Part shown: piece after piece, positions 1 to 64,000 of the stretch | Layout of the letters: each line of letters opens with the position of its first letter | Numbering within the stretch: position 1 is the first letter of the stretch | Assembly (NCBI GenBank): GCA_001544655.2 | Contig: FCOD02000015.1 | Coordinates: 1 to 64,000, forward strand | Direction of reading: 5' to 3' | From: Caballeronia turbans | Lineage (GTDB): Bacteria > Pseudomonadota > Gammaproteobacteria > Burkholderiales > Burkholderiaceae | DNA length: 64,000 nucleotides | Notes under the pieces: model-generated | Told to the model about the DNA's origin: nothing | Databases searched by the model: none | The model's input: the letters and a program-made list of their open reading frames with translations, nothing else | Made by a program: the position numbers and the translations under genes

Positions 1-92
1 ACCTTTCCTGCCAGCGGCAAGCGGTACTTCGCGAGTTGGCCGAGTCCGATGTTCCGGTATTCGGGCCTTGGTTTTTTCAATGCTTCAGCCAC
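1..92 (-). CDS. sdhC: Succinate dehydrogenase cytochrome b556 subunit, 5' end only
   Basis: Partial gene running off the left edge. The leftward frame from GTG at 92 gives about 30 residues that begin VAEALKKPRPEYRNIGLGQL and continue to LPLAGK. This matches, from memory, the conserved cytosolic N-terminus of Burkholderia SdhC, where the segment before the first membrane helix reads KPRPEYRNIG...YRLPLAGK. A purine-rich ribosome site (GGGAAGGGG) lies a few bases upstream of the GTG and supports that start. SdhC anchors complex II in the inner membrane and helps bind quinone and haem b. The rest of sdhCDAB should lie to the left, outside the window. The call rests on a short segment but the motif is distinctive. 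Confidence 0.8.
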   Translation of the reverse strand, partial: MAEALKKPRPEYRNIGLGQLAKYRLPLAGK

Positions 93-308
93 GTTAGACC
101 CCTTCCCAATCTGATTGACGATTCGCGCGTCGTCGATACACGACACGGGCGGCACTCGTCCAGCCTGATCCGCCTCGAAAGCGCCCGGCGATGTAATTGG
201 GGAAAAGTTTTTAGCCCGCGCACTGCGCGATAGCGGTATTTTGTCGCGCGATTGATATACTGTCCAATATCTATCTCGTCTTTCTGAAATATCTTTGACA
301 GATATCGC

Positions 309-1205
309 ATGGAACTGCGCCATATCCGTTACTTTCTGGCCGTAGCCGAGGAGCGCAACGTGACGCGCGCGGCGGAACGGCTCGGCATCGGCCAGCCACC
401 GCTCAGCCAGCAGATTCATGCGCTGGAGGACGAACTCGGCGTGCGGCTCTTCCGGCGCACCGGCCACGGCGTCGTGCTGACCGAAGCCGGCGAGGCGTTC
501 GCCATCGATGCCAAGCGCCTGATGAACGACGCACGCCTCGCCGTCGAAAAGGCGCAGAGTGCGGGGCGCGGCGAGATCGGCCAGCTCAATATCGGGTTCA
601 CGGGGTCGGCCGCGTTCAATCCGGTCGTGTCGAAGCTGATCCGCTCTTATCGGCAGGCTTATCCGAACGTCACACTCACGCTTACGGAAGGTAATACGGC
701 GCAACTGCTCGCTCATCTCGACGCGGGCCGTGTCGATGTCGCCTTCGTTCGTCTCGGCAGCCAGTCGCCCGCGGGCGTGCAGATCAATCACATCGCGATC
801 GAGCCGATGAAAATCGTGCTGCCCGCCACGCATAAGCTCGCGAAGAAACGCAAGGTGCCGCTCGCGGCGCTGGCGGATGATCCCTTCGTGATGCTGCCGC
901 GCGAGGCGAGCCCGACCTTGCACGACGTCATCATCGGCGCTTGCCGTGAAGCGGGGTTCGAGCCGGTCCCCGGGCAGCAGGCGCCGCAGCTTTCGTCAGT
1001 CGTGAATCTGGTCGCGGCCGAATTCGGTGTCTCGCTGGTGCCGGCATCCGTCTGTCAGATTCAGGTCGACGGCGTCGCCTACACCGATGCGCTCGGCAGC
1101 GCGATCACGATCCGCCTCGCACTGGCCTCGCGCATCGACGCGACAGCCGCCAAGACCGCCAACTTTCTCGACATCGCGCGGCAGGTCGTTACGTCATCGA
1201 CGTGA
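309..1205 (+). CDS. LysR-family transcriptional regulator
   Basis: A 298-residue protein of standard LysR length. Residues 1-60 form the winged helix-turn-helix (MELRHIRYFLAVAEERNVTRAAERL, then the recognition helix around QPPLSQQIHALE), followed by the linker helix and a periplasmic-binding-like effector domain from about residue 90. The ligand is not evident; the N-terminus resembles the BenM/CatM type, which usually respond to aromatic acids or related metabolites. The gene is divergent from sdhC with about 216 bp between them. Just upstream of its ATG are AT-rich dyads (GATAT...ATATC near 256-305), typical of LysR boxes, so it probably autoregulates and may act on sdhC. The beta-carbonic anhydrase gene follows in the same direction after about 110 bp. 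Confidence 0.9.
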   Translation: MELRHIRYFLAVAEERNVTRAAERLGIGQPPLSQQIHALEDELGVRLFRRTGHGVVLTEAGEAFAIDAKRLMNDARLAVEKAQSAGRGEIGQLNIGFTGSAAFNPVVSKLIRSYRQAYPNVTLTLTEGNTAQLLAHLDAGRVDVAFVRLGSQSPAGVQINHIAIEPMKIVLPATHKLAKKRKVPLAALADDPFVMLPREASPTLHDVIIGACREAGFEPVPGQQAPQLSSVVNLVAAEFGVSLVPASVCQIQVDGVAYTDALGSAITIRLALASRIDATAAKTANFLDIARQVVTSST

Positions 1206-1316
1206 CATTGTCATCAGAACAAGCGCGCATTGCATTCGACGCATTTTCGTCCAACACTTCAGTTCGCAAGAGAAGCGTCAAGAAGGCCCAATCCTTTGAC
1301 ATCGAGGAGCAAGGTC

Positions 1317-2066
1317 ATGCGCGAAGAGGTAAAGCATCCGCTGCAATGCACGCCCGCGTGCCGCCGGGGTTTCCTCAGATCAGTTGCATCCGCAACTATC
1401 GCCGGGCTTGCCGGCCCGTCGCTTCTCATGACCTCGGCTCACGCCGATGCATTGACGCACGCGCAGCGCGACAGCATGACGCCCGAGCAGATCATCGCAT
1501 TGATGAAGCAAGGCAACGAGCGGTTTCGGAGAGGCGAGCGCAAGGACCGGAATTATCTGCGCGAGCAAAAGGCCAGCGCGAAAGGACAGTATCCCGCGGC
1601 CGTGCTGCTCAGTTGCATCGACTCGCGCGCGCCCGCGGAAGTCATCATGGACCTGGGCATCGGGGATATCTTCAATTGCCGCATCGCCGGCAATATCGAA
1701 AACGACGATATCCTCGGCAGCATGGAGTTCGCGTGCAAGCTGATGGGCGCGAAAGTAGTGCTCGTCATGGGGCACACGTCGTGCGGGGCGATCAAAGGCG
1801 CGATCGCCAATGCCGAGCTGGGCCATCTCACGGGTCTGCTTGCGCGCATCAAGCCCGCTGTCGATGCAACGCAGTACGACGGCGAGCGCACGGCGACCAA
1901 CTACGCGTTCGTCGATAAAGTGGCGCGCAAGAATGTCGAACTGACCATTGCACAGATTCGCCGCGATAGCGCCGTGCTCAGCGAGATGGAAAGCCAGCAT
2001 GGAATCAAGATTGCCGGGGCGATGTATAACTTGAGCACGGGGGCGGTGGAGTTTTTCGGCTCTTAA
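1317..2066 (+). CDS. Exported beta-class carbonic anhydrase
   Basis: Interconverts CO2 and bicarbonate. The start at 1317 is chosen because GAGGAG lies just upstream and it places a twin-arginine signal at the N-terminus (R16-R17 in CRRGFLRSVAS, then a hydrophobic stretch ending AHA near residue 43); an earlier ATG at 1230 lacks support. Family signatures are clear in the 249-residue product: the C-x-D-x-R motif (C100, D102, R104) and H153-x2-C156, which together supply the zinc ligands. The signal implies folding in the cytoplasm and Tat export to the periplasm. It converges on the symporter gene so tightly that the two stop codons share bases in TTAA at 2063-2066. Confidence 0.9.
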   Translation: MREEVKHPLQCTPACRRGFLRSVASATIAGLAGPSLLMTSAHADALTHAQRDSMTPEQIIALMKQGNERFRRGERKDRNYLREQKASAKGQYPAAVLLSCIDSRAPAEVIMDLGIGDIFNCRIAGNIENDDILGSMEFACKLMGAKVVLVMGHTSCGAIKGAIANAELGHLTGLLARIKPAVDATQYDGERTATNYAFVDKVARKNVELTIAQIRRDSAVLSEMESQHGIKIAGAMYNLSTGAVEFFGS

Positions 2067-3646
2067 ACTTCGACACGCTCTCGAACGCCTTCCTTTTGCT
2101 TCACGACATCGCGCCGCGCCGTCCAATACTCCGTCCGCACGCCGATATCCTCGGAAACAAACGCCCCGCCGCGCGTCGACCGATAGTTCGCAAGCGCCTT
2201 ATATACGAGGCGTTGCCCGATCAGCAAAATCGGCACATTGAGCAGCACCATCACGATGTTCATCAGATCGGACAGCGCCCAGAGGTTCGGCAACTCGAGG
2301 CCGGCAAGCACTGTGAGCGCACCGAACGGCACGAACACGAGCGAGCCCACGACGCGGATACCAGTGATGAAGCCGCGACTACGCGAGATGAAGTTCGCCG
2401 ATATCTCCGCGAACGAGATCATGCCGAGCAACGTCGTAAACGCGAAAAGCCCGTAACACACGCACATCACGATCTTGACGACGTGAGCGACGGAAACCGG
2501 CACGAGCGTTTCGACCGATGCGAGATAGACCGTGATCTTCGATGCCCTCACCGATTCCCACGCTTGCCCATCGACGGTGCCGGTCCAGACGTGCGCCATC
2601 ACCACGATGAACCCCGTCATCGTGCAGATGACCATCGTGTCGAAGAACACGCCGAGACTCTGCACGAAGCCCTGTTCACAGGGGTGATCGTTGTCGGCGA
2701 TCGCGGCGGCCATCGTGATGGTGCCCTGGCCCGCTTCGTTCGACATCAACCCGCGCTTGACGCCCTGCGCGAGCGCGGTGCCGATCGCTCCGCCGAAGAG
2801 CGCATGCGGTGCGAATGCGCCGACGAACACCTCGTGAAAGAAGTACGGAATCAGCGGCAGATTGATCAGGATGATGACGAACGACATCAGGCAGAACAGC
2901 GTCGCCTTGATCGGGACGAGGAGATCGGTATAGGCGGTCACGCGGCGAATGCCGCCCATGATGATGAACGAGCACGCAGCGATCAGCACGACCGCGATGA
3001 CGTAATACACCGTCGACTGACGTGCGAGATGCGTACCGGTGACAGTATCGGCGATGGTGCCGATCGCAGTGAACACGTTGAACGTTTGCGGCGGCACGTT
3101 GAAAAGCGCATAGACGATGAATACGAGCGAAAGAAACGTGCCGACGATGCGCCTGTCGCCGAGAATGCGCCGCCCATAGAACGGCAGGCCGCCGACGAAC
3201 TCATCGTGCTTCTTCTCCTTGAAAAGCTGCGCGAGCGTCGATTCCATGAATGCAGTAGCCATGCCGAAGAATGCGGCCACCCACATCCAGAACAATGCAC
3301 CCGGCCCGCCGACCGAAATCGCACCCGTGATGCCGACGATATTGCCCGGCCCCGCGCGCATCGCGAGTCCGAGCATGAACGACGCAAGCGCACTGACGCC
3401 GGTCTTCGACGACTGTCTGCGCAACATGATGCGCACGATCTTGCCGACGTTCATCGTCTGGATGAAGCGCGTGCGGATCGTGAAATGGATGCCCACGCCG
3501 ACGAGCAAAAGAATCGCGAACGAGAACTGCCCGAGCACGGGAATTCGCGAATATGCCTTGAAATTGGTGGGGAAATCCCACAAGAAATCCGACACGGGTG
3601 CAATGAAGGCAAACAATGCATTCACGGATTGGAAGAGACTTTCCAC
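2063..3646 (-). CDS. AGCS-family sodium:alanine/glycine symporter
   Basis: A 527-residue inner-membrane protein with around ten hydrophobic helices. The family hallmark lies near residue 100: a GPGN motif in AMRAGPGNIVGITGAISVGG, followed by GALFWMWVAAFFGMATAFMES. Members import small neutral amino acids, usually alanine or glycine, with Na+. The start is GTG at 3646, preceded by AAAGGA; no ATG fits better. The gene has its own leader of about 120 nt downstream of a TATAAT at 3766-3771 and no obvious partner. Its stop overlaps that of the carbonic anhydrase. The exact substrate cannot be read from the sequence. Confidence 0.9.
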   Translation of the reverse strand: MESLFQSVNALFAFIAPVSDFLWDFPTNFKAYSRIPVLGQFSFAILLLVGVGIHFTIRTRFIQTMNVGKIVRIMLRRQSSKTGVSALASFMLGLAMRAGPGNIVGITGAISVGGPGALFWMWVAAFFGMATAFMESTLAQLFKEKKHDEFVGGLPFYGRRILGDRRIVGTFLSLVFIVYALFNVPPQTFNVFTAIGTIADTVTGTHLARQSTVYYVIAVVLIAACSFIIMGGIRRVTAYTDLLVPIKATLFCLMSFVIILINLPLIPYFFHEVFVGAFAPHALFGGAIGTALAQGVKRGLMSNEAGQGTITMAAAIADNDHPCEQGFVQSLGVFFDTMVICTMTGFIVVMAHVWTGTVDGQAWESVRASKITVYLASVETLVPVSVAHVVKIVMCVCYGLFAFTTLLGMISFAEISANFISRSRGFITGIRVVGSLVFVPFGALTVLAGLELPNLWALSDLMNIVMVLLNVPILLIGQRLVYKALANYRSTRGGAFVSEDIGVRTEYWTARRDVVKQKEGVRERVEV

Positions 3647-4080
3647 GCGAGGCGTTCCTTTCGTGCTTCGACCTGCTTCAAACAGGGGTTCGGAATGTTG
3701 ATAAACCAGCGATGTTCGAAGCTGGCGGACGTGCCGGCGCGGGCACGCAATCTTTTGAGGCAGCGATTATACGGTTCGGGGACCCACCTTCCTCTTGATG
3801 GCCGATGGCGAAGCCGGGAAACGGATCGCGCCGATAGGACAGTTAGTTGCGACGTTGCGTCGTGCTTATCTCATTCTTCTGTTGCAGAGCGTCTCAGAGA
3901 ACACGAGGACCGGACGACTGCGAAGCCCTGCTCGCCTCGCTTGTCAGCTTCGGCAAACTGACGGACCATGGCAGCAACCACCTGGCAGGTCTGCTCCATG
4001 ACGACCGGCGGCGAATGGTTCGGGATGTGGCGGTCGTAGCAATGGAACGGCCGGGAGAGCGCGTTTCGACTGCTTTACAT
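3647..4080. other. Non-coding stretch between the symporter and dioxygenase genes
   Basis: About 430 bp with no convincing gene. It holds the symporter promoter and leader at its left end. The right part (about 3870-4080) has a 42-codon leftward frame (3871-3999) and a longer rightward frame, neither with a ribosome site or recognisable domain. It could be the remnant of a lost gene or mobile element, but I could not identify it. Confidence 0.4.
3766..3771 (-). promoter_or_regulatory. Candidate -10 box of the symporter gene
   Basis: Reading leftward the bases are TATAAT, a consensus sigma-70 -10 box about 120 nt upstream of the GTG start of the AGCS symporter. No good -35 match stands 16-18 bases further up, so the promoter may need an activator. 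The leader between this box and the gene does not resemble a glycine riboswitch, although such switches are common upstream of this family. Confidence 0.45.
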
Positions 4081-5028
4081 TCAATTCAACGTCACCGCAG
4101 CCGCCGCCCCCACCGGCGAGCCTTCGATCGCCACCGACCTCTGCCCGTCGGGCCCGACCGGCACATCGCCGACGAGCGTCGTGCGATACAACTGGCGATC
4201 GAAGTCGAGATCGAAGATATCCGTGGGCGCGAGATGCGCGGTCGTGCGGTTGTCCCAGAACGCGATGCTGCCCGGCTCCCACTTGAAGCGCACCGTGAAT
4301 TCCGGCCGCGTCACATGCTCCCAGAGCAATTCGAGCAACACCTGGCTTTCACGCGGCGCCAGTCCCGCGATGTGCTTGAGAAAGCCCGGGCTCACATACA
4401 GCGCGCGCTCGCCGGTCTCCGGATGCACGCGCACGAGCGGATGCTCGCTCACGAGCGTGTGGTCCGTCACGGCCTTCGTGAAAGCATCGGTGCCGCTCGC
4501 GCCTTGCGGCGGCGCAAAGCGATGCACGCCGCGCAAGCCATCGACGAAAGTACGCAGCGGCGCCGAGAGCTTCTCATATGCGATCACGAGATTGGTCCAT
4601 TGCGTGTCGCCGCCATAGGGCGGAATCGTCACGCCACGCAGAATCGATGCAAACGGCGGATTCACCGCGGCCGTGACATCGGTGTGCCAGCCGGTCCAAG
4701 GGCGCAAGAGCGAAGGCCCTTCGAAGCGCGTCGCCTTGCGGAACTTCGAGATCGAATAGATCTCGGGGTGTCCATCGACATGCCCGAACACCGGATGCCC
4801 TACCGTAAGCTCGCCAAACTGCGCCGAGAATGCGATGTGCTGCTCATGACTCAAGAATTGCTCGCGAAAGAAAATCACGCGCCATTTGAGCAGCGCGGCG
4901 CGGATTCCATCGACCTGTGCGGAAGACAGCGGACGCGTGAGATCGACGCCGCCGATCTCCGCGCCGATGTGCGCCGAGAGCGGACTGACGGTCAATTCTG
5001 CTTCTTTCTCGATGGCAGCGGCATTCAT
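4081..5028 (-). CDS. TauD/TfdA-family 2-oxoglutarate dioxygenase
   Basis: A 315-residue non-haem iron dioxygenase. The 2-His-1-carboxylate site is visible: H115 and D117 in WHTDV, and H265 in TTAHLAP, with R282 placed to hold 2-oxoglutarate. The N-terminal region (GAEIGGVDLTRPLS) is typical of the family. Members hydroxylate taurine, alkyl sulfates, 2,4-D and similar anions; cleavage of a sulfonate or sulfate ester would release sulfite or sulfate as a sulfur source. It lies 39 bp downstream of a binding-protein gene and third in a leftward set behind a TonB receptor, suggesting one uptake-and-attack unit. The substrate is not determined by sequence. Confidence 0.88.
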   Translation of the reverse strand: MNAAAIEKEAELTVSPLSAHIGAEIGGVDLTRPLSSAQVDGIRAALLKWRVIFFREQFLSHEQHIAFSAQFGELTVGHPVFGHVDGHPEIYSISKFRKATRFEGPSLLRPWTGWHTDVTAAVNPPFASILRGVTIPPYGGDTQWTNLVIAYEKLSAPLRTFVDGLRGVHRFAPPQGASGTDAFTKAVTDHTLVSEHPLVRVHPETGERALYVSPGFLKHIAGLAPRESQVLLELLWEHVTRPEFTVRFKWEPGSIAFWDNRTTAHLAPTDIFDLDFDRQLYRTTLVGDVPVGPDGQRSVAIEGSPVGAAAAVTLN

Positions 5029-5067
5029 TTCGAATTCCTTTGTACGTGGGATTCATTGACGAGGCAC

Positions 5068-6081
5068 TCAACTGCCTTGCGCGTTCGCATCGTCGGCGAA
5101 AAAGTAATCGCGCCACGACTTCGGCTCATGACGAATCACGCCGACCTTGTGCAGGAACGCGCCCAGTTGCAGCGTGTTTTGCGGTGTCGTGGCGAAGCTC
5201 GCTTCCTTGTCGCTCAAAATGCCTTCGACGAACGCGGGCGATAGCTTCGACCCGTCCTGACGAATGTAAATGGCCGCCGCCTGCGCCTTGTCCCTGTCGA
5301 CGAGTTTCGCCGCATCGTCGAGCGCCGCGCGCACGGCCGCATACGTCTTCGGATTGTCCTTGCGCCACGCGCCGGAGGTGACGACGACACTGCCCGTAGA
5401 AGGACCGCCGAGAATGTCGGTGGAACTCGTCACCTTGTGAATCTTCGGATCTTCGAGCTCCTGATATTGATACGGCGCATTGGAGAAATGCAGATTGACG
5501 ACCGAGTTGCCCGATAACATTGCGGTCGTCGCATCGGCGTGCGGCATGTTGACCTCGAAGCGATCCAGACGCGCATAGTCGGCATCGCCGAAAGCCTTGG
5601 CCGATGCCATCTGAAGAAGCCGCCCCTGCTGCGACACGGCGGCGGACACCACCGCGATGCGATCCTTCTCGCCGATATCCCGAATGCTGCGAATGCGCGG
5701 ATCGTTCGTCACGAGATATACCGGCACCGCGCTTTGCGCAGCCATGGCGCGAAAGTCCTGCCGCCCGCGCGTGCGGTCCCAGATCGTCATCAAAGGCCCG
5801 ATGCCGATGGTCGCAATATCCGCCGCGCCCGACAGCAACGCCTCGTTCACGGCCGCGCCGCCCGAGAGCGTGCTCCATTGCACGTCGATAGCGAGTCCCG
5901 CGCGCGCGCCTGCTTTCTCGATGAGCTTCTGATCCTTCGCTACTTTCAGCAGCAACGAGCCGATGCCATATTGATCGACGATCTTCACGTTCCCTTCGGC
6001 GTGCGCGCGATGAATCGGCAAGGCGAGCATTGCCATCGACGCGAACACGGCGAAGAGACGCTGCAATGAAAATGTCGTCAT
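5068..6081 (-). CDS. Periplasmic substrate-binding protein, SsuA/TauA (NMT1) type
   Basis: A 337-residue protein starting at ATG 6081 (the longer frame begins with TTG and has no ribosome site). The N-terminus MTTFSLQRLFAVFASMAMLA, followed by IHRAHA, is a Sec signal with a cleavage site near residue 24. The mature part carries features of aliphatic-sulfonate or nitrate binding proteins: ALLSGAADIATIGIGP near residue 85 and a second-lobe segment SSTDILGGPSTGSVVV. Such proteins hand ligand to an ABC permease and ATPase, yet neither is present here; they must be encoded elsewhere or be shared. It is flanked by the TonB receptor gene upstream and the dioxygenase gene downstream, all leftward. 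Confidence 0.85.
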   Translation of the reverse strand: MTTFSLQRLFAVFASMAMLALPIHRAHAEGNVKIVDQYGIGSLLLKVAKDQKLIEKAGARAGLAIDVQWSTLSGGAAVNEALLSGAADIATIGIGPLMTIWDRTRGRQDFRAMAAQSAVPVYLVTNDPRIRSIRDIGEKDRIAVVSAAVSQQGRLLQMASAKAFGDADYARLDRFEVNMPHADATTAMLSGNSVVNLHFSNAPYQYQELEDPKIHKVTSSTDILGGPSTGSVVVTSGAWRKDNPKTYAAVRAALDDAAKLVDRDKAQAAAIYIRQDGSKLSPAFVEGILSDKEASFATTPQNTLQLGAFLHKVGVIRHEPKSWRDYFFADDANAQGS

Positions 6082-6250
6082 GCGGGATATCGTGGAAGAG
6101 CGGCGAGCGATCAATGTACTCGCCGCTTAATCGCACGCGAACGAAGAAATCCCGATACGGATAGCTTCGTTCGCGATAAGCGCCAGGGCGGCGCTTAACG
6201 ACAATTCGATGCAGCGCGCCCTCCGGAAGGCGCGGTGCGGTGAAGCGTGC

Positions 6251-8428
6251 TTACCAGTGATAGTTCATGCCGGCGAACACCTGACGCCCGTAGCCGAACG
6301 CGCACCAGCTGCCGTAGTAGCACGATGCGACATATTCCTTGTTGAAGAGGTTCTGCGCGTTCACGTAAAGCTCCGCACCCTTCAACTGCGATGCGGCGCG
6401 TCCGAGGTCGTAGCGCAGCGTGGCATCGACGAGGAAGAAGCTCGACACCTTGAAGCTGTTGTCGCTGCTGTACGTCGTGCCGGTATAGCGTCCGCCCGCG
6501 CCCATCGAGAGACCGGCGAGCGGTCCGCGATTGATCGTGTAATAGCCCCACAAAGAGGCCTGATTCTGCGGAATAGCAGGAAGGAACTTCCCTTCGAGTC
6601 CGCTGTTGTCCTTCGTGTACTTCGTGTTGAGATATGTGTAGCTCGCGGTGACGTTCAATGAATCAGTGAGGCTCGCCTTCGCTTCGAGTTCGACGCCGAG
6701 CGATCTCGCCTCACCGACCGCCGACTGGAAGGCCGGGTTGTCCGCGTTGACGGTCAACAGGTTCTTGCGCGTCAGATCGAACAGCGCAGCCGAAAAGAAC
6801 GCGTTATAGCCCTTCGGCTGGAACTTCACGCCGAGCTCGTATTGACGCCCGCGCTCGGGCGAAAACTGATTGCCGCTGATGTCCACGCCCGCTTGCGGCG
6901 TGAACGATTCGGTATAGCTGAAGTACGGCGCGATCCCGCTGTCGAACACGTACGTCAGACCGCCGCGGAACGTGAACGCGCGATCGAACTGATGCGACAC
7001 GATGCCGTAAGTCGTGTTGTTCGAATCGCTGCTGGCCCAGTCCTCGCGTCCGCCGAGCGTGAGGATCACGTTGCCCCAGCGCGCCTGATCCTGCGCATAA
7101 ACGCCATACTGCGTGCCGCTCAGCACCTGGTGATAGCGGTCAGGCGGCGTGATCGCCTGGTTGTAGTTCGGGGCGAACATGTCGAGCGTCGGTGCCGTGC
7201 CGAAGCCCGCGTCGAAGTTGCTCGCGTAGTGCTGATAGTCGAATCCGAACAGCACCGTATGATCGATCTGACCGGTCGAGAAATTGCCTTCGAGCTGATT
7301 GTCGAGCGAGACCGTATTCAGGTTGTCCTTCGAAGCCGCCGTGCCGCGATCGAGCGTGCGCAGGTCGTCTTCGAGCATGCTCGCATAGACGCTCTTGTAG
7401 TCCTGCGCGAGATGCAGCAAGCGGCCGTTCGAACGGAACGTCCACGCGTTGTTGAGCTTGCGGTCGAACCTGTAGCCGATCGCTTCTTCCACGCGATTGA
7501 AGCTCTCGAAATTGTGATCGCCGTCGTAGAAGTCGCTCGGCAGCTTGCCGTTCGGGTTGTAGAGGACCGTGCCTTGCGGCGGCACGCTGCCGTACGACGT
7601 GCTGCGCGGATCATGCTGGTACAGACCGTACAGCGTGAGCGAAGTCTTGTTGTCCGGGCGCCATGTGAACGACGGCGCAATCGCGATGCGCTTGTTGTAG
7701 GTCGACTGCACCTGCCCGTCTTCCGAGCGCGCGATGCCGGTGATGCGATACAGATAGCGGTCATCGCCCGCGATCGGGCCGGAGAAATCGAACTTGGCCT
7801 GCTTGTGCGCGTAGTTGCCGAATTCGATGCCCACTTCGTGCAGCGGCACGACCGTCGGCATCTTGCTTTCCTGATCGAGCAGGCCGCCCGCCGCCGCCTG
7901 GCCGTAGAGCACGGACACGGGACCCTTGAGCACTTCGATGCGTTCCATCATGTACGGGTCGATCTGCGGCACCGCGTACCACGCGTTATCGAGCAGCTTG
8001 AGGCCGTTCCAGTACTTGTCCGCATCGAAGCCGCGCACCTTCAGCATGTCATAGCGCGTCGCGATGCCGCCGCGCGTTTCAGGCGTTACGCCCGAGACAT
8101 AGCGCACGGCCGCGTTGAGCGTCTGCGCGTTCTGCTGATCCATCTGCTCGCGCGTGACGACGGAGACGGACTGCGGCGTTTCGAGCAGAGACGGCGTGCC
8201 CTTCATCGCCGCCGACTCCTTCGCGACATAGCCTTTCGTCGGACCATACGGCTGGTCGACTGTTTGCGCGGTGACCTTTACCGCCGGCAGCGTGCTTTCT
8301 TCAGGCGCGGACGAAGCCGGCTCCGTCGACTGTGCATAGGCGAGCGGCGCCGCCGCGAACAGCAGCAGCGCCGCCACTTTCAGGGGCCGCATCGCGACCG
8401 GGCTCGTCTTACCAGATTTCATGCTCAT
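6251..8428 (-). CDS. TonB-dependent outer-membrane receptor, siderophore-receptor type
   Basis: A 725-residue protein with a signal peptide (cleavage near AYAQS, about residue 32), a plug domain (SLLETPQSVSVVTREQMDQQ, then LKVRGFDADKYWNG and IEVLKGPVSVLYGQAAAGG at about 85-180) and a beta-barrel ending in an aromatic residue (FAGMNYHW). These plug motifs are those of the FhuA/FpvA siderophore family. It imports a ligand across the outer membrane using TonB energy. A Fur-like palindrome lies upstream at 8455-8476, so iron repression is likely. It heads a leftward set with a periplasmic binding protein and a dioxygenase. The ligand is unknown; it could be an iron chelate or a sulfur compound. 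Confidence 0.9.
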   Translation of the reverse strand: MSMKSGKTSPVAMRPLKVAALLLFAAAPLAYAQSTEPASSAPEESTLPAVKVTAQTVDQPYGPTKGYVAKESAAMKGTPSLLETPQSVSVVTREQMDQQNAQTLNAAVRYVSGVTPETRGGIATRYDMLKVRGFDADKYWNGLKLLDNAWYAVPQIDPYMMERIEVLKGPVSVLYGQAAAGGLLDQESKMPTVVPLHEVGIEFGNYAHKQAKFDFSGPIAGDDRYLYRITGIARSEDGQVQSTYNKRIAIAPSFTWRPDNKTSLTLYGLYQHDPRSTSYGSVPPQGTVLYNPNGKLPSDFYDGDHNFESFNRVEEAIGYRFDRKLNNAWTFRSNGRLLHLAQDYKSVYASMLEDDLRTLDRGTAASKDNLNTVSLDNQLEGNFSTGQIDHTVLFGFDYQHYASNFDAGFGTAPTLDMFAPNYNQAITPPDRYHQVLSGTQYGVYAQDQARWGNVILTLGGREDWASSDSNNTTYGIVSHQFDRAFTFRGGLTYVFDSGIAPYFSYTESFTPQAGVDISGNQFSPERGRQYELGVKFQPKGYNAFFSAALFDLTRKNLLTVNADNPAFQSAVGEARSLGVELEAKASLTDSLNVTASYTYLNTKYTKDNSGLEGKFLPAIPQNQASLWGYYTINRGPLAGLSMGAGGRYTGTTYSSDNSFKVSSFFLVDATLRYDLGRAASQLKGAELYVNAQNLFNKEYVASCYYGSWCAFGYGRQVFAGMNYHW

Positions 8429-8454
8429 TTTTCGTCGATACCGTTGCGTGTGTG

Positions 8455-8476
8455 AATGCGAATCGTTATTATTTGC
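8455..8476 (-). promoter_or_regulatory. Candidate Fur box upstream of the TonB receptor
   Basis: Read leftward the site is GCAAATAATAACGATTCGCA followed by TT, 27 bp upstream of the receptor start. It resembles the Fur boxes of betaproteobacterial siderophore receptors (GCAAATGATAATGATTC...CATT) but matches the 19-bp E. coli consensus at only about 10 positions when aligned by eye. Its location at a TonB receptor gene strengthens the case. Confidence 0.5.
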
Positions 8477-8657
8477 GGCCGCATTGTCACCGAACGTTTT
8501 GTATTTGTAAAGAACTCATTCGAGCGTTTTTGTCGGGAGACAACGCGATCGGCGGAACGTATTCTGAAATTTTTGGGGTGCGAGTGGCTTTCAGCGCACA
8601 GCCGCTACCATGAATGCGCGGCCGTTGCCGCGATCACGCACATGCGAGGTCACGCCC

Positions 8658-9488
8658 ATGAACCTTTCCCTCTCTTGCGCCGGCACCTACGTGCTCGGCC
8701 ATTCGGATCCGGAAGTGCAGCGCCTCGAAAATCAGGCGCGTTTCGTCGCCGATCTGACTGAAGATGTCCTGCGCCGCGCGGGCCTCGCGTCCGGCATGCG
8801 CGTGCTCGACCTGGGCTGCGGCGCGGGCGATGTCTCGTTTCTGGCGGCATCGCTCGTGGGGCCGAACGGGTCGGTGCTCGGCATCGATCAGGCGCCCGGC
8901 GTGATCGGAAAAGCGCGCGAACGGGCGCGGCACGCGGACCTCGATAACGTGCGCTTCGACGTCGCGAGCGTGGCGGATTTCGATCTTGCGGAGCCCGTCG
9001 ACGCCATCGTCGGCCGTCTCATCCTGCTGCATCTGCCCGATCCCGCCGCGACCTTGCGCCGCCTCGCCGAGCGTGCAGGCGCGGGCACGCTCTTCGTCTT
9101 CCACGAGATGGACATGAGCACCGCGCGCTCGATGCCCGAATCGCCGCTATGCGCGCAAGGCTTGCACTGGATCGTGGAGACGTTTCGACGGGCGGGCGTC
9201 GAGACCGACATGGGATCGAAGCTCTATTCGACGTTTCGTCGCGCCGGCCTCCCCGGGCCGCAGATGCTGCTTTCGGCGCGCGTCGAAGGCGGTCCCGACT
9301 CGTTCGCGTATGAGTATCTGGCCGAGGTTATGCGCACGCTGTTGCCGCTTGCCGAGCGCTTCGGCATTGCAAGCGCGGATGCGGTCGGTATCGACACGCT
9401 GGCCGCGCGTCTGCGCGATGAAATCGTCGCGCTCGATGGCGTCATGCAGCCGCCGGCTTTCATCGGCGCGTGGACGCGCGTGGCTTAG
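8658..9488 (+). CDS. Class I SAM-dependent methyltransferase
   Basis: A 276-residue protein. I chose ATG 8658 over 8610 because GAGGT sits 9 bases before it. The glycine-rich SAM-binding motif I (VLDLGCGAGDVSFLA) is near residue 50, followed by the acidic end of strand 2 (LGIDQAPG) and a motif like LHLPDPAATLRRLAER. The fold is that of UbiE/ArsM-type methyltransferases. The substrate is not apparent. It stands alone, divergent from the TonB receptor gene and converging on a DUF1801 gene with a 4-bp overlap at the stops. Confidence 0.85.
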   Translation: MNLSLSCAGTYVLGHSDPEVQRLENQARFVADLTEDVLRRAGLASGMRVLDLGCGAGDVSFLAASLVGPNGSVLGIDQAPGVIGKARERARHADLDNVRFDVASVADFDLAEPVDAIVGRLILLHLPDPAATLRRLAERAGAGTLFVFHEMDMSTARSMPESPLCAQGLHWIVETFRRAGVETDMGSKLYSTFRRAGLPGPQMLLSARVEGGPDSFAYEYLAEVMRTLLPLAERFGIASADAVGIDTLAARLRDEIVALDGVMQPPAFIGAWTRVA

Positions 9489-9868
9489 CCCGCGGCTTTC
9501 TTCGTCGATTTCGATTGATTGAATTCGATCGCCGCGCGCACGAGATTTTTCAACGCACGCGCGTTGATCTTGTCGCCCTCGAAGAAATCGATCGCACGCC
9601 GCGCATTGCCTTCGAGACCCGCGTTGAAGAGCTTGTCGGGATCGGGAAGGCTCGCGCCGTTGGCGAACGTGAGCTTCACTTTGCCTTTATGTGCGTTAGC
9701 CACCGCGATCATGCCGTCGCGATACCACACCGGGCTGCCCATGTACTTCCACTCCTCGACGATCCCGCCATCCACCGCGAGAATGATCTTGCGCACATTG
9801 GCGAATGTCTCGCCGCGCCAGTCGGTGATGCCGGCAATCAGCGCGTCGATTCGTTCCGATGGATTCAT
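9485..9868 (-). CDS. DUF1801 domain protein
   Basis: A 127-residue small cytosolic protein. The central part (VDGGIVEEWKYMGSPVWYRDG, then GKVKLTFANGASLPD) is the DUF1801 (YdhG-like) signature, a fold related to frataxin-like proteins with no settled function. The lysine-rich C-terminus (NQSKSTKKAAG) may bind nucleic acid, though this is only a composition argument. ATG 9868 has weak AG-rich sequence upstream. It converges on the methyltransferase gene with overlapping stop codons. Confidence 0.85.
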   Translation of the reverse strand: MNPSERIDALIAGITDWRGETFANVRKIILAVDGGIVEEWKYMGSPVWYRDGMIAVANAHKGKVKLTFANGASLPDPDKLFNAGLEGNARRAIDFFEGDKINARALKNLVRAAIEFNQSKSTKKAAG

Positions 9869-9937
9869 GCGTGTCTCCGTGATTCTGCGTTCAAGTTATG
9901 GTTCTATCTCGGCGCCGATCATTCCAAGGTAGCGCCG

Positions 9938-10477
9938 TCAGCGTATGAGGCCCGGACTGCCGATCGTAATCTGCAACCGTTGAGCCTGATCGAGATGAAA
10001 GATGAACGACGGACGCGAGCGGATCAGGAGCGTGCGCACCTCCGCGCTGCGCGCCATGCGGATATAGCCATCTACGGTATTGACGAGCTTTTGCAGAAAC
10101 GCCACTTCGCGATCGAGATACGCTTCATCGAAATCGTAAGTGCTCGTCTGGTCGAGATCCGCGATGTCGTCGATGCTTTGCTTCGTCAAAGCGTCGCTCG
10201 TCGCGCTGCGTTGCGGCTGCGTGCCGTATCGTTGCATCAGCGTGGCGATCTCCTGATTGACCTGCGCATGCTCGGACACGATCCGCTTCGCGAAGACCTG
10301 CAGGCTATTGGAACGCGTCCTGCGCAAGGCCAGACTGGCCGCAGCGATCTCCGCCTGATTCGCGACGAAAATGACGCCGAGCATTTGCTCATCGGAAAGC
10401 GGCTGCTCCTGCGCTTTTACGCAGACGGTCCACGTCAGCAGCAGCATCAACAGCGCCGCGATGCGTTTGCCGTTCAT
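9938..10477 (-). CDS. Secreted DUF4142 protein
   Basis: A 179-residue protein with a Sec signal (MNGKRIAALLMLLLTWTVCVKAQ) and a helical body. Traits of DUF4142 are visible: an early segment on presence in new conditions (LGVIFVANQAEIAAASLALRR), then VFAKRIVSEHAQVNQEIATL, a ferritin-like bundle. These periplasmic proteins are common in Burkholderiales and are often linked to stress, with no enzyme activity assigned. GGAGGC precedes ATG 10477. It is a single gene between DUF1801 and the diguanylate cyclase gene. Confidence 0.85.
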   Translation of the reverse strand: MNGKRIAALLMLLLTWTVCVKAQEQPLSDEQMLGVIFVANQAEIAAASLALRRTRSNSLQVFAKRIVSEHAQVNQEIATLMQRYGTQPQRSATSDALTKQSIDDIADLDQTSTYDFDEAYLDREVAFLQKLVNTVDGYIRMARSAEVRTLLIRSRPSFIFHLDQAQRLQITIGSPGLIR

Positions 10478-10583
10478 CGGAGCCTCCGGGTTATATCGAC
10501 ACCGATGACTCTACCTTGAAAAGCGCGCGTGTCCGTCCGTCGCTTGAAAGCCTTGCCGCAGCGCGAGACGGCATGAGCCTGCT

Positions 10584-11702
10584 TCACACCGTCAGCGTAT
10601 TGCGGCCCGCGAGTTTCGCACGATACAGCGCGACGTCCGCGCGTTGCAGCGCTTCCTGAAAGCCCGCATCGTTCGCACCGATCTGCGATACGCCGATGCT
10701 CGTCGTCCATTCCGGCATGCCTTCGGTGTATTTGCGACACGCAGCGTGGATCTGGTTCGCGCAGGCCTGCGCACCCGATGCGCGCGATGCCGGCACGATC
10801 GCGACGAACTCGTCGCCGCCGAGCCGCCCGAACTCGCCGCCCAGCGACGCGACTTCCGCGCCCGCCAGCCGTGCCAGTTCGATCAGCACGTTGTCGCCCG
10901 CAAGGTGACCATGCCGGTCGTTGATCTGCTTGAAATGATCGAGGTCGATGGCGAGCACCGTCGCACCGGGCGCGGCAAGGCGCTTCGCGTGGGCATCGAA
11001 TCCGGCGCGGTTCCAGACGCCCGTCAGCGGATCGCGCAACGCGGCGTCGCGCAGGCGTTGCTGCGCGCGTTCGGCGGGAATCGCCAGCAGGCCGAGATTG
11101 AGCACGCCGAGGAGCAACTGGTCCGAGAGCATCGGAATCAGCGCGAGGTAATTGATGCCCGGTCCCGACCACGCATAAGCGGCGAGCGTCACTGCATAAC
11201 CTGGCAGGTAGCCAAGCATCGCGAGACCGGCAATGCGGCGCGCGCGGCTCTCCTCGCGCCGCCCGCTCGACCAGAGGATGAGGCCGGTAGTCGCCGCCGA
11301 AATCGCGACGCTGATCGTGTCGGCCGCATGCGTCAGCATCGACGCTGCCGGACCATGACCGCCGATCCATCCCGGCAGGACATGCGCCGCGAAGCAGCCG
11401 AGGATCGGTGCGAGCATCCACGCGCGAAACGGCGGCTTGCCGTCGAAAGCGCGCAAGCCTGAAATGATCAGCATGTTGGTCGCCGCGAGTGCGCCCAGCA
11501 GCAGGCCGATCACAGCCGCATTGCCGCGGGCGGGCTCGAAACCGGTCAGCACGGCCGCGTAGAGGAACGAGCTCGCCGACCAGTGCACGAACTGCGGTTC
11601 GACTTTGCGGCCGAAGCGCACCAGCGCGAAGACAAGTCCGAACGCCGTGCTCGCAAGCACGCTGCAAAGGCGCAGTGTTTCTGTATCAGGTGTGTGGAAC
11701 AT
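10584..11702 (-). CDS. Membrane-bound diguanylate cyclase (GGDEF)
   Basis: A 372-residue protein when started at ATG 11702; the longer frame adds an arginine-rich tail unlike a coding N-terminus. Residues 10-210 hold about six hydrophobic helices that form a membrane sensor domain without a clear family name. The GGDEF domain begins near residue 222 (ALRDPLTGVWNRAGFD), with an intact GGDEF active-site loop at 295-299 and the DLDHFKQIND metal site at 253-262. The RxxD inhibitory site that usually lies five residues before GGDEF is absent (SLGG there), so product inhibition may be lost. It should make cyclic di-GMP from two GTP at the inner membrane. Confidence 0.9.
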   Translation of the reverse strand: MFHTPDTETLRLCSVLASTAFGLVFALVRFGRKVEPQFVHWSASSFLYAAVLTGFEPARGNAAVIGLLLGALAATNMLIISGLRAFDGKPPFRAWMLAPILGCFAAHVLPGWIGGHGPAASMLTHAADTISVAISAATTGLILWSSGRREESRARRIAGLAMLGYLPGYAVTLAAYAWSGPGINYLALIPMLSDQLLLGVLNLGLLAIPAERAQQRLRDAALRDPLTGVWNRAGFDAHAKRLAAPGATVLAIDLDHFKQINDRHGHLAGDNVLIELARLAGAEVASLGGEFGRLGGDEFVAIVPASRASGAQACANQIHAACRKYTEGMPEWTTSIGVSQIGANDAGFQEALQRADVALYRAKLAGRNTLTV

Positions 11703-11933
11703 GGAATAGCCCGCCACGTGCGATTGGCCGGGACATCGGGCGTCATGGACGGCAGACCGCGCATCGCGACAAAACGGCCGAATCATAGCTTTCGCCTTCG
11801 ACCGCTGCGAACACGGCACTGTCGAATCAACGGCACGCGCTCAGCAAACTTTAGTGCCGCGCGGCGCTTGCGGCATAAGCCTTGCTCGCCGGATAACGTT
11901 TCCGCATCGCCATCACAGCAAGGAGACGCACAT

Positions 11934-12518
11934 ATGAAACTGTATTACGCACCCGGCGCATGTAGTCTCGCCGATCACATTGCGATGCATGAAGCAGGCC
12001 TGAATTTCGACCGCGTGAAGGTCGACCTCAAGGCGAAGGTCACCGAGGACGGCACGCCGTTCGCCGAAATCAATCCGAAGGGTTACGTGCCCGTTGTCGA
12101 GTTCGACGACGGCAAGCGACTCACCGAGAACGTCGCGATTCTATGGTGGATCGCGCAGGAAGCCCCATCGCTCGCGCCTTCCGGCGACGACGGCGCACTG
12201 CGCCTCGTGGAAACGCTCGCGTTCATTTCGACGGAGATCCACAAGCAATTCGCCCGCGTGTTCCGGCCGTCGTCCGATGCGGAAGCCACTGCCGCACGCG
12301 AGAAAATCGCGCAACGCTTCGCCCTCGTCGCGAAGACGATGCGTGGCGAGTATCTCTTCGGCGACAAGGTGAGCGTCGCAGATGCCTATCTTTTCACGAT
12401 GCTTACGTGGGCGCAGAAGATGAGCGTGGAACTGCCTCCCGAACTCCAGGCGTTCTACAAGCGCATGCGCGAGCGCCCGGCCGTGAAGCTCGCGTTCGAG
12501 CACGAAGGGCTCGAATGA
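11934..12518 (+). CDS. Glutathione S-transferase, beta-class type
   Basis: A 194-residue cytosolic enzyme starting at ATG 11934, just after AAGGAGACG. The N-terminal thioredoxin-like domain begins MKLYYAPGACSLADHIAMHE, as in bacterial GstA, where Cys10 is the residue that interacts with glutathione. The cis-proline site appears as NPKGYVPVVEFDDG near residue 50, and the C-terminal helical domain includes VSVADAYLFTMLTWA. It conjugates or reduces electrophiles with glutathione. It is a single gene preceded by about 230 bp of non-coding sequence shared with the divergent diguanylate cyclase gene. Confidence 0.92.
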   Translation: MKLYYAPGACSLADHIAMHEAGLNFDRVKVDLKAKVTEDGTPFAEINPKGYVPVVEFDDGKRLTENVAILWWIAQEAPSLAPSGDDGALRLVETLAFISTEIHKQFARVFRPSSDAEATAAREKIAQRFALVAKTMRGEYLFGDKVSVADAYLFTMLTWAQKMSVELPPELQAFYKRMRERPAVKLAFEHEGLE

Positions 12519-12629
12519 TCTATCGCGCATGATGCATTGCGAAAACGCGCGCGTCATGCGGGCGGGTCCGGCCTTTGCTAAACGAAGTGAGGGCGCGCAT
12601 CGCGCGCCATCTCAATCTCGGAGGCCATC

Positions 12630-12836
12630 ATGGAGCCAGGCAAGCCTGTGCCGCACGCCACCGCCGACGACATGGACGAACCCGTAGGCCGCGACGATTC
12701 GCCGCCGACGTCCTCGCAAGATACGAAGCAGCGTCAACTCGACGAACGCGAAAAGCGCACGCATGAAGCATCGGAAAACGAGTTGCCGTCGACGCAGGAG
12801 AAGAACCCGGTCCCGCCCGACTCCCACAAGCCGTGA
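12630..12836 (+). CDS. Small hydrophilic protein of unknown function
   Basis: A 68-residue, highly charged, proline-rich protein with no hydrophobic segment (EPGKPVPHATADDMDEP, then SSQDTKQRQLDEREKR). Low-complexity composition suggests disorder. A strong ribosome site (CTCGGAGG) sits 5-8 bases before the ATG, which is the main evidence that it is real. It overlaps the next gene by 4 bp (GTGA), so the two are probably translated together. I do not recognise a family. Confidence 0.65.
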   Translation: MEPGKPVPHATADDMDEPVGRDDSPPTSSQDTKQRQLDEREKRTHEASENELPSTQEKNPVPPDSHKP

Positions 12837-13111
12837 TTCCATGGCAAGCCGTCGTAATGGCAGCGCTGATGGGCGTGATCGTCTGCTACACGCACTATGA
12901 GATTCCAAGCTTCACACGCGCTCAGGCGAAGCGCCGTACGGCGCATCTCGTGCTGATCGTGGTGTCGCTTGCGTTTGGCGCGATGGGTGCTTACACGCTT
13001 GAGTTGCCGATGCCGTCATGGCTCGTGTTCGCGCTCGGCTTCGGCACGGTGCACGTGCCCGCGGCCGCGATCCTCGCACTCAAGCGTGCGCGCGGCGCGG
13101 GGATGTCCTGA
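12833..13111 (+). CDS. Small two-helix membrane protein
   Basis: A 92-residue protein starting with GTG 12833, whose last two bases are part of the upstream TGA, an arrangement typical of translational coupling. An alternative start is ATG 12857. It has hydrophobic segments at about residues 4-20, 40-58 and 62-82 (HLVLIVVSLAFGAMGAYTL; SWLVFALGFGTVHVPAAAIL), so it is an inner-membrane protein with two or three helices. The function is unknown. Its place between two small soluble genes suggests a minor stress operon. Confidence 0.6.
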   Translation: MIPWQAVVMAALMGVIVCYTHYEIPSFTRAQAKRRTAHLVLIVVSLAFGAMGAYTLELPMPSWLVFALGFGTVHVPAAAILALKRARGAGMS

Positions 13112-13140
13112 ACGCCGGTTACTCAACGAGAGGTCACATC

Positions 13141-13359
13141 ATGTCTACCGAGACTTACGTTCGCAACGGGCATCGCGTCGAGATCACCATCGACCACGAT
13201 CCGACTGGGCAGTTCACCTGGTCCTATACCATCGATGCAGACGGCTACACGGAAATGCGCGATCGTCCGCTGGAGAGTCCCGATGCGGCGATGGAAGCGG
13301 CCAAAAATCACGCAAATGCGAAGGCCGACATGCTGCCGGCCGGCGACGACGCGCAATGA
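13141..13359 (+). CDS. Small conserved hypothetical protein
   Basis: A 72-residue soluble protein (MSTETYVRNGHRVEITIDHD...). AGAGGTCA lies 5-10 bases upstream of ATG 13141. The sequence predicts a beta-rich start, a central TWSYTIDADGYTEMRDRP and a C-terminal helix (SPDAAMEAAKNHANAKADM). This layout resembles small Burkholderia proteins that are usually left unnamed; the 75-residue protein at 19321-19548 has a related plan (a short beta sheet, then a helix with DDARAYALNAGKDDID), so both may belong to one loose family. No function is known. Confidence 0.7.
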   Translation: MSTETYVRNGHRVEITIDHDPTGQFTWSYTIDADGYTEMRDRPLESPDAAMEAAKNHANAKADMLPAGDDAQ

Positions 13360-13380
13360 CGCTCATGCAATGACGCTCAT
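13353..13380 (+). repeat. 14-bp tandem duplication at a stop codon
   Basis: The unit GCAATGACGCTCAT occurs twice in a row and is followed by GC. The first copy contains the TGA stop of the preceding gene. It looks like a small replication-slippage event and leaves the gene intact. Confidence 0.85.
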
Positions 13381-13561
13381 GCGTCACAGTACGACCTGAA
13401 CGCCGCTTTCGACGACATTCTCACTTCGAGGTCCATAGTATTGCGCGCTGGCATCCGTGGAGCCGGCGGCAATCGGCATTCCGCTCAAGAGATTCGAAGG
13501 CTATCGCGCGCTTCCTTTCAATAACATTCGCGATCCGATTTACAGTCGCGCGTAATTGACG

Positions 13562-13576
13562 GTAAGCGTTGCTTAC
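13562..13576. promoter_or_regulatory. Palindrome GTAAGC-GTT-GCTTAC upstream of the RcnB-like gene
   Basis: Perfect 6-bp arms with a 3-bp centre, about 85 bp before the RcnB-like start and directly after a TTGACG that could serve as a -35 element. Its size and place fit a repressor or activator operator. The rest of the 300-bp gap (13360-13659) shows nothing further apart from the tandem repeat. Confidence 0.45.
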
Positions 13577-13659
13577 ACATGCTCACGTCATTTTTCCACT
13601 TCGTTGCGTACAGTCCGGGCATCGAGAAACGTCCCTTCGCAACCTTCAAGAGGAAAAAC

Positions 13660-14073
13660 ATGAAGAAGAATCGAATCGTCGCCGCGCTGCTTTGCGCGAC
13701 CATCGGACTGACGACGGGTGCGGTATTCGCGCAGCCCGCGCCGGGCGGCCCGGACGGCCTTCACGAAATGAATCGCGGTCCCGTTGGCCCGGGCGCGCCC
13801 GGCCACGGCCCCGACATGAACGGCCGCAATGGATACGAGCACGACGCCCCGCGTGCGCCCGAGCATGCGAACAACGAGCCGCGCCATTCGGAGTGGCGCA
13901 AGGGCGAGCGCCTCTCGTCGGATTACCGCAATCACCAGTATGTCGTAGACGACTGGCACGGCCACGGCCTGCGCCAGCCTCCGCGCGGCTATCAATGGGT
14001 CGGCGTCGGTGCGGATTATTTGCTGGTCGCGGTTGCGTCGGGCGTCATCGCGCAGATCGTGATGTCGCAATAA
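13660..14073 (+). CDS. RcnB-family periplasmic protein
   Basis: A 137-residue protein with a Sec signal (MKKNRIVAALLCATIGLTTG, cleavage after VFAQ). Start ATG 13660 follows AAGAGGAAA; an upstream ATG in frame is unsupported. The mature N-terminal half is rich in Gly, Pro, His and Asn; the C-terminal half carries the RcnB signature (VVDDWHGHGLRQPPRGYQWV, then YLLVAVASGVIAQIV). E. coli RcnB affects nickel and cobalt balance in the periplasm; the many histidines here fit metal contact, but the role in this organism is inferred. A palindrome upstream and a strong terminator downstream show that it is a single transcription unit. Confidence 0.8.
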   Translation: MKKNRIVAALLCATIGLTTGAVFAQPAPGGPDGLHEMNRGPVGPGAPGHGPDMNGRNGYEHDAPRAPEHANNEPRHSEWRKGERLSSDYRNHQYVVDDWHGHGLRQPPRGYQWVGVGADYLLVAVASGVIAQIVMSQ

Positions 14074-14108
14074 GCTGCGCGCTCAAACCCTCGTTTTCCG
14101 AGGCATGA

Positions 14109-14148
14109 AACGCAAATTGCCCGCCTGTTCAGGCGGGCAATTTGCGTT
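14109..14148 (+). terminator. Strong hairpin terminator after the RcnB-like gene
   Basis: An 18-bp perfect stem (14109-14126 with 14131-14148; core ACGCAAATTGCCCGCCT) closes a 4-base loop GTTC. The A-rich left side and T-rich right side make it work in both directions. It separates the RcnB-like gene from the leftward zinc-ribbon gene. Confidence 0.8.
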
Positions 14149-14207
14149 CAACGACATGCAATCGAAGCGCACGTCCAAGGACTGCGTCACGGTTGAGAAT
14201 CCGGCAA

Positions 14208-14411
14208 TCAAGCCTTGCCGCGAATAGTATCAGTCGCGTCGCGCTGCTCATTCGGCCTCTCCGGCCTGTCCGGCGCCGTGACCGCCTGATCGAAAATGAA
14301 GCCCATCGCGATATGCTCGGTGTTCGAGGAGCCGCATGCGGGGCACCTGTCGTCTTCGAGAGCATCGTCGGAGTAAATGAGCTTGTTGCATGCCACACAG
14401 CGGATCAGCAT
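14208..14411 (-). CDS. Small zinc-ribbon protein
   Basis: A 67-residue protein when started at ATG 14411, which follows GGGAGTAAAG; a start 33 bases further up lacks such a site. It has two CxxC pairs, CVAC near residue 5 and CPAC near residue 24, as in rubredoxin-like zinc ribbons, followed by a polar tail. Similar proteins in Burkholderia are annotated as hypothetical. It probably binds one zinc ion and may contact nucleic acid or a partner protein; no partner is suggested by its neighbours. Confidence 0.75.
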   Translation of the reverse strand: MLIRCVACNKLIYSDDALEDDRCPACGSSNTEHIAMGFIFDQAVTAPDRPERPNEQRDATDTIRGKA

Positions 14412-14665
14412 CTTTACTCCCGAGTCGAGTGAAAGGTATCTCATTTATATGCCAAAACATGCGCACCGCCAATTGCTCTTTACACGTACCTGCCGAGCGT
14501 CGTATCCACTACATTCATCGATGCCGTAGCAAGCGTCGAGCCTACACCTGACCAATTGCGCGGCATGCGCCTTGCGCGCAACCGCACGCGTATGACGCCG
14601 CATTGCGTGGCAAGTGACGCAAACGCGTTCACTCCTTTCGATTCTGCTAATCGGAGACGTTCATC

Positions 14666-16462
14666 ATGTCTACGACCGTGGGCGATTTCCTGGTCGACCG
14701 CCTGCATGCCTGGGGCGTGCGCCGCATTTACGGCTATCCCGGCGACGGCATCAATGGTGTATTCGGCGCACTCAATCGCGCGAACGGCAAAATCGAGTTC
14801 ATTCAGGCACGGCACGAAGAAATGGCGGCCTTCATGGCCTGCGCGCACGCAAAGTTCACCGGCGAGTTAGGCGTGTGTATCGCGACATCCGGGCCGGGCG
14901 CATCGCATCTCGTCACGGGTCTCTACGATGCGCGCCTCGACCACATGCCAGTCCTCGCGATCGCGGGCCAGCAAGCGCGCGCGGCGCTGGGCGGCCACTA
15001 TCAGCAGGAAGTCGATCTCTCCGCCCTGTTCAAGGACGTGGCAGGCGCCTTCGTGCAGCAGGCGAGCGTGCCGTCGCAGATTCGCCACCTCGTCGATCGC
15101 GCGGTGCGTATCGCGATATCGGAGCGCAAGGTGACGGCGCTCATTTTGCCCAACGATTTGCAGGACCTCGAATACGAGTCGCCGGGCCGCAAGCACGGCA
15201 CGCTGCATTCGGGCGTCGGCTATAGCGCGCCGAAGGTCGTGCCTTACAGCGACGATCTGCAACGCGCCGCCGACGTTCTCAACGCGGGCAAGAAGGTCGC
15301 GATTCTGGTCGGCGCGGGCGCATTGCAGGCGACCGACGAAGTCATCGCCATCGCGGAGAAGCTCGGCGCGGGCGTCGCCAAGGCGTTGCTCGGCAAAGCC
15401 GCATTGCCCGACGATCTGCCCTTCGTCACGGGCTCGATTGGCCTGCTCGGCACCGAGCCGAGCTACAAGATGATGACCGGATGCGACACGCTGCTCATGA
15501 TCGGCTCGGGCTTTCCCTACGCCGAATTCCTGCCAAAGGAAGGCGCCGCGCGCGGCGTGCAGATCGACATCAAGGCGGACATGCTTTCCATCCGCTATCC
15601 GATGGAAGTGAATCTCGTTGGCGACAGCGCCGAGACCTTGCGCGCGCTCTTGCCCTTGCTGCAAGAAAAAACGGACCTCGCCTGGCGCAAGGATATCGAA
15701 GGCTGGATTAAAGACTGGTGGAAAACGCTCGAGAAACGCGCCATAGCACCCGCGAAAGGCGGCGTGAATCCCCAGCGCACCGTATGGGAGTTGTCGCCGC
15801 GCGTGCCTGCGAACGCGATCGTCACGAGCGATTCGGGCTCGGTCGCGAACTGGTATGCGCGCGATCTGAAGGTGAAGCGCGGCATGATGTGCTCGCTTTC
15901 GGGCGGCCTTGCTTCGATGGGCGCAGCCGTGCCCTACGCGATCGCAGCGAAGTTTGCATATCCCGAGCGGCCCGTAATTGCACTAGTGGGCGATGGCGCG
16001 ATGCAGATGAGCAACATGGCCGAACTCATTACGGTCGCGAAATACTGGAAGCAGTGGGCGAACCCGCGCTGGATCTGCATGGTCCTCAATAACGAGGACC
16101 TGAATCAGGTGACGTGGGAGCAGCGCGTGATGGAAGGCGATCCGAAGTTCGAGGCGTCGCAGAGCATTCCGTCGGTGCCTTATCACAAGTTCGCGGAAAT
16201 GATCGGCCTGAAGGGCTTTTATGTCGACGATGCCGAGCGCATGGCCGCCGTATGGGACGAAGCGCTGGCAGCGGATCGTCCTGTCGTGATCGAGGTCAAG
16301 GCCGATCCGAACGTGCCGCCGTTGCCGCCGCATATCACGTTGCAGCAGGCGAAGGCTTTCGCGACCACGCTCATGAAGGGCGATCCGAGCCAGAGTCACG
16401 TGATCGTCGATACGGCGAAGCAGGTGCTCGGCGCGGTTCTGCCGGGTCACAAGGACAAGTAA
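14666..16462 (+). CDS. ThDP-dependent enzyme, pyruvate-oxidase (PoxB) type
   Basis: A 598-residue enzyme of the acetolactate synthase/pyruvate oxidase family. The catalytic glutamate lies in the segment FIQARHEEMAAFMA near residue 51. The FAD/nucleotide-like middle domain starts around residue 190, and the ThDP-Mg motif is at about 440 (LVGDGAMQMSN, followed 27-30 residues later by LNNEDLN). A likely reaction is oxidative decarboxylation of pyruvate, in the manner of PoxB, feeding electrons to quinone, but the substrate is inferred. Many Burkholderia genomes have this stress-linked gene as a single unit. It has its own promoter region and a terminator. Confidence 0.85.
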   Translation: MSTTVGDFLVDRLHAWGVRRIYGYPGDGINGVFGALNRANGKIEFIQARHEEMAAFMACAHAKFTGELGVCIATSGPGASHLVTGLYDARLDHMPVLAIAGQQARAALGGHYQQEVDLSALFKDVAGAFVQQASVPSQIRHLVDRAVRIAISERKVTALILPNDLQDLEYESPGRKHGTLHSGVGYSAPKVVPYSDDLQRAADVLNAGKKVAILVGAGALQATDEVIAIAEKLGAGVAKALLGKAALPDDLPFVTGSIGLLGTEPSYKMMTGCDTLLMIGSGFPYAEFLPKEGAARGVQIDIKADMLSIRYPMEVNLVGDSAETLRALLPLLQEKTDLAWRKDIEGWIKDWWKTLEKRAIAPAKGGVNPQRTVWELSPRVPANAIVTSDSGSVANWYARDLKVKRGMMCSLSGGLASMGAAVPYAIAAKFAYPERPVIALVGDGAMQMSNMAELITVAKYWKQWANPRWICMVLNNEDLNQVTWEQRVMEGDPKFEASQSIPSVPYHKFAEMIGLKGFYVDDAERMAAVWDEALAADRPVVIEVKADPNVPPLPPHITLQQAKAFATTLMKGDPSQSHVIVDTAKQVLGAVLPGHKDK

Positions 16463-16476
16463 CACGCAAACGGCAT

Positions 16477-16502
16477 GGCCCGCAGCGATGCGGCTGCGGG
16501 CC
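16477..16502 (+). terminator. Hairpin terminator after the ThDP enzyme
   Basis: A 9-bp stem (GGCCCGCAG with CTGCGGGCC) followed by pyrimidine-rich CTCTCCTATCTT. It lies between converging genes (the ThDP enzyme gene and the lipoprotein gene), so it may serve both. Confidence 0.6.
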
Positions 16503-16527
16503 TCTCCTATCTTATCGACGAATAGCG

Positions 16528-17700
16528 TTATCGCGGATTCGTCGCGATGAAGTTTTTCACTGCCGCATAAGTGGGTTTTTTCGTCACGCCGTCGTTCAGC
16601 ATGATGCCGTACGGTCCTTGTCCTGTAGGCGGATCGTCGTAAAGTTCATAAACCTGAAGCGACTGAATGTTGTATTGCGGCGCAATGGCGAGCAGCGCGC
16701 CCATCATGCTGTTCGCCATGAATGTCCCCGCCTGATCGGGCGTGCCGGGGAAGTCGGGCCGCATGCCCACTTCATTGATCCAGATCGGCTTGCCGAACGA
16801 TTGCAGCGTCCCGATCACGTTGTAGCACAGCGTTCCGCACGCGTGGGTTATATCGCCCTGCTCCGAATACCAGTGCCACGCGGTGATGTCCCACGTGACG
16901 ACCGGATGCCCGCTCGTGCCATCTGGCTGCGTGCCGTTCGCGAGCATCACGTCCAGGCCCGGATGCATCCACGTATTGCCCCCGATGATGATCTTGCCAA
17001 CAGGATCGACCGACTTGATGCCCGCGATCAAGCCGCGTATGACACCGCGCGCGATCTGAAAGCAGTCGTTCTTGTAGTCGGTGCTCGTGGCGCCGTCGAC
17101 CCAGCCGACGAGACACGTCGGCGCGAGTTCGTTGGTGACTTCGTAATAGGCGTAGTGCTGCACATTGACGATCTGCTGAGCGAGCGTGTAGCTCGCCTGA
17201 TAAGCCGCATTCTCGTCGGGAAAATTGAGCTGCTGCAAGATCACCGGATAAACCGTCACGCCGGACTTCGCCATCATCTGGGCGATGCTCGAAAGTTTTT
17301 GCGCGCCTTCCACATTGGACACGTCGTTGCGATACAACGTGACATTGAGATCCTTGAGTTGCGCGAGCTGCTGCTCGGGCGTGGACTTCGTGTACGGACC
17401 GGCTAAATTGACATGACCGTTCATGCCATAAAACACTCTGCCCGAAGGCGCGATTGCAGGCAGCGCGGTGCTGCTTGCGCCGCTCTCCGAGGCAGTCGAA
17501 GGACTCGATGCGCCTGAAACGCCCGCCTGCGATCCGCCCGCCGTGGCCGCGCTGCCGCCGCTATCGCCGCCGCCGCCCCCGCATGCCGCCAGCGTGAAGA
17601 CGACTGCGAAACTCAGCAACATTGAAAGTCGTCCTGGAGAAGCGGATCGGTGCGATCTGAAGATGCGCGCAATGGAGAGCGTGGAAAAGTTTCCTGTCAT
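16528..17700 (-). CDS. Lipoprotein with a GH-A clan glycosidase-like domain
   Basis: A 390-residue protein starting at ATG 17700, with CGAGG 7 bases upstream. A lipobox (FTLAAC followed by five glycines) marks lipid attachment, and a Ser/Gly/Ala-rich linker follows. The domain from about residue 85 looks like a TIM barrel of clan GH-A. Two glutamates sit where the acid/base and nucleophile are expected: EVTNELAP (an NE pair after strand 4) and WINEVGM (after strand 7). There is also a WHWYS motif. It probably hydrolyses a beta-linked polysaccharide at the cell surface, perhaps the cell's own exopolysaccharide. No family number can be fixed by eye. Confidence 0.75.
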   Translation of the reverse strand: MTGNFSTLSIARIFRSHRSASPGRLSMLLSFAVVFTLAACGGGGGDSGGSAATAGGSQAGVSGASSPSTASESGASSTALPAIAPSGRVFYGMNGHVNLAGPYTKSTPEQQLAQLKDLNVTLYRNDVSNVEGAQKLSSIAQMMAKSGVTVYPVILQQLNFPDENAAYQASYTLAQQIVNVQHYAYYEVTNELAPTCLVGWVDGATSTDYKNDCFQIARGVIRGLIAGIKSVDPVGKIIIGGNTWMHPGLDVMLANGTQPDGTSGHPVVTWDITAWHWYSEQGDITHACGTLCYNVIGTLQSFGKPIWINEVGMRPDFPGTPDQAGTFMANSMMGALLAIAPQYNIQSLQVYELYDDPPTGQGPYGIMLNDGVTKKPTYAAVKNFIATNPR

Positions 17701-18192
17701 GGCAGCCTCGGAATTTTGGAAAAGATATCGAGCGCCCGGTTCATTGCCGGCTCTGAAACACCCACGTCGCGCGCATCGCGAACAGGTGCAAGCCGCGTTC
17801 GAATAATCACGAACGCGGCTTCGCTTCGATACAAGAGATAAGGGAGCACCCCGTTGGCCGATGCGCAAACAACGCGATGGCCCGGCATGGCGCTCACCGG
17901 ATGCCACAAGAGATCCTCGCGCTGCTTGAACGTGAGCGCGAAGGATGATCGGAGTTTCGTCGACGACGTGAGCATGCAATCGGCATGCATGTCACGAACA
18001 CGCTAGCACATCGTATCGACAGGGCCGGCATATTCAAGCGCCGTTCCGTCTTCCCCTATTCGACTGATGAAAATGGAAAGGCTCGAAGTAAGGCGATCGT
18101 TAGGCTCGCGGATTGCTTGAGCCGCGTGACATGGCGCATAAGACGCGCCGCATTTGATCGAGTTCAGTCCAATCCTTCCCGGAGATGCATGC
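17701..18192. other. Non-coding stretch with a 12-bp hairpin
   Basis: About 490 bp between the lipoprotein gene and the ADH remnant, without a supportable gene. It contains a perfect hairpin with arms AAGCCGCGTTCG (17790-17801) and CGAACGCGGCTT (17810-17821) around an 8-base AT-rich loop. The hairpin lacks a T run and could be the leftover terminator of a deleted gene. The truncated ADH next to it supports a past deletion here. Confidence 0.5.
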
Positions 18193-18420
18193 GCTTTCGA
18201 TTTCGGCACCTTCTGGATGAAGGGCCAGCACATGGCGAAGGGTCAGGCGAACGTGGAGGCCTACAACCGCAAACTGCGCGACCTGATCGCCGCCGGCAAG
18301 GCGAAACCTTCGCAGATCATCTCGCACGAACTGTCGCTTGCGCAGGCGCCCGAAGGCTACAAGAACTTCGACGAACGCAAGGAAGGCTGGACCAAGGTCG
18401 CCCTCAAGGCCGCGGCCTAA
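18193..18420 (+). pseudogene. 3' remnant of a zinc-type alcohol/formaldehyde dehydrogenase
   Basis: About 75 codons, from AFDFGTFWMKGQHMAKGQAN through YNRKLRDLIAAGKAKPSQII to EGWTKVALKAAA, match the C-terminal end of FdhA-like zinc alcohol dehydrogenases (normally about 390 residues). The catalytic and NAD-binding domains are absent, and no frame to the left restores them, so this is a truncation rather than a frameshift. An open frame does extend up to ATG 18154 and could be translated by chance. The next gene follows after 13 bp with a good ribosome site, so the original pair was probably an ADH-SDR operon. Confidence 0.75.
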
Positions 18421-18433
18421 CAAGGAGAACACC

Positions 18434-19309
18434 ATGACCGATACTGCTCAACCCGACTATCCCCGCGCGCCGATGCCGTCGCAGCAACAGGACAGGCGTC
18501 CCGGCCTCACCGCGCCGATGAACCCGCAGCCCGATCACGGCGAATCGACATATAAGGGCAGCGGCAAGCTCAAGGACAAGATCGCGCTCATTACAGGCGC
18601 GGACAGCGGCATCGGCCGCGCGGTCGCGATCGCCTATGCGCGCGAAGGCGCGGATGTCGCCATCGCCTATCTCGACGAGCATGACGACGCAAAGGAAACC
18701 GCGCGCTGGGTCGAGCAGGCGGGACGGCGCGCGCTACTGCTGCCCGGCGACATCACCGACCGCGCGCATTGCAGGCAGATCGTCGAGAATACCGCGCAGA
18801 CGTTCGGGCGCATCGACGTGCTCGTGAACAACGCCGCCTATCAGGCGACTTACGACAAGCTCGAGGACATCAGCGACGACGAATGGGACAAGACCTATTC
18901 GACCAACATCGGCGCGATGTTCCGCATCACGAAGGCGGCGCTCGCGCACATGAAGCCCGGCAGCGCGATCATCAATACGACTTCCGTCAATGCCGACGCG
19001 CCGAATCCCGGCCTGATCGCGTATGCAAGCACCAAGGGCGCGATTCAGAACTTCACGGGCGGGCTCGCGCAGCTTCTGGCGGAGCGCGGCATACGCGCGA
19101 ACTGCGTCGCGCCGGGGCCGATCTGGACGCCGCTCATTCCATCGACGATGCCGCCGTCGAGCGTCGAGAACTTCGGGAACCAGACGCCGATGAAGCGCCC
19201 CGGCCAGCCTGCGGAACTCGCCGCCGCCTATGTGATGCTCGCATCGGACGAGGCGAGCTATACGTCGGGCGCGACCATCGCCGTGACAGGTGGCAAGCCG
19301 ATTATCTAA
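18434..19309 (+). CDS. SDR-family oxidoreductase with N-terminal extension
   Basis: A 291-residue protein preceded by AAGGAGAACACC. The first 45 residues are a polar, proline-rich extension (YPRAPMPSQQQDRRPG...) typical of the YghA/YhdF group. The Rossmann motif TGADSGIGRAVAIAYAREG is near residue 57, NNAAY near 135, and the catalytic set is S in TTSVNAD with Y-x3-K in YASTKGA. It should oxidise an alcohol or reduce a carbonyl with NAD(P)H. Homologues are often induced by general stress. It lies directly after the ADH remnant and converges on a small leftward gene. Confidence 0.88.
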   Translation: MTDTAQPDYPRAPMPSQQQDRRPGLTAPMNPQPDHGESTYKGSGKLKDKIALITGADSGIGRAVAIAYAREGADVAIAYLDEHDDAKETARWVEQAGRRALLLPGDITDRAHCRQIVENTAQTFGRIDVLVNNAAYQATYDKLEDISDDEWDKTYSTNIGAMFRITKAALAHMKPGSAIINTTSVNADAPNPGLIAYASTKGAIQNFTGGLAQLLAERGIRANCVAPGPIWTPLIPSTMPPSSVENFGNQTPMKRPGQPAELAAAYVMLASDEASYTSGATIAVTGGKPII

Positions 19310-19320
19310 TTGGCGGATGT

Positions 19321-19548
19321 TCAGGCGGCCGCCGACGCTTGAAACAGGCGTCGGTCGATGTCGTCCTTTCCGGCATTCAGCGCGTACGCGCGAGCGTCGT
19401 CGGCAGAAGCAAAATGTCCGAGCACGCCGCTCGCACGCTGAATGCCGTCGCCATCGCAGACGATCGTCATCGCCGCGTAGAGACCACCGTCGAACGCGGC
19501 CATCGGCGTAATGACGAAGCCGCGATAGGTGACCGTAGGTTGAAGCAT
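19321..19548 (-). CDS. Small conserved hypothetical protein
   Basis: A 75-residue soluble protein; ATG 19548 follows GAGAGAGGG. The sequence (MLQPTVTYRGFVITPMAAFD, then YAAMTIVCDGDGIQRASG and a C-terminal helix with DDARAYALNAGKDDIDRR) predicts a small beta sheet plus a helix. I recognise the general type from Burkholderia genomes but know of no function. Its stop lies 11 bp from the converging SDR stop. Confidence 0.7.
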   Translation of the reverse strand: MLQPTVTYRGFVITPMAAFDGGLYAAMTIVCDGDGIQRASGVLGHFASADDARAYALNAGKDDIDRRLFQASAAA

Positions 19549-19802
19549 GGCACCCTCTCTCTCATCTGATAGCTTTCTTCGCCCTTTTCGGCAGCATTCG
19601 CTGCCGCAGGGCTGCATGTCAGATTTTCCATTCGCGCAATGAGCCGACGATTGGGGAAAACCAGAAAAAAGGAGGGCGTGCCGTTTTTGAAAACGAATAC
19701 ATGAGGTCGGAAGACATTGCGCCAGGGTTGCGGCCTATTGCCCGAGCTTGCGCCCGCTCACGACTCTACGCTGAGTTCCCGTGCGTCGCGCCGATGAACC
19801 GC

Positions 19803-20435
19803 TCACCGCCGCGCTTCCGTCGCCATCCGCACCGCGAGACCGGCGAGCACCGTGCCCATCAGCCAGCGCTGAATCAGAAGCCATGCGGGCCTGCGCGCCA
19901 GAAAGACCGCGATCGATCCGGCGGTCATCGCGACGATCGAATTCACCGTGATGCTCAGCATGATCTGCACGACGCCGAGCGCGAGCGACTGGCCGAGCAC
20001 GCCGCCGTGCGCGGGGTCGATGAACTGCGGCAGCAGCGACAGATAAAGCACGGCGATCTTCGGATTCAGCAGGTTCGTGACGAAGCCCATCGTGAAGAGC
20101 TTGCGCGGGCTATCGACAGGCAAATCGCGCACCTGAAACGGCGAGCGCCCGCCCGGCTTGACCGCTTGCCACGCGAGATACAGCAGATAGAGCGCGCCGC
20201 CGAAGCGCAGCGCGTCATAGGCGAACGGGATCGCGATCAGAAGTGCGGTGATGCCGAACGCCGCGCACAGCATGTAGAACACGAAACCGAGCGCCACGCC
20301 GCCGAGCGAGATCAGCCCCGCCGTGCGACCCTGGCAGATCGAGCGGGAGATCAGATAGACCATGTTCGGCCCTGGCGTGAGCGCCATCCCGAGCGCGACG
20401 AGAGCGAATGCGAGCAGTTGCGGCGTGTGAGGCAT
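19803..20435 (-). CDS. LysE/RhtB-family amino-acid exporter
   Basis: A 210-residue inner-membrane protein with six hydrophobic segments. ATG 20435 is chosen because GGAG lies 8 bases upstream and the product then starts MPHTPQLLAFALVALGMALT, followed by the family motif PGPNMVYLISRS. The second signature is GFVTNLLNPKIAVLYLSLLPQF near residue 115. Members export basic or neutral amino acids or homoserine lactones; the substrate here is open. It is a single gene. The 254-bp gap downstream holds nothing evident. Confidence 0.88.
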   Translation of the reverse strand: MPHTPQLLAFALVALGMALTPGPNMVYLISRSICQGRTAGLISLGGVALGFVFYMLCAAFGITALLIAIPFAYDALRFGGALYLLYLAWQAVKPGGRSPFQVRDLPVDSPRKLFTMGFVTNLLNPKIAVLYLSLLPQFIDPAHGGVLGQSLALGVVQIMLSITVNSIVAMTAGSIAVFLARRPAWLLIQRWLMGTVLAGLAVRMATEARR

Positions 20436-20591
20436 CGGACGGCTCCGGCTGAAGAGATCGATGCATCTTCTCGTGCGATACGCCGGGTCGCCAGATACAA
20501 ATTTCAAGGCGCCCGTCGATACACTTGAGCGAAGCCGAAATACATCTGCAAGGCACCGTCCTGCATGAACCTCAACGCGTCACGATCTGCC

Positions 20592-21338
20592 TCAACGCAT
20601 GCCGCCGCTCGCGATAAGGCTTTCGCCGGTCATCCAGCGCGCATCGTCGGATGCGAGGAATACCGCGATCGATGCGATGTCGTCCGGCTGGCCGAGGCGT
20701 CCGAGCGGCGTTTGCGCGAGCGCTGCCGCATCCAAATCGGAGCCGATGATGCCCGCGCTATGCGTGCCTTCGGTCACCACGACGCCCGGATTGATCGAGT
20801 TCACACGGATCTTTCTCGCGCCGAGTTCGCGCGCGAGGACGCCGGTGATCGCATCGACGGCGCCTTTCGTGCCGCTGTACACCGCGCTCGTCGGCGGCGT
20901 GATGCGGGTCACGACCGAACTGACGTTGATGATGCTCGAGCCTTCGCCGAGATGCTTCGCTGCGGCCTGGGTCGTCAGAAGCGTGCCGAGAACGTTGATA
21001 TTGAACTGCTTATGGAAGTGCTCTTCGGTGATCTCTTCGAGCGCTGCGAACTCGTAGACGCCCGAGTTGTTCACGAGGATATCGAGGCGTCCATAGGTTT
21101 CGATCGCTGCATTCACGATGCCCTGCGCATCGGCCGCCTTCGACACATCGCCGCCGACGGCGATCGCCTTTCCGTTCGATGCAGTAATGTCCGCGACGAC
21201 CGCATCCGCGCCCGCCTTGCTGCTCGCATAGTTGACGACGACCGATGCGCCTTCCGCCGCGAGCGCCTTTGCAATCGCCGCACCGATACCTTTGGACGCG
21301 CCCGTGACGACCGCCACCTTGCCTGCGAGTTTGCTCAT
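20592..21338 (-). CDS. SDR-family oxidoreductase, glucose-1-dehydrogenase type
   Basis: A 248-residue classical SDR of standard length. The Rossmann motif TGASKGIG is at 13-20, NNSG near 90, and the catalytic S (NVSSVVTR) and Y-x3-K (YSGTKGA) are intact. The end reads WMTGESLIASGGMR, as in FabG-like 3-oxoacyl reductases. The leftward gene has a divergent methyltransferase upstream with a 170-bp gap. The substrate is unknown. Confidence 0.87.
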   Translation of the reverse strand: MSKLAGKVAVVTGASKGIGAAIAKALAAEGASVVVNYASSKAGADAVVADITASNGKAIAVGGDVSKAADAQGIVNAAIETYGRLDILVNNSGVYEFAALEEITEEHFHKQFNINVLGTLLTTQAAAKHLGEGSSIINVSSVVTRITPPTSAVYSGTKGAVDAITGVLARELGARKIRVNSINPGVVVTEGTHSAGIIGSDLDAAALAQTPLGRLGQPDDIASIAVFLASDDARWMTGESLIASGGMR

Positions 21339-21508
21339 GATCGAATTCCTTGAAAAGATTATTTAATGCCCGGAGTGGCTGGTTGTGCCGGTGGCAAAAC
21401 CGCCGTGACAGCTCTCAATGTAGACATCTCTTCGAACACGATAAAGCAGCGTAGAGTGAAAAGACTTGCGGGCTCATGCGAATAATCGAACATGGGCGCG
21501 TCATAGTC

Positions 21509-22327
21509 ATGAACACGTCACGACACGACACGCATTTCGCCGGCCATATTCCCGAGCTTTACGATCGCTATCTCGTGCCGATGCTCTTTGCGCCCTGCGC
21601 AGGCGATATCGCGCGCCGCGCCGCGGCGCTCGAACCATCGCGCGTACTGGAAACGGCCGCAGGCACCGGCGCGGTCACGCGCGCGCTGGCGCACGCGCTG
21701 CCCGCGCATGTCGATATCGTCGCGACCGATCTGAATCAGGCAATGCTCGATCGCGCCGCGATGACGCATATCGGCAGAACGGTGACGTGGCAGCAGGCCA
21801 ATGCGTTGCAATTGCCTTTCGACGATGCGAGCTTCGATATCGTCGTCTGCCAGTTCGGCGCAATGTTCTTTCCCGACAAGACGGCCGCGTTCGCGCAGGC
21901 ACATCGTGTGCTGCGGCCCGGCGGCGCACTTCTCTTCAACGTGTGGGACCGCATCGAAGAGAACGAGTTTGCCGACACGATTACCGCCGCGCTAGGCCGC
22001 CTCTTTCCCGCCGATCCGCCGCTTTTCATGAAGCGCACGCCACACGGCTATTTCGATCGGGACGCGATTTCGCACGACCTCGCAGCCGCGGGGTTCGATG
22101 CGAAGCCGCGCTTCGATACGATCACGCAACGCAGCCGCGCATCATCGGCGGACGTGGTCGCCATCGCTTATTGCCAGGGCACGCCCTTGCGCAACGAGAT
22201 CGAAGCGCGCACCGGCGCGAGTCTGGAAGAGGCGACATCGGCATGTGCCGAAGCCATCGCGGCGCGCTTCGGATCGGGTCCCGTCGCTGGAAAGATTCAG
22301 GCGCATGTGATCGTCGTGCAGCGCTAA
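21509..22327 (+). CDS. SAM-dependent methyltransferase
   Basis: A 272-residue protein. The start at 21509 gives MNTSRHDTHFAGHIPELYDR, which reads like the normal N-terminus of this type; an ATG at 21476 is possible, and neither has a strong ribosome site. The SAM motif is VLETAAGTGAVTRALAHALP near residue 45, followed by VATDLNQAMLDRA and LPFDDASFDIVVCQFGAMFF. It resembles UbiE/Coq5-type enzymes; the substrate is unknown. Its stop overlaps the converging monooxygenase pseudogene by 4 bp. Confidence 0.82.
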   Translation: MNTSRHDTHFAGHIPELYDRYLVPMLFAPCAGDIARRAAALEPSRVLETAAGTGAVTRALAHALPAHVDIVATDLNQAMLDRAAMTHIGRTVTWQQANALQLPFDDASFDIVVCQFGAMFFPDKTAAFAQAHRVLRPGGALLFNVWDRIEENEFADTITAALGRLFPADPPLFMKRTPHGYFDRDAISHDLAAAGFDAKPRFDTITQRSRASSADVVAIAYCQGTPLRNEIEARTGASLEEATSACAEAIAARFGSGPVAGKIQAHVIVVQR

Positions 22328-23953
22328 GGCGTGACGCCGCGGCCCAGCACGCGATCGAGCCATGCGATCAGCGCATCCGGTGCGCATCGCGCGCTTCGAA
22401 AGCCGATATGCCCATCCGGCCTCACGGCCCACACCATGCCGTGCTTCGCACCGAATGCATCGGCGAACTCGCCTGCGTTATCGCTCAGCGTTCGATAGTC
22501 TTCCCGCGCAGGCTCGAACGACGCCGCGTTCGCCACCTTCGGCGACACGATCGACACCGCGCTCGCCGCCGGGCCGAGCGCTGCGCGCCACGCATCGACG
22601 GCCGCATCGAACGCGGCGATGCGGGCTGCATCGGCATCGTCGTCCAAATAGCCGATGAGCGTGTGACGTCCGCGCCCGAGATGATCGTGCAAGCGCTGCG
22701 CATGTCCGATGAACGCCTCCACGAGACCGCCGGCCTGCGGCGCGCGATCGCCGGGCGCGGGCAATGCCGCGTCCATGTCGGGACATTCATCCATGACGAT
22801 CGGACTGCTGCCGCGATAACCCACGAGCAGTTGCGTCTCGCGCATCGCGGGCTTGATTTCGCCGTGCGCGAGGACCGTGTTCAACGCGCGGCTCGTCGAT
22901 TCGACGACATCGAGCCCCGACCGGCCGCCGCTCCGCTTCGTAGCTGTCGAGCAGCGCTTCATGCGCGACGCCGCGCGCCGCCAGCGTGAGCTTCCATGCG
23001 AGATTGTGCGCGTCCTGCAAGCCGGTGTTCATGCCCTGCCCGCCGACGGGCGGATGGATATGCGCGGCATCGCCGGCAAGAAACACCCGCCCGCGCGCAT
23101 AGTGCTGCGCGATCCGATGACTCACGCGATACACCGACGACCAGCGCATCGACGAAAGCCGCGTGCCCTTCGGCAGGATCGGCAGCATGATGCGTTCGAT
23201 CTCGTTGAAATCGGGCGTGGAATTCAGGCCGTGCCGGGCGGCATCGTCGGGGAGCAGAACCATCGAGAGGCGATAGCGGCGCGCGGAGCCGCGCACCGGC
23301 AGCGCGGCGAGCGTGGTCGCCGCCGCGCCGCCCTCGCCCGACACGTTGAAGCGGTACATGCGGCCGCGCGGCAAATCCCAGTCGACATCGACATCGGCGA
23401 GCATGAAGGTCTGCGGATACTGATCGCCTTCATAGGCGACGTTCAACTGCCGGCGCACCGTGCTGCGCGCGCCGTCGCAACCGACGAGCCAGCGGCATCG
23501 AACGGTACGGCTCTCGCCGCATGCGTCCTGTATGCGCGCGTCGATCACGTCGCCGGATTCGGTGAAATCGACGAGCGTCGCGCCGTATTCGACGTGCCCG
23601 CCATTGCGCGCAAGCGCCGCTTCCAGAATGCGCTCGGTCTCGAACTGTGCGAGCGACAGCGCGCCATACGGCAGTCCGGCGCGCAGCACCTCCGCGCTGA
23701 ACGCGAGCGCGCCGTCCTGAAACGTATCAGCACCCGTGATCCACACACCCGCATCGATCGCGTCGCGCGCGATACCCAGATCCTCGAAAATCTCCAGCGT
23801 GCGCGCCGTCACGCCGAGCGCCTTGACGAAGAAGACGCGCTCGTCATGCGCGTCGGTCACACGCGCCTTCACGCCATCGCGGCGCAGTTCGGCGGCGAGC
23901 ATCAAGCCGACGGGGCCCGCGCCGGCAATCAGCACATCGGTCTTATCGAACAT
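22324..23953 (-). pseudogene. FAD-dependent aromatic monooxygenase gene, frameshifted
   Basis: The N-terminal part (start ATG 23953, AGGAG upstream) has the FAD motif VLIAGAGPVGLMLAAELRR, and the second FAD motif RVFLAGDAAHIHPPVGGQGM is near residue 285. The family is the PheA/TfdB/MhpA phenol hydroxylase group. At 22915-22918 a run of four C (four G in the coding strand) shifts the frame: before it the protein reads YEAERRPVG; the following LDVVESTSRALNTVL continues in another frame to 22324. Removing one G restores a protein of about 540 residues with the thioredoxin-like C-terminal domain. This is either a real loss of function or a homopolymer sequencing error. Confidence 0.85.
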
Positions 23954-24061
23954 GGTGCGATTTCTCCTGAGGAAACCGGCGAATGCCAATGCGCGCAACG
24001 TATCTTTTGTCGGCTGTCGTCAGGGAGAATAACCGTTAAGCGCTTGGCTGTGGCACGCGCG

Positions 24062-24349
24062 TCAGCCGCCAAGCGGCCCCAGGCGCAGGCCGATCGCGCA
24101 GCCCGCCGCGATGACGGCGAGCACCGTCGCCGCGATCGTCACGTAGACATAGTTTCGTTGCCGCGCGAACACGGCGAGCATCACGACGACGCGCAGCACC
24201 GGCAGCAGAATGAACAGCGCGACGCCCGCCGTCAGCGCCTTGGTGCCGATGACCAATCCCGCGCCGGTCAAGACGCACGCGGCCCATGTGCCGCACTGAA
24301 AAAAGCGCGCGAGCACCCGATCCATCGAAGCGGGCGTGAAGTCTTTCAT
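24062..24349 (-). CDS. DUF1634 membrane protein, partner of the TSUP exporter
   Basis: A 95-residue protein with three hydrophobic helices (FFQCGTWAACVLTGAGLVIG; AGVALFILLPVLRVVVMLAV; YVYVTIAATVLAVIAAG). DUF1634 proteins are usually encoded directly beside TSUP (TauE/SafE) transporters. Here the ATG overlaps the stop of the upstream TSUP gene (ATGA), so they are translationally coupled and probably form one transport unit. Its own function is not established. Confidence 0.8.
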   Translation of the reverse strand: MKDFTPASMDRVLARFFQCGTWAACVLTGAGLVIGTKALTAGVALFILLPVLRVVVMLAVFARQRNYVYVTIAATVLAVIAAGCAIGLRLGPLGG

Positions 24350-25212
24350 CGACCCGCACGCTCCAGAAGATCGATGCCGAATCCTTGCAGGAACATCTGG
24401 CACGCGACGAGCAGCAGCATCGACAGAAACAGCAGACGCAGGCGTTCGCTGCGGACTTTCATCAGCACGCGCGCGCCCGCGATTGCACCGACCACCGAGC
24501 CGAGCGCAACCGGCCCCGCGATGGCGCTCACGATCTCGCCGCGCAGAAAATAGGCGCTGGCGCTCGCGGCTGCGGTCACACCGATCATGAAGTTCGACGT
24601 CGCGGTCGATACCTTGATCGGCAGGCGCAATGCGTTGTCCATCGCCGGAATCTTGAGGATGCCGCTGCCGATGCCGAGCAGCGCGGAAACGACGCCGGCC
24701 GCGTACATCAGCGTGAGGCCGGCGGGCACGCGCCGCACTTCATAAGCGACATCCCGACGCAGCGTGCCGTCCGGATAGCTCGAGTGAAGATCGAGCGCGG
24801 CGGCGAGTCCTCGCGATGGAATCGGCCTCGACATGTCGGCGTGCTCTTCGCGGCGACTGAACATCTGCCACGCCGATACGACCAGCACGCCCGCGAAAAG
24901 AAAGTTCAGCGCGGCCACAGGGACGATGCCCGCGAGCAGCACGCCCGTCAGCGCGCCGAGCGTCGTGCCGGTTTCGAGCACGAGGGCGAGCCGCACGTTG
25001 GTCAGGCCGGCGCGCAGGAAGGCCGCAGCGCCGCCGCACGAACATGCGATCACGGACACGATGCTCGTGCCGATGGCCGCATGCATGTCGATATGAAAGA
25101 ACATCGTGAGGATGGGCACGATGAACAGCCCGCTCGCCATGCCAAGCATGCCGCCCGCCGCGCTCGCACCCATGCCCGCGCAGAAGAGCCAGAGGGTTGC
25201 TTCGAAGCTCAT
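24346..25212 (-). CDS. TSUP-family anion exporter (TauE/SafE type)
   Basis: A 288-residue inner-membrane protein with about eight helices arranged as two repeats. Start ATG 25212 follows CCGAGG. Family features are ASAAGGMLGMASGLFIVPIL in the first repeat and SALLGIGSGILKIPAM in the second. TSUP proteins export sulfite, sulfoacetate or organic anions. The gene is divergent from an IclR regulator gene with 134 bp between, so that regulator may control it. The sulfonate genes lie 30 kb to the right, so a sulfonate link is only a possibility; export of an aromatic-pathway acid is another. Confidence 0.85.
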   Translation of the reverse strand: MSFEATLWLFCAGMGASAAGGMLGMASGLFIVPILTMFFHIDMHAAIGTSIVSVIACSCGGAAAFLRAGLTNVRLALVLETGTTLGALTGVLLAGIVPVAALNFLFAGVLVVSAWQMFSRREEHADMSRPIPSRGLAAALDLHSSYPDGTLRRDVAYEVRRVPAGLTLMYAAGVVSALLGIGSGILKIPAMDNALRLPIKVSTATSNFMIGVTAAASASAYFLRGEIVSAIAGPVALGSVVGAIAGARVLMKVRSERLRLLFLSMLLLVACQMFLQGFGIDLLERAGR

Positions 25213-25346
25213 CGAATCGGCCTCGGTGAAGTATCGCACGTCATCAATATAACATGTCATAACAAGTAGAGAAAGCAGCGGACGGATGAAGGCCGATCGT
25301 CTCGCGCTATGATTCGCCCATCGCACGACAAAAACGACAGCCGAAC

Positions 25347-26228
25347 ATGGCCCGACGAAGCAAACAGGAAGACATCCAGGCGGAGACCCCTGATACCACG
25401 GAAGATGACACGTCGCCCGGCGGCGGCTCCAGCTATCTCGTGCCGGGCCTCGAACGCGGCTTGCGGATCCTTGCCGAGTTCTCCGCGCGTGAGCCGGTGC
25501 TGGGAGCGCCCGAGTTGTCGCGACGCATAGGCATTCCGCGCACGACCACGTTCCGTTTGCTGCAAACGCTCGAAGCGCTCGGCTTTCTCGAACGAGTGAA
25601 CGGCGACCGCAACTTCCGGCTGGGCGTCGCCGTGCTGCGGCTTGGTTTCGAATACGTGAACTCGCTCGAACTGACCGATCTGGGCACGCCGATTCTGGAG
25701 CGTTTGCGCGATGCCACCGGTCTATCGACGCATCTCCTGATCCGCGATCAGCGCGATGTCGTGTTCGTCGCGAAAGCGCAAAGTCATGAGCCGCTGTTCA
25801 GCTCGGTGAAGGTGCATGTCGGCACGCGGCTGCCCGCTCATGCGACCGTGCATGGACATGTGCTGATGGGCGATCTTTCGCTCGCCGCCCTAAAGGCGCT
25901 CTATCCCGAAGCGCAACTGGAAAAGTACACGGAGCGCACGCCCGCGACCGTCGACGAACTTTTCGAACGCGTGCAGGAGTGCGCGGCGCTCGGCTATGGA
26001 TTGAGCGAGGCATCGTTCGAGCGCGGGATATCGGTCGTCACCGCACCCGTGCGCGATCATTCCGGCGCGATCGTCGCGGCCGTGACCGCGACCGTGCCGC
26101 GCTCGGACATCGGTGCGGAGGATGAGAAGTCGCGACTCGTCGAAATGATCTGCGCTGCTGCGATGGAGCTTTCCACGCGGCTCAACTATCGACCGGCGCC
26201 GGATGATCCCACCGCTGCGCTTGCTTGA
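25347..26228 (+). CDS. IclR-family transcriptional regulator (copy 1)
   Basis: A 293-residue regulator. The N-terminal 30 residues are polar; the winged helix-turn-helix spans about 32-95 (VPGLERGLRILAEFSAREPV, LGAPELSRRIGIPRTTTFRLL) and a GAF-like effector domain follows (LLIRDQRDVVFVAKAQSH...GHVLMGDLSL...SFERGISVVTAPV). It is very similar across its length to the IclR protein at 31734-32594, with roughly two residues in three identical by eye. It is divergent from the TSUP gene and converges on the porin gene. It probably binds the TGTTCC-N6-GGAACA sites at 27.5-27.8 kb or a site in the 134-bp gap. Confidence 0.92.
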   Translation: MARRSKQEDIQAETPDTTEDDTSPGGGSSYLVPGLERGLRILAEFSAREPVLGAPELSRRIGIPRTTTFRLLQTLEALGFLERVNGDRNFRLGVAVLRLGFEYVNSLELTDLGTPILERLRDATGLSTHLLIRDQRDVVFVAKAQSHEPLFSSVKVHVGTRLPAHATVHGHVLMGDLSLAALKALYPEAQLEKYTERTPATVDELFERVQECAALGYGLSEASFERGISVVTAPVRDHSGAIVAAVTATVPRSDIGAEDEKSRLVEMICAAAMELSTRLNYRPAPDDPTAALA

Positions 26229-26278
26229 ATTTGGCTTTTTCTTGCCGGATCCCGGTTTCTTTTCGGTTTATTAGCGAT

Positions 26279-26304
26279 TAGCGCCGCCCTCCCCAGGGCA
26301 ACGC
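26279..26304. terminator. Possible hairpin between IclR and porin genes
   Basis: An imperfect stem (AGCG..GCCCT with AGGGC..CGCT around CCCC) lies in the 98-bp gap between these converging genes. There is no clean T run, so confidence is low. Confidence 0.35.
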
Positions 26305-26326
26305 TGATTCCACGAAAAAAGTGCTG

Positions 26327-27400
26327 TCAGAACGAGTGATGAATACCCGCTAGCACGATGACCTGATTCGCCGTGCTCGACACGCCCGCCGTGAAGAACG
26401 CGGCCTTCGCACCGCCGGTCGCGTGCTCGTACAGCGCGTTCACATAGAGTTGCGTCGATTTCGACAACATGTAGATATCGCCGATTTCAAACTGCGTCCA
26501 GCGGCCACCCGCGAAGGTCGTCGTGGCCGCGCCGCCGGCAATCCAGTTCCACGCGACCGGCTTGAAAGTCAGCCCCGCATCGTATGACTGGAACGTGTCC
26601 GACTGACCGTTCGATTGCAACTTCACGCGCGTATAAAGACCGTGCACCACGAACTTGCCGATCTCATACGACGCGCCCGCGCCCATCACTTCCTGCTTGT
26701 CCGCCATGTATGTCGCGGCGGGCTGGCCCTGGAAAGTCGTAAGACCGGTCGTCGCGATTGCCGGCGTGCGATTGTGCTCGTTCGAATACGTGGCCGCCGC
26801 CTTGAACGGACCGTTCGCATACGTGATGCCGAAGCCGTAGTTGCGGCCCGTCGAGAAGTTCGTCGTGTTGCCGAGGCCCATCATTGCGCCGGCGGAAAAG
26901 CCGTAGAAATTCGCCGAGCGGAATTTCACCGAGTTGTCGTAGGGCACGACGCCGGTGTCCGCGAGCTGGTCGATGTTGCCCGGATGGAACGCATACCAGC
27001 TCGCCGCGAGATACGCGGTGGAGAGCGGCCCGAGCATGTCGAAGCTGAACGGCGTCTGATGACCGAGCGTCAGCGTGCCGACGTTCTCCTGATCCAGCCC
27101 GAGATACGCCTGACGATTCCATAGCGTGCCGGCCTTCGCGAAATTGCCGCTGTTGGTATAGAAGCCGTTCTCCAGCTGCGCCACCGTCTTCAGGCCACCA
27201 CCCAGATCTTCGACGATACGAAAGCCCCAGCGGTCTGGCTGCATGTTGCCCTGCTCCTCCATCCATTTCGGATGGCCGCCGACATTGTTGATATATGCGA
27301 TGCCGGCATCGAGGCTGCCGTAAAGCGTGACCGTGCTCTGCGCGGCCGCCCCGGTCGCAACCCCGGCTCCGATGAGCCCCGCTGCAATGATGTGCTTCAC
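26327..27400 (-). CDS. Gram-negative general porin, Burkholderia type
   Basis: A 357-residue outer-membrane protein with a signal peptide (cleavage GAAAQS near residue 20). The mature N-terminus SVTLYGSLDAG-like segment (here TVTLYGSLDAGIAYIN), WGFRIVEDLGGGLKTVAQLENG and the C-terminal phenylalanine (AGIHHSF) are classic for betaproteobacterial trimeric porins of 16 strands. It faces away from the ring-hydroxylating operon, and its promoter region carries the same IclR-type palindrome, so it is probably the outer-membrane entry for that pathway's substrate. Confidence 0.93.
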   Translation of the reverse strand: MKHIIAAGLIGAGVATGAAAQSTVTLYGSLDAGIAYINNVGGHPKWMEEQGNMQPDRWGFRIVEDLGGGLKTVAQLENGFYTNSGNFAKAGTLWNRQAYLGLDQENVGTLTLGHQTPFSFDMLGPLSTAYLAASWYAFHPGNIDQLADTGVVPYDNSVKFRSANFYGFSAGAMMGLGNTTNFSTGRNYGFGITYANGPFKAAATYSNEHNRTPAIATTGLTTFQGQPAATYMADKQEVMGAGASYEIGKFVVHGLYTRVKLQSNGQSDTFQSYDAGLTFKPVAWNWIAGGAATTTFAGGRWTQFEIGDIYMLSKSTQLYVNALYEHATGGAKAAFFTAGVSSTANQVIVLAGIHHSF

Positions 27401-27542
27401 CCTTCGCTCTCCTAACCGTGTGGTTCAAGGGCGGGCTGTGCCCGCTGTCCCGTTGCGGCTTGTCGCCGTTACTGCGCTTTATCCCGGTTCCCGATGGCCC
27501 TGCTTCGCACCGTCCGGGAGGCGTCTTGTTGATCGCCCGTTA

Positions 27543-27560
27543 TGTTCCATATATGGATCA
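27543..27560. promoter_or_regulatory. IclR-type operator on the porin side
   Basis: TGTTCC-ATATAT-GGATCA: identical left arm and spacer length to the operator at 27828-27845, with one mismatch in the right arm. The inner part TCCATATATGGA is itself a perfect palindrome. It lies just downstream of the predicted porin transcription start, a position suited to repression. Confidence 0.65.
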
Positions 27561-27577
27561 ACGTACTGCCTATGGAA

Positions 27578-27607
27578 AGTATAGTGAGGTTTGCAGCGCC
27601 AAAACAA
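27578..27607 (-). promoter_or_regulatory. Candidate porin promoter
   Basis: Reading leftward: -35 TTGTTT (27602-27607), an 18-bp spacer, and -10 TATACT (27578-27583). The IclR-type operator starts about 18 bp downstream of the -10 box. Confidence 0.5.
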
Positions 27608-27804
27608 TAAATTTTCAGACGACCTCGGGTAGACCCTTAAGGCACGTCGGATGCGTCTCGTTCGTAGCAAAAAGAGCTTACGAATCAATGTCGAACGGAC
27701 GTTTATACGTCAGATCAGACGTGAGACGAACGCCTGAACGACCAGCAATCTAGTGTTTTCACCTAGATATCCACTTTTTTATTTTCCCGGGCTCAGACCA
27801 CTCC

Positions 27805-27810
27805 TATAAT
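27805..27810 (+). promoter_or_regulatory. -10 box of the ring-hydroxylating operon
   Basis: A consensus TATAAT 62 bp before the first gene of the operon. The -35 region at 17-bp spacing (TTTTCC, 27782-27787) is poor. The operator at 27828-27845 begins 18 bp downstream, the same geometry as on the porin side. Confidence 0.55.
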
Positions 27811-27827
27811 GCCCATACACGAACTGC

Positions 27828-27845
27828 TGTTCCTTTAGTGGAACA
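27828..27845. promoter_or_regulatory. IclR-type operator on the ring-hydroxylating operon side
   Basis: TGTTCC-TTTAGT-GGAACA, perfect 6-bp arms with a 6-bp centre, just past the predicted transcription start and 26 bp before the first ATG. Arm sequence and spacing fit an IclR-family dimer site. Two IclR genes flank or lie inside the island. Confidence 0.7.
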
Positions 27846-27871
27846 CAGACGAACCAGAGGAAGGGTGAAAG

Positions 27872-28189
27872 ATGTCTGAACAATGGCGCTGCGCCGGGCA
27901 TGCCGGCGATCTGTCGGAAGACGCACCGATCGAATTCAAGCTCGACGACGGCGCGGAGATCGGTATCTACAAAGTGGGCGACGAGCTGTATGCGCTCGAG
28001 AACGTCTGCCCGCACGCATACGCGCTGCTGACGCAGGGTTTCGTCGATGGCGACACCGTCGAATGTCCGCTGCACGAAGCGGTGTTTCACATCCCCACGG
28101 GCAAATGCCTGAAAGAGCCCGGCGGCCGCGACCTGAAGACGTATTCGGTGCGCCTCGCCGGCGAGGAAATCCAGATCAAGGTGGCGTGA
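27872..28189 (+). CDS. Rieske [2Fe-2S] ferredoxin of a ring-hydroxylating oxygenase
   Basis: A 105-residue electron carrier. The Rieske cluster ligands are C46-x-H48 (NVCPHAY) and C65-x2-H68 (ECPLHEA), with the spacing of biphenyl/naphthalene dioxygenase ferredoxins. AGAGGAAGGG precedes the ATG. It would pass electrons from the FAD reductase (38351-39568) to the oxygenase alpha subunit (28515-29576). It is the first gene of the operon; the next starts 1 bp after its stop. Confidence 0.93.
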   Translation: MSEQWRCAGHAGDLSEDAPIEFKLDDGAEIGIYKVGDELYALENVCPHAYALLTQGFVDGDTVECPLHEAVFHIPTGKCLKEPGGRDLKTYSVRLAGEEIQIKVA

Positions 28190-28190
28190 C

Positions 28191-28499
28191 ATGGAAAAAG
28201 TCGTGAACTTCAACCCGCATCTCAAGCCGTGGCTCGCGCCGCAGCCGAACAACGTCGCCGGCAAGGGCGTGATCGAGAAGCCGGGTCAGACCGAGAACTT
28301 CATCTGGCAAACGCGCAAGGCCGAGCCGACGCAATACGAAAACGACTTCGGCGACGCGCTCGAACGCGTCTTCGAAGCGGGCGCGCTGGAACTGGAGCAA
28401 GTGGTCGCGGGCTTGAACAAGGACGGCTTTCGCACGCCGGAAGGCACGACGTGGACCGCCGAGCGCCTCGCCACCGAGCTGCGCACGCTCGCCGATTAA
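28191..28499 (+). CDS. Recombinase-like helix-turn-helix small protein
   Basis: A 102-residue protein. Residues 1-50 (FNPHLKPWLAPQPNNVAGKG, then ENFIWQTRKAEPTQYENDF) have no known domain. The C-terminal part (LEQVVAGLNKDGFRTPEGTTWTAERL) resembles the short helix-turn-helix segment of serine recombinases, where the motif reads LN..G..TP.G..W. Genes of this type are found next to Rieske oxygenase genes and carry the name recombinase-like HTH protein. It lacks any catalytic serine domain. It lies tightly between the ferredoxin and the alpha subunit, so a role as an oxygenase assembly or small subunit is as likely as DNA binding. Confidence 0.75.
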   Translation: MEKVVNFNPHLKPWLAPQPNNVAGKGVIEKPGQTENFIWQTRKAEPTQYENDFGDALERVFEAGALELEQVVAGLNKDGFRTPEGTTWTAERLATELRTLAD

Positions 28500-28514
28500 A
28501 GAAGGAGCATTCCC

Positions 28515-29576
28515 ATGACGTCCTCTCAGCAGACAACCGTCGCCGTCGATCCCGTTCAGGCTTATCTCGATCGCGGCTTGCGCAATTACTGGTATCCCGT
28601 CGCGCCTGGCTGGCAAGTGGCGAACGCGCCCATCGGCCTGACGCGCCTCGGCGATCAGATCGTCCTCTGGCGCGACAACGAAGGCAAAGTGCACGCGCTC
28701 GAAGACCGCTGCCCGCATCGCGGCGCGCGCCTGTCGCTCGGCTGGAATCTCGGCGGCAGCGTCGCGTGCTGGTATCACGGCATCGAAGTCGATGGCAGCG
28801 GCACCGTGCAGAAAGTGCCCGCCGTGTCGGCATGCCCGCTCGAAGGCCAGAAGTGCGTGAAGTCGTATCCGGTCGAAGAACGCGCGGGCGCGATCTTCCT
28901 CTGGTTCGGCGACGACGCCAACAAGGAACCCGCGCCGCTCGTGCTTCCCGAAGAACTCGTCGGCGATGAATACGCGAGCTTCCTTTGCATGTCCCACTGG
29001 AAGTGCAATTACCAGTACGCGATCGACAACGTGATGGACCCGATGCACGGCGCTTATCTGCACGCGACATCGCACTCGATGGCCGAAGGCGACAAGCAGG
29101 CCGACATGCGCGTGCGCAAGACCGAAACCGGCCTCATGTTCGAGAAGGTGAATCAGCGCGACGTGAACTTCGACTGGGTCGAACTGGGCGAAACCGGCTG
29201 CCTGTGGATGCGCCTCGCGATTCCGTACAAGAAGAAGTTCGGTCCGGGCGGCAACTTCGGGATCATCGGCTTCGCCACGCCCGTCGATGAAGACAACTGC
29301 CAGGTCTATTTCTGGCGCACGCGCAAGGTCTCGGGATGGCAACGCGATGCGTGGCGTTTCCTGTATCGCAATCGTCTCGAAGGCCTGCACTGGGCCGTGC
29401 TGGAACAAGACCGCTACGTGCTCGAAAGCCTCGCGCCGAACGCGCGCGATCACGAGTTCCTCTATCAGCACGATGTCGGCATGACGCGTGTGCGCCGCAT
29501 GCTGAAGCAACGTGCGCAGCAGCATCTCGCCGCCCTCGACGCGCTTGCGAAGAACACGGAGCACGTTCATGCGTGA
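28515..29576 (+). CDS. Ring-hydroxylating oxygenase alpha subunit
   Basis: A 353-residue catalytic subunit. The Rieske domain has C66-x-H68 (CPHRG) and C85-x2-H88 (CWYHG). The mononuclear iron site shows D171-N172 and D175, then H178 and H183 in DNVMDPMHGAYLHATSH, the pattern of phthalate-type and related single-component oxygenases. No beta subunit gene is present, which also fits an alpha-only oxygenase. It should add O2 to an aromatic ring or demethylate. GAAGGAGCA precedes the ATG. The following SDR overlaps it by 8 bp. Confidence 0.93.
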   Translation: MTSSQQTTVAVDPVQAYLDRGLRNYWYPVAPGWQVANAPIGLTRLGDQIVLWRDNEGKVHALEDRCPHRGARLSLGWNLGGSVACWYHGIEVDGSGTVQKVPAVSACPLEGQKCVKSYPVEERAGAIFLWFGDDANKEPAPLVLPEELVGDEYASFLCMSHWKCNYQYAIDNVMDPMHGAYLHATSHSMAEGDKQADMRVRKTETGLMFEKVNQRDVNFDWVELGETGCLWMRLAIPYKKKFGPGGNFGIIGFATPVDEDNCQVYFWRTRKVSGWQRDAWRFLYRNRLEGLHWAVLEQDRYVLESLAPNARDHEFLYQHDVGMTRVRRMLKQRAQQHLAALDALAKNTEHVHA

Positions 29577-30312
29577 TGCGCTCGACGGCCGCCGCGTGCT
29601 GGTCACAGGCGGCGCTCGCGGACTCGGCGCGGCGTTCGTCCGGGCGCTCGTTGAGCGCGGCGCGCACGTCGCATTCGGGGATGTGCTGCATGCGGAAGGC
29701 GAGGCGCTCGCGCGTGAACTGCCCGAAGCGCACTTCTTCCCGCTCGATCTGAATGAGCCGCAGAGCATCTCCGCATTCGTCGATGCAAGCGTGAAAGCGC
29801 TGGGCGGCCTCGACGGCCTCATCAACAACGCCGCGATCACGAATTCGGGCGGCAAGTCCGCCGATGAACTCACGCCGCAAACGTGGGACGCCGTGATGAA
29901 CGTCAACGTGCGCGGGTCGTGGCTCATGAGCGTCGCGTGCCTGCCGCATCTGAAGGCATCGGGGCGCGGCGCGATCGTGAACATCGCATCGGATACGGCG
30001 TTGTGGGGCGCGCCGAAGCTGCTCGCCTACGTCGCGAGCAAGGGCGCCGTGATCGCGATGACGCGTTCGCTCGCCCGCGAGTTCGGCACGAGCAACGTGA
30101 CCGTCAACGCGATCGCGCCCGGCCTCACCGAAGTGGAAGCCACCGCCTACGTGCCCGCCGAGCGCCACGAGTACTACCTCAAAGGCCGCGCACTGACGCG
30201 CGCGCAAACGTCCGACGACGTGAACGGCCCCGTGCTGTTCCTGCTCTCGGATGCGGCGCGCTTCGTGACGGGCCAGTTGCTGCCGGTCAACGGCGGCTTC
30301 GTGATGAATTGA
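29569..30312 (+). CDS. SDR-family dehydrogenase, cis-diol or alcohol type
   Basis: A 247-residue SDR. Motifs: TGGARGLG near residue 14, NNAAI near 84, S in NIASDTALWG and Y-x3-K in YVASKGA, so the active site is complete. The end is VTGQLLPVNGGFVMN. In this operon position, directly after the oxygenase alpha subunit with overlapping frames, it is a good candidate for the NAD-dependent rearomatising step, although most cis-diol dehydrogenases are somewhat longer. The start ATG 29569 lies inside the end of the alpha-subunit gene. Confidence 0.88.
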   Translation: MRDALDGRRVLVTGGARGLGAAFVRALVERGAHVAFGDVLHAEGEALARELPEAHFFPLDLNEPQSISAFVDASVKALGGLDGLINNAAITNSGGKSADELTPQTWDAVMNVNVRGSWLMSVACLPHLKASGRGAIVNIASDTALWGAPKLLAYVASKGAVIAMTRSLAREFGTSNVTVNAIAPGLTEVEATAYVPAERHEYYLKGRALTRAQTSDDVNGPVLFLLSDAARFVTGQLLPVNGGFVMN

Positions 30313-30341
30313 TTCGCTCTATACAGAACCTGGAGAAAGCA

Positions 30342-30869
30342 ATGGCAGATGCCGACATCGAACGTAAATCGTGGGATCAGCCCGCCGACGCGAGCTTCGA
30401 GCAATGGATGAACTCGCGCGTCGCGCGGCTCGAGACGCGCCGCTACGACTGGGACGCGCTCAAGTTCCAGGCCGATTACGACCCGAAGTATCGCCGCGCG
30501 CAGATGCGCTATGTGGGCACGGGCGGCACGGGCGTCGCGAAGGACATGAACACCGTCCCCGCAGGCAGCTTCACGTTTTCGACGATGGTCATTCCCGCCG
30601 GCAACATCGGGCCGAGCCATATTCATATCGACGTCGAAGAGATTTTCTTCGTGCTGCGCGGAAAGATGAAGGTGATCTGCGAGAAGGACGGACAGACGTG
30701 GGAAGCCGTGCTCGGCGAGCGCGATCTCATCTCCGTGCCGCCTGGCGTGTATCGCACGGAAATCAACATCGGCGACGAAGACGCGCTGATGTGCGTGATG
30801 CTCGGCGCGTCGAAGCCCATCACGCCGACGTATCCGCCCGATTCGCCCTTGGCCAAGCTGAAGCGCTGA
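30342..30869 (+). CDS. Cupin-domain protein
   Basis: A 175-residue protein with TGGAGAAAGC upstream. A helical N-terminal part (SWDQPADASFEQWMNSR, RYDWDALKFQADYDPKYR) precedes a single cupin barrel from about residue 80, with metal ligands in GPSHIHIDVEEIFFVLRGKM (two His and a Glu) and a later SVPPGVYRTEIN. It may be a small dioxygenase, an isomerase or a sensor. Its place between the SDR and the hydrolase argues for a catalytic step on a pathway intermediate, but nothing in the sequence fixes it. Confidence 0.82.
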   Translation: MADADIERKSWDQPADASFEQWMNSRVARLETRRYDWDALKFQADYDPKYRRAQMRYVGTGGTGVAKDMNTVPAGSFTFSTMVIPAGNIGPSHIHIDVEEIFFVLRGKMKVICEKDGQTWEAVLGERDLISVPPGVYRTEINIGDEDALMCVMLGASKPITPTYPPDSPLAKLKR

Positions 30870-30876
30870 GACTGCG

Positions 30877-31737
30877 ATGAACATCGAGACGCTCGCGCGC
30901 TTTCCGGACATGCACATCGATACCGCTCAGGGCATCACGGGTTATCGCGAGGCAGGTGCGTCGCATCTGCGCACCCTGCCCGTCGTGCTGCTGCACGGGA
31001 TCGGCTCCGGTGCGGCGTCGTGGGTTCGGCAACTCGACGCGCTCGGCGCGACGCGTCGCGTGCTCGCGTGGGATGCGCCGGGTTATGGCGTGTCCACTCG
31101 CGTCGCGAATGAATCGCCGGTTGCGGCCGATTATGCGCACGCGTTGTCCGCGTGGCTCGATGCGCTCGGCGTGAATCGCTGCGTGCTCGTCGGCCATTCG
31201 CTCGGCGCGATCATCGCGGGTTCGTTCGCTGCACATGCGCCGGAGCGTGTGGCGGGCTTGCTGCTGATTTCGCCCGCTGCAGGTTACGGCGCGGCCTCGA
31301 AGCAAGTGCGTGAATCGAAGCGCGATGCACGATTGAAGATGCTCGACGAACTCGGCGCGCAAGGACTCGCACGCGAGCGCAGCGCGAACATGGTTTCGCA
31401 ATATGCCGATGACACCGCGCGCGAATGGGTCCGCTGGAACATGGCGCGCATCGTCCCCGAAGGCTACGCGCAAGCGACGCATCTGCTCGCGAACGCGGAC
31501 CTCGCAGCGGATATCGCGCGCTTTCATGGACGCATCGCGGTGGCGGTGGGCGCGGACGACGCGATCACGCCGCCCGCTGCGTGCGCGCCGATCGCGCAGG
31601 CCGCGCACGTCGGCCTGCAGGTCATTCCGCGTGCCGGCCACGCGGGTTATGTCGAATCTCCCGCCGTCCATACCGCGCTGATCGACTCGTTTTGCCAGGG
31701 CATCGAATGTCACATGAAAGACGGAGTACCGCAATGA
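30877..31737 (+). CDS. Alpha/beta hydrolase, meta-cleavage-product type
   Basis: A 286-residue hydrolase. The nucleophile is S108 in VLVGHSLGAII; D and H of the triad are likely in GADDAITPP and RAGHAGYVESP. The oxyanion segment is LLHGIGSGAASW near residue 40. Homology is to enzymes like BphD and DmpD that split the carbon chain left by extradiol ring opening, as well as to lactonases and esterases. It follows the cupin gene by 7 bp, and its stop overlaps the start of the second IclR gene. Confidence 0.85.
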   Translation: MNIETLARFPDMHIDTAQGITGYREAGASHLRTLPVVLLHGIGSGAASWVRQLDALGATRRVLAWDAPGYGVSTRVANESPVAADYAHALSAWLDALGVNRCVLVGHSLGAIIAGSFAAHAPERVAGLLLISPAAGYGAASKQVRESKRDARLKMLDELGAQGLARERSANMVSQYADDTAREWVRWNMARIVPEGYAQATHLLANADLAADIARFHGRIAVAVGADDAITPPAACAPIAQAAHVGLQVIPRAGHAGYVESPAVHTALIDSFCQGIECHMKDGVPQ

Positions 31738-32594
31738 CATCCATTGCCACGGAAGAAGCCGATAAAGGCGAACCGACTTACATCGTGCCGGGGCTCGAAC
31801 GCGGACTGAAGATCCTCACCGAGTTCTCGCCGCGCGAGCCCGTGCTCGGCGCGCCGGAACTGTCGCGGCGCCTCGGCATTCCGCGCACGACGGTGTTCCG
31901 GCTGCTTCAGACGCTCGAATCGCTCGGCTTTCTGGAGCGCGCGGACAAGGACCGCAACTACCGCCTGGGCGTGGCCGTATTGCGCCTCGGCTTCGAATAC
32001 CTGAGCTCGCTCGAACTGACCGATCTCGGCCTGCCGATCATCGAGGCGCTGCGCGATGCGACCGGTCTCACGAGTCACATCCTGATTCGCGATGGCCGCG
32101 ATGTCGTCTTCGTCGCCAAGGCGCAGAGTCACGCGCCGATCTTCAGTTCGGTGAAGGTGAACGTCGGCACGCGCCTGCCGGCGCATGCGACGACGCACGG
32201 TCACGTTCTGATGGGCGATCTGTCGCTCGATGAATTGCGCGCGCTGTATCCCGAACAGCATCTCGAGCGCTTCACGAAGTCGACGCCCGAAACCGTGGAA
32301 GAACTGTTCGAGCGCGTGAAGGAAGACGCCGAACGCGGCTACGCGACGAGCCAATCGTCGTTCGAGCGCGGCATTTCGGTCGTCACCGCGCCGGTTCGCA
32401 ACGACACGGGACGCATCGTCGCCGTCATCACGACGACGATCCCGCGTCCGGAAATCGATGCCGCATTGCTCGAAAGCGGCCTCATCGACAAGGTACGCGA
32501 GGCCGCCGATGCGCTCTCGCTGCGTCTCAACTATCGCCCGGCCGCGCGCGCAAGTGCATCGAGCCGATACATGAAGTCTCTGGGGTTGCAATGA
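31734..32594 (+). CDS. IclR-family transcriptional regulator (copy 2)
   Basis: A 286-residue regulator with the wHTH at about residues 18-80 (VPGLERGLKILTEFSPREPV, LGAPELSRRLGIPRTTVFRLL) and an IclR effector domain. It is a close paralogue of the regulator at 25347-26228, including the long identical stretch VVFVAKAQSH. It starts with ATGA overlapping the hydrolase stop, and its stop overlaps the next SDR start, so it is produced with the operon it is likely to control. Embedding the regulator in the operon creates feedback. Both copies may compete for the same operators. Confidence 0.92.
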   Translation: MTSIATEEADKGEPTYIVPGLERGLKILTEFSPREPVLGAPELSRRLGIPRTTVFRLLQTLESLGFLERADKDRNYRLGVAVLRLGFEYLSSLELTDLGLPIIEALRDATGLTSHILIRDGRDVVFVAKAQSHAPIFSSVKVNVGTRLPAHATTHGHVLMGDLSLDELRALYPEQHLERFTKSTPETVEELFERVKEDAERGYATSQSSFERGISVVTAPVRNDTGRIVAVITTTIPRPEIDAALLESGLIDKVREAADALSLRLNYRPAARASASSRYMKSLGLQ

Positions 32595-33400
32595 TTCAGA
32601 TCGATCTTTCAGGGCAGGTCGCCGTTGTCACCGGCGGTTCGTCGGGCATCGGCTTCGCGACGGCGCGCCTGTTTTTGCAGGCGGGCGCATCGGTCGCCAT
32701 TTGCGGACGCGACGCCGAACGCCTCGAAGCCGCGCAAGCCGCGCTCGCGACAGAATTCCCGCAAGCGCAATTGCTCGCTGCACGTTGCAATGTGCTCGAT
32801 GAGAACCACGTGAACGCCTTCGCCTCACGCATCGAGGCGCGTTTCGGCCGCGTCGACATGCTCGTGAACAACGCGGGACAAGGCCGCGTGTCCACCTTCG
32901 CCGATACGGCCGACGACGCCTGGCGCGACGAACTGGAGCTGAAGTACTTCAGCATCATCCGCCCGACGCGCGCCTTTCTGCCGATGCTCGAAGACGCGCC
33001 CGCGCCCGCGATCGTCTGCGTGAATTCGCTGCTCGCGTTGCAGCCGGAACCGCACATGGTCGCGACCTCGTCGGCGCGCGCAGGCGTGCTGAGCCTCGTG
33101 AAATCGCTCGCGACGGAACTCGCGCCGCAACGCATCCGCGTGAATTCGATTCTGATCGGCATCGTCGAATCGGGGCAGTGGAAGCGGCGTTACCAGGATT
33201 ATCTCCAGCAAGCACAAGACCCGCGCCAGAGCTGGCAGGAATGGACCGGCGAGCTCGCGCGCAAGAAAAACATTCCGCTCGGCCGCTTCGGCCTGCCCGA
33301 AGAAGCGGCTCAGGCGCTCTTCTATCTCGCAACAACGCTGTCGTCCTACACGACCGGCAGCCATATCGATGTTTCCGGAGGCTTTGCTCGTCATGTCTGA
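32591..33400 (+). CDS. SDR-family protein with altered active site
   Basis: A 269-residue SDR. NAD-binding motif TGGSSGIG at 14-21 and NNAG at 93-96 are intact, as is S146 (CVNSLLAL). Thirteen residues further on, where Tyr is expected, stands T159, and four later R163 replaces Lys (ATSSARAG). The usual S-Y-K triad is thus broken, a substitution seen in some SDR subfamilies, so it may bind cofactor without classic catalysis or use another mechanism. It overlaps both neighbours (IclR upstream and ThDP enzyme downstream), showing tight coupling. Confidence 0.85.
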   Translation: MIQIDLSGQVAVVTGGSSGIGFATARLFLQAGASVAICGRDAERLEAAQAALATEFPQAQLLAARCNVLDENHVNAFASRIEARFGRVDMLVNNAGQGRVSTFADTADDAWRDELELKYFSIIRPTRAFLPMLEDAPAPAIVCVNSLLALQPEPHMVATSSARAGVLSLVKSLATELAPQRIRVNSILIGIVESGQWKRRYQDYLQQAQDPRQSWQEWTGELARKKNIPLGRFGLPEEAAQALFYLATTLSSYTTGSHIDVSGGFARHV

Positions 33401-35060
33401 AAAAACCACGGTCGGCGAACTGATCGCCGCGTTTCTCGAACAATGCGGCGTGCGCACGGCGTTCGGCGTGATCTCGATTCACAACATGCCGATTCTCGAT
33501 GCGATCGGCCGCCGCGGCAATATCCGCTATGTGGGCGCACGCGGCGAAGCGGGCGCGTTGAACATGGCCGACGGCCTCGCGCGTGTCTCGGGCGAACTGG
33601 GCGTCGCATTCACGTCGACGGGCACCGCCGCCGGCAACGCGGCCGGCGCAATGGTCGAAGCCCTGACCGCGGGCACGGCGCTGCTGCACATCACGGGGCA
33701 GATCGAAACCGAATATCTCGATCGGGATCTCGCGTATATCCACGAAGCGCCCGATCAACTGACGATGCTGCAATCCATCTCGAAGGCCGCGTTCCGCGTG
33801 CGCACGGTCGAAACCGCACTGCCGACGATCCGCGAAGCCGTGCGCGTCGCGCTGACTGCGCCGGCCGGTCCGGTGAGCGTCGAGATTCCGATCGACATCC
33901 AGGCCGCCGCAATCGAATGGCCCGCCGATCTGGCCGCGCCGCACGTCGGCACGCTCACGCACGACAGCCTGCGCGTGAAGCAGCTCGCCGATGCGTTGAC
34001 GAACGCCAGGCGCCCGCTGCTGTGGCTCGGCGGCGGCACGCGTCATGCGCGCAGCGCGGTCGAGCGGCTGGTCAAGCTCGGCTTCGGCGTGGTGACGAGC
34101 GTGCAGGGGCGCGGCGTGCTGCCCGAAGATCATCCGGCGACGCTCGGCGCGTTCAACGTGCATCCGTCGGTCGAAGCGTTCTACAAGACGTGCGATGCGC
34201 TCGTCGTCGTCGGCTCCCGTCTGCGGGGCAACGAAACGCTGAAGTACAAGCTCGCGCTGCCGCAACCGCTCTATCGCATCGACGCCGATGCGCTCGCCGA
34301 CAGCCGCGGCTATCGCAACGAACTGTTCGTGCATGGCGATGCATCGCGCGTGCTGGACGAACTCGCGACGCTGCTCGAAGGCCGCATCCGTGTCGATCCG
34401 GCGTTCGCGGGCGATCTCGCCGCCGCGCGCGAAACGGCGGTCGCGGAAGTATCGAAGGGGCTGGGACCGTACAAGCGCCTCGTCGATTCCCTGCAACGCG
34501 CGGTCGGCCGCGATTACAACTGGGTGCGCGACGTCACGATCTCGAACAGCACGTGGGGCAATCGCCTGCTCAAGATCTTCAATCCGCGCGCGGGCGTGCA
34601 TGCGCTCGGCGGCGGCATCGGCCAGGGCATGCAGATGGCGATCGGCGCGGCGCTTTCGGGCGCGGCGAAAAAGACCGTCGCGCTCGTCGGCGATGGCGGA
34701 CTCATGGTCAATGTCGGCGAACTCGCCACGGCCGTGCAGGAAAAAGCCAACGTGATGATCGTGCTGATGAACGATCAATGCTATGGCGTCATCCGCAACA
34801 TTCAGGACGCGCAGTACGGCGGACGCCGCATGTTCGTCGATCTGCATCAGCCGGATTTCGCGCAGTTCTGCGCGAGCCTCGGACTCACGCATCGCCGCAT
34901 CACGTCGCTCAATCAGGCCGATGACATCGTGCGCGAAGGGCTCGCCATCGACGGTCCGGTGCTCATCGAAGTGGACATGCTGTCGGTCGGCTCGTTCGCG
35001 ACCGCGTTCGCCGGCCCGCCGGTGAAGAGGGAAGAACCGAAGGAGCCGGAATATGCGTGA
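33393..35060 (+). CDS. ThDP-dependent 2-oxoacid enzyme (IlvB-like)
   Basis: A 555-residue member of the acetolactate synthase/benzoylformate decarboxylase superfamily. The catalytic glutamate is in [19 protein letters not shown] near residue 52; the Mg-ThDP motif is [13 protein letters not shown] near 435, with the Asn in MNDQCYG. CCGGAGG lies upstream of ATG 33393. No regulatory-subunit gene is present, so biosynthetic acetolactate synthesis is unlikely. In this operon a decarboxylation or carboligation of an aryl or alkyl 2-oxoacid is the best guess, with the neighbouring aldehyde dehydrogenase taking the aldehyde. Confidence 0.87.
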
Positions 35061-35877
35061 TCCACGTCACGCGCCGCATGCGCTCGATATCGCGATGATC
35101 GGCTTCGGCGCGATCGGCTCGGCGGTGTTTCAGGCGCTCGAAAACGATCCGCTCGTGCGCATCTCGCATGTGATCGTGCCGCAGCGCGATCGCGCGCACG
35201 TGCGCTCGGTGCTCGGCGACCGGGTCGATGTCGTCTCGCACGTCGAGTCGCTCGCGAGCCATCCCGAGTTCGCGCTCGAATGCGCGGGACACGCGGCGCT
35301 CGTCGATCACGTCGTGCCGCTTTTGAAGTCGGGCACGGATTGCGCGGTCGCGTCGATCGGCGCGCTGTCCGAAGCCGGCCTGCTCGATGCGCTCTCCCGC
35401 GCCGCCGATGAAGGCGCGGCCACGATCACGCTGTTGTCGGGCGCGATCGGCGGCGTCGATGCGCTCGCCGCGGCGAAGGAAGGCGGCCTCGACGACGTGC
35501 AGTACACCGGCCGCAAACCGCCGCTCGGCTGGCTCGGCACGCCCGCCGAAAGCGTGTGCGATCTGAAGTCGCTGACCGCGGAACAGGTCATTTTCGAAGG
35601 GACCGCGCGCGACGCCGCACGGCTCTATCCGAAGAATGCGAACGTCGCGGCGACCATCGCGCTAGCCGGCCTCGGCCTCGACGGCACGCGCGTGAGACTG
35701 ATCGCCGATCCGGCTGTCGAGCGCAACGTGCATCGCATCGTCGCGCGCGGCGCGTTCGGCGAGATGTCGCTCGAAATGTGCGGCAAGCCGCTGCCGTCGA
35801 ATCCCAAGACATCCGCGCTCACCGCGTTCAGCGCGATCCGTGCGTTGCGCAATCGCGCCGCGCGCTGCGTCATCTGA
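35053..35877 (+). CDS. L-aspartate dehydrogenase-like (NadX family) oxidoreductase
   Basis: A 274-residue protein that overlaps the end of the ThDP gene by 8 bp. The Rossmann motif is [19 protein letters not shown] at about 13-31; CAGHAAL near 79 and the HR pair in VERNVHRI near 226 match the family, where that His is catalytic. NadX forms iminoaspartate from aspartate for NAD synthesis, but this copy sits in a catabolic operon. It may instead oxidise an amino-acid-like pathway intermediate to a 2-oxoacid, the substrate type of the preceding ThDP enzyme. Confidence 0.85.
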
Positions 35878-35891
35878 AGGAGTTTTGAACG

Positions 35892-37382
35892 ATGAATCAT
35901 CCCGACACTTCGCTCGTGAGCTCCGGCGATATCTTTCTCGGCGGCGAATGGCGCAAAGGACGCGGCAATCCGTACGCGAGCATCTATCCCGCCGATCAGA
36001 CCGTCAACACGGAAATCAGCACGGCGAATGCCGACGATGCGCGCGAAGCCGTCGAGATCGCGGATCGCGCCTGGAGGAAGGCGGACTGGGCCGGCCTGAA
36101 GCCGCATCAGCGGGCGGCCGTTCTGCATCGCATCGCCGGCCTGATCGAAGCGCGTCACGAAGCGCTCGCGCACTTGCAGCGGCGCGACAACGGCAAGCCG
36201 GTCAGCGAAACGCGCGCCCTCGTCACGAGCGCGGCGAACACGTTCCGCTACTTCGCGTCGTGCCTCGAAACGCTCGAAGAAGAACTCACGCCCTCGCGCG
36301 GCGACTATCTGACGATGAGCGTGCACGAGCCGCTCGGCGTCGTCGCGGCGATCACGCCGTGGAATTCGCCGATCGCTTCCGACGCGCAGAAGCTCGCGCC
36401 CGCGCTCGCCGCCGGCAACGCCGTCGTGCTGAAGCCCGCCGAAGTGACGCCGCTCGCGTCGCTGGCGCTTGCGCGCATCTGCGAGGAAGCGGGGGTGCCC
36501 AAGGGCGTCGTCAGTGTGTTGCCGGGCAAGGGCTCCGTGATCGGCGATGCACTCGTGCGCCATCCGCTCGTGAAGAACGTCGCGTTCACGGGCGGCACGG
36601 AAGTCGGTCGCGGCATCGCGCGGCTCGCCGCGGAAAAGCTGATGCCCGTATCGCTCGAACTCGGCGGCAAGTCGCCGACCATCGTCTGCGCCGATGCCGA
36701 TCTCGATCACGCGGTCAATGGCGTGCTGTACGGCATCTTCAGTTCGTCGGGTGAATCGTGCATCGCGGGTTCGCGGCTTTTCGTCGAACGCAAGGTGTAT
36801 GGCGAATTCATGGCGCGGCTCGTCGATGGCGCGCGCAAGCTGCGCGTCGGCGACCCGGCGCGCGAGAACACGCAGATGGGCCCGCTCATCACGGGGCAGC
36901 ATCGCGACAGCATCGAGCGCTTCGTCGCGCTCGGTCTCGAAGAAGGCGGCACGCTCCTGTGCGGCGGCGAACGCCCGACGGGCGATGGCCGCGAAAAAGG
37001 CTTCTTCTACCTGCCGACGATCATCGAAGGTCTCACGAACGACGCGCGCATGTGTCAGGAGGAGATCTTCGGACCAGTGCTCGCCGCCCTGCCCTTCGAC
37101 GACGAAGCCGCGCTTCTCGAACAGGCGAACGACAGCGTGTTCGGCCTCGCGGCAGGCATCTGGACGCGCGACTACAAGCGTGCATGGAACATGGCGCGTG
37201 CATTGAACGCCGGCACGGTCTGGATCAACACCTACAAGCAGTTTTCCATTTCGACGCCCTTCGGCGGCTGGAAAGACAGCGGCATGGGACGCGAGAAAGG
37301 CCGCCTGGGCCTGCGCGAATACATGCAGCAGAAGAGTCTCTACTGGGGCTTGAACGACGCCCCGCTGCCGTGGGCGAACTGA
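35892..37382 (+). CDS. NAD(P)-dependent aldehyde dehydrogenase
   Basis: A 496-residue enzyme with all ALDH landmarks: ITPWNSP near 154-160, the general base E256 in SLELGGKSP, nucleophile C290 in SSGESCIAG, and the end motif EEIFGPVL followed by FGGWKDSG. Close in type to betaine, succinate-semialdehyde or aromatic aldehyde dehydrogenases; the substrate cannot be read from the sequence. GAAGGAGTT precedes the ATG. In context it would oxidise the aldehyde made by the ThDP decarboxylase. Confidence 0.92.
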   Translation: MNHPDTSLVSSGDIFLGGEWRKGRGNPYASIYPADQTVNTEISTANADDAREAVEIADRAWRKADWAGLKPHQRAAVLHRIAGLIEARHEALAHLQRRDNGKPVSETRALVTSAANTFRYFASCLETLEEELTPSRGDYLTMSVHEPLGVVAAITPWNSPIASDAQKLAPALAAGNAVVLKPAEVTPLASLALARICEEAGVPKGVVSVLPGKGSVIGDALVRHPLVKNVAFTGGTEVGRGIARLAAEKLMPVSLELGGKSPTIVCADADLDHAVNGVLYGIFSSSGESCIAGSRLFVERKVYGEFMARLVDGARKLRVGDPARENTQMGPLITGQHRDSIERFVALGLEEGGTLLCGGERPTGDGREKGFFYLPTIIEGLTNDARMCQEEIFGPVLAALPFDDEAALLEQANDSVFGLAAGIWTRDYKRAWNMARALNAGTVWINTYKQFSISTPFGGWKDSGMGREKGRLGLREYMQQKSLYWGLNDAPLPWAN

Positions 37383-37392
37383 AGGAGTTGCC

Positions 37393-38358
37393 ATGACGAT
37401 TCTTGGCATTGAACGCATCACTTACGGCGTGACGGACCTCGACACCTGCCGGCGCTTCTTCGCCGACTGGGGCCTGAAGGAAGTCGCGCATGATGAAACC
37501 CGCGCGCGTTTCGAAACCCTGAACGGCTGCGAAGTGCTGCTCGCCTTTGCCGATGACCCCGCGCTTGCGCCCGCCTTCGAAGCGGGTCCGACGCTGCGCG
37601 AAGTCACGTGGGCCGTCGCGACGCGCGAAGAACTCGACGCACTGCGCCAACGCTTCGCGGGCCAGCCCGGCCACTTCGAAGCGGATGACGCAATTGGCTG
37701 CATCGACCCGAACGGCATGGCGATACGCGTCGAAGTCACGAAGAAACGCGACATCGACGTGAAGGGCTCGCCCTCGAACGTGTGGGGACAAACCTTGCGC
37801 GTCGATACGCCGAGTCCTGTCTACGAGCGCGCGGAGCCGGTGGAAGTGGGGCATGTCGTGTTCTTCACGAACTGCGTCGCGGAGCAGGAGAAGTTCTATC
37901 ACGAACTGCTCGGCTTCGAGACCTCGGATCGTTATCCGGGCCGCGGCGCGTTCATGCGCTGCGCGCCGCACGGCGGTCATCACGATCTGTTTCTTCTGCA
38001 ATTGCCCGATGGCAAGCGCGGCCTGAATCACGTCGCGTTCACCGTGCGCGATATCCACGAGGTCTTCGGCGGCGGCCTGCACATCAGCCGCTGCGGCTGG
38101 ACGACGCAGCTCGGGCCGGGACGTCATCCGGTTTCGTCGGCGTATTTCTGGTACTTCAAGAATCCGGCGGGCGGTCTCATCGAGTATTACGCCGATGAAG
38201 ACGTACTCACGCCCGAATGGCAACCGCGCGATTTCGAGCCTGGCCCGACCGTGTTCGCGGAGTGGGCCGTCGATGGCGGTCTCGACGGCAACACGCGCCG
38301 CCAGAAAGACGCGAAGGCGCCGGAAGGCAAGTTCATGACGGAGCGCAAAAATGGCTGA
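37393..38358 (+). CDS. VOC-family extradiol dioxygenase-like enzyme
   Basis: A 321-residue two-module VOC protein of the length of catechol 2,3-dioxygenases. The three Fe(II) ligands of the C-terminal module are present: H154 (VGHVVFF), H213 (LNHVAFTV) and E264 (GLIEYYAD). The N-terminal module (GIERITYGVTDLDTCRRFFA) lacks a full ligand set, as is normal. It most likely opens a catechol-type ring between the second and third carbons. It is preceded by GAAGGAGTTGCC and overlaps the reductase gene by 8 bp. Confidence 0.86.
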   Translation: MTILGIERITYGVTDLDTCRRFFADWGLKEVAHDETRARFETLNGCEVLLAFADDPALAPAFEAGPTLREVTWAVATREELDALRQRFAGQPGHFEADDAIGCIDPNGMAIRVEVTKKRDIDVKGSPSNVWGQTLRVDTPSPVYERAEPVEVGHVVFFTNCVAEQEKFYHELLGFETSDRYPGRGAFMRCAPHGGHHDLFLLQLPDGKRGLNHVAFTVRDIHEVFGGGLHISRCGWTTQLGPGRHPVSSAYFWYFKNPAGGLIEYYADEDVLTPEWQPRDFEPGPTVFAEWAVDGGLDGNTRRQKDAKAPEGKFMTERKNG

Positions 38359-39568
38359 TCTCCAAACGGTCGTGGTGATCGGCGGCGGCCAGGCGGCGGG
38401 ATGGATTGTGAAGACGCTGCGCAAGGAAGGCTTCGATGGCCGCCTCGTGATGGTCGCCGACGAGATTCATCTTCCCTATGAGCGGCCGCCGCTGTCGAAG
38501 GCCGTGCTCGCAGGCGATGCCGATATCGACACCGTGCGGCTCGTCGATCACGACGCGTTCGCCGCACTGAACGTCGAAGCGTGGCAGCCGGAATGCGCGG
38601 AATCGATCGATCGCGACGCGCGCATCGTGCGCACCGCGAGCGGACGCGAAGTGCACTACGACCGCCTCGTCATCGCGACCGGCGGGGCGGCGCGGCGGCT
38701 GCCGGCCTCGCTCGTGCAGACCTCGCATCTCGCCTATCTGCGCACGCTCGACGATGCAATGCTCATCGGCAAGCGCCTGCGCGAAAGCCATAGCAAGCGC
38801 TTGCTCGTGATCGGCGGCGGATGGATCGGCCTGGAAGTCGCGGCGACTGCGAAGAAGCTCGGCGTCGATGTCACGGTCGTCGAAGGCGCGCCGCGTCTGT
38901 GCGGACGTTCCGTGCCTGAAAGCGTGTCTGATTTCCTGTTGAAGCTGCATCGCGATAACGGCGTCGATGTGCGGCTGAATGCATCGCTCGTGTCGCTCGA
39001 CGACTATGGCGACGGCGTGCGCGCGCAACTCGCCGACGGCACGACCGTAGAGGCCGATTTCGCGGTCGCGGGCATCGGACTGACGCCGCATACGGGAATC
39101 GCGGAGCGCGCGGGCATCGACGTGAACGACGGCATCGTCGTCGATGAATTCGGTGCGACGAACGATGCGCACGTGTTCGCGTGCGGCGATGTCGCCAATC
39201 ATCCGAACGCGTGGCTCAAGCGCCGCGTGCGCCTCGAATCATGGGCGAACGCGCAGAACCAGGCAATCGCGACGGCGCGCGCGGTGCTCGGCGTGCGCAC
39301 GCCGTATGCCGAGATTCCGTGGTTCTGGTCGGATCAGTACGACGTGAACCTGCAGATTCTCGGCGACGTTCCGCCGGGCGCCGTGCCCATCGTGCGCGGC
39401 GATCTGGACGCGCGTCGCGCATCGCTGTTCTTCTTGGATGGCGATGCATTGCGCGGCGTGATCGCGATCAACGCGACGCGCGATCTGAAGGTCGCGAAGA
39501 AATGGATGAGCCAGGGGCGCGCGGTCGATATCGCGGCGCTCGCGGACACGGCGAAGGCACTCGCATAA
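38351..39568 (+). CDS. FAD-dependent ferredoxin reductase of the oxygenase system
   Basis: A 405-residue reductase of the BphA4/rubredoxin reductase family. FAD motif VVVIGGGQAAGWIVKTL at the N-terminus, the ERPPLSK segment near residue 45, NADH motif LLVIGGGWIGLEVAATAKK near 150, and the FACGDVANHP FAD segment near 275. It would take electrons from NADH and reduce the Rieske ferredoxin encoded first in the operon. This completes a three-component oxygenase system (reductase, ferredoxin and alpha subunit). Confidence 0.92.
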   Translation: MADLQTVVVIGGGQAAGWIVKTLRKEGFDGRLVMVADEIHLPYERPPLSKAVLAGDADIDTVRLVDHDAFAALNVEAWQPECAESIDRDARIVRTASGREVHYDRLVIATGGAARRLPASLVQTSHLAYLRTLDDAMLIGKRLRESHSKRLLVIGGGWIGLEVAATAKKLGVDVTVVEGAPRLCGRSVPESVSDFLLKLHRDNGVDVRLNASLVSLDDYGDGVRAQLADGTTVEADFAVAGIGLTPHTGIAERAGIDVNDGIVVDEFGATNDAHVFACGDVANHPNAWLKRRVRLESWANAQNQAIATARAVLGVRTPYAEIPWFWSDQYDVNLQILGDVPPGAVPIVRGDLDARRASLFFLDGDALRGVIAINATRDLKVAKKWMSQGRAVDIAALADTAKALA

Positions 39569-39587
39569 CACACGGACGGGAGCAGGC

Positions 39588-41015
39588 ATGAGGAGCATGG
39601 GCAATACGGCGGTTCAACACGGCGGCACCGCCACGACAGTCGCCGACGCGGCCACTGCCGCTCACGCGGTCACGAAGGGATCGATCATCGCGCGCATCGA
39701 GCGGCTGCCCGCCAACGCGATGCAGGTGCGCGCACGTATTCTGATCGGCGCGGCAACTTTCTTCGATGGCTTCGATGTCATCGTCATCGCGGCGACGCTG
39801 CCGCTGCTCATCCAGAAGTGGGGGCTGACGCCGGGGCAGGTCGGCTTTCTGATCGCGTCGGGATCGATCGGGCAACTGATCGGCGCGTTCCTCTTCCCGT
39901 CGCTCGCGGAACGTTATGGACGCGTGCGTTCCATCGCGTGGAGCTCGGGCATCATCGGCCTGACGAGCATCGCGTGCGGCTTCGCGCCTTCGTTCGCGGT
40001 ATTCGTCGCGTTACGGATCGTGCAGGGACTCGGGCTTGGCGGCGAATTGCCCGTCGCGGCGACTTACATCAACGAGATCACGCGTGCCCATGGGCGCGGC
40101 CGTTTCGTGCTGCTCTACGAGATCGTGTTCCCGATCGGCCTGCTCGCATCGAACGCGCTCGGCGCATGGGTCGTGCCGCGCTTCGGCTGGGAAGCGATGT
40201 ACTTCATCGGAGGCGGGCCGCTCGTGCTCTTCTTCCTGCTGCGCGCGCTGGTGCCGGAATCGCCGCGCTGGCTCGGCGAACGCGGCCGCATGAGCGAAGC
40301 CGGCGACGCGCTCTGCGCATTCGAAGCCACCGTGAAGCAGCCGCTGCCGCCGCTCGGCAATCTCGCCGATTTCGAAGCGATGGCGAACCGTCATCCGAAG
40401 CGCCGCCGCCTGGATCTGATCGGACCGGCGTATCTCAAGCGCACGATCGCGGTCGCGCTCTTGTGGATGACGTGCGGCGTGCTCCAGTACGGCCTCTCGA
40501 CGTGGCTGCCGACGATCTACAAGACCGTCTATCACGCGCCGTTGCAACTCGCGCTGAATCTGGCGGTGGCGGCTTCCGTGCTCGGCGTGATCGGCTCGCT
40601 GACGTGCGCGCTGATCGTAGACAAGGTCGGGCGCAAGCCGGTCATCAACTGGTCATTCGTGTTGTGCGCGGTGTCGCTCGTGTTCGCGGGCGTGTTCGTC
40701 ACGCAGTCGGTGTATGTGGTCGCAACCTTCTGCGCCCTCGCGCTCGGCTTCATGGCATGCGGCTTCATCACCGCTTATGTGTATACGCCCGAGCTTTATC
40801 CGACGAGCATCCGCGCGTTCGGATGCGGCCTCGGCGGTGCATGGCTCAAGATCGCGGCGATCTTCGCGCCGGCGCTCGTCGGCAAGACGCTGATGGGCGG
40901 GAACATGAATGTCGCGTTCTATGCGCTCGCTGTCGTGCCGCTCGTCGCGGCGGTCGCGGTGCATTACATGGGCATCGAAACGAAGGGCAAGGTGCTGGAG
41001 CAGCTTGAAGTGTGA
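39588..41015 (+). CDS. MFS transporter, aromatic acid:H+ symporter family
   Basis: A 475-residue protein with 12 predicted helices and a long polar N-terminus. AAHS features: FFDGFDVIVIAATLPLLI in helix 1 and LAERYGRVRS between helices 2 and 3, followed by LGLGGELPVAATYINE. Members such as PcaK and BenK import aromatic acids. Translation may start at ATG 39588 or at the third codon after it. It is the last gene of the operon and is followed by a terminator at 41025-41060. Together with the porin it would carry the substrate across both membranes. Confidence 0.9.
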   Translation: MRSMGNTAVQHGGTATTVADAATAAHAVTKGSIIARIERLPANAMQVRARILIGAATFFDGFDVIVIAATLPLLIQKWGLTPGQVGFLIASGSIGQLIGAFLFPSLAERYGRVRSIAWSSGIIGLTSIACGFAPSFAVFVALRIVQGLGLGGELPVAATYINEITRAHGRGRFVLLYEIVFPIGLLASNALGAWVVPRFGWEAMYFIGGGPLVLFFLLRALVPESPRWLGERGRMSEAGDALCAFEATVKQPLPPLGNLADFEAMANRHPKRRRLDLIGPAYLKRTIAVALLWMTCGVLQYGLSTWLPTIYKTVYHAPLQLALNLAVAASVLGVIGSLTCALIVDKVGRKPVINWSFVLCAVSLVFAGVFVTQSVYVVATFCALALGFMACGFITAYVYTPELYPTSIRAFGCGLGGAWLKIAAIFAPALVGKTLMGGNMNVAFYALAVVPLVAAVAVHYMGIETKGKVLEQLEV

Positions 41016-41024
41016 TGCTTTGCT

Positions 41025-41060
41025 GTTCAGGGCCGGCGCTTTGTATCGCCGGTCCTGAAC
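41025..41060 (+). terminator. Hairpin terminator after the catabolic operon
   Basis: A 14-bp stem (GTTCAGGGCCGGCG with CGCCGGTCCTGAAC, one G-U pair) around an 8-base loop. It lies between the converging MFS and nucleoside hydrolase genes and probably serves both. Confidence 0.7.
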
Positions 41061-41068
41061 TCCTGGCG

Positions 41069-42187
41069 CTACTGGAATTTGACGGGGACGGGCCGCGTCA
41101 GCAGATCGACATAGAACTTGAAGAATCGATCGTTGTCGTAGCGCGTCACGTAGGTGATCTTCTGCGGCGACGCACCGGCCTGCGGCGCGTCCGGATACAC
41201 CTTCACATGTCCCTGATCCTCGCCGGGCGTCGTGTCGATGTCGAGATACGCGCTCTGCGTCTGCGTCGCGTAAGTCGGATCGAGGAAATAACCGATCGTC
41301 AGCGTGTCGTAGATATCGGTGTTCGTCGAGAATGCGCCCGCGTTCGCGATCGCGTAGACCTTCGTCACCGCTGTCTGTCCCGTCGGCGGATTGACGATCT
41401 GGTTGTAGACCGATTCGGTGAGCGGCACGGTGTTGGTCACGTCGAGAGGAATCACTCTCTGCGGGATCGTCGTCTGCAAAAGCGTTCGTACCGCGACGGG
41501 ATCGAACCACCAGTTCAGTTCGCCCACCGCGTTCGCGTTGCCCGGCACGTTCATCGCGCCGCCCATGTAGACGATTCCCTTGATGAGCGGAACGATCTCC
41601 GGTGCTTTGCGCACGGCGGTCGCGAGATTGGTCGGCGGCCCGACTTCGATGATCGTCACCTGGTTCGGATAGCGCTTGACCGTATCGACGATGAAGTCGG
41701 CGGCGCTCTGGCTTTGCAGCTTGGCCGATGTTGCGAAGCCGTCCGGCGGCGCGGTCAGTTGCGACTGGCTGGTCGGCTCGGGACGCATCCATGCGCCGAA
41801 GTAGCCGTTCGGATTCGCGGCCTGCTGCGCGCGAATGCTCGCGACATCGTATTGCAGCGGATAATTCGCGCCGGCATAGACGCCGACCTTGTCCTGCACG
41901 CCCATGCGCTCGACCGCCTTCAGTGCGTCGGCTTCTTCCTGCAGCAGCCAGTCGTTGCCGGTCACGACGCACAGGCCGAGCAGATTGACCTTGCCCTCGC
42001 CCATCAGTTGCGTCGACATGGCGAAGAGCTGGCCGTCGTCGCCCATCGTATTGAAGTCCGAATCGATGATGATCTTCGGCGCGCTGGAAAAGGCGGGTTG
42101 ATTGTCGTCGTCGGAGCCGCCGCAACTGGCGAGCATGGAGGTGATGACAACAGGAAAGATCAGGAATGCCGCGCTGCAACGTCGCAT
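41069..42187 (-). CDS. Lipoprotein nucleoside hydrolase
   Basis: A 372-residue protein with a lipobox (SMLASC near residue 22) and a nucleoside hydrolase domain. The metal site motif normally DxDxxxDD appears as IDSDFNTMGDDGQLFAM at about 41-57, and VIPLDVTNTVPLT, with the fourth calcium ligand region, near 250. It would cleave N-glycosidic bonds of nucleosides outside the inner membrane to salvage ribose and bases. Lipid anchoring is unusual because most of this family are cytosolic. It is a single leftward gene between terminators. Confidence 0.85.
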   Translation of the reverse strand: MRRCSAAFLIFPVVITSMLASCGGSDDDNQPAFSSAPKIIIDSDFNTMGDDGQLFAMSTQLMGEGKVNLLGLCVVTGNDWLLQEEADALKAVERMGVQDKVGVYAGANYPLQYDVASIRAQQAANPNGYFGAWMRPEPTSQSQLTAPPDGFATSAKLQSQSAADFIVDTVKRYPNQVTIIEVGPPTNLATAVRKAPEIVPLIKGIVYMGGAMNVPGNANAVGELNWWFDPVAVRTLLQTTIPQRVIPLDVTNTVPLTESVYNQIVNPPTGQTAVTKVYAIANAGAFSTNTDIYDTLTIGYFLDPTYATQTQSAYLDIDTTPGEDQGHVKVYPDAPQAGASPQKITYVTRYDNDRFFKFYVDLLTRPVPVKFQ

Positions 42188-42290
42188 GATGTCGTCTCCC
42201 GAATCGAATTGTGTAGTCGGTGCGCCGTTGCATGGCGCAAGTCATTCTACGATCGATCGGAAGCGCGCGTCGGACGGCCCTGAAACGACG

Positions 42291-42322
42291 ACGCCGGGAC
42301 GGCCCGTGAGCCGTCCCGGCGT
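42291..42322. terminator. Hairpin between nucleoside hydrolase and tssC genes
   Basis: A 13-bp perfect stem (ACGCCGGGACGGC with GCCGTCCCGGCGT) around a 6-base loop, 26 bp past the tssC stop. There is no long T run on either side. It is the probable end of the leftward tssBC transcript. Confidence 0.6.
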
Positions 42323-42347
42323 TTCACACGATGCGCTATCGCGAGAA

Positions 42348-43901
42348 TCAGCTCTTCGCCTTGGGCATCTGCGAAACCAGCGACAAGCCGATGTCCATGC
42401 CTTCCACCTGGAAGTGCGGCACGATGAAGAGCTTGATGCGGAAGAAGCCGGGGTTGTCCTCGATGTCCTCGACCATCACCTTCGCCTCACGCAGCGGATG
42501 CGACGCCTGCAACTCGTCGCCCGGATCCTTCATCTCGGTGACGAGGCTCTTGATCCAGTTGTTCAGTTCGAGTTCGAGCAGACGCCGGTCCTTCGTCGTA
42601 CCGATGTTCTCGCGCTGAATCAGCTTCAGATAATGCGCGATGCGCGAGAGCAGGAAAATGTACGGCAGGCGCGCATTGATCCGGCTGTTCGCGGTCGCTT
42701 CCTTGGTCTCATACAGCGCGGGCTTTTGCGTCGAGTTGGCCGAGAAGAAGCACGCGAAATCGTGGTTCTTGTAGAACGAGAGCGGAATGAAGCCGAGATT
42801 CGCAAATTCGAATTCACGCGTTTCGGGAATCAGCACTTCGGTCGGGATCTTCGGCTGCACGCCGGTGCCGAGATCGTACAGGTGCACCGGCAGATCCTCG
42901 ACCTTGCCGCCTGCCTGCGGACCGCGAATCTGCACGCACCAGCCGTTGTTCACGAAGCTGCGCGTCATGTTCGCCGCGAACGCGAAAGACGCGTTCACCC
43001 ACAGATAACGATCGTGGTCCGGACCCTTCACCTGCTCTTCGTAGTTGAAGGCGCGCACAGGCGTGGTGTCCTTGCCGTACGGCAGGCGGCCGAGCACGCG
43101 CGGCATCACGAGGCCGACGTAGCGTGCGTCGTCCGTGTCGCGGAAGCTCTTCCACTTGATGTACTCGGCACGGTCGAAGTAGTTGCCGATGTCCTGAATC
43201 GCCGCGACTTCTTCCATCGATTTCTTGCCGAAGAAGGCCGCACCCACCGCACCGATGAACGGCATGTGCGCCGCCGCCGCCACCTTCGAGATATTGCGCA
43301 GCAAGGCCACGTCCTGCGGCGAGTTGGCGAATTCGAAGTCGCTGACGAGCGCGCTGATCGGCTGGCCGCCCGGCGTATCGTATTCCTCGATGTAGGTCAG
43401 GCGATACAGGCCGCTCTGAATCAGTTCCGGCGCGTCGTCGAAGTCGCGGATCAGCGCGTCCTTCGACACGTCCAGCACTTCGATGCGCGCGTTCTTGCGG
43501 AAATCCGTGCGCGAGACGAGCATCTTCAGGCCACGCCAGCGGCCTTCCAGCGCCTGAAACTCAGGGTTGTGCATCACCGAATCGAGCTGTTTGCTGATCT
43601 GGCGGTCCAACTGCCCGATGAAGAAATCGAGCAGCGACTTGTCGAGACGGTCCACGGGCTTGCTCGTCTGCGCGACGAGGTCGAGGAACGCGCCCATGCC
43701 GCGCGCGAGGCGCTCGTCGGCCGACGCTTCGGAAAGCATGTCGTTGTCGCGAAATGCCTCGAGCGGACGCGCCTGTTGCACCGGGCTCAGGTTGATCTTG
43801 TTGCACAGCGATGCATAGACGCTGTCGCCATACGACTCTTGCGGAGCGTCGAGCACGACGGATTCGCCTGCGGCGCTTGCGCGGACTTCTTTCTTACTCA
43901 T
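42348..43901 (-). CDS. tssC: T6SS sheath large subunit TssC (VipB)
   Basis: A 517-residue sheath protein. Typical segments: FIGQLDRQISKQLDSVMHNP near residue 100, WRGLKMLVSRTD, ISALVSDFEFANSP, FIGAVGAAFFG and the C-terminal HFQVEGMDIGLSLVSQMP. With TssB it polymerises into the contractile sheath around the Hcp tube. It is downstream of tssB with 45 bp between and transcribed away from tssK. It is of normal length and has no damage. Confidence 0.96.
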   Translation of the reverse strand: MSKKEVRASAAGESVVLDAPQESYGDSVYASLCNKINLSPVQQARPLEAFRDNDMLSEASADERLARGMGAFLDLVAQTSKPVDRLDKSLLDFFIGQLDRQISKQLDSVMHNPEFQALEGRWRGLKMLVSRTDFRKNARIEVLDVSKDALIRDFDDAPELIQSGLYRLTYIEEYDTPGGQPISALVSDFEFANSPQDVALLRNISKVAAAAHMPFIGAVGAAFFGKKSMEEVAAIQDIGNYFDRAEYIKWKSFRDTDDARYVGLVMPRVLGRLPYGKDTTPVRAFNYEEQVKGPDHDRYLWVNASFAFAANMTRSFVNNGWCVQIRGPQAGGKVEDLPVHLYDLGTGVQPKIPTEVLIPETREFEFANLGFIPLSFYKNHDFACFFSANSTQKPALYETKEATANSRINARLPYIFLLSRIAHYLKLIQRENIGTTKDRRLLELELNNWIKSLVTEMKDPGDELQASHPLREAKVMVEDIEDNPGFFRIKLFIVPHFQVEGMDIGLSLVSQMPKAKS

Positions 43902-43946
43902 CGATTGTCCTGTCTGGGAAGCTTGTCGGTTGAAGGCTGAAGGAGC

Positions 43947-44459
43947 TCAGGCGTGGCCTTCGGGCTGCGTCGCCGCCGTCGCGATCTGCGAGAGCTCGCC
44001 GCGCAGCTTGTCGGAGAGTTCCTTGTTCTTCAGGATCTTTTCGAACTCGCGACGGAACGTACCGTTGTCCAGCAAATTCGACTTCAGATCGCGCAGCAGA
44101 TTACGCACGGCGAGCAGCGCCTGCAGTTCCGGGATCTGCCGGGCCACCTGCTCCGGCTCGAAGTCCTTCATCGAGCGGAAGGAGAGGTTCACCGGCATGT
44201 CGGAGCCGTCGTTCGCGAGCGTGTTTTCGGTGGCGAATTTCAGGTCCGGCGCGTAGTCCGCCAGAACCGCGTCGAAGTTGTTCTTGTCGATATTGACCTT
44301 CTTGCGCTCGGAAAGCGGCGCCTGCTCGCGTCCCGCGCTGAAGTCGCCCGCGACGAGCAGCTTGAGCGGCAATTCGACCTTTTTTTGAGCGCCGCCGGTA
44401 TGCAGATCCAGCGTGATCGAAACACGGCTCTTGGGAATCTCCCTCTGAAAGCTATCCAT
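43947..44459 (-). CDS. tssB: T6SS sheath small subunit TssB (VipA)
   Basis: A 170-residue protein. ATG 44459 is preferred over the TTG one codon up because AAGGATT lies upstream. Family features: RVSITLDLHTGGAQKKVELPLKLLVAGDFS, LSERKKVNIDKNNFDAVL and VNLSFRSMKDFEPEQVARQIPEL. It pairs with TssC in the contractile sheath and offers the helix recognised by ClpV. It heads the leftward tssBC transcript. Confidence 0.96.
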   Translation of the reverse strand: MDSFQREIPKSRVSITLDLHTGGAQKKVELPLKLLVAGDFSAGREQAPLSERKKVNIDKNNFDAVLADYAPDLKFATENTLANDGSDMPVNLSFRSMKDFEPEQVARQIPELQALLAVRNLLRDLKSNLLDNGTFRREFEKILKNKELSDKLRGELSQIATAATQPEGHA

Positions 44460-44960
44460 CAATAATCCTTATCAAATAGATGACATGCATCTCAATATAG
44501 AGAAAGCGGGACCGCAGTTTTTGGGGCTGCCCGACCGAGCGAAGCAAACCCAGTCTACGAATTTGACTGTTCGAACGTCATTAGGGTCCTATTAGAACAG
44601 GTTTCACATCATTAAAAAAGTATCGTCATCTTGACTGTATGTTCTGCAAAGCAGATGCGCAGAACCCGCTCATGACGTTGATCGAGAAAGGATTTCCAGG
44701 CGCTTCTTCTGGCGCTCCCTCGAATTCGCAAGTCGCGGCGTACCTCCGGTGCCGACACTAATTGACATTTCACACTCGACCGCAACCCATCTTGAAAATA
44801 AGCCGTATGCAGGATGACAGGTGGCAAGTTGTTGTTATCAAGCGATTTCATATTCCCTGATCGGCAATCAAGGTTTTTTAACGAGTAGGTATACGAATTA
44901 AATGGTGGAATATAGAATCCCCTCCCCGATATAGACGAATAGCCTCACCCAAATACACAT
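44460..44960. promoter_or_regulatory. Divergent tssB/tssK control region
   Basis: A 500-bp region with clearly lower GC than the flanking genes, especially near both ends. On the tssB side an inverted repeat AGATG-ACATG-CATCT (44478-44492) and a TATATT-like -10 lie close to the start. On the tssK side are AT-rich stretches (TATACG, ATATAG) without a clear -35. A 79-codon leftward frame (44612-44851) looks non-coding. A sigma-54 site was looked for and not found. Confidence 0.6.
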
Positions 44961-46313
44961 ATGCGGATCGATAAACCGCTCTGGCACGAAGGCCTGATTC
45001 TCACGCAGCAGCATTTTCAGCAGCAGGAGCGGTGGACGGAATTCGCCTTGCGCCAGTTCACGACGGCCGCGCTCGCGCAACCTTGGGGAACGCTCGACGT
45101 CGAGGTAGACGAAGACGCACTCGCCGCCGGCCGCTTCAAGCTGTCGCGGCTCAGGCTGCGTTTTCCCGACGGCACGCCCATCGACACGTCGCTCGCGCAG
45201 GCGCTGCCGCCCGCGCGCGATCTCACGCAAGGCGTGAGCGCCGAACGGCAAAGTGTGACCGTGCTGGCCGCGCTCGCTTTGCCCGACGCCAATGGCAATA
45301 ACTGCCGCATGGACGAAACGGCGCTCACGCGGCCGCGCCGCGCCTATCGCGAATTCGTCAAGGTGGTCGACCTGAACGGCACGGACGAAACCGAGATCGC
45401 CGCGGAGCGGCACGCCGTGCGCCTGCTTCTCGACTTCGAGCCACATGCCGATGACACCGTTTGCGCCATCGCGCGCCTGACGCGTTCGACGAGCGGACAG
45501 TTCCAGCTCGACCGGCGCTACGTGCCCCCTTGCCTGTCGTTGAGCGCGCATACGCTGCATGTCGAGCGCATCGGCCGGATAGCCGACATCCTGCTGGCGA
45601 AGAGCCTTGCGCTCGGCGCACGACGCAGCGAACGCATCGAACAGGTCGCCGAATACGGCGTGGCCGACGTGCAACTGTTCTGGCTCCTGCACTGCATTCA
45701 TGCGGCGTGGCCGAAGCTGCGGTTCCTCGCGTCGAATCCGAACCTGCCGCCCGAGCGGCTGTATTCGGTTCTGGCCGAGCTCGCCAGCGCGTTGATGACG
45801 TTCTCCACGAGCGCACAGCTCACGGATATCCCCGCCTACGATCACGTGCGCGCGGACGAAGTGTTCGCGGAGCTCGAATCGATGATCCGCAATCTGCTGG
45901 ACGCGATCATTCCGTCGCGCGTCGTGCCGATCGATCTCGCGCACGACAACGCGACGACGTGGAGCGGCAAGATTCTCGACACGCGCATCGCCGACGGCGC
46001 CGCCGACTGGTATCTGTCGGTCAACTCGACGCTGCCCGCCTTCGAACTCATCGAGCGAATCCCGCGCCTGTGCAAGATCGGCGCGCCCGACGAGGTCGAT
46101 CACATCGTCAATTCCGCGCTCGCGGGCATCCCGCTGAAGGCCGTTCAGCGCGTGCCGGCGGCGATTCCCGTGCGGCTCGACAACCAGTACTTCGCGCTCG
46201 ATGCCGCGAGTCCGGCGCACGCGCGCATGCTGGCCGCGCGCGCATGTCAGGTTTATCTGCCGACCTCGGTGCCGGACGTCTCGCTCGAACTCTACGCGGT
46301 GCTGCGCTCATGA
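44961..46313 (+). CDS. tssK: T6SS baseplate protein TssK
   Basis: A 450-residue protein. The N-terminal segment PLWHEGLILTQQHFQQQERW is the TssK signature (W.EG..L.PQHFQQ), and the C-terminal region QYFALDAASPAHARMLAARACQVYLP is also typical. TssK trimers link the baseplate to the TssLM membrane complex. Its stop overlaps the tssL start (ATGA), so the two are coupled. The start lies after a long AT-rich leader with no strong ribosome site. Confidence 0.95.
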   Translation: MRIDKPLWHEGLILTQQHFQQQERWTEFALRQFTTAALAQPWGTLDVEVDEDALAAGRFKLSRLRLRFPDGTPIDTSLAQALPPARDLTQGVSAERQSVTVLAALALPDANGNNCRMDETALTRPRRAYREFVKVVDLNGTDETEIAAERHAVRLLLDFEPHADDTVCAIARLTRSTSGQFQLDRRYVPPCLSLSAHTLHVERIGRIADILLAKSLALGARRSERIEQVAEYGVADVQLFWLLHCIHAAWPKLRFLASNPNLPPERLYSVLAELASALMTFSTSAQLTDIPAYDHVRADEVFAELESMIRNLLDAIIPSRVVPIDLAHDNATTWSGKILDTRIADGAADWYLSVNSTLPAFELIERIPRLCKIGAPDEVDHIVNSALAGIPLKAVQRVPAAIPVRLDNQYFALDAASPAHARMLAARACQVYLPTSVPDVSLELYAVLRS

Positions 46314-47038
46314 ACATGCTGTCCACATCTCCCGCTCATCCCGGCCTCGTCGAACCGGCGCCGGGTATCGCACCGGCCCATGTGAGCGGCATGCGCGATC
46401 TGCTCCGCGACACGGCGCTCTTCGTCGCGAATCTGTCCACCGGCGGCAGGGCGGGGGATTTCACTGCGTTGCGCGCGCGTTGCGCGTCGATGGTTGCGGA
46501 ACTGAGCGCTGCGCTCGAACGCCGCGGTTATCCGGAAGACGTGTGCGACGATGCCGTGAAGGCGCAATGCGCGCTGCTCGACGAAACCGCTCTGCTGCAC
46601 CTCTCCGACCACGACAAGCCGCTATGGTCCGCACAGCCTTTGCAGGTCGAGAAATTCAAGCAGCACGATGGCGGCGAGCGCGTGTTCGAGCGGCTCGAGT
46701 TCCGCATGCGCGAGCGTGCGCCCGAGGTCGATCTGCTCGAATCCTATGCAGCCATTCTCGGCCTGGGATTTCTCGGCCGATACGCGGTTCACGGTGAAAA
46801 CGAGCGGCAGGCGCTCATCGCCGAGCTGAATACGCTGATCGGGCGCCTTCGCCCCGAAGGCGAGCGCTCGCTCGTCATCGATCAGCTGGGCCGGCGCTTC
46901 GGCGACTGGTTGCGGCGCGTCTCGCCGTGGGCTATCGCCGGACTCGGCTGCGCCGTCGCGCTCGTGACGTGGACGATCTGGCACATCGCGCTCGATGTGC
47001 AACTCGCCGCGTTGATTCCCCACGCCGTCAAGCCGTGA
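46310..47038 (+). CDS. tssL: T6SS membrane protein TssL (DotU-like), short form
   Basis: A 242-residue protein with a cytosolic DotU domain (CDDAVKAQCALLDETALLH, WSAQPLQVEKFKQHDGGERVFERLE, LLESYAAILGLGFLGRY) and a single C-terminal helix (WAIAGLGCAVALVTWTIWHIAL). It lacks the OmpA-like peptidoglycan domain found in long TssL forms. The gene after it supplies such a domain on a separate protein. ATG 46310 overlaps the tssK stop. Confidence 0.94.
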   Translation: MNMLSTSPAHPGLVEPAPGIAPAHVSGMRDLLRDTALFVANLSTGGRAGDFTALRARCASMVAELSAALERRGYPEDVCDDAVKAQCALLDETALLHLSDHDKPLWSAQPLQVEKFKQHDGGERVFERLEFRMRERAPEVDLLESYAAILGLGFLGRYAVHGENERQALIAELNTLIGRLRPEGERSLVIDQLGRRFGDWLRRVSPWAIAGLGCAVALVTWTIWHIALDVQLAALIPHAVKP

Positions 47039-47043
47039 GCAAC

Positions 47044-48726
47044 ATGCCAAGGTTGGGTTATCCGGCGCGCACGATCGTCGTGCTCGCAGCGCTTCTCGCG
47101 CTCGCCGTGCTTTGGTTCGTGCAGCCGTTCGGCAAGGAATGGAACTGGCCTTGCGCGGCCGGCATCGTGATCGCCGCGGCCGCCTTCATCGCCTGGCGCA
47201 CGCGGCAACTCGCACGTGCGCGCAAGCGAAGCGCGCCTATCCTGCGCGCGCTGGGCGCCGCGACCGTCGACATTCCGTTGAATCTGCGTGCCCGCATGCC
47301 GCTCGTGCTCGTCACGGGCGATGCGCTCGCCCCGCTTTTCGATCACGGTGCGCGTGAGCCGCGCCTGGTGTACATCGGCGATGGCGCGATCTGGCTGCGC
47401 GTGGATCGTCCGCAGGATCTTCCCGAGGTCGCGCTCGCGATGCGGCAATGGCGCGACGGCCATCCGCCCGACGGCGTCGTGCTGAGCATCGCGCCGTCGC
47501 TCCACGCCGACGCGGACGCGCTCTCACAACGCCTGCGCGTGGCGCGTCAGGCGCTCGCCGATGCCTCGCGCATCGTCAGCACGCGCCTGCCGGGTTACAT
47601 CGCCGTCTATCAGCGCCTGACGAACCTGTCGCCACGCGATGCGAACCTCACGCGCCAATGGCACAGCGCGTCGGCCGGCGCGCCGATCATCGACGCGGGG
47701 CGCTTCGAAGCCGTCATCCGGAATGCGGAAAGCGAGGCCTCGCGCCACGCCGGAGATCGCTACACGGCCGTCCATGCCGCCGCGCTGGCGTCGATCGTCG
47801 GCTGGACGCAGCGTGTGGTCTTCGGCACGCTCACCGATCCGCGTCAGCCGGCCGCGCCCTGGGCGCTTCACGGCGCGGGCTGGATCGATTGCGGACCCGC
47901 GAGCGATGCGTCCAGGCCGTGGGAGCAAGACGTTCAATTGCAGACGCGCATTGCGCCCGCGAACCTCGATGCAACGCCCGCGCCGTGGCCGCTGCCGCAA
48001 TCGCTGCTCGAAGCGATGCCGCGCCGCGCCGCCATGTCGCCGCGCGTCGCCGCCTTCGCGCACGCGATCGGCATCGCCGCGCTCGCCGCCAGCGCCGCGT
48101 TTCTCGGCGCGGGTCGCCACAACACGGAATTGCTCGATCGCGTCCATGCGGACCTGGATCGCTACGCGTCCATCACGCCGGATCGCGACGCCGCCCGGCG
48201 CGATGCGCTGCGCTCGCTCGCCGCCGATCGCGACGAACTGGATCGCAACGCCCGCACCGGTGAGCCGCTCAACTTATCGTTCGGCCTGTATCACGGCGCG
48301 CAACTGCTGCCGGCCTTGAATGCGGCAATCGCAAGCTATCAGCCGCCGCCTCCGCCGCCCGCCGTGGTGACGCTCGACAGCATGTCGCTCTTCGACAGCG
48401 GCAAGGCGCAGTTGAAGCCCGGCTCGACGCGTGCGCTCGTCGCGGCCCTCGAAATGATCAAGGCTCATCCCGGCAAGCGGATACTCGTCGCGGGGCACAC
48501 TGACAACGCGGGCGATGCCGCCAGCAATCTGAGACTATCGAACGCGCGCGCGGCGGCATTGCGCGACTGGCTGATCGACGCCTCGGGCATTCCGGCGACG
48601 CAGTTCGCGGTGCAGGGCTACGGCGACACGCGCCCGATCGTCGCCAATGACACGCCCGAAGGCCGCGCAAAGAATCGCCGCGTCGAGATCACGCTGGTGC
48701 CGGACGAAGCCAATACCGCGAAGTAA
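47044..48726 (+). CDS. T6SS-associated membrane protein with C-terminal OmpA domain
   Basis: A 560-residue protein. Two N-terminal helices (TIVVLAALLALAVLWFVQPF and WPCAAGIVIAAAAFIAW) precede a region (MPLVLVTGDALAPLF...YIGDGAIWLRV) that recalls the start of the TssM/IcmF cytosolic domain but is far too short to be TssM. A third helix (about residues 337-360) leads to a proline run and an OmpA peptidoglycan-binding domain (LDSMSLFDSGKAQL, ILVAGHTDNAGDAASNLRLS, GYGDTRPIVAND). It probably fixes the TssL/TssM complex to the cell wall in place of an OmpA extension on TssL. It starts 5 bp after tssL. Confidence 0.82.
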   Translation: MPRLGYPARTIVVLAALLALAVLWFVQPFGKEWNWPCAAGIVIAAAAFIAWRTRQLARARKRSAPILRALGAATVDIPLNLRARMPLVLVTGDALAPLFDHGAREPRLVYIGDGAIWLRVDRPQDLPEVALAMRQWRDGHPPDGVVLSIAPSLHADADALSQRLRVARQALADASRIVSTRLPGYIAVYQRLTNLSPRDANLTRQWHSASAGAPIIDAGRFEAVIRNAESEASRHAGDRYTAVHAAALASIVGWTQRVVFGTLTDPRQPAAPWALHGAGWIDCGPASDASRPWEQDVQLQTRIAPANLDATPAPWPLPQSLLEAMPRRAAMSPRVAAFAHAIGIAALAASAAFLGAGRHNTELLDRVHADLDRYASITPDRDAARRDALRSLAADRDELDRNARTGEPLNLSFGLYHGAQLLPALNAAIASYQPPPPPPAVVTLDSMSLFDSGKAQLKPGSTRALVAALEMIKAHPGKRILVAGHTDNAGDAASNLRLSNARAAALRDWLIDASGIPATQFAVQGYGDTRPIVANDTPEGRAKNRRVEITLVPDEANTAK

Positions 48727-48821
48727 CATCGCGAATCGAATCCCCGGGGTTCTCTCTCCGGGATCTTGTCGCTCAGGATTCTTCCTGGGCATCGCTTGGC
48801 AGTACCAAAGAGGAGTAGTAA

Positions 48822-49274
48822 ATGGCAATTCCCGCATACATGTGGCTCAAGGATGACGGCGGCGCCGACATCAAGGGTTCCGTCACCGTGCAAAGCCGCG
48901 AAGGCAGCGTCGAGATCGTCGCGTTCGACCACGGCGTGCACATCCCGACCGATGGCAACACGGGCAAGCTGACCAAGGAAACCGACGCATCGACGCCGTA
49001 CCTGTACAAGGCGGTGACGAGCGGCCAGACGCTGAAGTCCGTCGAAATCAAGTGGTACAAGATCGACGACGCGGGCAAGGAGAAGGAATACTTCAACACC
49101 AAGCTCGACAACGTCAAGGTCGTCGCCGTGCGTCCGAAGATGCTCGACATCAAGAATCCGGATTACGAGAAGCACAACCATCTGGAAGAAGTCGAACTGC
49201 GCTACGAACAGATCACCTGGTCGTACAAGGACGGCAACATCATCCACAAGGACACGTGGAACGAGCGCGCGTAA
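48822..49274 (+). CDS. hcp: T6SS tube protein Hcp (TssD)
   Basis: A 150-residue protein beginning MAIPAYMWLKDDGGADIKGS, the Hcp N-terminus, with FDHGVHIPTDGNTGKLT and RYEQITWSYKDGNIIHKDTW later, which match Hcp of the Burkholderia type. Hexamers stack into the inner tube and carry small effectors. AAAGAGGAG lies upstream, a strong ribosome site suited to an abundant product. A terminator with a T run follows at once, so hcp can be expressed apart from tssH. Confidence 0.95.
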   Translation: MAIPAYMWLKDDGGADIKGSVTVQSREGSVEIVAFDHGVHIPTDGNTGKLTKETDASTPYLYKAVTSGQTLKSVEIKWYKIDDAGKEKEYFNTKLDNVKVVAVRPKMLDIKNPDYEKHNHLEEVELRYEQITWSYKDGNIIHKDTWNERA

Positions 49275-49300
49275 GCGCCTCATGACGACGTGAGTCGTCC

Positions 49301-49331
49301 AAGCCAGCCCGCCTCGCGGGCTGGCTTTTTC
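49301..49331 (+). terminator. Rho-independent terminator after hcp
   Basis: A 12-bp stem (AAGCCAGCCCGC with GCGGGCTGGCTT), 3-base loop, then TTTTTCTTCT. It is the clearest intrinsic terminator in the window. It separates tssK-tssL-ompA-hcp from tssH-tssE. Confidence 0.85.
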
Positions 49332-49389
49332 TTCTGCAAATTCGACAGCCCCGCACGCCCTCTTTCATTCCCTCGTCACCGGACTTCAT

Positions 49390-52053
49390 ATGACAATGCG
49401 CGACTCCACTCATCTGCTTCGCCGGCTCAATCCGCACTGCGCCCGCACGCTCGAAGCGGCCGCGAGCCTGTGCCAGACGCGCCTTTCCGATGAAATCACC
49501 GTCGAGCATTGGCTCTTGAAGCTGATCGAAGCGGACGAAGGGGATATTCCGGCGATCCTGCGTCACTATGAAATCGACGTGGATGCGATCTGGAACGCGC
49601 TGCTCGCCGCGATCGATCGTCTGCCGCGCAATCTGCGCGGCATGCCGTCGCTGTCCATCCAGCTCGCGAGCGTGCTGCAGGATGCGTGGAATCTCGCCTC
49701 GCGTGAGGATATGGAAGGCACGATCCGCTCGGCGCATCTGCTGCGCGCGATCATCGCCGCGCCGCACGTGATGCGCACGCAAGACGCATGGCCGCTTTTC
49801 TCGCTGTCCGGCGCGCAGATCGAACGTCTTGTGCCGCGGCTCGCGCGCGCGTCGTGCGAGAACGCGCCCGCGCAGGAAGACGATGAAGCCGATGAAGCAA
49901 GCACGCCGGCATCCGATACGAAAGCGGCCGCTCAACCCACGCCACGCTCGACCGAAGGCGAAGCACTCGAACGCTTCGCCATCGATCTGACCGAGAAAGC
50001 GCGTCGCGGCGAAATCGATCCCGTGTTCGGCCGCGATCGCGAAATCCAGCAGATGATCGACGTGCTCGTGCGCCGCCGCAAGAACAACCCGATCCTCGTC
50101 GGTGAGCCGGGCGTCGGCAAGACGGCGCTCGTCGAAGGGCTCGCGCTGCGCATCGCGCAAGGCAGCGTGCCGTCGCTGTTGCGAGAGGTGCGCATCCTCA
50201 CGCTCGATCTTGGTCTCCTGCAAGCCGGCGCGGGCGTAAAGGGCGAGTTCGAGCAGCGCCTGAAAAACGTGATCGACGAAGTAAAGGCTTCGGCGACACC
50301 GATCGTGCTCTTCATCGACGAAGCGCACACGCTGATCGGCGCGGGCAATTCGGCCGGCGGTTCCGATGCGGCTAATCTCTTGAAGCCGGCGCTTGCGCGC
50401 GGCGAACTGCGCACGATCGCCGCGACGACGTGGACGGAATACAAGGAATACTTCGAGCGCGATGCGGCGCTGGAGCGACGCTTCCAGATGGTGAAGGTCG
50501 AGGAGCCGGACGACGATGCCGCCTGCCTGATGCTGCGCGGCCTCGCGACCCGATACGCGAAGCATCACAACGTGCATATCCGCGACGAAGCGCTCGTCGC
50601 GGCGGTCAGGCTCTCGCGCCGTTACATCCCCGCGCGCCAGTTGCCGGACAAGGCCGTCGATCTGATCGACACGGCCGCCGCGCGCGTGCGCATGGGTCTC
50701 GATACGCCGCCCGCCGAATTGCAGCGCGCCCGCGCGGCCGTGGCGGCGCTTGCGCTCGAACGCGCGACCATCGACGCGGACGAGCGCGCGGGCATCGACG
50801 ATACGGCCACGCGTCGCGACGCGCTCGAAGCCGCGATCGCACAGGCCAACGAGGATCTCGCGGAGATCGAGGCGCGCTATGAGCGTGAGCTGTCGCTGGT
50901 TCGCGCGCTCCTGGAACAACGCGGCGACGGTGCGACAAAGCCCGACGCCCACGCCTTTGCCGCCGCCAAGAGCGCGCTCGCCGAAGCACAGGGCAAGACG
51001 CCGCTGATCTTCGCCGATGTCGATGCGCAAGCCATCGCGCGCGTGGTCGCCGAATGGACCGGTGTGCCGGTCGGCAATCTCGTTGAAGACGAACTGCTGA
51101 ACTTGCTCACGCTCGAGGACCAGTTGCAAAAGCGCGTGGTCGCGCAAGACGACGCGCTCGGCATGCTTGCGCAAAGCCTGCGCACCGCGAAGGCGGGACT
51201 CAAGAGCGAGCATGCGCCGCTCGGCGTGTTCCTGCTGACAGGAACATCGGGCGTTGGCAAGACCGAGACGGCACTCGCGCTCGCCGATGTGCTCTTCGGC
51301 GGCCAGGCCGCGCTCACGACGATCAACATGTCGGAGTATCAGGAAGCGCACACGGTATCGCAGTTGAAGGGCTCGCCGCCGGGTTACGTCGGCTACGGGC
51401 GCGGCGGCGTTCTCACCGAAGCCGTGCGCCAGCGCCCTTATAGCGTCGTGCTGCTCGATGAAGTCGAGAAAGCGCATCGCGATGTGCTCGACATGTTCTA
51501 TCAGGTCTTCGACCGCGGCTCGATGCGCGATGGCGAAGGCCGCGAGATCGACTTCCGCAACTGCGTGATCCTGATGACGTCGAACCTCGGCAGCGAACAG
51601 ATTCACGACGCGACGACCGATACGCCCGACATCGCGCATGCCGCGCTGCTCGACGCCATTCATGATCCGCTCGTGAAGCACTTTCAGCCTGCGCTGCTCG
51701 CGCGCTTCCAGACGCTCGTCTACCGGCCGCTCGACGTGAGCGCGCTCGGCCGCATCGTGCGGCTGAAGATCGCGAAGATCGCGGCTCGCCTGAAGCGTCA
51801 GCATGACGTGACGCTCGTGTGCGACGAGACGCTGATCGCATCGCTCGCCGAGATGTGCCTGTCGCGCGATTCGGGTGCCCGCAATATCGACGCGTTCCTC
51901 GATCAGCGCATCCTGCCAACGGTCTCGCGCGAATTGCTCACACGCATGGCGAGCGCCGCCGCGCCTGCCGAGATCCGTCTCGCGCAATCCGAGCAAGGCA
52001 ATCTGACGATCGAGTTCATCGATCGCGGCGAGTCGGTGCAAGCAGCCGTCTGA
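49390..52053 (+). CDS. tssH: T6SS sheath-recycling ATPase TssH (ClpV)
   Basis: An 887-residue AAA+ unfoldase. The Clp-N repeat domain spans about 1-155, a variable acidic linker 158-190, AAA domain 1 has Walker A GEPGVGKT at 238-245 and Walker B LFIDEAHT, a ClpB-like middle region follows, and AAA domain 2 has GTSGVGKTETA and VLLDEVEKAH near 620-690. GYVGYGRGGVLTEAVR is the pore-loop region. It disassembles contracted TssBC sheath. It starts about 60 bp after the hcp terminator and is followed 11 bp later by tssE. Confidence 0.96.
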   Translation: MTMRDSTHLLRRLNPHCARTLEAAASLCQTRLSDEITVEHWLLKLIEADEGDIPAILRHYEIDVDAIWNALLAAIDRLPRNLRGMPSLSIQLASVLQDAWNLASREDMEGTIRSAHLLRAIIAAPHVMRTQDAWPLFSLSGAQIERLVPRLARASCENAPAQEDDEADEASTPASDTKAAAQPTPRSTEGEALERFAIDLTEKARRGEIDPVFGRDREIQQMIDVLVRRRKNNPILVGEPGVGKTALVEGLALRIAQGSVPSLLREVRILTLDLGLLQAGAGVKGEFEQRLKNVIDEVKASATPIVLFIDEAHTLIGAGNSAGGSDAANLLKPALARGELRTIAATTWTEYKEYFERDAALERRFQMVKVEEPDDDAACLMLRGLATRYAKHHNVHIRDEALVAAVRLSRRYIPARQLPDKAVDLIDTAAARVRMGLDTPPAELQRARAAVAALALERATIDADERAGIDDTATRRDALEAAIAQANEDLAEIEARYERELSLVRALLEQRGDGATKPDAHAFAAAKSALAEAQGKTPLIFADVDAQAIARVVAEWTGVPVGNLVEDELLNLLTLEDQLQKRVVAQDDALGMLAQSLRTAKAGLKSEHAPLGVFLLTGTSGVGKTETALALADVLFGGQAALTTINMSEYQEAHTVSQLKGSPPGYVGYGRGGVLTEAVRQRPYSVVLLDEVEKAHRDVLDMFYQVFDRGSMRDGEGREIDFRNCVILMTSNLGSEQIHDATTDTPDIAHAALLDAIHDPLVKHFQPALLARFQTLVYRPLDVSALGRIVRLKIAKIAARLKRQHDVTLVCDETLIASLAEMCLSRDSGARNIDAFLDQRILPTVSRELLTRMASAAAPAEIRLAQSEQGNLTIEFIDRGESVQAAV

Positions 52054-52064
52054 AGCGAGCGACA

Positions 52065-52493
52065 ATGCCAGCCGGTCCATCCCTCTATGAAATGCTGCTC
52101 GGTCAGATCGACGGCGAGCCGCTCAGCGACTTCGACGACCGCACGCTCGAAGTCCTGAGCGTGCAGCAGAACGTGCGGCGCATCCTGAACACGCGGGCCG
52201 GGGCGCTCAAGCATCTGCCCGACTACGGGCTGCCCGATCTGACCAACATCTACAAGGCGCTGCCCGCGTCGTCGCAGGCGCTCAAGGAGCAGATGGAAGC
52301 GACGCTCGTGAAGTACGAGCCGCGCATCCGGGCGATCGACGTGGAGATGGTCGACACGCCCGAGCCGGGCTTGCAGGTGAGCTTCGAGATGACCTGTCAC
52401 CTGAAGCGCACGGGTCTCGTGCGCTTCGGGACGTACTTCGTTCCGCCAGGCGTGTTCAGGCTGGAGCGGCGCGTGCGCGAGGGGAAGATCTGA
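52065..52493 (+). CDS. tssE: T6SS baseplate protein TssE (gp25-like)
   Basis: A 142-residue protein: PSLYEMLLGQIDGEPLSDFD at the N-terminus, then the gp25 motif NVRRILNTRAGALKHLPDYGLPDL with the conserved glycine and proline pattern, and VSFEMTCHL near residue 105. It starts sheath assembly at the baseplate. In most T6SS loci tssF and tssG follow; here the next gene is on the other strand and unrelated, so the locus is split. Confidence 0.93.
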   Translation: MPAGPSLYEMLLGQIDGEPLSDFDDRTLEVLSVQQNVRRILNTRAGALKHLPDYGLPDLTNIYKALPASSQALKEQMEATLVKYEPRIRAIDVEMVDTPEPGLQVSFEMTCHLKRTGLVRFGTYFVPPGVFRLERRVREGKI

Positions 52494-52510
52494 GCGCGCC
52501 TCTTGCGTGT

Positions 52511-54112
52511 TCAATCGCAGGAGTCCCGCCGGCGACCGATCAACTCACGCAGATCATCCCCGATCCGCGTGATGACCGGCGCCCACTCATGCAAGCGCGC
52601 CTGCCGATACAAGCGCATGTCCGGATACCACGCCGTTTGTTCGCCTTGCCGCCCCCAGCGCCATTCCGGCGCGGCAGGAAGTATCGCCCAGGCGCGCTTG
52701 CCGAGGGCGCCTGCCAGATGCAATGGCGACGAGTCCACGGAAATCACGAGATCGAGATGATCGACGAGGCCGGCCGTGTCGGCGAAGTCGTCCCATTGGG
52801 ATGACAGATCGTGCGCGCGGATGCCGGATTGTCTCGCCAGATGCGCGTTCGCCTGATTCTTCTGCAGGATGAACCACTCGACGCCTTCGATTGAGGACAG
52901 CGGCCCGAGCGCGCGCGCCGGCACGAAGCGGTCGATGCCGCTGAAGTTATGCGGCCCGCTGAACCAGCACAGTCCCACCTTCAGCTTGTGCTCGTAGGGC
53001 TGCATGTACGCATCCCAGCGCGAGCGCGCCTCGGGCCGCGTGCGGATGTATCCGTGCCCGGCGCCGCACATGCCCGCCCTGCCCAGGTAAGCGGGCAACA
53101 GATAGTCGAACACCCAGTAATCGACATGAGCCAGTTCGTCCGTTCGCCAGCCGGACGCGACGCTTTGCGCGCCGTCGAGATCCCGAAACAGCCGATGCAA
53201 TTCGGGCCGACACACGAAATGCACCGACGCGCCCGCATCCGCAAGTTGCCTGGCGTAGCGCGCCAGCATCAGATTGTCGCCTATGCCCGCATGGTACGCG
53301 ACGAGGATACGCTTACCTTGCAGCGGCTCGCCGCGCCATTTTTTCGCGAGATGCGGCGCGATGTCCGGATAGTGCGCCAGCACATGCTCATCGCTCGCGA
53401 GTCCTTCGAGCACGCGCCAGCCTTCCTGCTCGCGTCCGAGCAAAATGAGCGTATCGCCTAAAGCGCCGATGGCCTCCACTCTGGACGGCTCGCTCTCCAC
53501 GACACGTCTGAACGCATCGAGCGCCTCATCGAAACGGCACTGCATGTAGAGCGCCTTGCCGAGCATCATCCGGATGTCGGCATCGCCGGGTGCGGCTGCG
53601 AGCATCGAGCTGGCCTGTTCGATGACCCCGCCGTGATCCGAGAGAAACCGACCGCGAAGACGCAGCGCGCTCTTGCCGTCGGCCCTGATGAGCGCCTGCT
53701 TCGCATGAAAGCGCATCAACTCCGGTTGACTCGCGAACAGATAGATCTGGGCAAGCGCCGCGTGCGCATCATGATTGTCCGGGTCGATGAAAAGTGCTTC
53801 GGCCAGGCACTCGATCGCGCTGTCGCGATCCGAACAGTTGTTCAGATAGACGATCCCGCGCTGCACGCGAATGAGCGCGTTGTCCGGGTTCCGTGCAATC
53901 CATTGCGCGCAGACATCGAGCGCGAGCGACGGCTCACCCATCCCGGCCAGATCATTCGTCGATGCAATGGCGTAATGCACTTCGTGCGGTTCGAGCTCGA
54001 TCGTCTCGCGCCACAGGGCGAGCGCCCGATCACGGTCGCCGCGCTGCGCCGCCGCCTGGGCAGCGGCGGCAAGCGACACCGCCCGCTCCCTGATGTCATG
54101 CTCCGTACTCAT
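52511..54112 (-). CDS. TPR protein with glycosyltransferase-9-like C-terminal domain
   Basis: A 533-residue protein when started at ATG 54112; the upstream extension lacks a site. Residues 10-260 contain several TPR-like helix pairs (ALALWRETIELEPHEVHYAI, AIECLAEALFIDPDNHDAHAAL, ALDAFRRVVESEPSRVEAIG). Residues about 265-520 resemble heptosyltransferase-type (GT9) folds: ILVAYHAGIGDNLMLARYARQL, VGLCWFSGPHN and DLVISVDSSPLHLAGALG. Such fused proteins are frequent in Burkholderiales and some lie beside T6SS genes. It may add sugar to a protein or lipid, but the acceptor is unknown. Its stop is 18 bp from the converging tssE stop. Confidence 0.8.
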   Translation of the reverse strand: MSTEHDIRERAVSLAAAAQAAAQRGDRDRALALWRETIELEPHEVHYAIASTNDLAGMGEPSLALDVCAQWIARNPDNALIRVQRGIVYLNNCSDRDSAIECLAEALFIDPDNHDAHAALAQIYLFASQPELMRFHAKQALIRADGKSALRLRGRFLSDHGGVIEQASSMLAAAPGDADIRMMLGKALYMQCRFDEALDAFRRVVESEPSRVEAIGALGDTLILLGREQEGWRVLEGLASDEHVLAHYPDIAPHLAKKWRGEPLQGKRILVAYHAGIGDNLMLARYARQLADAGASVHFVCRPELHRLFRDLDGAQSVASGWRTDELAHVDYWVFDYLLPAYLGRAGMCGAGHGYIRTRPEARSRWDAYMQPYEHKLKVGLCWFSGPHNFSGIDRFVPARALGPLSSIEGVEWFILQKNQANAHLARQSGIRAHDLSSQWDDFADTAGLVDHLDLVISVDSSPLHLAGALGKRAWAILPAAPEWRWGRQGEQTAWYPDMRLYRQARLHEWAPVITRIGDDLRELIGRRRDSCD

Positions 54113-54202
54113 CTTCTCGTCGCCAGTCAAAGGACGATGGAGCGTAACAGAGGGACCTTGCCGAATCGACACAATTCGTCGGGCGATCACCCGGCGCGCG
54201 CG

Positions 54203-55543
54203 CTACTCATGCCACTGTCCGGCCCCGCCCGCGAACGCGGGCACGCCCATATCGCCACGATTCTGCGCCTCGCGCGCTTCATCGGCTTCGACCGTCTTGC
54301 TCGTATCGATGAAGAGCGCGGCGAACGCCCCAACCGCAAGCAATGCCGCCGAGATCGTGAACGGCACGTTGTAGCTGCCCGTCTCCTGGATCAGGTAGCC
54401 GAACACCACCGGCGACGCCATGCCGGCGAGACCGAAGCCCGTGTTCATCATGCCGCCCGCCGTGCCCGCATATTTGCCCGCGATATCGAGCGGCAGGGTC
54501 CACAGCACGGGATTCGTGATCTCGAGGAAGAAGAACGATCCGGTCAGGAACCATACCGCCGCGATGGGACTCGGCGCATTGACCATCGGTATGAGGAACG
54601 CGAGCGAGCCGCCCATGCCGACGACCAGAATGCTGCAACGCGCGAGCCGCAGCCGCCCCGTCATCTTGTAGATGCGGTCCGATATCACGCCGCCGAGCGT
54701 ATCGCCGATCACGCCCGCGAGCAGCGGCAGCGCGGTGAAGAGGGCGAGATGCTTCAGATCGAAGCCGCGCGATTCCTTCAGGTACGAAGGCAGCCACGTC
54801 AGATACACCCACAGCAGCCAGCCGTAGCAGAAGTCGACGAACGTCACGAGCCACATGCGATGAATCAGCTTGCGCCACGGCGTCGGGTTCTTTCTCGCAC
54901 GCGCGCATTCGCCCGCGCGATAGCCGATTTCAGCGGTCTCCTCGGGCGTTACGCGGCGGTTCTCATCGGGTGAATTGGTGAAGACGAAGAGATACAGCGC
55001 CGTCCATGCGAGGCTCGCGATACCGAGCAGAATGAACGCCTCGCGCCAGCCGCTCGTCGCGACCACCGCGAGCACGAGCGGCGGCGTCACCGCGCCGCCC
55101 AGCCGCGCGAAGCTATGCGTGATGCCTTGCGCGAAGCCGCGCTCGTGCACCGGCATCCAGAACGTGAAGGCGCGCGTCGCGGTCGGGAACGCGCCGCCCT
55201 CGCCGATGCCGAGCGCGAGACGCAACAGCACCAGCATGCCGATGCTGCCCGCGAAGCCCGTCGCGAGCGTCGCCGCGCCCCAGATGAGCGAGAGCACGGT
55301 GAGCACGAGCTTCGGCCCGAAACGATCGGCGAGCCATCCGCCGATGATCTGCATCACCGCGTACGGATAAGCAAACGCGGAGAACACGAGGCCGAGCTGC
55401 ACGGACGTCAGACCCATCTCCTGCCGGATCAACGGTCCCGCCACGGCGATGTTCACCCGGTCGATGTACGAAATGAAGTACATCAGGCACATGACGCCGA
55501 GAATGATATGGCGCGTCTTCACGCGCTGACGATGCTTGTTCAC
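54203..55543 (-). CDS. sauU: MFS transporter, probable sulfoacetate transporter SauU
   Basis: A 446-residue, 12-helix transporter of the anion:cation symporter group (YFISYIDRVNIAVAGPLI in helix 1; GGWLADRFGPKLVL after helix 2). The sequence family also includes galactonate and glucarate carriers, so the assignment depends on context: it follows sauT and sauS in one leftward set with divergent sauR, the order described for Cupriavidus necator sauRSTU. It would move sulfoacetate across the inner membrane. There are 56 bp between sauT and sauU. Confidence 0.8.
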   Translation of the reverse strand: MNKHRQRVKTRHIILGVMCLMYFISYIDRVNIAVAGPLIRQEMGLTSVQLGLVFSAFAYPYAVMQIIGGWLADRFGPKLVLTVLSLIWGAATLATGFAGSIGMLVLLRLALGIGEGGAFPTATRAFTFWMPVHERGFAQGITHSFARLGGAVTPPLVLAVVATSGWREAFILLGIASLAWTALYLFVFTNSPDENRRVTPEETAEIGYRAGECARARKNPTPWRKLIHRMWLVTFVDFCYGWLLWVYLTWLPSYLKESRGFDLKHLALFTALPLLAGVIGDTLGGVISDRIYKMTGRLRLARCSILVVGMGGSLAFLIPMVNAPSPIAAVWFLTGSFFFLEITNPVLWTLPLDIAGKYAGTAGGMMNTGFGLAGMASPVVFGYLIQETGSYNVPFTISAALLAVGAFAALFIDTSKTVEADEAREAQNRGDMGVPAFAGGAGQWHE

Positions 55544-55599
55544 AGTGTCTCCTTCAGTCCATCTGATGTGGAATGTCGTGTGAGTGAATCCGCTTCTGC

Positions 55600-57234
55600 C
55601 TATCCCGCGGGCTGCGGATCCTGAACGAGCTTCAGGCGTTGCACCTTGCCTGACGGGCCGCGCGGCAATGCATCGGTGAAGCGGAATTCACGCGGCGTTT
55701 TATAGCGGCCGAGCTCGCGCAGGCAGTGCGCGCGCAGTTCCGCCACGTCGAGCGACGTGGCGCCGCCGCTCGGCACGATGTACGCGACGATGTCCTGCCC
55801 ATACGCCGCATCGGGCACTCCGACCGCGGCCGCCTCGAGCACGCCCGGATGACGCAGGAGCGCTTCGTCTATCTCGCGCGGCGCGATATTCTCGCCGCCC
55901 TTGATGATGAGTTCCTTCGCGCGCCCGTTGATGTAGAAGAAGCCCGCTTCGTCGCGATAGCCGAGGTCGCCGGTGCGCAGCCACCCGTCTGCGGTGAACG
56001 CATTGCGTGTCTCTTCTGGGCGCTTGTAGTAGCCGCTCATCAGCTGCTCGCCGCGCAGCACGAGTTCGCCGGTTTCATGCGGCAGGCATTCACGGCCGTC
56101 GGTATCGACGATCTTCGCTTCGCCGCCCGATGGCAAACCGATGCTGCCGAGTCTTCGCATCGTTGGGTCATACGGGTTGCTGAACACCGGCGCGGCGGTC
56201 TCCGTCATCCCCATCGTTTCGATGACACCGATGCCGAAGCGCGCCTCGAATGCGCGATGATGATCGGCCGGCAGCGCCGCCGATGCGCTGCGGCAGAACT
56301 TCAGCGCCGACAGATCGCAGTCATGCTCGCCCTCGGCATTCAACAGATAGGCGACGATGGTCGGCACCACATTGATCCACGTGCAGCCGGAATGCGAAGC
56401 CTCGCGCCAGAACGTGCGCGCGGAAAAGCGCGGCGTCATCACCGCCGAGCCGCCGTGCCAGAGCGGTGTCAGCAGCGCGACCACGAGACCGTTGATGTGA
56501 TAGAGCGGCAGCGACACGAGCACGCGATCGTCGTCGCAGAGGTGATGCTCCGCGCTGATATGGCGCATGTTCGCAAGCAGGCTGCGATGACTCAGCAGCA
56601 CGCCCTTGGGCGCGCCCGTCGTGCCCGACGTGTACATGAGCAGCGCGGTATCGCCGGAATTCATGGCGCCCGCGTCGCTCGCGACGATCCGCGTGCCGGG
56701 CGTTTCATCGCGCACGAGCGGCGTCGCGCGCGATGAAAGCGCCGGGATATCCGGCATTGCGCCCGACGCCGGCGTGGTGCGCACCACCGCGATCTCGCGA
56801 TCCATGCCTTCGCGCCGCAACGCATCGATCGCTTCGACGATCGTGTCGTGCGTATAGTCCGCGACGAAGATCATGCGCGTATCCGAATGCTCGACGATAT
56901 AGCTCAACTGCGAAGGCTGGCACAGCAGGTTCAACGGATTGGCGACGAGACCGCTGTACATCGTCGCGAGCAGCAGGCGCGCGGTCTGGATGCCGTTGCC
57001 CATGAATACCGACACCACGTCGCCCCGTTGCAGGCCGGCCGCCTTGAAGCGTGCTTCGAGCGCGATGCAATCGTCGCGCAATGCGCCGAACGTCAGCACG
57101 TCGTCGCGAGCGGTGGAGAGCAGAAACGGCTTGTCGGGTGCGCTTTGCGCGCGCGCGTCGATCAACGCACGCAACGTCGATGCATCGCGCGGCAACCGGG
57201 CAGGCGCAACGATTCGATCCGGCACGGCGCTCAT
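55600..57234 (-). CDS. sauT: AMP-forming acyl-CoA ligase, probable sulfoacetate-CoA ligase SauT
   Basis: A 544-residue adenylate-forming enzyme. ATG 57234 has GGAGGG 8 bases upstream and overlaps the sauS stop (ATGA). The AMP-binding P-loop is LLMYTSGTTGAPKGVLLSH near residue 180, followed by ETMGMTETAAPVF, the hinge region WLRTGDLGYRDEAGF, and the lysine motif PRGPSGKVQRLKL near the end. Alone it would be called oxalate- or acyl-CoA ligase. Next to a CoA-acylating sulfoacetaldehyde dehydrogenase it fits SauT, which interconverts sulfoacetate and sulfoacetyl-CoA. Confidence 0.82.
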   Translation of the reverse strand: MSAVPDRIVAPARLPRDASTLRALIDARAQSAPDKPFLLSTARDDVLTFGALRDDCIALEARFKAAGLQRGDVVSVFMGNGIQTARLLLATMYSGLVANPLNLLCQPSQLSYIVEHSDTRMIFVADYTHDTIVEAIDALRREGMDREIAVVRTTPASGAMPDIPALSSRATPLVRDETPGTRIVASDAGAMNSGDTALLMYTSGTTGAPKGVLLSHRSLLANMRHISAEHHLCDDDRVLVSLPLYHINGLVVALLTPLWHGGSAVMTPRFSARTFWREASHSGCTWINVVPTIVAYLLNAEGEHDCDLSALKFCRSASAALPADHHRAFEARFGIGVIETMGMTETAAPVFSNPYDPTMRRLGSIGLPSGGEAKIVDTDGRECLPHETGELVLRGEQLMSGYYKRPEETRNAFTADGWLRTGDLGYRDEAGFFYINGRAKELIIKGGENIAPREIDEALLRHPGVLEAAAVGVPDAAYGQDIVAYIVPSGGATSLDVAELRAHCLRELGRYKTPREFRFTDALPRGPSGKVQRLKLVQDPQPAG

Positions 57235-58694
57235 CGCCCGACCCTCCGGAAGTAGTCGCCGAGAAGCGCGTCGACTTCGGGCACGCGTTCCGCTATCGGG
57301 TACGCGACGCGCGTGACGTTCAGGTACTGCCGATAGCCGAGATTCGACGAGAAATTGTTTCCGCCCCATGTGCCGCAGCCCATCGAGAGCGAGAACGGCA
57401 GGCCGTTGTCGAAGTTGCCGCCGGTCGCGAGGCAATGCGCCTGATCGACGATCACGCGCGCCACCGGCAAATGCATGCCGAGCGTAACGGCGAGCGCGTC
57501 GTCCGCGCCATGCACGCCGACCGAATGGCCCGCGCCCATGTAGCCGTAGATGCCGCGCACGATATCGATGGCCGCGCCGATGTCGCGCGCGCGATAGACC
57601 GCGAGCACGGGCGAGAGCTTTTCGCCGGAGAACGGATGCTGAGAACCGTAGCCGGTCTCTTCGACCATCAGGAACTTCGGCGCGCGCGCGGCGATATCGT
57701 CGAGGCCCGCTTCGCGCGCGATCACCGTCGCCGAGCGTGCGGTGCAGCGCGCGGAGAGCTTGCCGTCGTGCCACATTGCCGCCTGCAATTGCGCCTTCTG
57801 CGCTGCGTCGAGCAGTACGCCGCCTTGCTTCGTCAACCCATCGAGCATGCACGCGTAAATGGCGTCTTCGATCACGACGCTGTTCTCCGACGAACAACTC
57901 GTCGCGTTGTCGAACGTCTTGGAGACGGCGATCTTGCGCGCCGCGTCATCGGGATTCGCGTTCGCCGTGACGATCGATGCAACGTTGCCGGCGCCTACGC
58001 CGAATGCCGGCGTCCCGCTCGTATAGGCCATGCGCACGTTGGCCTGCGAGCCGGTCGCGACGACGAGATCGGCGAGCCGCATCAACGCAGCGGTCGCCGC
58101 CTTGCCGATCGGATGCGGCAACATCTGCACGAGATCGGGATCGAGACCGGCCTTCGCGAACTCGGCGTGAATGAAGCCGATGAGCAACGCGCACGACGAA
58201 TAGCCCTTCGGCGAAGGCGCGACGATGACCGCGTTGCCGCACTTGAGCGCGTTGATGATCTTGTTCGCGGGCGTCGCGGCCGGATTCGTCGATGGCGTGA
58301 TCGCCGCGACCACGCCCACCGCACGCGCAATCTCGACGATGCCGCGTTCCTCGTCGCGCGCAACGACGCCTGTCGTCGCGACGCCGTGAAGATCGCGCAG
58401 CAGCCCGAGCGTCTTGCGATGGTTCTTGCGGAACTTGTCGTCGGCGTTGCCGAGGCCCGTGTCGCGTACGGCCAGTTCCGCCAGCAGCCGGTTGCGCTGC
58501 GGCTCCATGATCGCCCACGCGGCAGCCGCGGCGGCGATGTCGAGGGTCTCCTGTCCCGCTTGCTCGAAGCGCTGTTGCGCGGCGCGCGCTCGCGTCACGA
58601 GCGCAGCGACCTCGCGTTCCACATCGGGTTCCTGTGTGTTCGGCGCGTTCTCGCCGGGACGCGCGAGCGTCGCGCCGCTTGCCATGTGATTCAT
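57231..58694 (-). CDS. sauS: CoA-acylating sulfoacetaldehyde dehydrogenase SauS
   Basis: A 487-residue enzyme related to acetaldehyde dehydrogenase (acylating) and the N-terminal half of AdhE. Start ATG 58694 follows CCGAGG. Key parts are the nucleotide segment AAITPSTNPAATPANKIINALK near 130-150 and nucleophile C267 in DNATSCSSENSVV. The C-terminal part (LPFSLSMGCGTWGGNNFSSN) is that of the sulfoacetaldehyde group. It interconverts sulfoacetaldehyde and sulfoacetyl-CoA. It is first in the leftward sauSTU transcript, which is opposed by sauR. Confidence 0.85.
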   Translation of the reverse strand: MNHMASGATLARPGENAPNTQEPDVEREVAALVTRARAAQQRFEQAGQETLDIAAAAAAWAIMEPQRNRLLAELAVRDTGLGNADDKFRKNHRKTLGLLRDLHGVATTGVVARDEERGIVEIARAVGVVAAITPSTNPAATPANKIINALKCGNAVIVAPSPKGYSSCALLIGFIHAEFAKAGLDPDLVQMLPHPIGKAATAALMRLADLVVATGSQANVRMAYTSGTPAFGVGAGNVASIVTANANPDDAARKIAVSKTFDNATSCSSENSVVIEDAIYACMLDGLTKQGGVLLDAAQKAQLQAAMWHDGKLSARCTARSATVIAREAGLDDIAARAPKFLMVEETGYGSQHPFSGEKLSPVLAVYRARDIGAAIDIVRGIYGYMGAGHSVGVHGADDALAVTLGMHLPVARVIVDQAHCLATGGNFDNGLPFSLSMGCGTWGGNNFSSNLGYRQYLNVTRVAYPIAERVPEVDALLGDYFRRVGR

Positions 58695-58818
58695 GCGATA
58701 AACCTCGGCTGTTGGAAGATTGGCGATGCTTCCCAATCTAGTCAGCCGTGTTCATCGCGCGGTCCCGTTTTCTGGACTAACGCATGCAGCGATATCGCGA
58801 GCATCGGAAATTCAGCTT

Positions 58819-58846
58819 TTCGGGACTTTCACGAGTCCCGAAAACC
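58819..58846. promoter_or_regulatory. Probable SauR operator between sauS and sauR
   Basis: Perfect 11-bp arms, TTTTCGGGACT and AGTCCCGAAAA, around a 6-bp centre (TTCACG). It lies 125 bp from sauS and 60 bp from sauR. The arm and 6-bp spacer layout is like the other IclR sites in this window. It is not followed by a T run inside a gene end, so a terminator is unlikely. Confidence 0.75.
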
Positions 58847-58905
58847 GGTGTTTTCGACGCACAATAAAAGGAAAACGCAAACCAGTAAGACGGAGACAAG
58901 GCAAC

Positions 58906-59667
58906 GTGACGTCGAACCAATCGAATGCCGCCGCTGTGCGCGCGTTCCGCGTGCTCGAAACGCTCGCCGAAGCGAATCGCCCGCTTTCGATGACCGAGCT
59001 CGTCGATGCATTGGGCCTGCCCAAGCAGACCGTGCATCGCATTCTCGTGCAGCTGATGGACGCATGGCTCGTGACACGCGGCGCGAGCGACAAGCTCTAC
59101 GAATGCTCGGCGCGCGTGCGCACGCTCGCCATCAACGTGTTGATGCACGCGGGCCCCGCAGCGGCGCGTCATGCGCTGCTTGAACAGCTCGTCGCGCGCG
59201 TCGGTGAGACCTGCAATCTGACGATGCTCGCGGGTAACGACGTCGTCTATGTCGATCGCGTGGAAACAGGCTGGCCGTTGCGCATGCATTTGCAGCCGGG
59301 CTCGCATGTGCCGCTGCATTGCTCGGCAAGCGGCAAGCTGCTGCTGAGTTTCCTGCCGAAGGAGCGGCGCGAGCGCATGATCGAGCGCCTGCCGCTACGC
59401 TCGTATTCGGAGCGCACGATCACCGATCGCGACGCGCTGCGCCGCGAACTCGCGTTGACGCGCCGCCGCATGCTCGCCATCAATAACCAGGAGCATTTGC
59501 AGGGCCTCGTTGCGATTGCGGTGCCGGTAATGCTCGATCGCAATCGCGCGTGCGCGGCGATCGCCATTCAGGCGCCGGTCGGACGCGTCGCGCTCGATCA
59601 ACTGCTCGCGTTCGAACCCGATCTGCGTCGCACCGCCGAAGAAACCGCCAGGACGTTCAGAGAGTAA
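58906..59667 (+). CDS. sauR: IclR-family regulator SauR
   Basis: A 253-residue regulator starting with GTG 58906, with CGGAGACAAGG upstream; the open frame to the left has no coding character. The wHTH is at about 10-70 (AAAVRAFRVLETLAEANRPL, DALGLPKQTVHRILVQLMDA) and the IclR effector domain follows (LTMLAGNDVVYVDRVETGWP, PLHCSASGKLLLSFLP, INNQEHLQGLVAIAVPV). It is distantly related to the two IclR paralogues at 25 and 32 kb. Divergent orientation to sauSTU and a palindrome between them fit the described role of SauR in sulfoacetate regulation. Confidence 0.85.
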   Translation: MTSNQSNAAAVRAFRVLETLAEANRPLSMTELVDALGLPKQTVHRILVQLMDAWLVTRGASDKLYECSARVRTLAINVLMHAGPAAARHALLEQLVARVGETCNLTMLAGNDVVYVDRVETGWPLRMHLQPGSHVPLHCSASGKLLLSFLPKERRERMIERLPLRSYSERTITDRDALRRELALTRRRMLAINNQEHLQGLVAIAVPVMLDRNRACAAIAIQAPVGRVALDQLLAFEPDLRRTAEETARTFRE

Positions 59668-59671
59668 ATCA

Positions 59672-59697
59672 GCCGGTTTGCAATGCAGCAAACCGGC
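59672..59697. terminator. Bidirectional hairpin between sauR and permease genes
   Basis: A perfect 10-bp stem (GCCGGTTTGC with GCAAACCGGC) around AATGCA, 4 bp after the sauR stop and 15 bp from the converging permease stop. There is no long T run on either side. Confidence 0.6.
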
Positions 59698-59711
59698 GCT
59701 CATCTCAGTGC

Positions 59712-61151
59712 TTATCGTTCGACCGTTTGCAGATGCCGGGTCGAATGCGCGTCGTCTTCGATCTCGGCTTCCTTGCGGCCGCGCTTGAACACGACATACG
59801 CGACGATCAGAATGCCGAGGCTCGCGACGCCCAGCCACAGCGGCTTGCGCTGGTCGGGAATGAAAGCCATCGCGACGAGGATCGCGGTCATCCCGAAGAT
59901 CGCGAGCCATGTGAGATAGGGAAATCCCCACATGCGCACGCGCAGGTCGTTCGCTTCGAAGCTCGTCATGCGGGCGCGCAGACGCAATTGCGAGAACGCG
60001 ATCAGCAGGTACACGAAGATCGCCACCGTGCCGTACGAATTGACGAGAAACGCGAACACCGTATCCGGCGAGACATACGACATCACCACGGACACGTAAC
60101 CGAACACCGTGCCGAGCAGAATGGCCCGCACCGGCACACCGCGCTTGTTGACCTTCGCGAGGCCGAGCGGGGCATCGCCGTGACGCGTCAACGCGAACAG
60201 CATGCGCGATGCAGCGTAGAGACCCGAATTGAGCGCGGACAACACGGCGGTGAGCACGATCGCGTTCATCACGTTGGCTGCGGCGGGCATGCCCATCACT
60301 TCGAGCGCGCTCACGTAAGGCGTTGCCATCTGATGCGAATTCCAGGGCACCAGCGCGACGACGAGCGCCACCGATCCGACGTAGAACACGAGCACGCGCG
60401 TGATGACCGAGTTGGTCGCCTTCGCGACGGCCTTCGCGGGCTCCTTCGCTTCAGCCGCTGCAATCGTGACGATCTCGGCGCCGAAGTAGAAGCCTGTCGC
60501 CGCGACCGCGCCCGTCATCACCGGCCCGATGCCCTTGGGCATGAATCCGCCGTGGCCGAGAAAGGTCGTGGCGACATCGGTCGTGTGCATCGACGCCGGC
60601 CAGAAACCGCATACGTAGAGGCCGCCGAGGAACAGGAACACGATGATCGCGCCGACCTTGATCGACGAGAACCAGAACTCGAACTCGCCATAGCTGCCGA
60701 CTGAAATGAGGTTGGTCAGCGTGAGCACGACGAGCAGCACGAGACTGATGATCCATGCAGGCACGTCGGGTACCCAGAACTGCACCAGCTTCGCGCCCGC
60801 GACCGCTTCCAGCGCGATCACGATGACCCAGAAGTACCAGTACATCCAGCCCGTCAGGAAGCCGGCGAGCCGGCCGGGCCCGCGCTGCGTCTTGAAGGCG
60901 AGGCGCGCATATTCATAGAACGAGCCGACAGCGGGCATCGCGCAGGCCATTTCGCCCAGCATGCGCATGACGAGGACCACGAGGCCGCCTGTGATGAGAA
61001 ACGAGAGAATCGCGGCGGGCCCGGCCTGCTGAATCACCACACCGCTGCCGACGAAAAGTCCGGCGCCTATGACGCCGCCCAGCGCGATCATCGTCATGTG
61101 GCGCTGTTTGAGGCCACACTTGAGATCGCCTTGCTCCGTGTTCGCTTGCAT
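59712..61151 (-). CDS. APC-family amino-acid permease, GabP/CycA type
   Basis: A 479-residue transporter with 12 helices. Start ATG 61151 follows CAGGAGACG. Typical segments: KQRHMTMIALGGVIGAGLFV, the ARMLGEMACA-like helix 2 region (MRMLGEMACAMPAVGSFYEY), and SALNSGLYAASRMLFALTRHG near residue 300. It is most like GABA, beta-alanine and D-serine permeases. Taurine is a structural analogue of GABA and beta-alanine, and the gene shares direction with the tauXY-like pair upstream (94-bp gap), so taurine is a reasonable substrate. This is an inference. Confidence 0.85.
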   Translation of the reverse strand: MQANTEQGDLKCGLKQRHMTMIALGGVIGAGLFVGSGVVIQQAGPAAILSFLITGGLVVLVMRMLGEMACAMPAVGSFYEYARLAFKTQRGPGRLAGFLTGWMYWYFWVIVIALEAVAGAKLVQFWVPDVPAWIISLVLLVVLTLTNLISVGSYGEFEFWFSSIKVGAIIVFLFLGGLYVCGFWPASMHTTDVATTFLGHGGFMPKGIGPVMTGAVAATGFYFGAEIVTIAAAEAKEPAKAVAKATNSVITRVLVFYVGSVALVVALVPWNSHQMATPYVSALEVMGMPAAANVMNAIVLTAVLSALNSGLYAASRMLFALTRHGDAPLGLAKVNKRGVPVRAILLGTVFGYVSVVMSYVSPDTVFAFLVNSYGTVAIFVYLLIAFSQLRLRARMTSFEANDLRVRMWGFPYLTWLAIFGMTAILVAMAFIPDQRKPLWLGVASLGILIVAYVVFKRGRKEAEIEDDAHSTRHLQTVER

Positions 61152-61245
61152 GTCGTCTCCTGCTTTGCTTGTGTCGATTCGAGGCTCGCTCGCCGGTTCG
61201 TTGCCGGCGAGTCGAGTCATTTCACTGGATCGTCTCTACATCGCT

Positions 61246-61635
61246 TCAAAGCGCCGGTCGGTCCTTGCGATACGCGTTCTTCACGGCGATCTTGCCGTCG
61301 CTGAACGTGAAGACGTCCACCATGCGGGCCTCGATACGCGAGCCGTCCGCTTTCGTGCCGCGAAACGTCGATTCCGATACGCCGCGCTCGCCGCTCACGA
61401 AATGCTCGCCCTCTTTCCACGATGCATCGGGGAAGGTTTCCCACGCAAGCGCGAAGCCCTTGCGGACCTCGTCGCGGCCCTTGAACGTGCGGCCCAGCGC
61501 ATCGGGTCCGGCCACGCCGTGAAAGACGCATTCTTCGGCCATGCAGTTCATCAATGCATCGAGGTCGTGGCGATTCCACGCATCGTTGAAAGTTTCCAGC
61601 AGCCGGACATAATCCTGATTCGTTTGAGTGCTCAT
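61246..61635 (-). CDS. tauX: NTF2/SnoaL-like protein, probable taurine dehydrogenase small subunit
   Basis: A 129-residue protein of the SnoaL/NTF2 fold: VRLLETFNDAWNRHDLDALM, CVFHGVAGPDALGRTFKGRD, and VSGERGVSESTFRGT with DVFTFSDGKIAVKNAYR at the end. From memory the small subunit TauX of the TauXY taurine dehydrogenase is a small protein of this sort encoded beside the FAD subunit, but I could not check this. The name rests on the pairing with the adjacent flavin oxidoreductase and on the sau genes nearby. If wrong, it is a generic SnoaL-like protein. Confidence 0.6.
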   Translation of the reverse strand: MSTQTNQDYVRLLETFNDAWNRHDLDALMNCMAEECVFHGVAGPDALGRTFKGRDEVRKGFALAWETFPDASWKEGEHFVSGERGVSESTFRGTKADGSRIEARMVDVFTFSDGKIAVKNAYRKDRPAL

Positions 61636-61676
61636 GTGTCGATGTTTTCAGTGCGTTGCGAAAGAGTCAGCAAGGT

Positions 61677-63107
61677 TCAGCGCTTCTCGTCCTGCGCCAG
61701 ATACTTGTGATAGAGGAACCGTTGGCCGACGCGGCGGAAGGGCGCGAAGCCTTTCCATCGCACCATGCCCATCACGTTCGGATATTCGAGCGCGGAGTCG
61801 TAGATCGGCAGATCGTCGCGGCTGCGTTGCCACTTGCCCGCGACGCGCTCGGCCATGCGCCGCCCCGCGTGCGCGGAAAACGACACGCCGTTGCCGCCGT
61901 ATCCGACCGCGTAGAAGACGCTTTCATGCGGATCGGGCTGCGCGACGCGCGGCATCATGTCGTGACTCACATCGACCCAGCCCCACCACGAATAGTCGAT
62001 GCGAATGCCCTTCAGCGATGGGAACTTGCGATGCAAGCCTTCGATGAGCACATCCATGTGCCGCGGGTTCGCCGCATCCGCGCCCGTGATCGCGCTGCGG
62101 CTGCCGATCTGCACGCGATTGTCCGGCAGCAGCCGATAGTAAAAGCGCAGCGTGCGCGTATCGGTGATGACCTGATGCGTGCGGAAGTTGGTCGATTCGA
62201 GTTCTTCCTGCGTGAGCGGCCGCGTGACGAGCGAGTTCGAGAGAATCGGCATGATCTTCGCGGACAGCGCGCGATGCATGTCGTTGCGCGTATAGCCGCC
62301 GGTCGCAAAGGCAACCGCCTTCGCGCGAATCACGCCGCGCGGCGTGCGCACGTGATGCACGCCGCGAACCGTCTCGACGCCGAGCACGGGCGTGCTCGTA
62401 TGCACCTTCACGCCGAGCGAGCGCGCCATGCGCATATAACCGAATGCGAGCTTGAGCGGATGCACGCCGATGCCATCGGGTTCGAGCAGCGCGCCGCAGT
62501 TTTCGCGATCGTCGACATACGATTGCGCGACTTCCTTCGCGCTCAGCATGCGCGCGTCGTAGCCGAAGACATCGCGCATCACCTTGCATTCGTTCGCGAG
62601 AAAGTCCATCTTGCGCGCCCGATGGGCGATGTACAGATGCCCGCCCGGCTGCGGATCGCATGCGAATTCGCCGATCAGTGTCTTGAAGGTGTCGAAGCCT
62701 TCGCGGATTTCCGCGTCGAGCCTGAGCGCCGTCTGCTTGCCCCATCGCTCGATCCATTGAGAGCGATAGAGACGGCCGCTCGCGTTCTGCCCTTGCCCGC
62801 CGTTGCGGCTCGTGCAGCCCCACGCGGTGCGGTTCGCATCGACGACGGTCGCGCGGATGCCGTGCTCCCGCGCGAGAAAGAGCGCAGTCGAGAGGCCTGT
62901 GAATCCCGCGCCGACGATCAGCACATCGACGTCGGCGTCGCCGGACAAAGGTCCGTCGTCATCGGGCGGCTCGCCGGCGGTCGCGACCCAGTAGGTCGGC
63001 GCATAGTCCATCGCCTGACGGCCGATGGGCGAGACGAGCGGGTCGTAAAGCGGATCGTATGGGGCGCACGCACCACGAAGGGCCGGCGCAACGTAATCGA
63101 GAGTAGC
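61677..63107 (-). CDS. tauY: FAD-dependent amine oxidase, probable taurine dehydrogenase large subunit
   Basis: A 476-residue flavoenzyme of the DadA/glycine-oxidase fold. The start is GTG 63107, with AAGGAG 6 bases upstream; ATGs further up have no such site. FAD motif VDVLIVGAGFTGLSTALFLARE is near residue 63, NRTAWGCTSRNGGQGQNASGR follows, and YAVGYGGNGVSFSAHAG near 410 closes the FAD site. Relatives include gamma-glutamylputrescine oxidase and TauY. In context, oxidative deamination of taurine to sulfoacetaldehyde is the best proposal, feeding SauS. It is the first gene of a leftward set with the tauX-like and permease genes. Confidence 0.7.
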   Translation of the reverse strand, partial: ATLDYVAPALRGACAPYDPLYDPLVSPIGRQAMDYAPTYWVATAGEPPDDDGPLSGDADVDVLIVGAGFTGLSTALFLAREHGIRATVVDANRTAWGCTSRNGGQGQNASGRLYRSQWIERWGKQTALRLDAEIREGFDTFKTLIGEFACDPQPGGHLYIAHRARKMDFLANECKVMRDVFGYDARMLSAKEVAQSYVDDRENCGALLEPDGIGVHPLKLAFGYMRMARSLGVKVHTSTPVLGVETVRGVHHVRTPRGVIRAKAVAFATGGYTRNDMHRALSAKIMPILSNSLVTRPLTQEELESTNFRTHQVITDTRTLRFYYRLLPDNRVQIGSRSAITGADAANPRHMDVLIEGLHRKFPSLKGIRIDYSWWGWVDVSHDMMPRVAQPDPHESVFYAVGYGGNGVSFSAHAGRRMAERVAGKWQRSRDDLPIYDSALEYPNVMGMVRWKGFAPFRRVGQRFLYHKYLAQDEKR

Positions 63108-63498
63108 CACCGATAACTCCTTGGAAAGTACCCTCATACTGCACCTAACTTCGCGCACCGTTTAGAGCCACGCCGGAATCATCGTTAGTGCCAGGCCGCT
63201 CTTCATGGGAGGCGCCACGGCGCGCCGCTGGCCCTGGCGATGAGCCCTTTCTGGCACTACGGCCGACCCTTTTGTCGGGTCATACGGGGCCGAAATCCTC
63301 TTTTGCTCGCGCAATGCCGCATGCGCGTCGTTCAGCGACCGGCTCTTGCGCGCCAAAGGTTTCGTGCGGCTTGTCGATGGCACCTGTGCGCAGATTCATG
63401 TCGTCGCCAAGCGCTGGCATGTCACGCGATGCCGGCACGTCGAAGCGTCGCGAATCGTTTTTATCGGCCTCTTCGAATCAGACGACACAGACCGCGCG
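63108..63498. other. Non-coding stretch between tauY-like and cobT genes
   Basis: About 390 bp with no convincing frame. It should contain the promoter of the leftward tauY-like set and the end of the cobT transcript. A small dyad GACCC...GGGTC near 63266-63282 is the only repeat noticed. Confidence 0.5.
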
Positions 63499-64000
63499 CT
63501 AAGTGCTGTGTCTGCGCCGCGCGCCGAGCCATGCAGCGAGCTTCGCGAATAAGGTCATATCCGGCGCGCTGGACAGATCCACCGCAAAGTGATGCCGGTA
63601 ATACGGACTCAGATCGAGCCCCACGCCGAGCCCGAGCACCTCGACCATGCGCGCCGCCTCGTGCTTCGCGACGACTTCGCGCAAATGCTGATCGAGATAG
63701 TTCGGATCGTTGGCCTGTGCGGTTGCGCTGTCCATCGGGCTGCCATCGGAGATCACGACGACGATGCGCCGCGCTTGCGCACGCGCAGCGAGTCGCGAAC
63801 ACGCCCAGTCCACCGCTTCGCCATCGACGCCTTCGCGAAACAGATCGGCCTTGAACAGCGCCGCAATGTCGCCGCGCGCTGCACGCCAGCTCGCATCGCC
63901 TTCCTTGAAGATCATGTTGCACGCTTCATTGAGCCGGCCCGGATACTTCGGCCGGCCCTTCGCGAGCCAGTCGAGCTTCGCGCGGCCGCCGTTCCATGCG
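63499..64000 (-). CDS. cobT: Cobaltochelatase CobT, 3' part only
   Basis: A partial gene that enters from the right edge. The visible 166 residues run from AWNGGRAKLDWLAKGRPKYP through NMIFKEGD and DGEAVDWACSRLAARAQARR to RIVVVISDGSPMDSAT and LGLGVGLDLSPYYRH. This is the C-terminal von Willebrand A-like domain of CobT, with the metal-site loop ISDGSPMDS. CobT and CobS form the AAA+ partner of CobN for cobalt insertion in aerobic cobalamin synthesis. The N-terminal two thirds are outside the window. Confidence 0.88.
   Translation of the reverse strand, partial: AWNGGRAKLDWLAKGRPKYPGRLNEACNMIFKEGDASWRAARGDIAALFKADLFREGVDGEAVDWACSRLAARAQARRIVVVISDGSPMDSATAQANDPNYLDQHLREVVAKHEAARMVEVLGLGVGLDLSPYYRHHFAVDLSSAPDMTLFAKLAAWLGARRRHST

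Follow-up and report, generated by a model that had tools for sequence, protein, structure and literature searches.

What does the catabolic operon in the window, the 64,000-nucleotide stretch of Caballeronia turbans DNA analysed here, degrade? We propose kynurenate (4-hydroxyquinoline-2-carboxylate) or a close quinoline-2-carboxylate, a substrate predicted from the genes and to which we give a probability of about one half. The gene families, the catalytic residues, the conserved gene order and a conserved palindrome are established. Fourteen genes, all on the + strand, occupy positions 27872-41015. An earlier note had counted thirteen; every gene it named was found, and the additional one encodes a recombinase-like helix-turn-helix (HTH_62) protein. 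The 13 junctions measure, in gene order, +1, +15, -8, +29, +7, -4, -4, -8, -8, +14, +10, -8 and +19 bp; with a largest gap of 29 bp and six overlaps, the tight spacing claimed in that note holds, as does its reading of a single catabolic operon joining a ring-attack part to a decarboxylase and aldehyde dehydrogenase (ALDH) part. The fourteen genes are likely one transcription unit. Terminator-like sites in 27300-41600 were at the shuffled level (10, versus 11.6 in shuffles), and a simple scan of the same interval returned 0 sigma-70-like promoters (mean of 2.1 in shuffles), meaning that it also overlooked the -10 region that we propose.

This putative promoter element, CTCCTATAAT, is conserved and lies at 27801-27810 (+ strand). 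Just 3′ of it stands the palindrome TGTTCC-N6-GGAACA (27828-27845), predicted to be a probable IclR operator through which IclR binding would govern the operon. The exact palindrome has a single copy in the whole 7.35 Mb assembly, and its 16-bp core recurs in every one of 77 loci, no more than 150 bp 5′ of the ferredoxin gene. A search of the Klebsiella, Acinetobacter, Cupriavidus L004 and pNK84 clusters did not turn up the operator. A copy with one mismatch (27543-27560), weak when taken alone, lies between the operon and a divergent porin gene (26327-27400, - strand) that may be co-regulated with it; at up to two mismatches there were 3 matches, a number that 14 of 100 shuffles also reached. 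The best model of the IclR regulator embedded in the operon (31734-32594) was PcaR/PcaU/PobR (169 of 285 bits, under the cut-off). A second IclR regulator at 25347-26228 (+ strand) is 73% identical to it over 259 aa, and 76 of 77 loci have an IclR gene 5′ of the ferredoxin gene.

The operon encodes a three-component Rieske oxygenase, with a ferredoxin (27872-28189) and an FAD ferredoxin reductase carrying Reductase_C (38351-39568), both assigned by domain and family matches, and an alpha subunit with its catalytic domain (28515-29576). The alpha subunit is of the VanA_C class and the operon has no beta subunit gene, as an alpha/beta-type oxygenase would require. The HTH_62 gene (28191-28499) is the sole match to this family in the genome; among 102 alpha matches, 97 have such a gene no more than 300 bp 5′ of alpha. 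The predicted structure of the HTH_62 protein (mean pLDDT 70) combines an unfolded yet conserved N-terminus with a three-helix C-terminus. Directly 3′ of the alpha gene, SDR1 (29569-30312) was found in 93 of the 102 matches, mostly in Burkholderiaceae loci. The solved structure closest to the alpha subunit by sequence is dicamba O-demethylase, so that monohydroxylation or demethylation is possible, which counts against dihydroxylation. Together with the VanA_C domain, this would suit a route in which a VanA/DdmC-like enzyme removes an O- or N-methyl group from a methoxylated or methylated aromatic acid before meta cleavage. However, genes for C1 metabolism (formaldehyde, tetrahydrofolate) are missing from the operon, the coupling of alpha and SDR1 fits a dihydrodiol, and the aspartate dehydrogenase (AspDH) would stay unexplained. 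We therefore dropped demethylation as the main reading and consider it quite improbable.

Kynurenate is favoured because each enzyme family finds one place in its pathway, and because the otherwise unexplained AspDH fits a nitrogen fragment. The substrate, all of the reactions and their order are predicted, the fifth, eighth and ninth steps being the least secure. Uptake would proceed through the MFS transporter (39588-41015), whose best model was the aromatic acid/H+ symport family (217 of 419 bits, under the cut-off). The Rieske oxygenase, a proposed kynurenate 7,8-dioxygenase, would then form the 7,8-cis-dihydrodiol, and SDR1, which has the normal catalytic set Ser141/Tyr154/Lys158 with the classical Tyr-x3-Lys, would oxidise this to 7,8-dihydroxykynurenate. 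In the fourth step, the VOC enzyme (37393-38358), a proposed 7,8-dihydroxykynurenate 8,8a-dioxygenase, would cleave at C8-C8a to give 4,6-dihydroxypicolinate with a -CH=CH-CO-COOH side chain. It has the features of a type I extradiol dioxygenase: His154/His213/Glu264 and His197/His245/Tyr254 were invariant among 19 sequences, a set excluding the more divergent copies (27-32% identical), and this invariance of metal ligands and acid-base residues marks it as an active-type extradiol enzyme. Fifth, the side-chain C=C could be reduced by SDR2 (32591-33400; PRK07062 family). This protein has Thr-x3-Arg in place of the classical motif (Ser146/Thr159/Arg163). The Thr/Arg pair, which PDB 3LF1 and at least 80% of 18 sequences share, would fit an enzyme that reduces a C=C bond better than one that oxidises an alcohol. 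The ThDP enzyme (33393-35060; PRK07064 family, 948 bits against a cut-off of 495) would then decarboxylate the 2-oxoacid to the formylethyl compound, and the ALDH (35892-37382) would oxidise this to the carboxyethyl compound.

The eighth step, opening of the pyridone amide and splitting of the beta-diketone into glutarate and 2-aminofumarate (that is, iminosuccinate), would fall to the cupin and the alpha/beta hydrolase. The cupin (30342-30869; 175 aa) is the weakest assignment, proposed for ring hydration or hydrolysis; it has Arg138 at a position of the second cupin motif that is normally His, and its predicted structure (mean pLDDT 58) was left out of the reasoning. The hydrolase (30877-31737), with the triad Ser108/Asp228/His255, is a candidate amide or beta-diketone C-C hydrolase. 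Finally, AspDH (35053-35877), as a proposed iminosuccinate reductase, would yield L-aspartate. The carbon balance would be C10 to CO2, glutarate (C5) and aspartate (C4). In sum, a Rieske-type oxygenase, a dihydrodiol dehydrogenase and an extradiol dioxygenase are encoded together, as judged by families and residues, along with a 2-oxoacid decarboxylase and an aldehyde dehydrogenase for the side chain, as judged by families.

The earlier note had instead suggested that the aromatic substrate itself bears an amino-acid-like or 2-oxoacid side chain. In such a model the NadX-like enzyme would deaminate the side chain, the ThDP enzyme decarboxylate it and the ALDH oxidise the aldehyde, and the Rieske, SDR and VOC enzymes would attack the ring. 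The genes for the ThDP enzyme, AspDH and ALDH are indeed grouped in several clusters, like a side-chain module. However, the supposed deaminase clears the cut-off of the aspartate dehydrogenase equivalog NF009826 (508 bits versus 479) and, with C-terminal motifs conserved in an alignment to 2DC1, is predicted to be a genuine family member. Moreover, the operon has neither aldolase nor hydratase for an ordinary meta-cleavage product, and the hydrolase motif is GHSLGA rather than GNSMGG, the motif of meta-cleavage-product hydrolases. We regard this model as improbable. We would place the 2-oxoacid elsewhere than in the substrate: extradiol ring cleavage is now proposed as its source, and AspDH would act on the nitrogen fragment from a pyridine-type ring rather than on a substrate side chain. 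Very improbable, in our estimate, is a 2,3-dihydroxyphenylalanine-type route, in which ring oxidation, cleavage beside the side chain and hydrolysis would release L-aspartate for AspDH to convert to oxaloacetate. This covers the Rieske enzyme, SDR1, VOC, hydrolase and AspDH, but leaves no role for the ThDP enzyme, ALDH, SDR2 and cupin, and the hydratase/aldolase pair for 2-hydroxypentadienoate is not in the operon.

All 14 genes were present in the same order in 74 of 80 related loci from genome contigs, a non-random sample made up of the best 80 of 581 ThDP-protein matches, indicating that the arrangement is not due to chance. In the genus of the window, 29 of 58 genomes had a ThDP enzyme scoring above the cut-off of its family, a patchy occurrence, and a search of 369 genomes of the wider class at E <= 1e-60 gave the window's own genome alone. 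The earlier note had suggested looking for synteny across Burkholderiales; that scope proved too narrow, since Klebsiella and Acinetobacter hold the full set in another order. Some parts are exchanged in Cupriavidus, and parts are exchanged or missing in Novosphingobium, Paracoccus, Nitratireductor, Pseudosulfitobacter, Vibrio and Streptomyces plasmid-collection records. This recurrence of the set, reordered or part-exchanged, across genera points to one pathway. A 28.5 kb stretch of Vibrio nigripulchritudo carries the cupin, hydrolase, VOC, SDR2, ThDP enzyme, AspDH and ALDH, with the Rieske genes and SDR1 absent; such a free-standing lower part is the split expected from the kynurenate model. 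Neither AspDH nor SDR2 was seen in the Streptomyces stretch, which counts against the model.

Several of these loci have further neighbours. In Novosphingobium, a TonB receptor and a GH3 glycosidase lie 5′ of the ThDP gene, an unexplained hint of a glycoside. In Phaeobacter, a relative of AspDH (48%) lies about 7 kb from a kynureninase, and the other operon genes are absent bar loose SDR and ALDH relatives. A CaiB-type CoA-transferase and an acyl-CoA dehydrogenase stand 3′ of the operon in Pseudosulfitobacter. We dropped them as a glutarate lead: the succinate-glutarate CoA-transferase and glutaryl-CoA dehydrogenase models scored 275 of 750 and 230 of 470 bits, the best models were other enzymes, and the pair was absent from the Paracoccus and Nitratireductor stretch listings.

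Molybdenum hydroxylases, which are common in N-heteroaromatic pathways and include the quinaldate 4-oxidoreductase that makes kynurenate, share a unit with the Rieske gene at four loci; they lie directly 3′ of the alpha gene in L119, L120 and L121 (one genus) and follow alpha-ThDP-VOC in the second pNK84 unit. Caballeronia M1242 has a different Rieske gene (54-55%) in one unit with RidA, of the imine/enamine hydrolase family, under an operator common to the rest of the pathway. These arrangements suggest N-heteroaromatic and imine chemistry. Molybdenum hydroxylases are widespread, with 12 matches in the window's genome, none on the operon's contig, and 45 in genome G907. In the latter, a genuine 3-hydroxyanthranilate dioxygenase and molybdenum hydroxylases lie near the cluster; neither tryptophan dioxygenase nor kynureninase was found in this genome, and with so many matches their proximity says little.

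AspDH, RidA and the molybdenum hydroxylases indicate nitrogen heteroaromatics without specifying kynurenate, and another such acid (e.g. a different hydroxyquinoline, an indole carboxylate or a pyridine acid) could follow the same logic of Rieske attack, extradiol cleavage, ThDP/ALDH steps and imine transfer to AspDH. In its favour, and against kynurenate, 11 of the 20 genomes of one operon-bearing genus (probably Klebsiella) had the alpha gene and none of the 20 had tryptophan dioxygenase, and kynurenine genes do not adjoin the cluster. Kynurenate, however, would explain all the enzyme genes with an exact carbon balance, as no alternative that we could think of does, and we judge a different acid unlikely. 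Our search for kynurenine genes covered tryptophan dioxygenase and kynureninase. Of 19 genomes or records that carry the cluster or at least the alpha gene, 11 had the former and 10 had the latter over its cut-off. Across these 19, a genomic link to the cluster was not found: both genes lay on other contigs or, in W03, about 1 Mb off, where the tryptophan dioxygenase match was weak. Such a link would be a supporting feature only, since kynurenate can be external. The window's genome holds two copies of each gene, so its strain can probably also convert kynurenine to anthranilate. According to the accessible parts of two articles, pseudomonads metabolise kynurenate, and a title cited there covers the enzymatic formation of 7,8-dihydroxykynurenate (PMC11354673, PMC5610271). 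Against our proposal, the products named in the accessible part of one of them are glutamate, alanine and organic acids, not glutarate or aspartate (PMC11354673).

Since the biochemistry of kynurenate has already been described, what would be new is the predicted assignment of genes to its steps, which makes reactions known for some 60 years testable enzyme by enzyme. At slightly worse than even odds, the operon supplies the missing kynurenate genes together with an unrecognised glutarate/iminosuccinate lower pathway, capture by AspDH and a dedicated HTH_62 partner of the Rieske enzyme. If true, this would account for a patchy yet widespread operon in Burkholderiaceae, Klebsiella and Acinetobacter, give catabolic aspartate dehydrogenases and HTH_62 proteins a physiological role, and mean that soil- and plant-associated bacteria, Klebsiella and Acinetobacter remove a host-signalling tryptophan metabolite. 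Kynurenate interacts with host receptors, among them NMDA, GPR35 and AHR, as the accessible text of PMC5610271 states, which would make its removal by bacteria of broader interest.

The gene combination, which the earlier note could not match to a described pathway, matched no described cluster among the open-access papers listed in our searches, where we also found no genes assigned to kynurenate degradation. The HpaD/HpaE homoprotocatechuate meta pathway was dropped as an identity because scores were far under the cut-offs: HpaD is the nearest model to VOC (71.9 of 321.4 bits), HpaE ranks third for the ALDH (462.6 of 638.35 bits) after BADH models (499 and 467 bits, also under cut-off), and counterparts of HpaF, HpaG, HpaH and HpaI are missing from the operon. 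The kynurenine cluster of Acinetobacter baumannii likewise degrades a tryptophan product, but, as far as the accessible text describes it, by the KynU route to anthranilate and from a separate locus; that text makes no mention of the present operon, and the cluster was dropped as well (PMC9162365). Closer in kind is the lumichrome (riboflavin) cluster of Nocardioides simplex, which also serves N-heteroaromatic catabolism. Compared by gene kinds rather than sequences, as given in the accessible part of the report, it shares a Rieske oxygenase, a ThDP decarboxylase, an extradiol enzyme and a cupin, there the hydratase LumY, and it has a xanthine-oxidase-like hydroxylase. It differs in that its Rieske enzyme is of the alpha/beta type, its ThDP enzyme is made of two proteins (LumK/LumL), and it includes a pyrone hydrolase and an aldolase; this different Rieske type and gene set led us to drop it as an identity (PMC12746152).

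Among solved structures, the short chain oxidoreductase PDB 3LF1/3LF2 (Q9HYA2) matches SDR2 at 349 bits with the same atypical catalytic site; its database entry gives a structure without a function, and an open-access literature search on Q9HYA2 yielded nothing useful. We take it to be a Pseudomonas aeruginosa protein. PAO1 presumably carries the gene set around PA3498-PA3511, with PA3505 reportedly being a published L-aspartate dehydrogenase; open-access searches with the locus tags PA3503-PA3511 gave nothing. The kynurenate 'quinoline pathway' of tryptophan degradation was reportedly worked out biochemically in pseudomonads by Horibata (1961) and by Taniuchi and Hayaishi (1963). The predicted chemistry agrees with that pathway at each intermediate up to 5-(2-carboxyethyl)-4,6-dihydroxypicolinate, and glutarate and aspartate as its end products are the proposal made here.

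Family searches of the window placed fourteen genes on the plus strand at 27872-41015, in the order ferredoxin, HTH_62, Rieske alpha subunit, SDR1, cupin, alpha/beta hydrolase, IclR, SDR2, ThDP enzyme, aspartate dehydrogenase, ALDH, VOC, FAD reductase and MFS. We read this operon, with a probability of about one half, as a predicted kynurenate-degradation pathway. The earlier note had located the operon at the same position but counted thirteen genes, having omitted the HTH_62 protein; its description of the junctions as overlapping or shorter than 30 bp holds, as 6 of the 13 overlap by 4-8 bp and the widest gap is 29 bp. A paralogue of the embedded IclR (73% identity) is encoded upstream of the operon at 25347-26228, and an upstream IclR gene was found in 76 of 77 loci. 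Downstream of the operon, two minus-strand ORFs (42348-44462) resemble a type VI secretion sheath pair.

Conserved synteny, one check proposed in the earlier note, was examined with the ThDP protein against genome_contigs, using the best 80 of 581 matching stretches, all from Burkholderiaceae. The whole set of fourteen genes was present in the same order in 74 of these 80 loci. Five of the six incomplete ones (L025, L033, L035, L048 and L084) are truncated at contig ends; L044 (Paraburkholderia sp. BCC1885) carries, after the reductase gene, only short pieces of the MFS gene (16284-16629). The closest ThDP relatives among the best 80 matches came from eight Caballeronia genomes and were 95-98% identical, which makes Caballeronia the probable origin of the window; the ThDP enzyme was over the cut-off in 29 of 58 genomes of the window's genus. 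With the window's own genome included in each count, 9 of 398 genomes sampled across the phylum had a cupin match (E <= 1e-20), and alpha subunit matches (E <= 1e-60) came from 10 of 250 genomes sampled across the order and from 1 of 369 sampled across the class. Plasmid-collection records extended this distribution: Klebsiella and Acinetobacter carry the full set in a different order, Novosphingobium a reordered set with no ferredoxin listed, and Paracoccus, Nitratireductor and Pseudosulfitobacter a set in which the cupin protein is longer and which includes ABC transporters and a flavodoxin-type partner. Cupriavidus L004, like the related loci L101 and L102, lacks the ferredoxin and FAD reductase and has a PDR/VanB-type reductase instead. 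That the set is kept together despite such reshuffling argues that the operon genes form one pathway.

The alpha subunit is a Rieske/VanA_C protein, and we compared 102 alpha matches (at least 45% identity, at least 85% coverage, fetched loci longer than 9 kb), mostly from Burkholderiaceae loci. In 97 of them an HTH_62 gene preceded alpha by at most 300 bp, the exceptions being L123, L125, L163, L166 and L167; in all of these except L125 it is placed before ABC transporter genes instead. The window's genome has one HTH_62 match and six other Rieske alpha-like genes (E < 1e-14). The predicted structure of HTH_62 combines a confident three-helix C-terminus with a disordered N-terminus, the latter highly conserved across 20 sequences, which suggests that the N-terminus has a binding partner. 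We propose HTH_62 as a dedicated partner of this Rieske enzyme; a regulatory role is equally plausible.

Upstream of the operon, a putative -10 element on the plus strand (27801-27810) is followed by the palindrome TGTTCC-N6-GGAACA (27828-27845); the exact pattern has no second copy in the 7.35 Mb assembly. All 77 genome_contigs loci that include the ferredoxin gene and enough sequence ahead of it have the palindrome core no more than 150 bp before that gene. A one-mismatch copy (27543-27560) precedes a divergent porin; it is weak on its own, because the window holds three matches at up to two mismatches and 14 of 100 shuffles reach that number. In Caballeronia M1242 (L162) the palindrome lies ahead of both halves of a split pathway; the operator search did not find it in the Klebsiella, Acinetobacter, Cupriavidus L004/L101 or pNK84 (Caballeronia NK8 plasmid, L168) loci. 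The palindrome is a putative operator to which IclR would bind.

SDR1 directly follows alpha in 93 of the 102 matches; the other nine are L005, L119, L121, L122 (its second alpha), L125, L126, L162, L164 and L168. In its place, L119 and L121 have a molybdenum hydroxylase gene, L122, L126 and L162 a RidA or VanB-type gene, and L168 the ThDP gene. L119, L120 and L121, three genomes of one Burkholderiales genus, all have the molybdenum hydroxylase directly after alpha, 63-65% identical to the enzyme of a second pNK84 unit. The four genes of the cassette (large, medium and small subunit, CoxG-like) are all present in L119 in the pNK84 order; in L120 and L121 the cassette is truncated at a contig end. 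A two-subunit molybdenum hydroxylase also occurs in Cupriavidus L004, where it lies downstream of the operon behind IclR and TctC genes, and in 2 of the 80 loci, Paraburkholderia L056 and L059, some 370 bp beyond the MFS gene. Since the seven genomes examined had 8-45 such matches each, only the L119-L121/pNK84 group goes beyond easy chance. Molybdenum hydroxylases often hydroxylate N-heteroaromatics, and quinaldate 4-oxidoreductase, one such enzyme, makes kynurenate; this neighbourhood hints, independently of the operon enzymes, at N-heteroaromatic chemistry.

Several loci carry variants of their own. The second partial unit on pNK84 (8785-18016) opens with ferredoxin and HTH_62, whose protein accessions are identical to those in the first copy, and continues with alpha, ThDP, VOC, a three-subunit molybdenum hydroxylase and a CoxG-like protein. 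A second class of HTH_62-associated alpha, 54-55% identical, was found in M1242 (10776-13411), L122 (4774-6273) and L126; its partners are a RidA-like protein in L122, a PDR/VanB-type reductase in L126 and both in M1242, and no dihydrodiol SDR lies downstream. In M1242 a RidA protein (PF01042) accompanies this exchanged Rieske gene, which has its operator in common with the main pathway; in L122 a stretch 42% identical to the M1242 RidA adjoins the second alpha gene. A Vibrio nigripulchritudo plasmid (L161) carries the lower enzymes; over the 28.5 kb read it has no Rieske or SDR1 gene, and two separate frames make up its ThDP gene (17162-18848). In Novosphingobium resinovorum (L005, 6068-10293), TonB receptor and GH3 glycosidase genes lie immediately ahead of the ThDP-AspDH-ALDH genes, an arrangement that would suit a glycoside as the natural substrate in this species. 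L123 encodes a genuine 3-hydroxyanthranilate 3,4-dioxygenase (15637-16266) upstream of the pathway genes, with genes for a molybdenum hydroxylase and a LigXa-like Rieske protein as neighbours.

The distribution of tryptophan-catabolism genes counts against the kynurenate reading. Among 19 genomes or records searched, tryptophan dioxygenase was found in 11 and kynureninase over the cut-off in 10, beside the cluster in none; both genes are present in two copies in the window's own genome. In one genus, probably Klebsiella judging by a gene order common with L160, alpha was present in 11 of 20 genomes and tryptophan dioxygenase absent from all 20, so that these bacteria would need an external source of kynurenate. 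The kynureninase result does not decide between kynurenate and another N-heteroaromatic acid degraded by the same logic, which we consider unlikely. Separately, a 48% identical aspartate dehydrogenase lies on a Phaeobacter porticola plasmid (L002, 12001-24154) in a region with kynureninase and 3-hydroxyanthranilate 3,4-dioxygenase genes. For pseudomonads, the products reported for kynurenate are glutamate, alanine and organic acids (PMC11354673), whereas the present scheme predicts glutarate and aspartate; this too counts against the kynurenate reading. Among the open-access papers listed, we found neither a gene assignment for kynurenate degradation nor a description of the operon; either may already be known from subscription papers or bioRxiv preprints.

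Kynurenate as the substrate is suggested by the enzyme parts, namely alpha with SDR1, a VOC protein in which, across 19 sequences, the type I extradiol dioxygenase signature of three metal ligands plus acid-base residues is retained, an SDR2 with the motif Ser-x12-Thr-x3-Arg (also in PDB 3LF1) replacing Ser-x12-Tyr-x3-Lys, and an AspDH that passes the NCBI aspartate dehydrogenase model. Kynurenate would be dihydroxylated at C7-C8 and dehydrogenated, and its ring cleaved at 8,8a; the oxopropenyl side chain would then be reduced and decarboxylated, and the resulting aldehyde oxidised. Hydrolysis of the ring amide and the C4-C5 bond of 5-(2-carboxyethyl)-4,6-dihydroxypicolinate would release glutarate together with 2-aminofumarate, an enamine whose imine form, iminosuccinate, is the proposed AspDH substrate. 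Ten carbons would thereby yield CO2, glutarate (five) and aspartate (four). Up to the carboxyethyl compound, the proposed intermediates match those of the kynurenate pathway of the 1960s.
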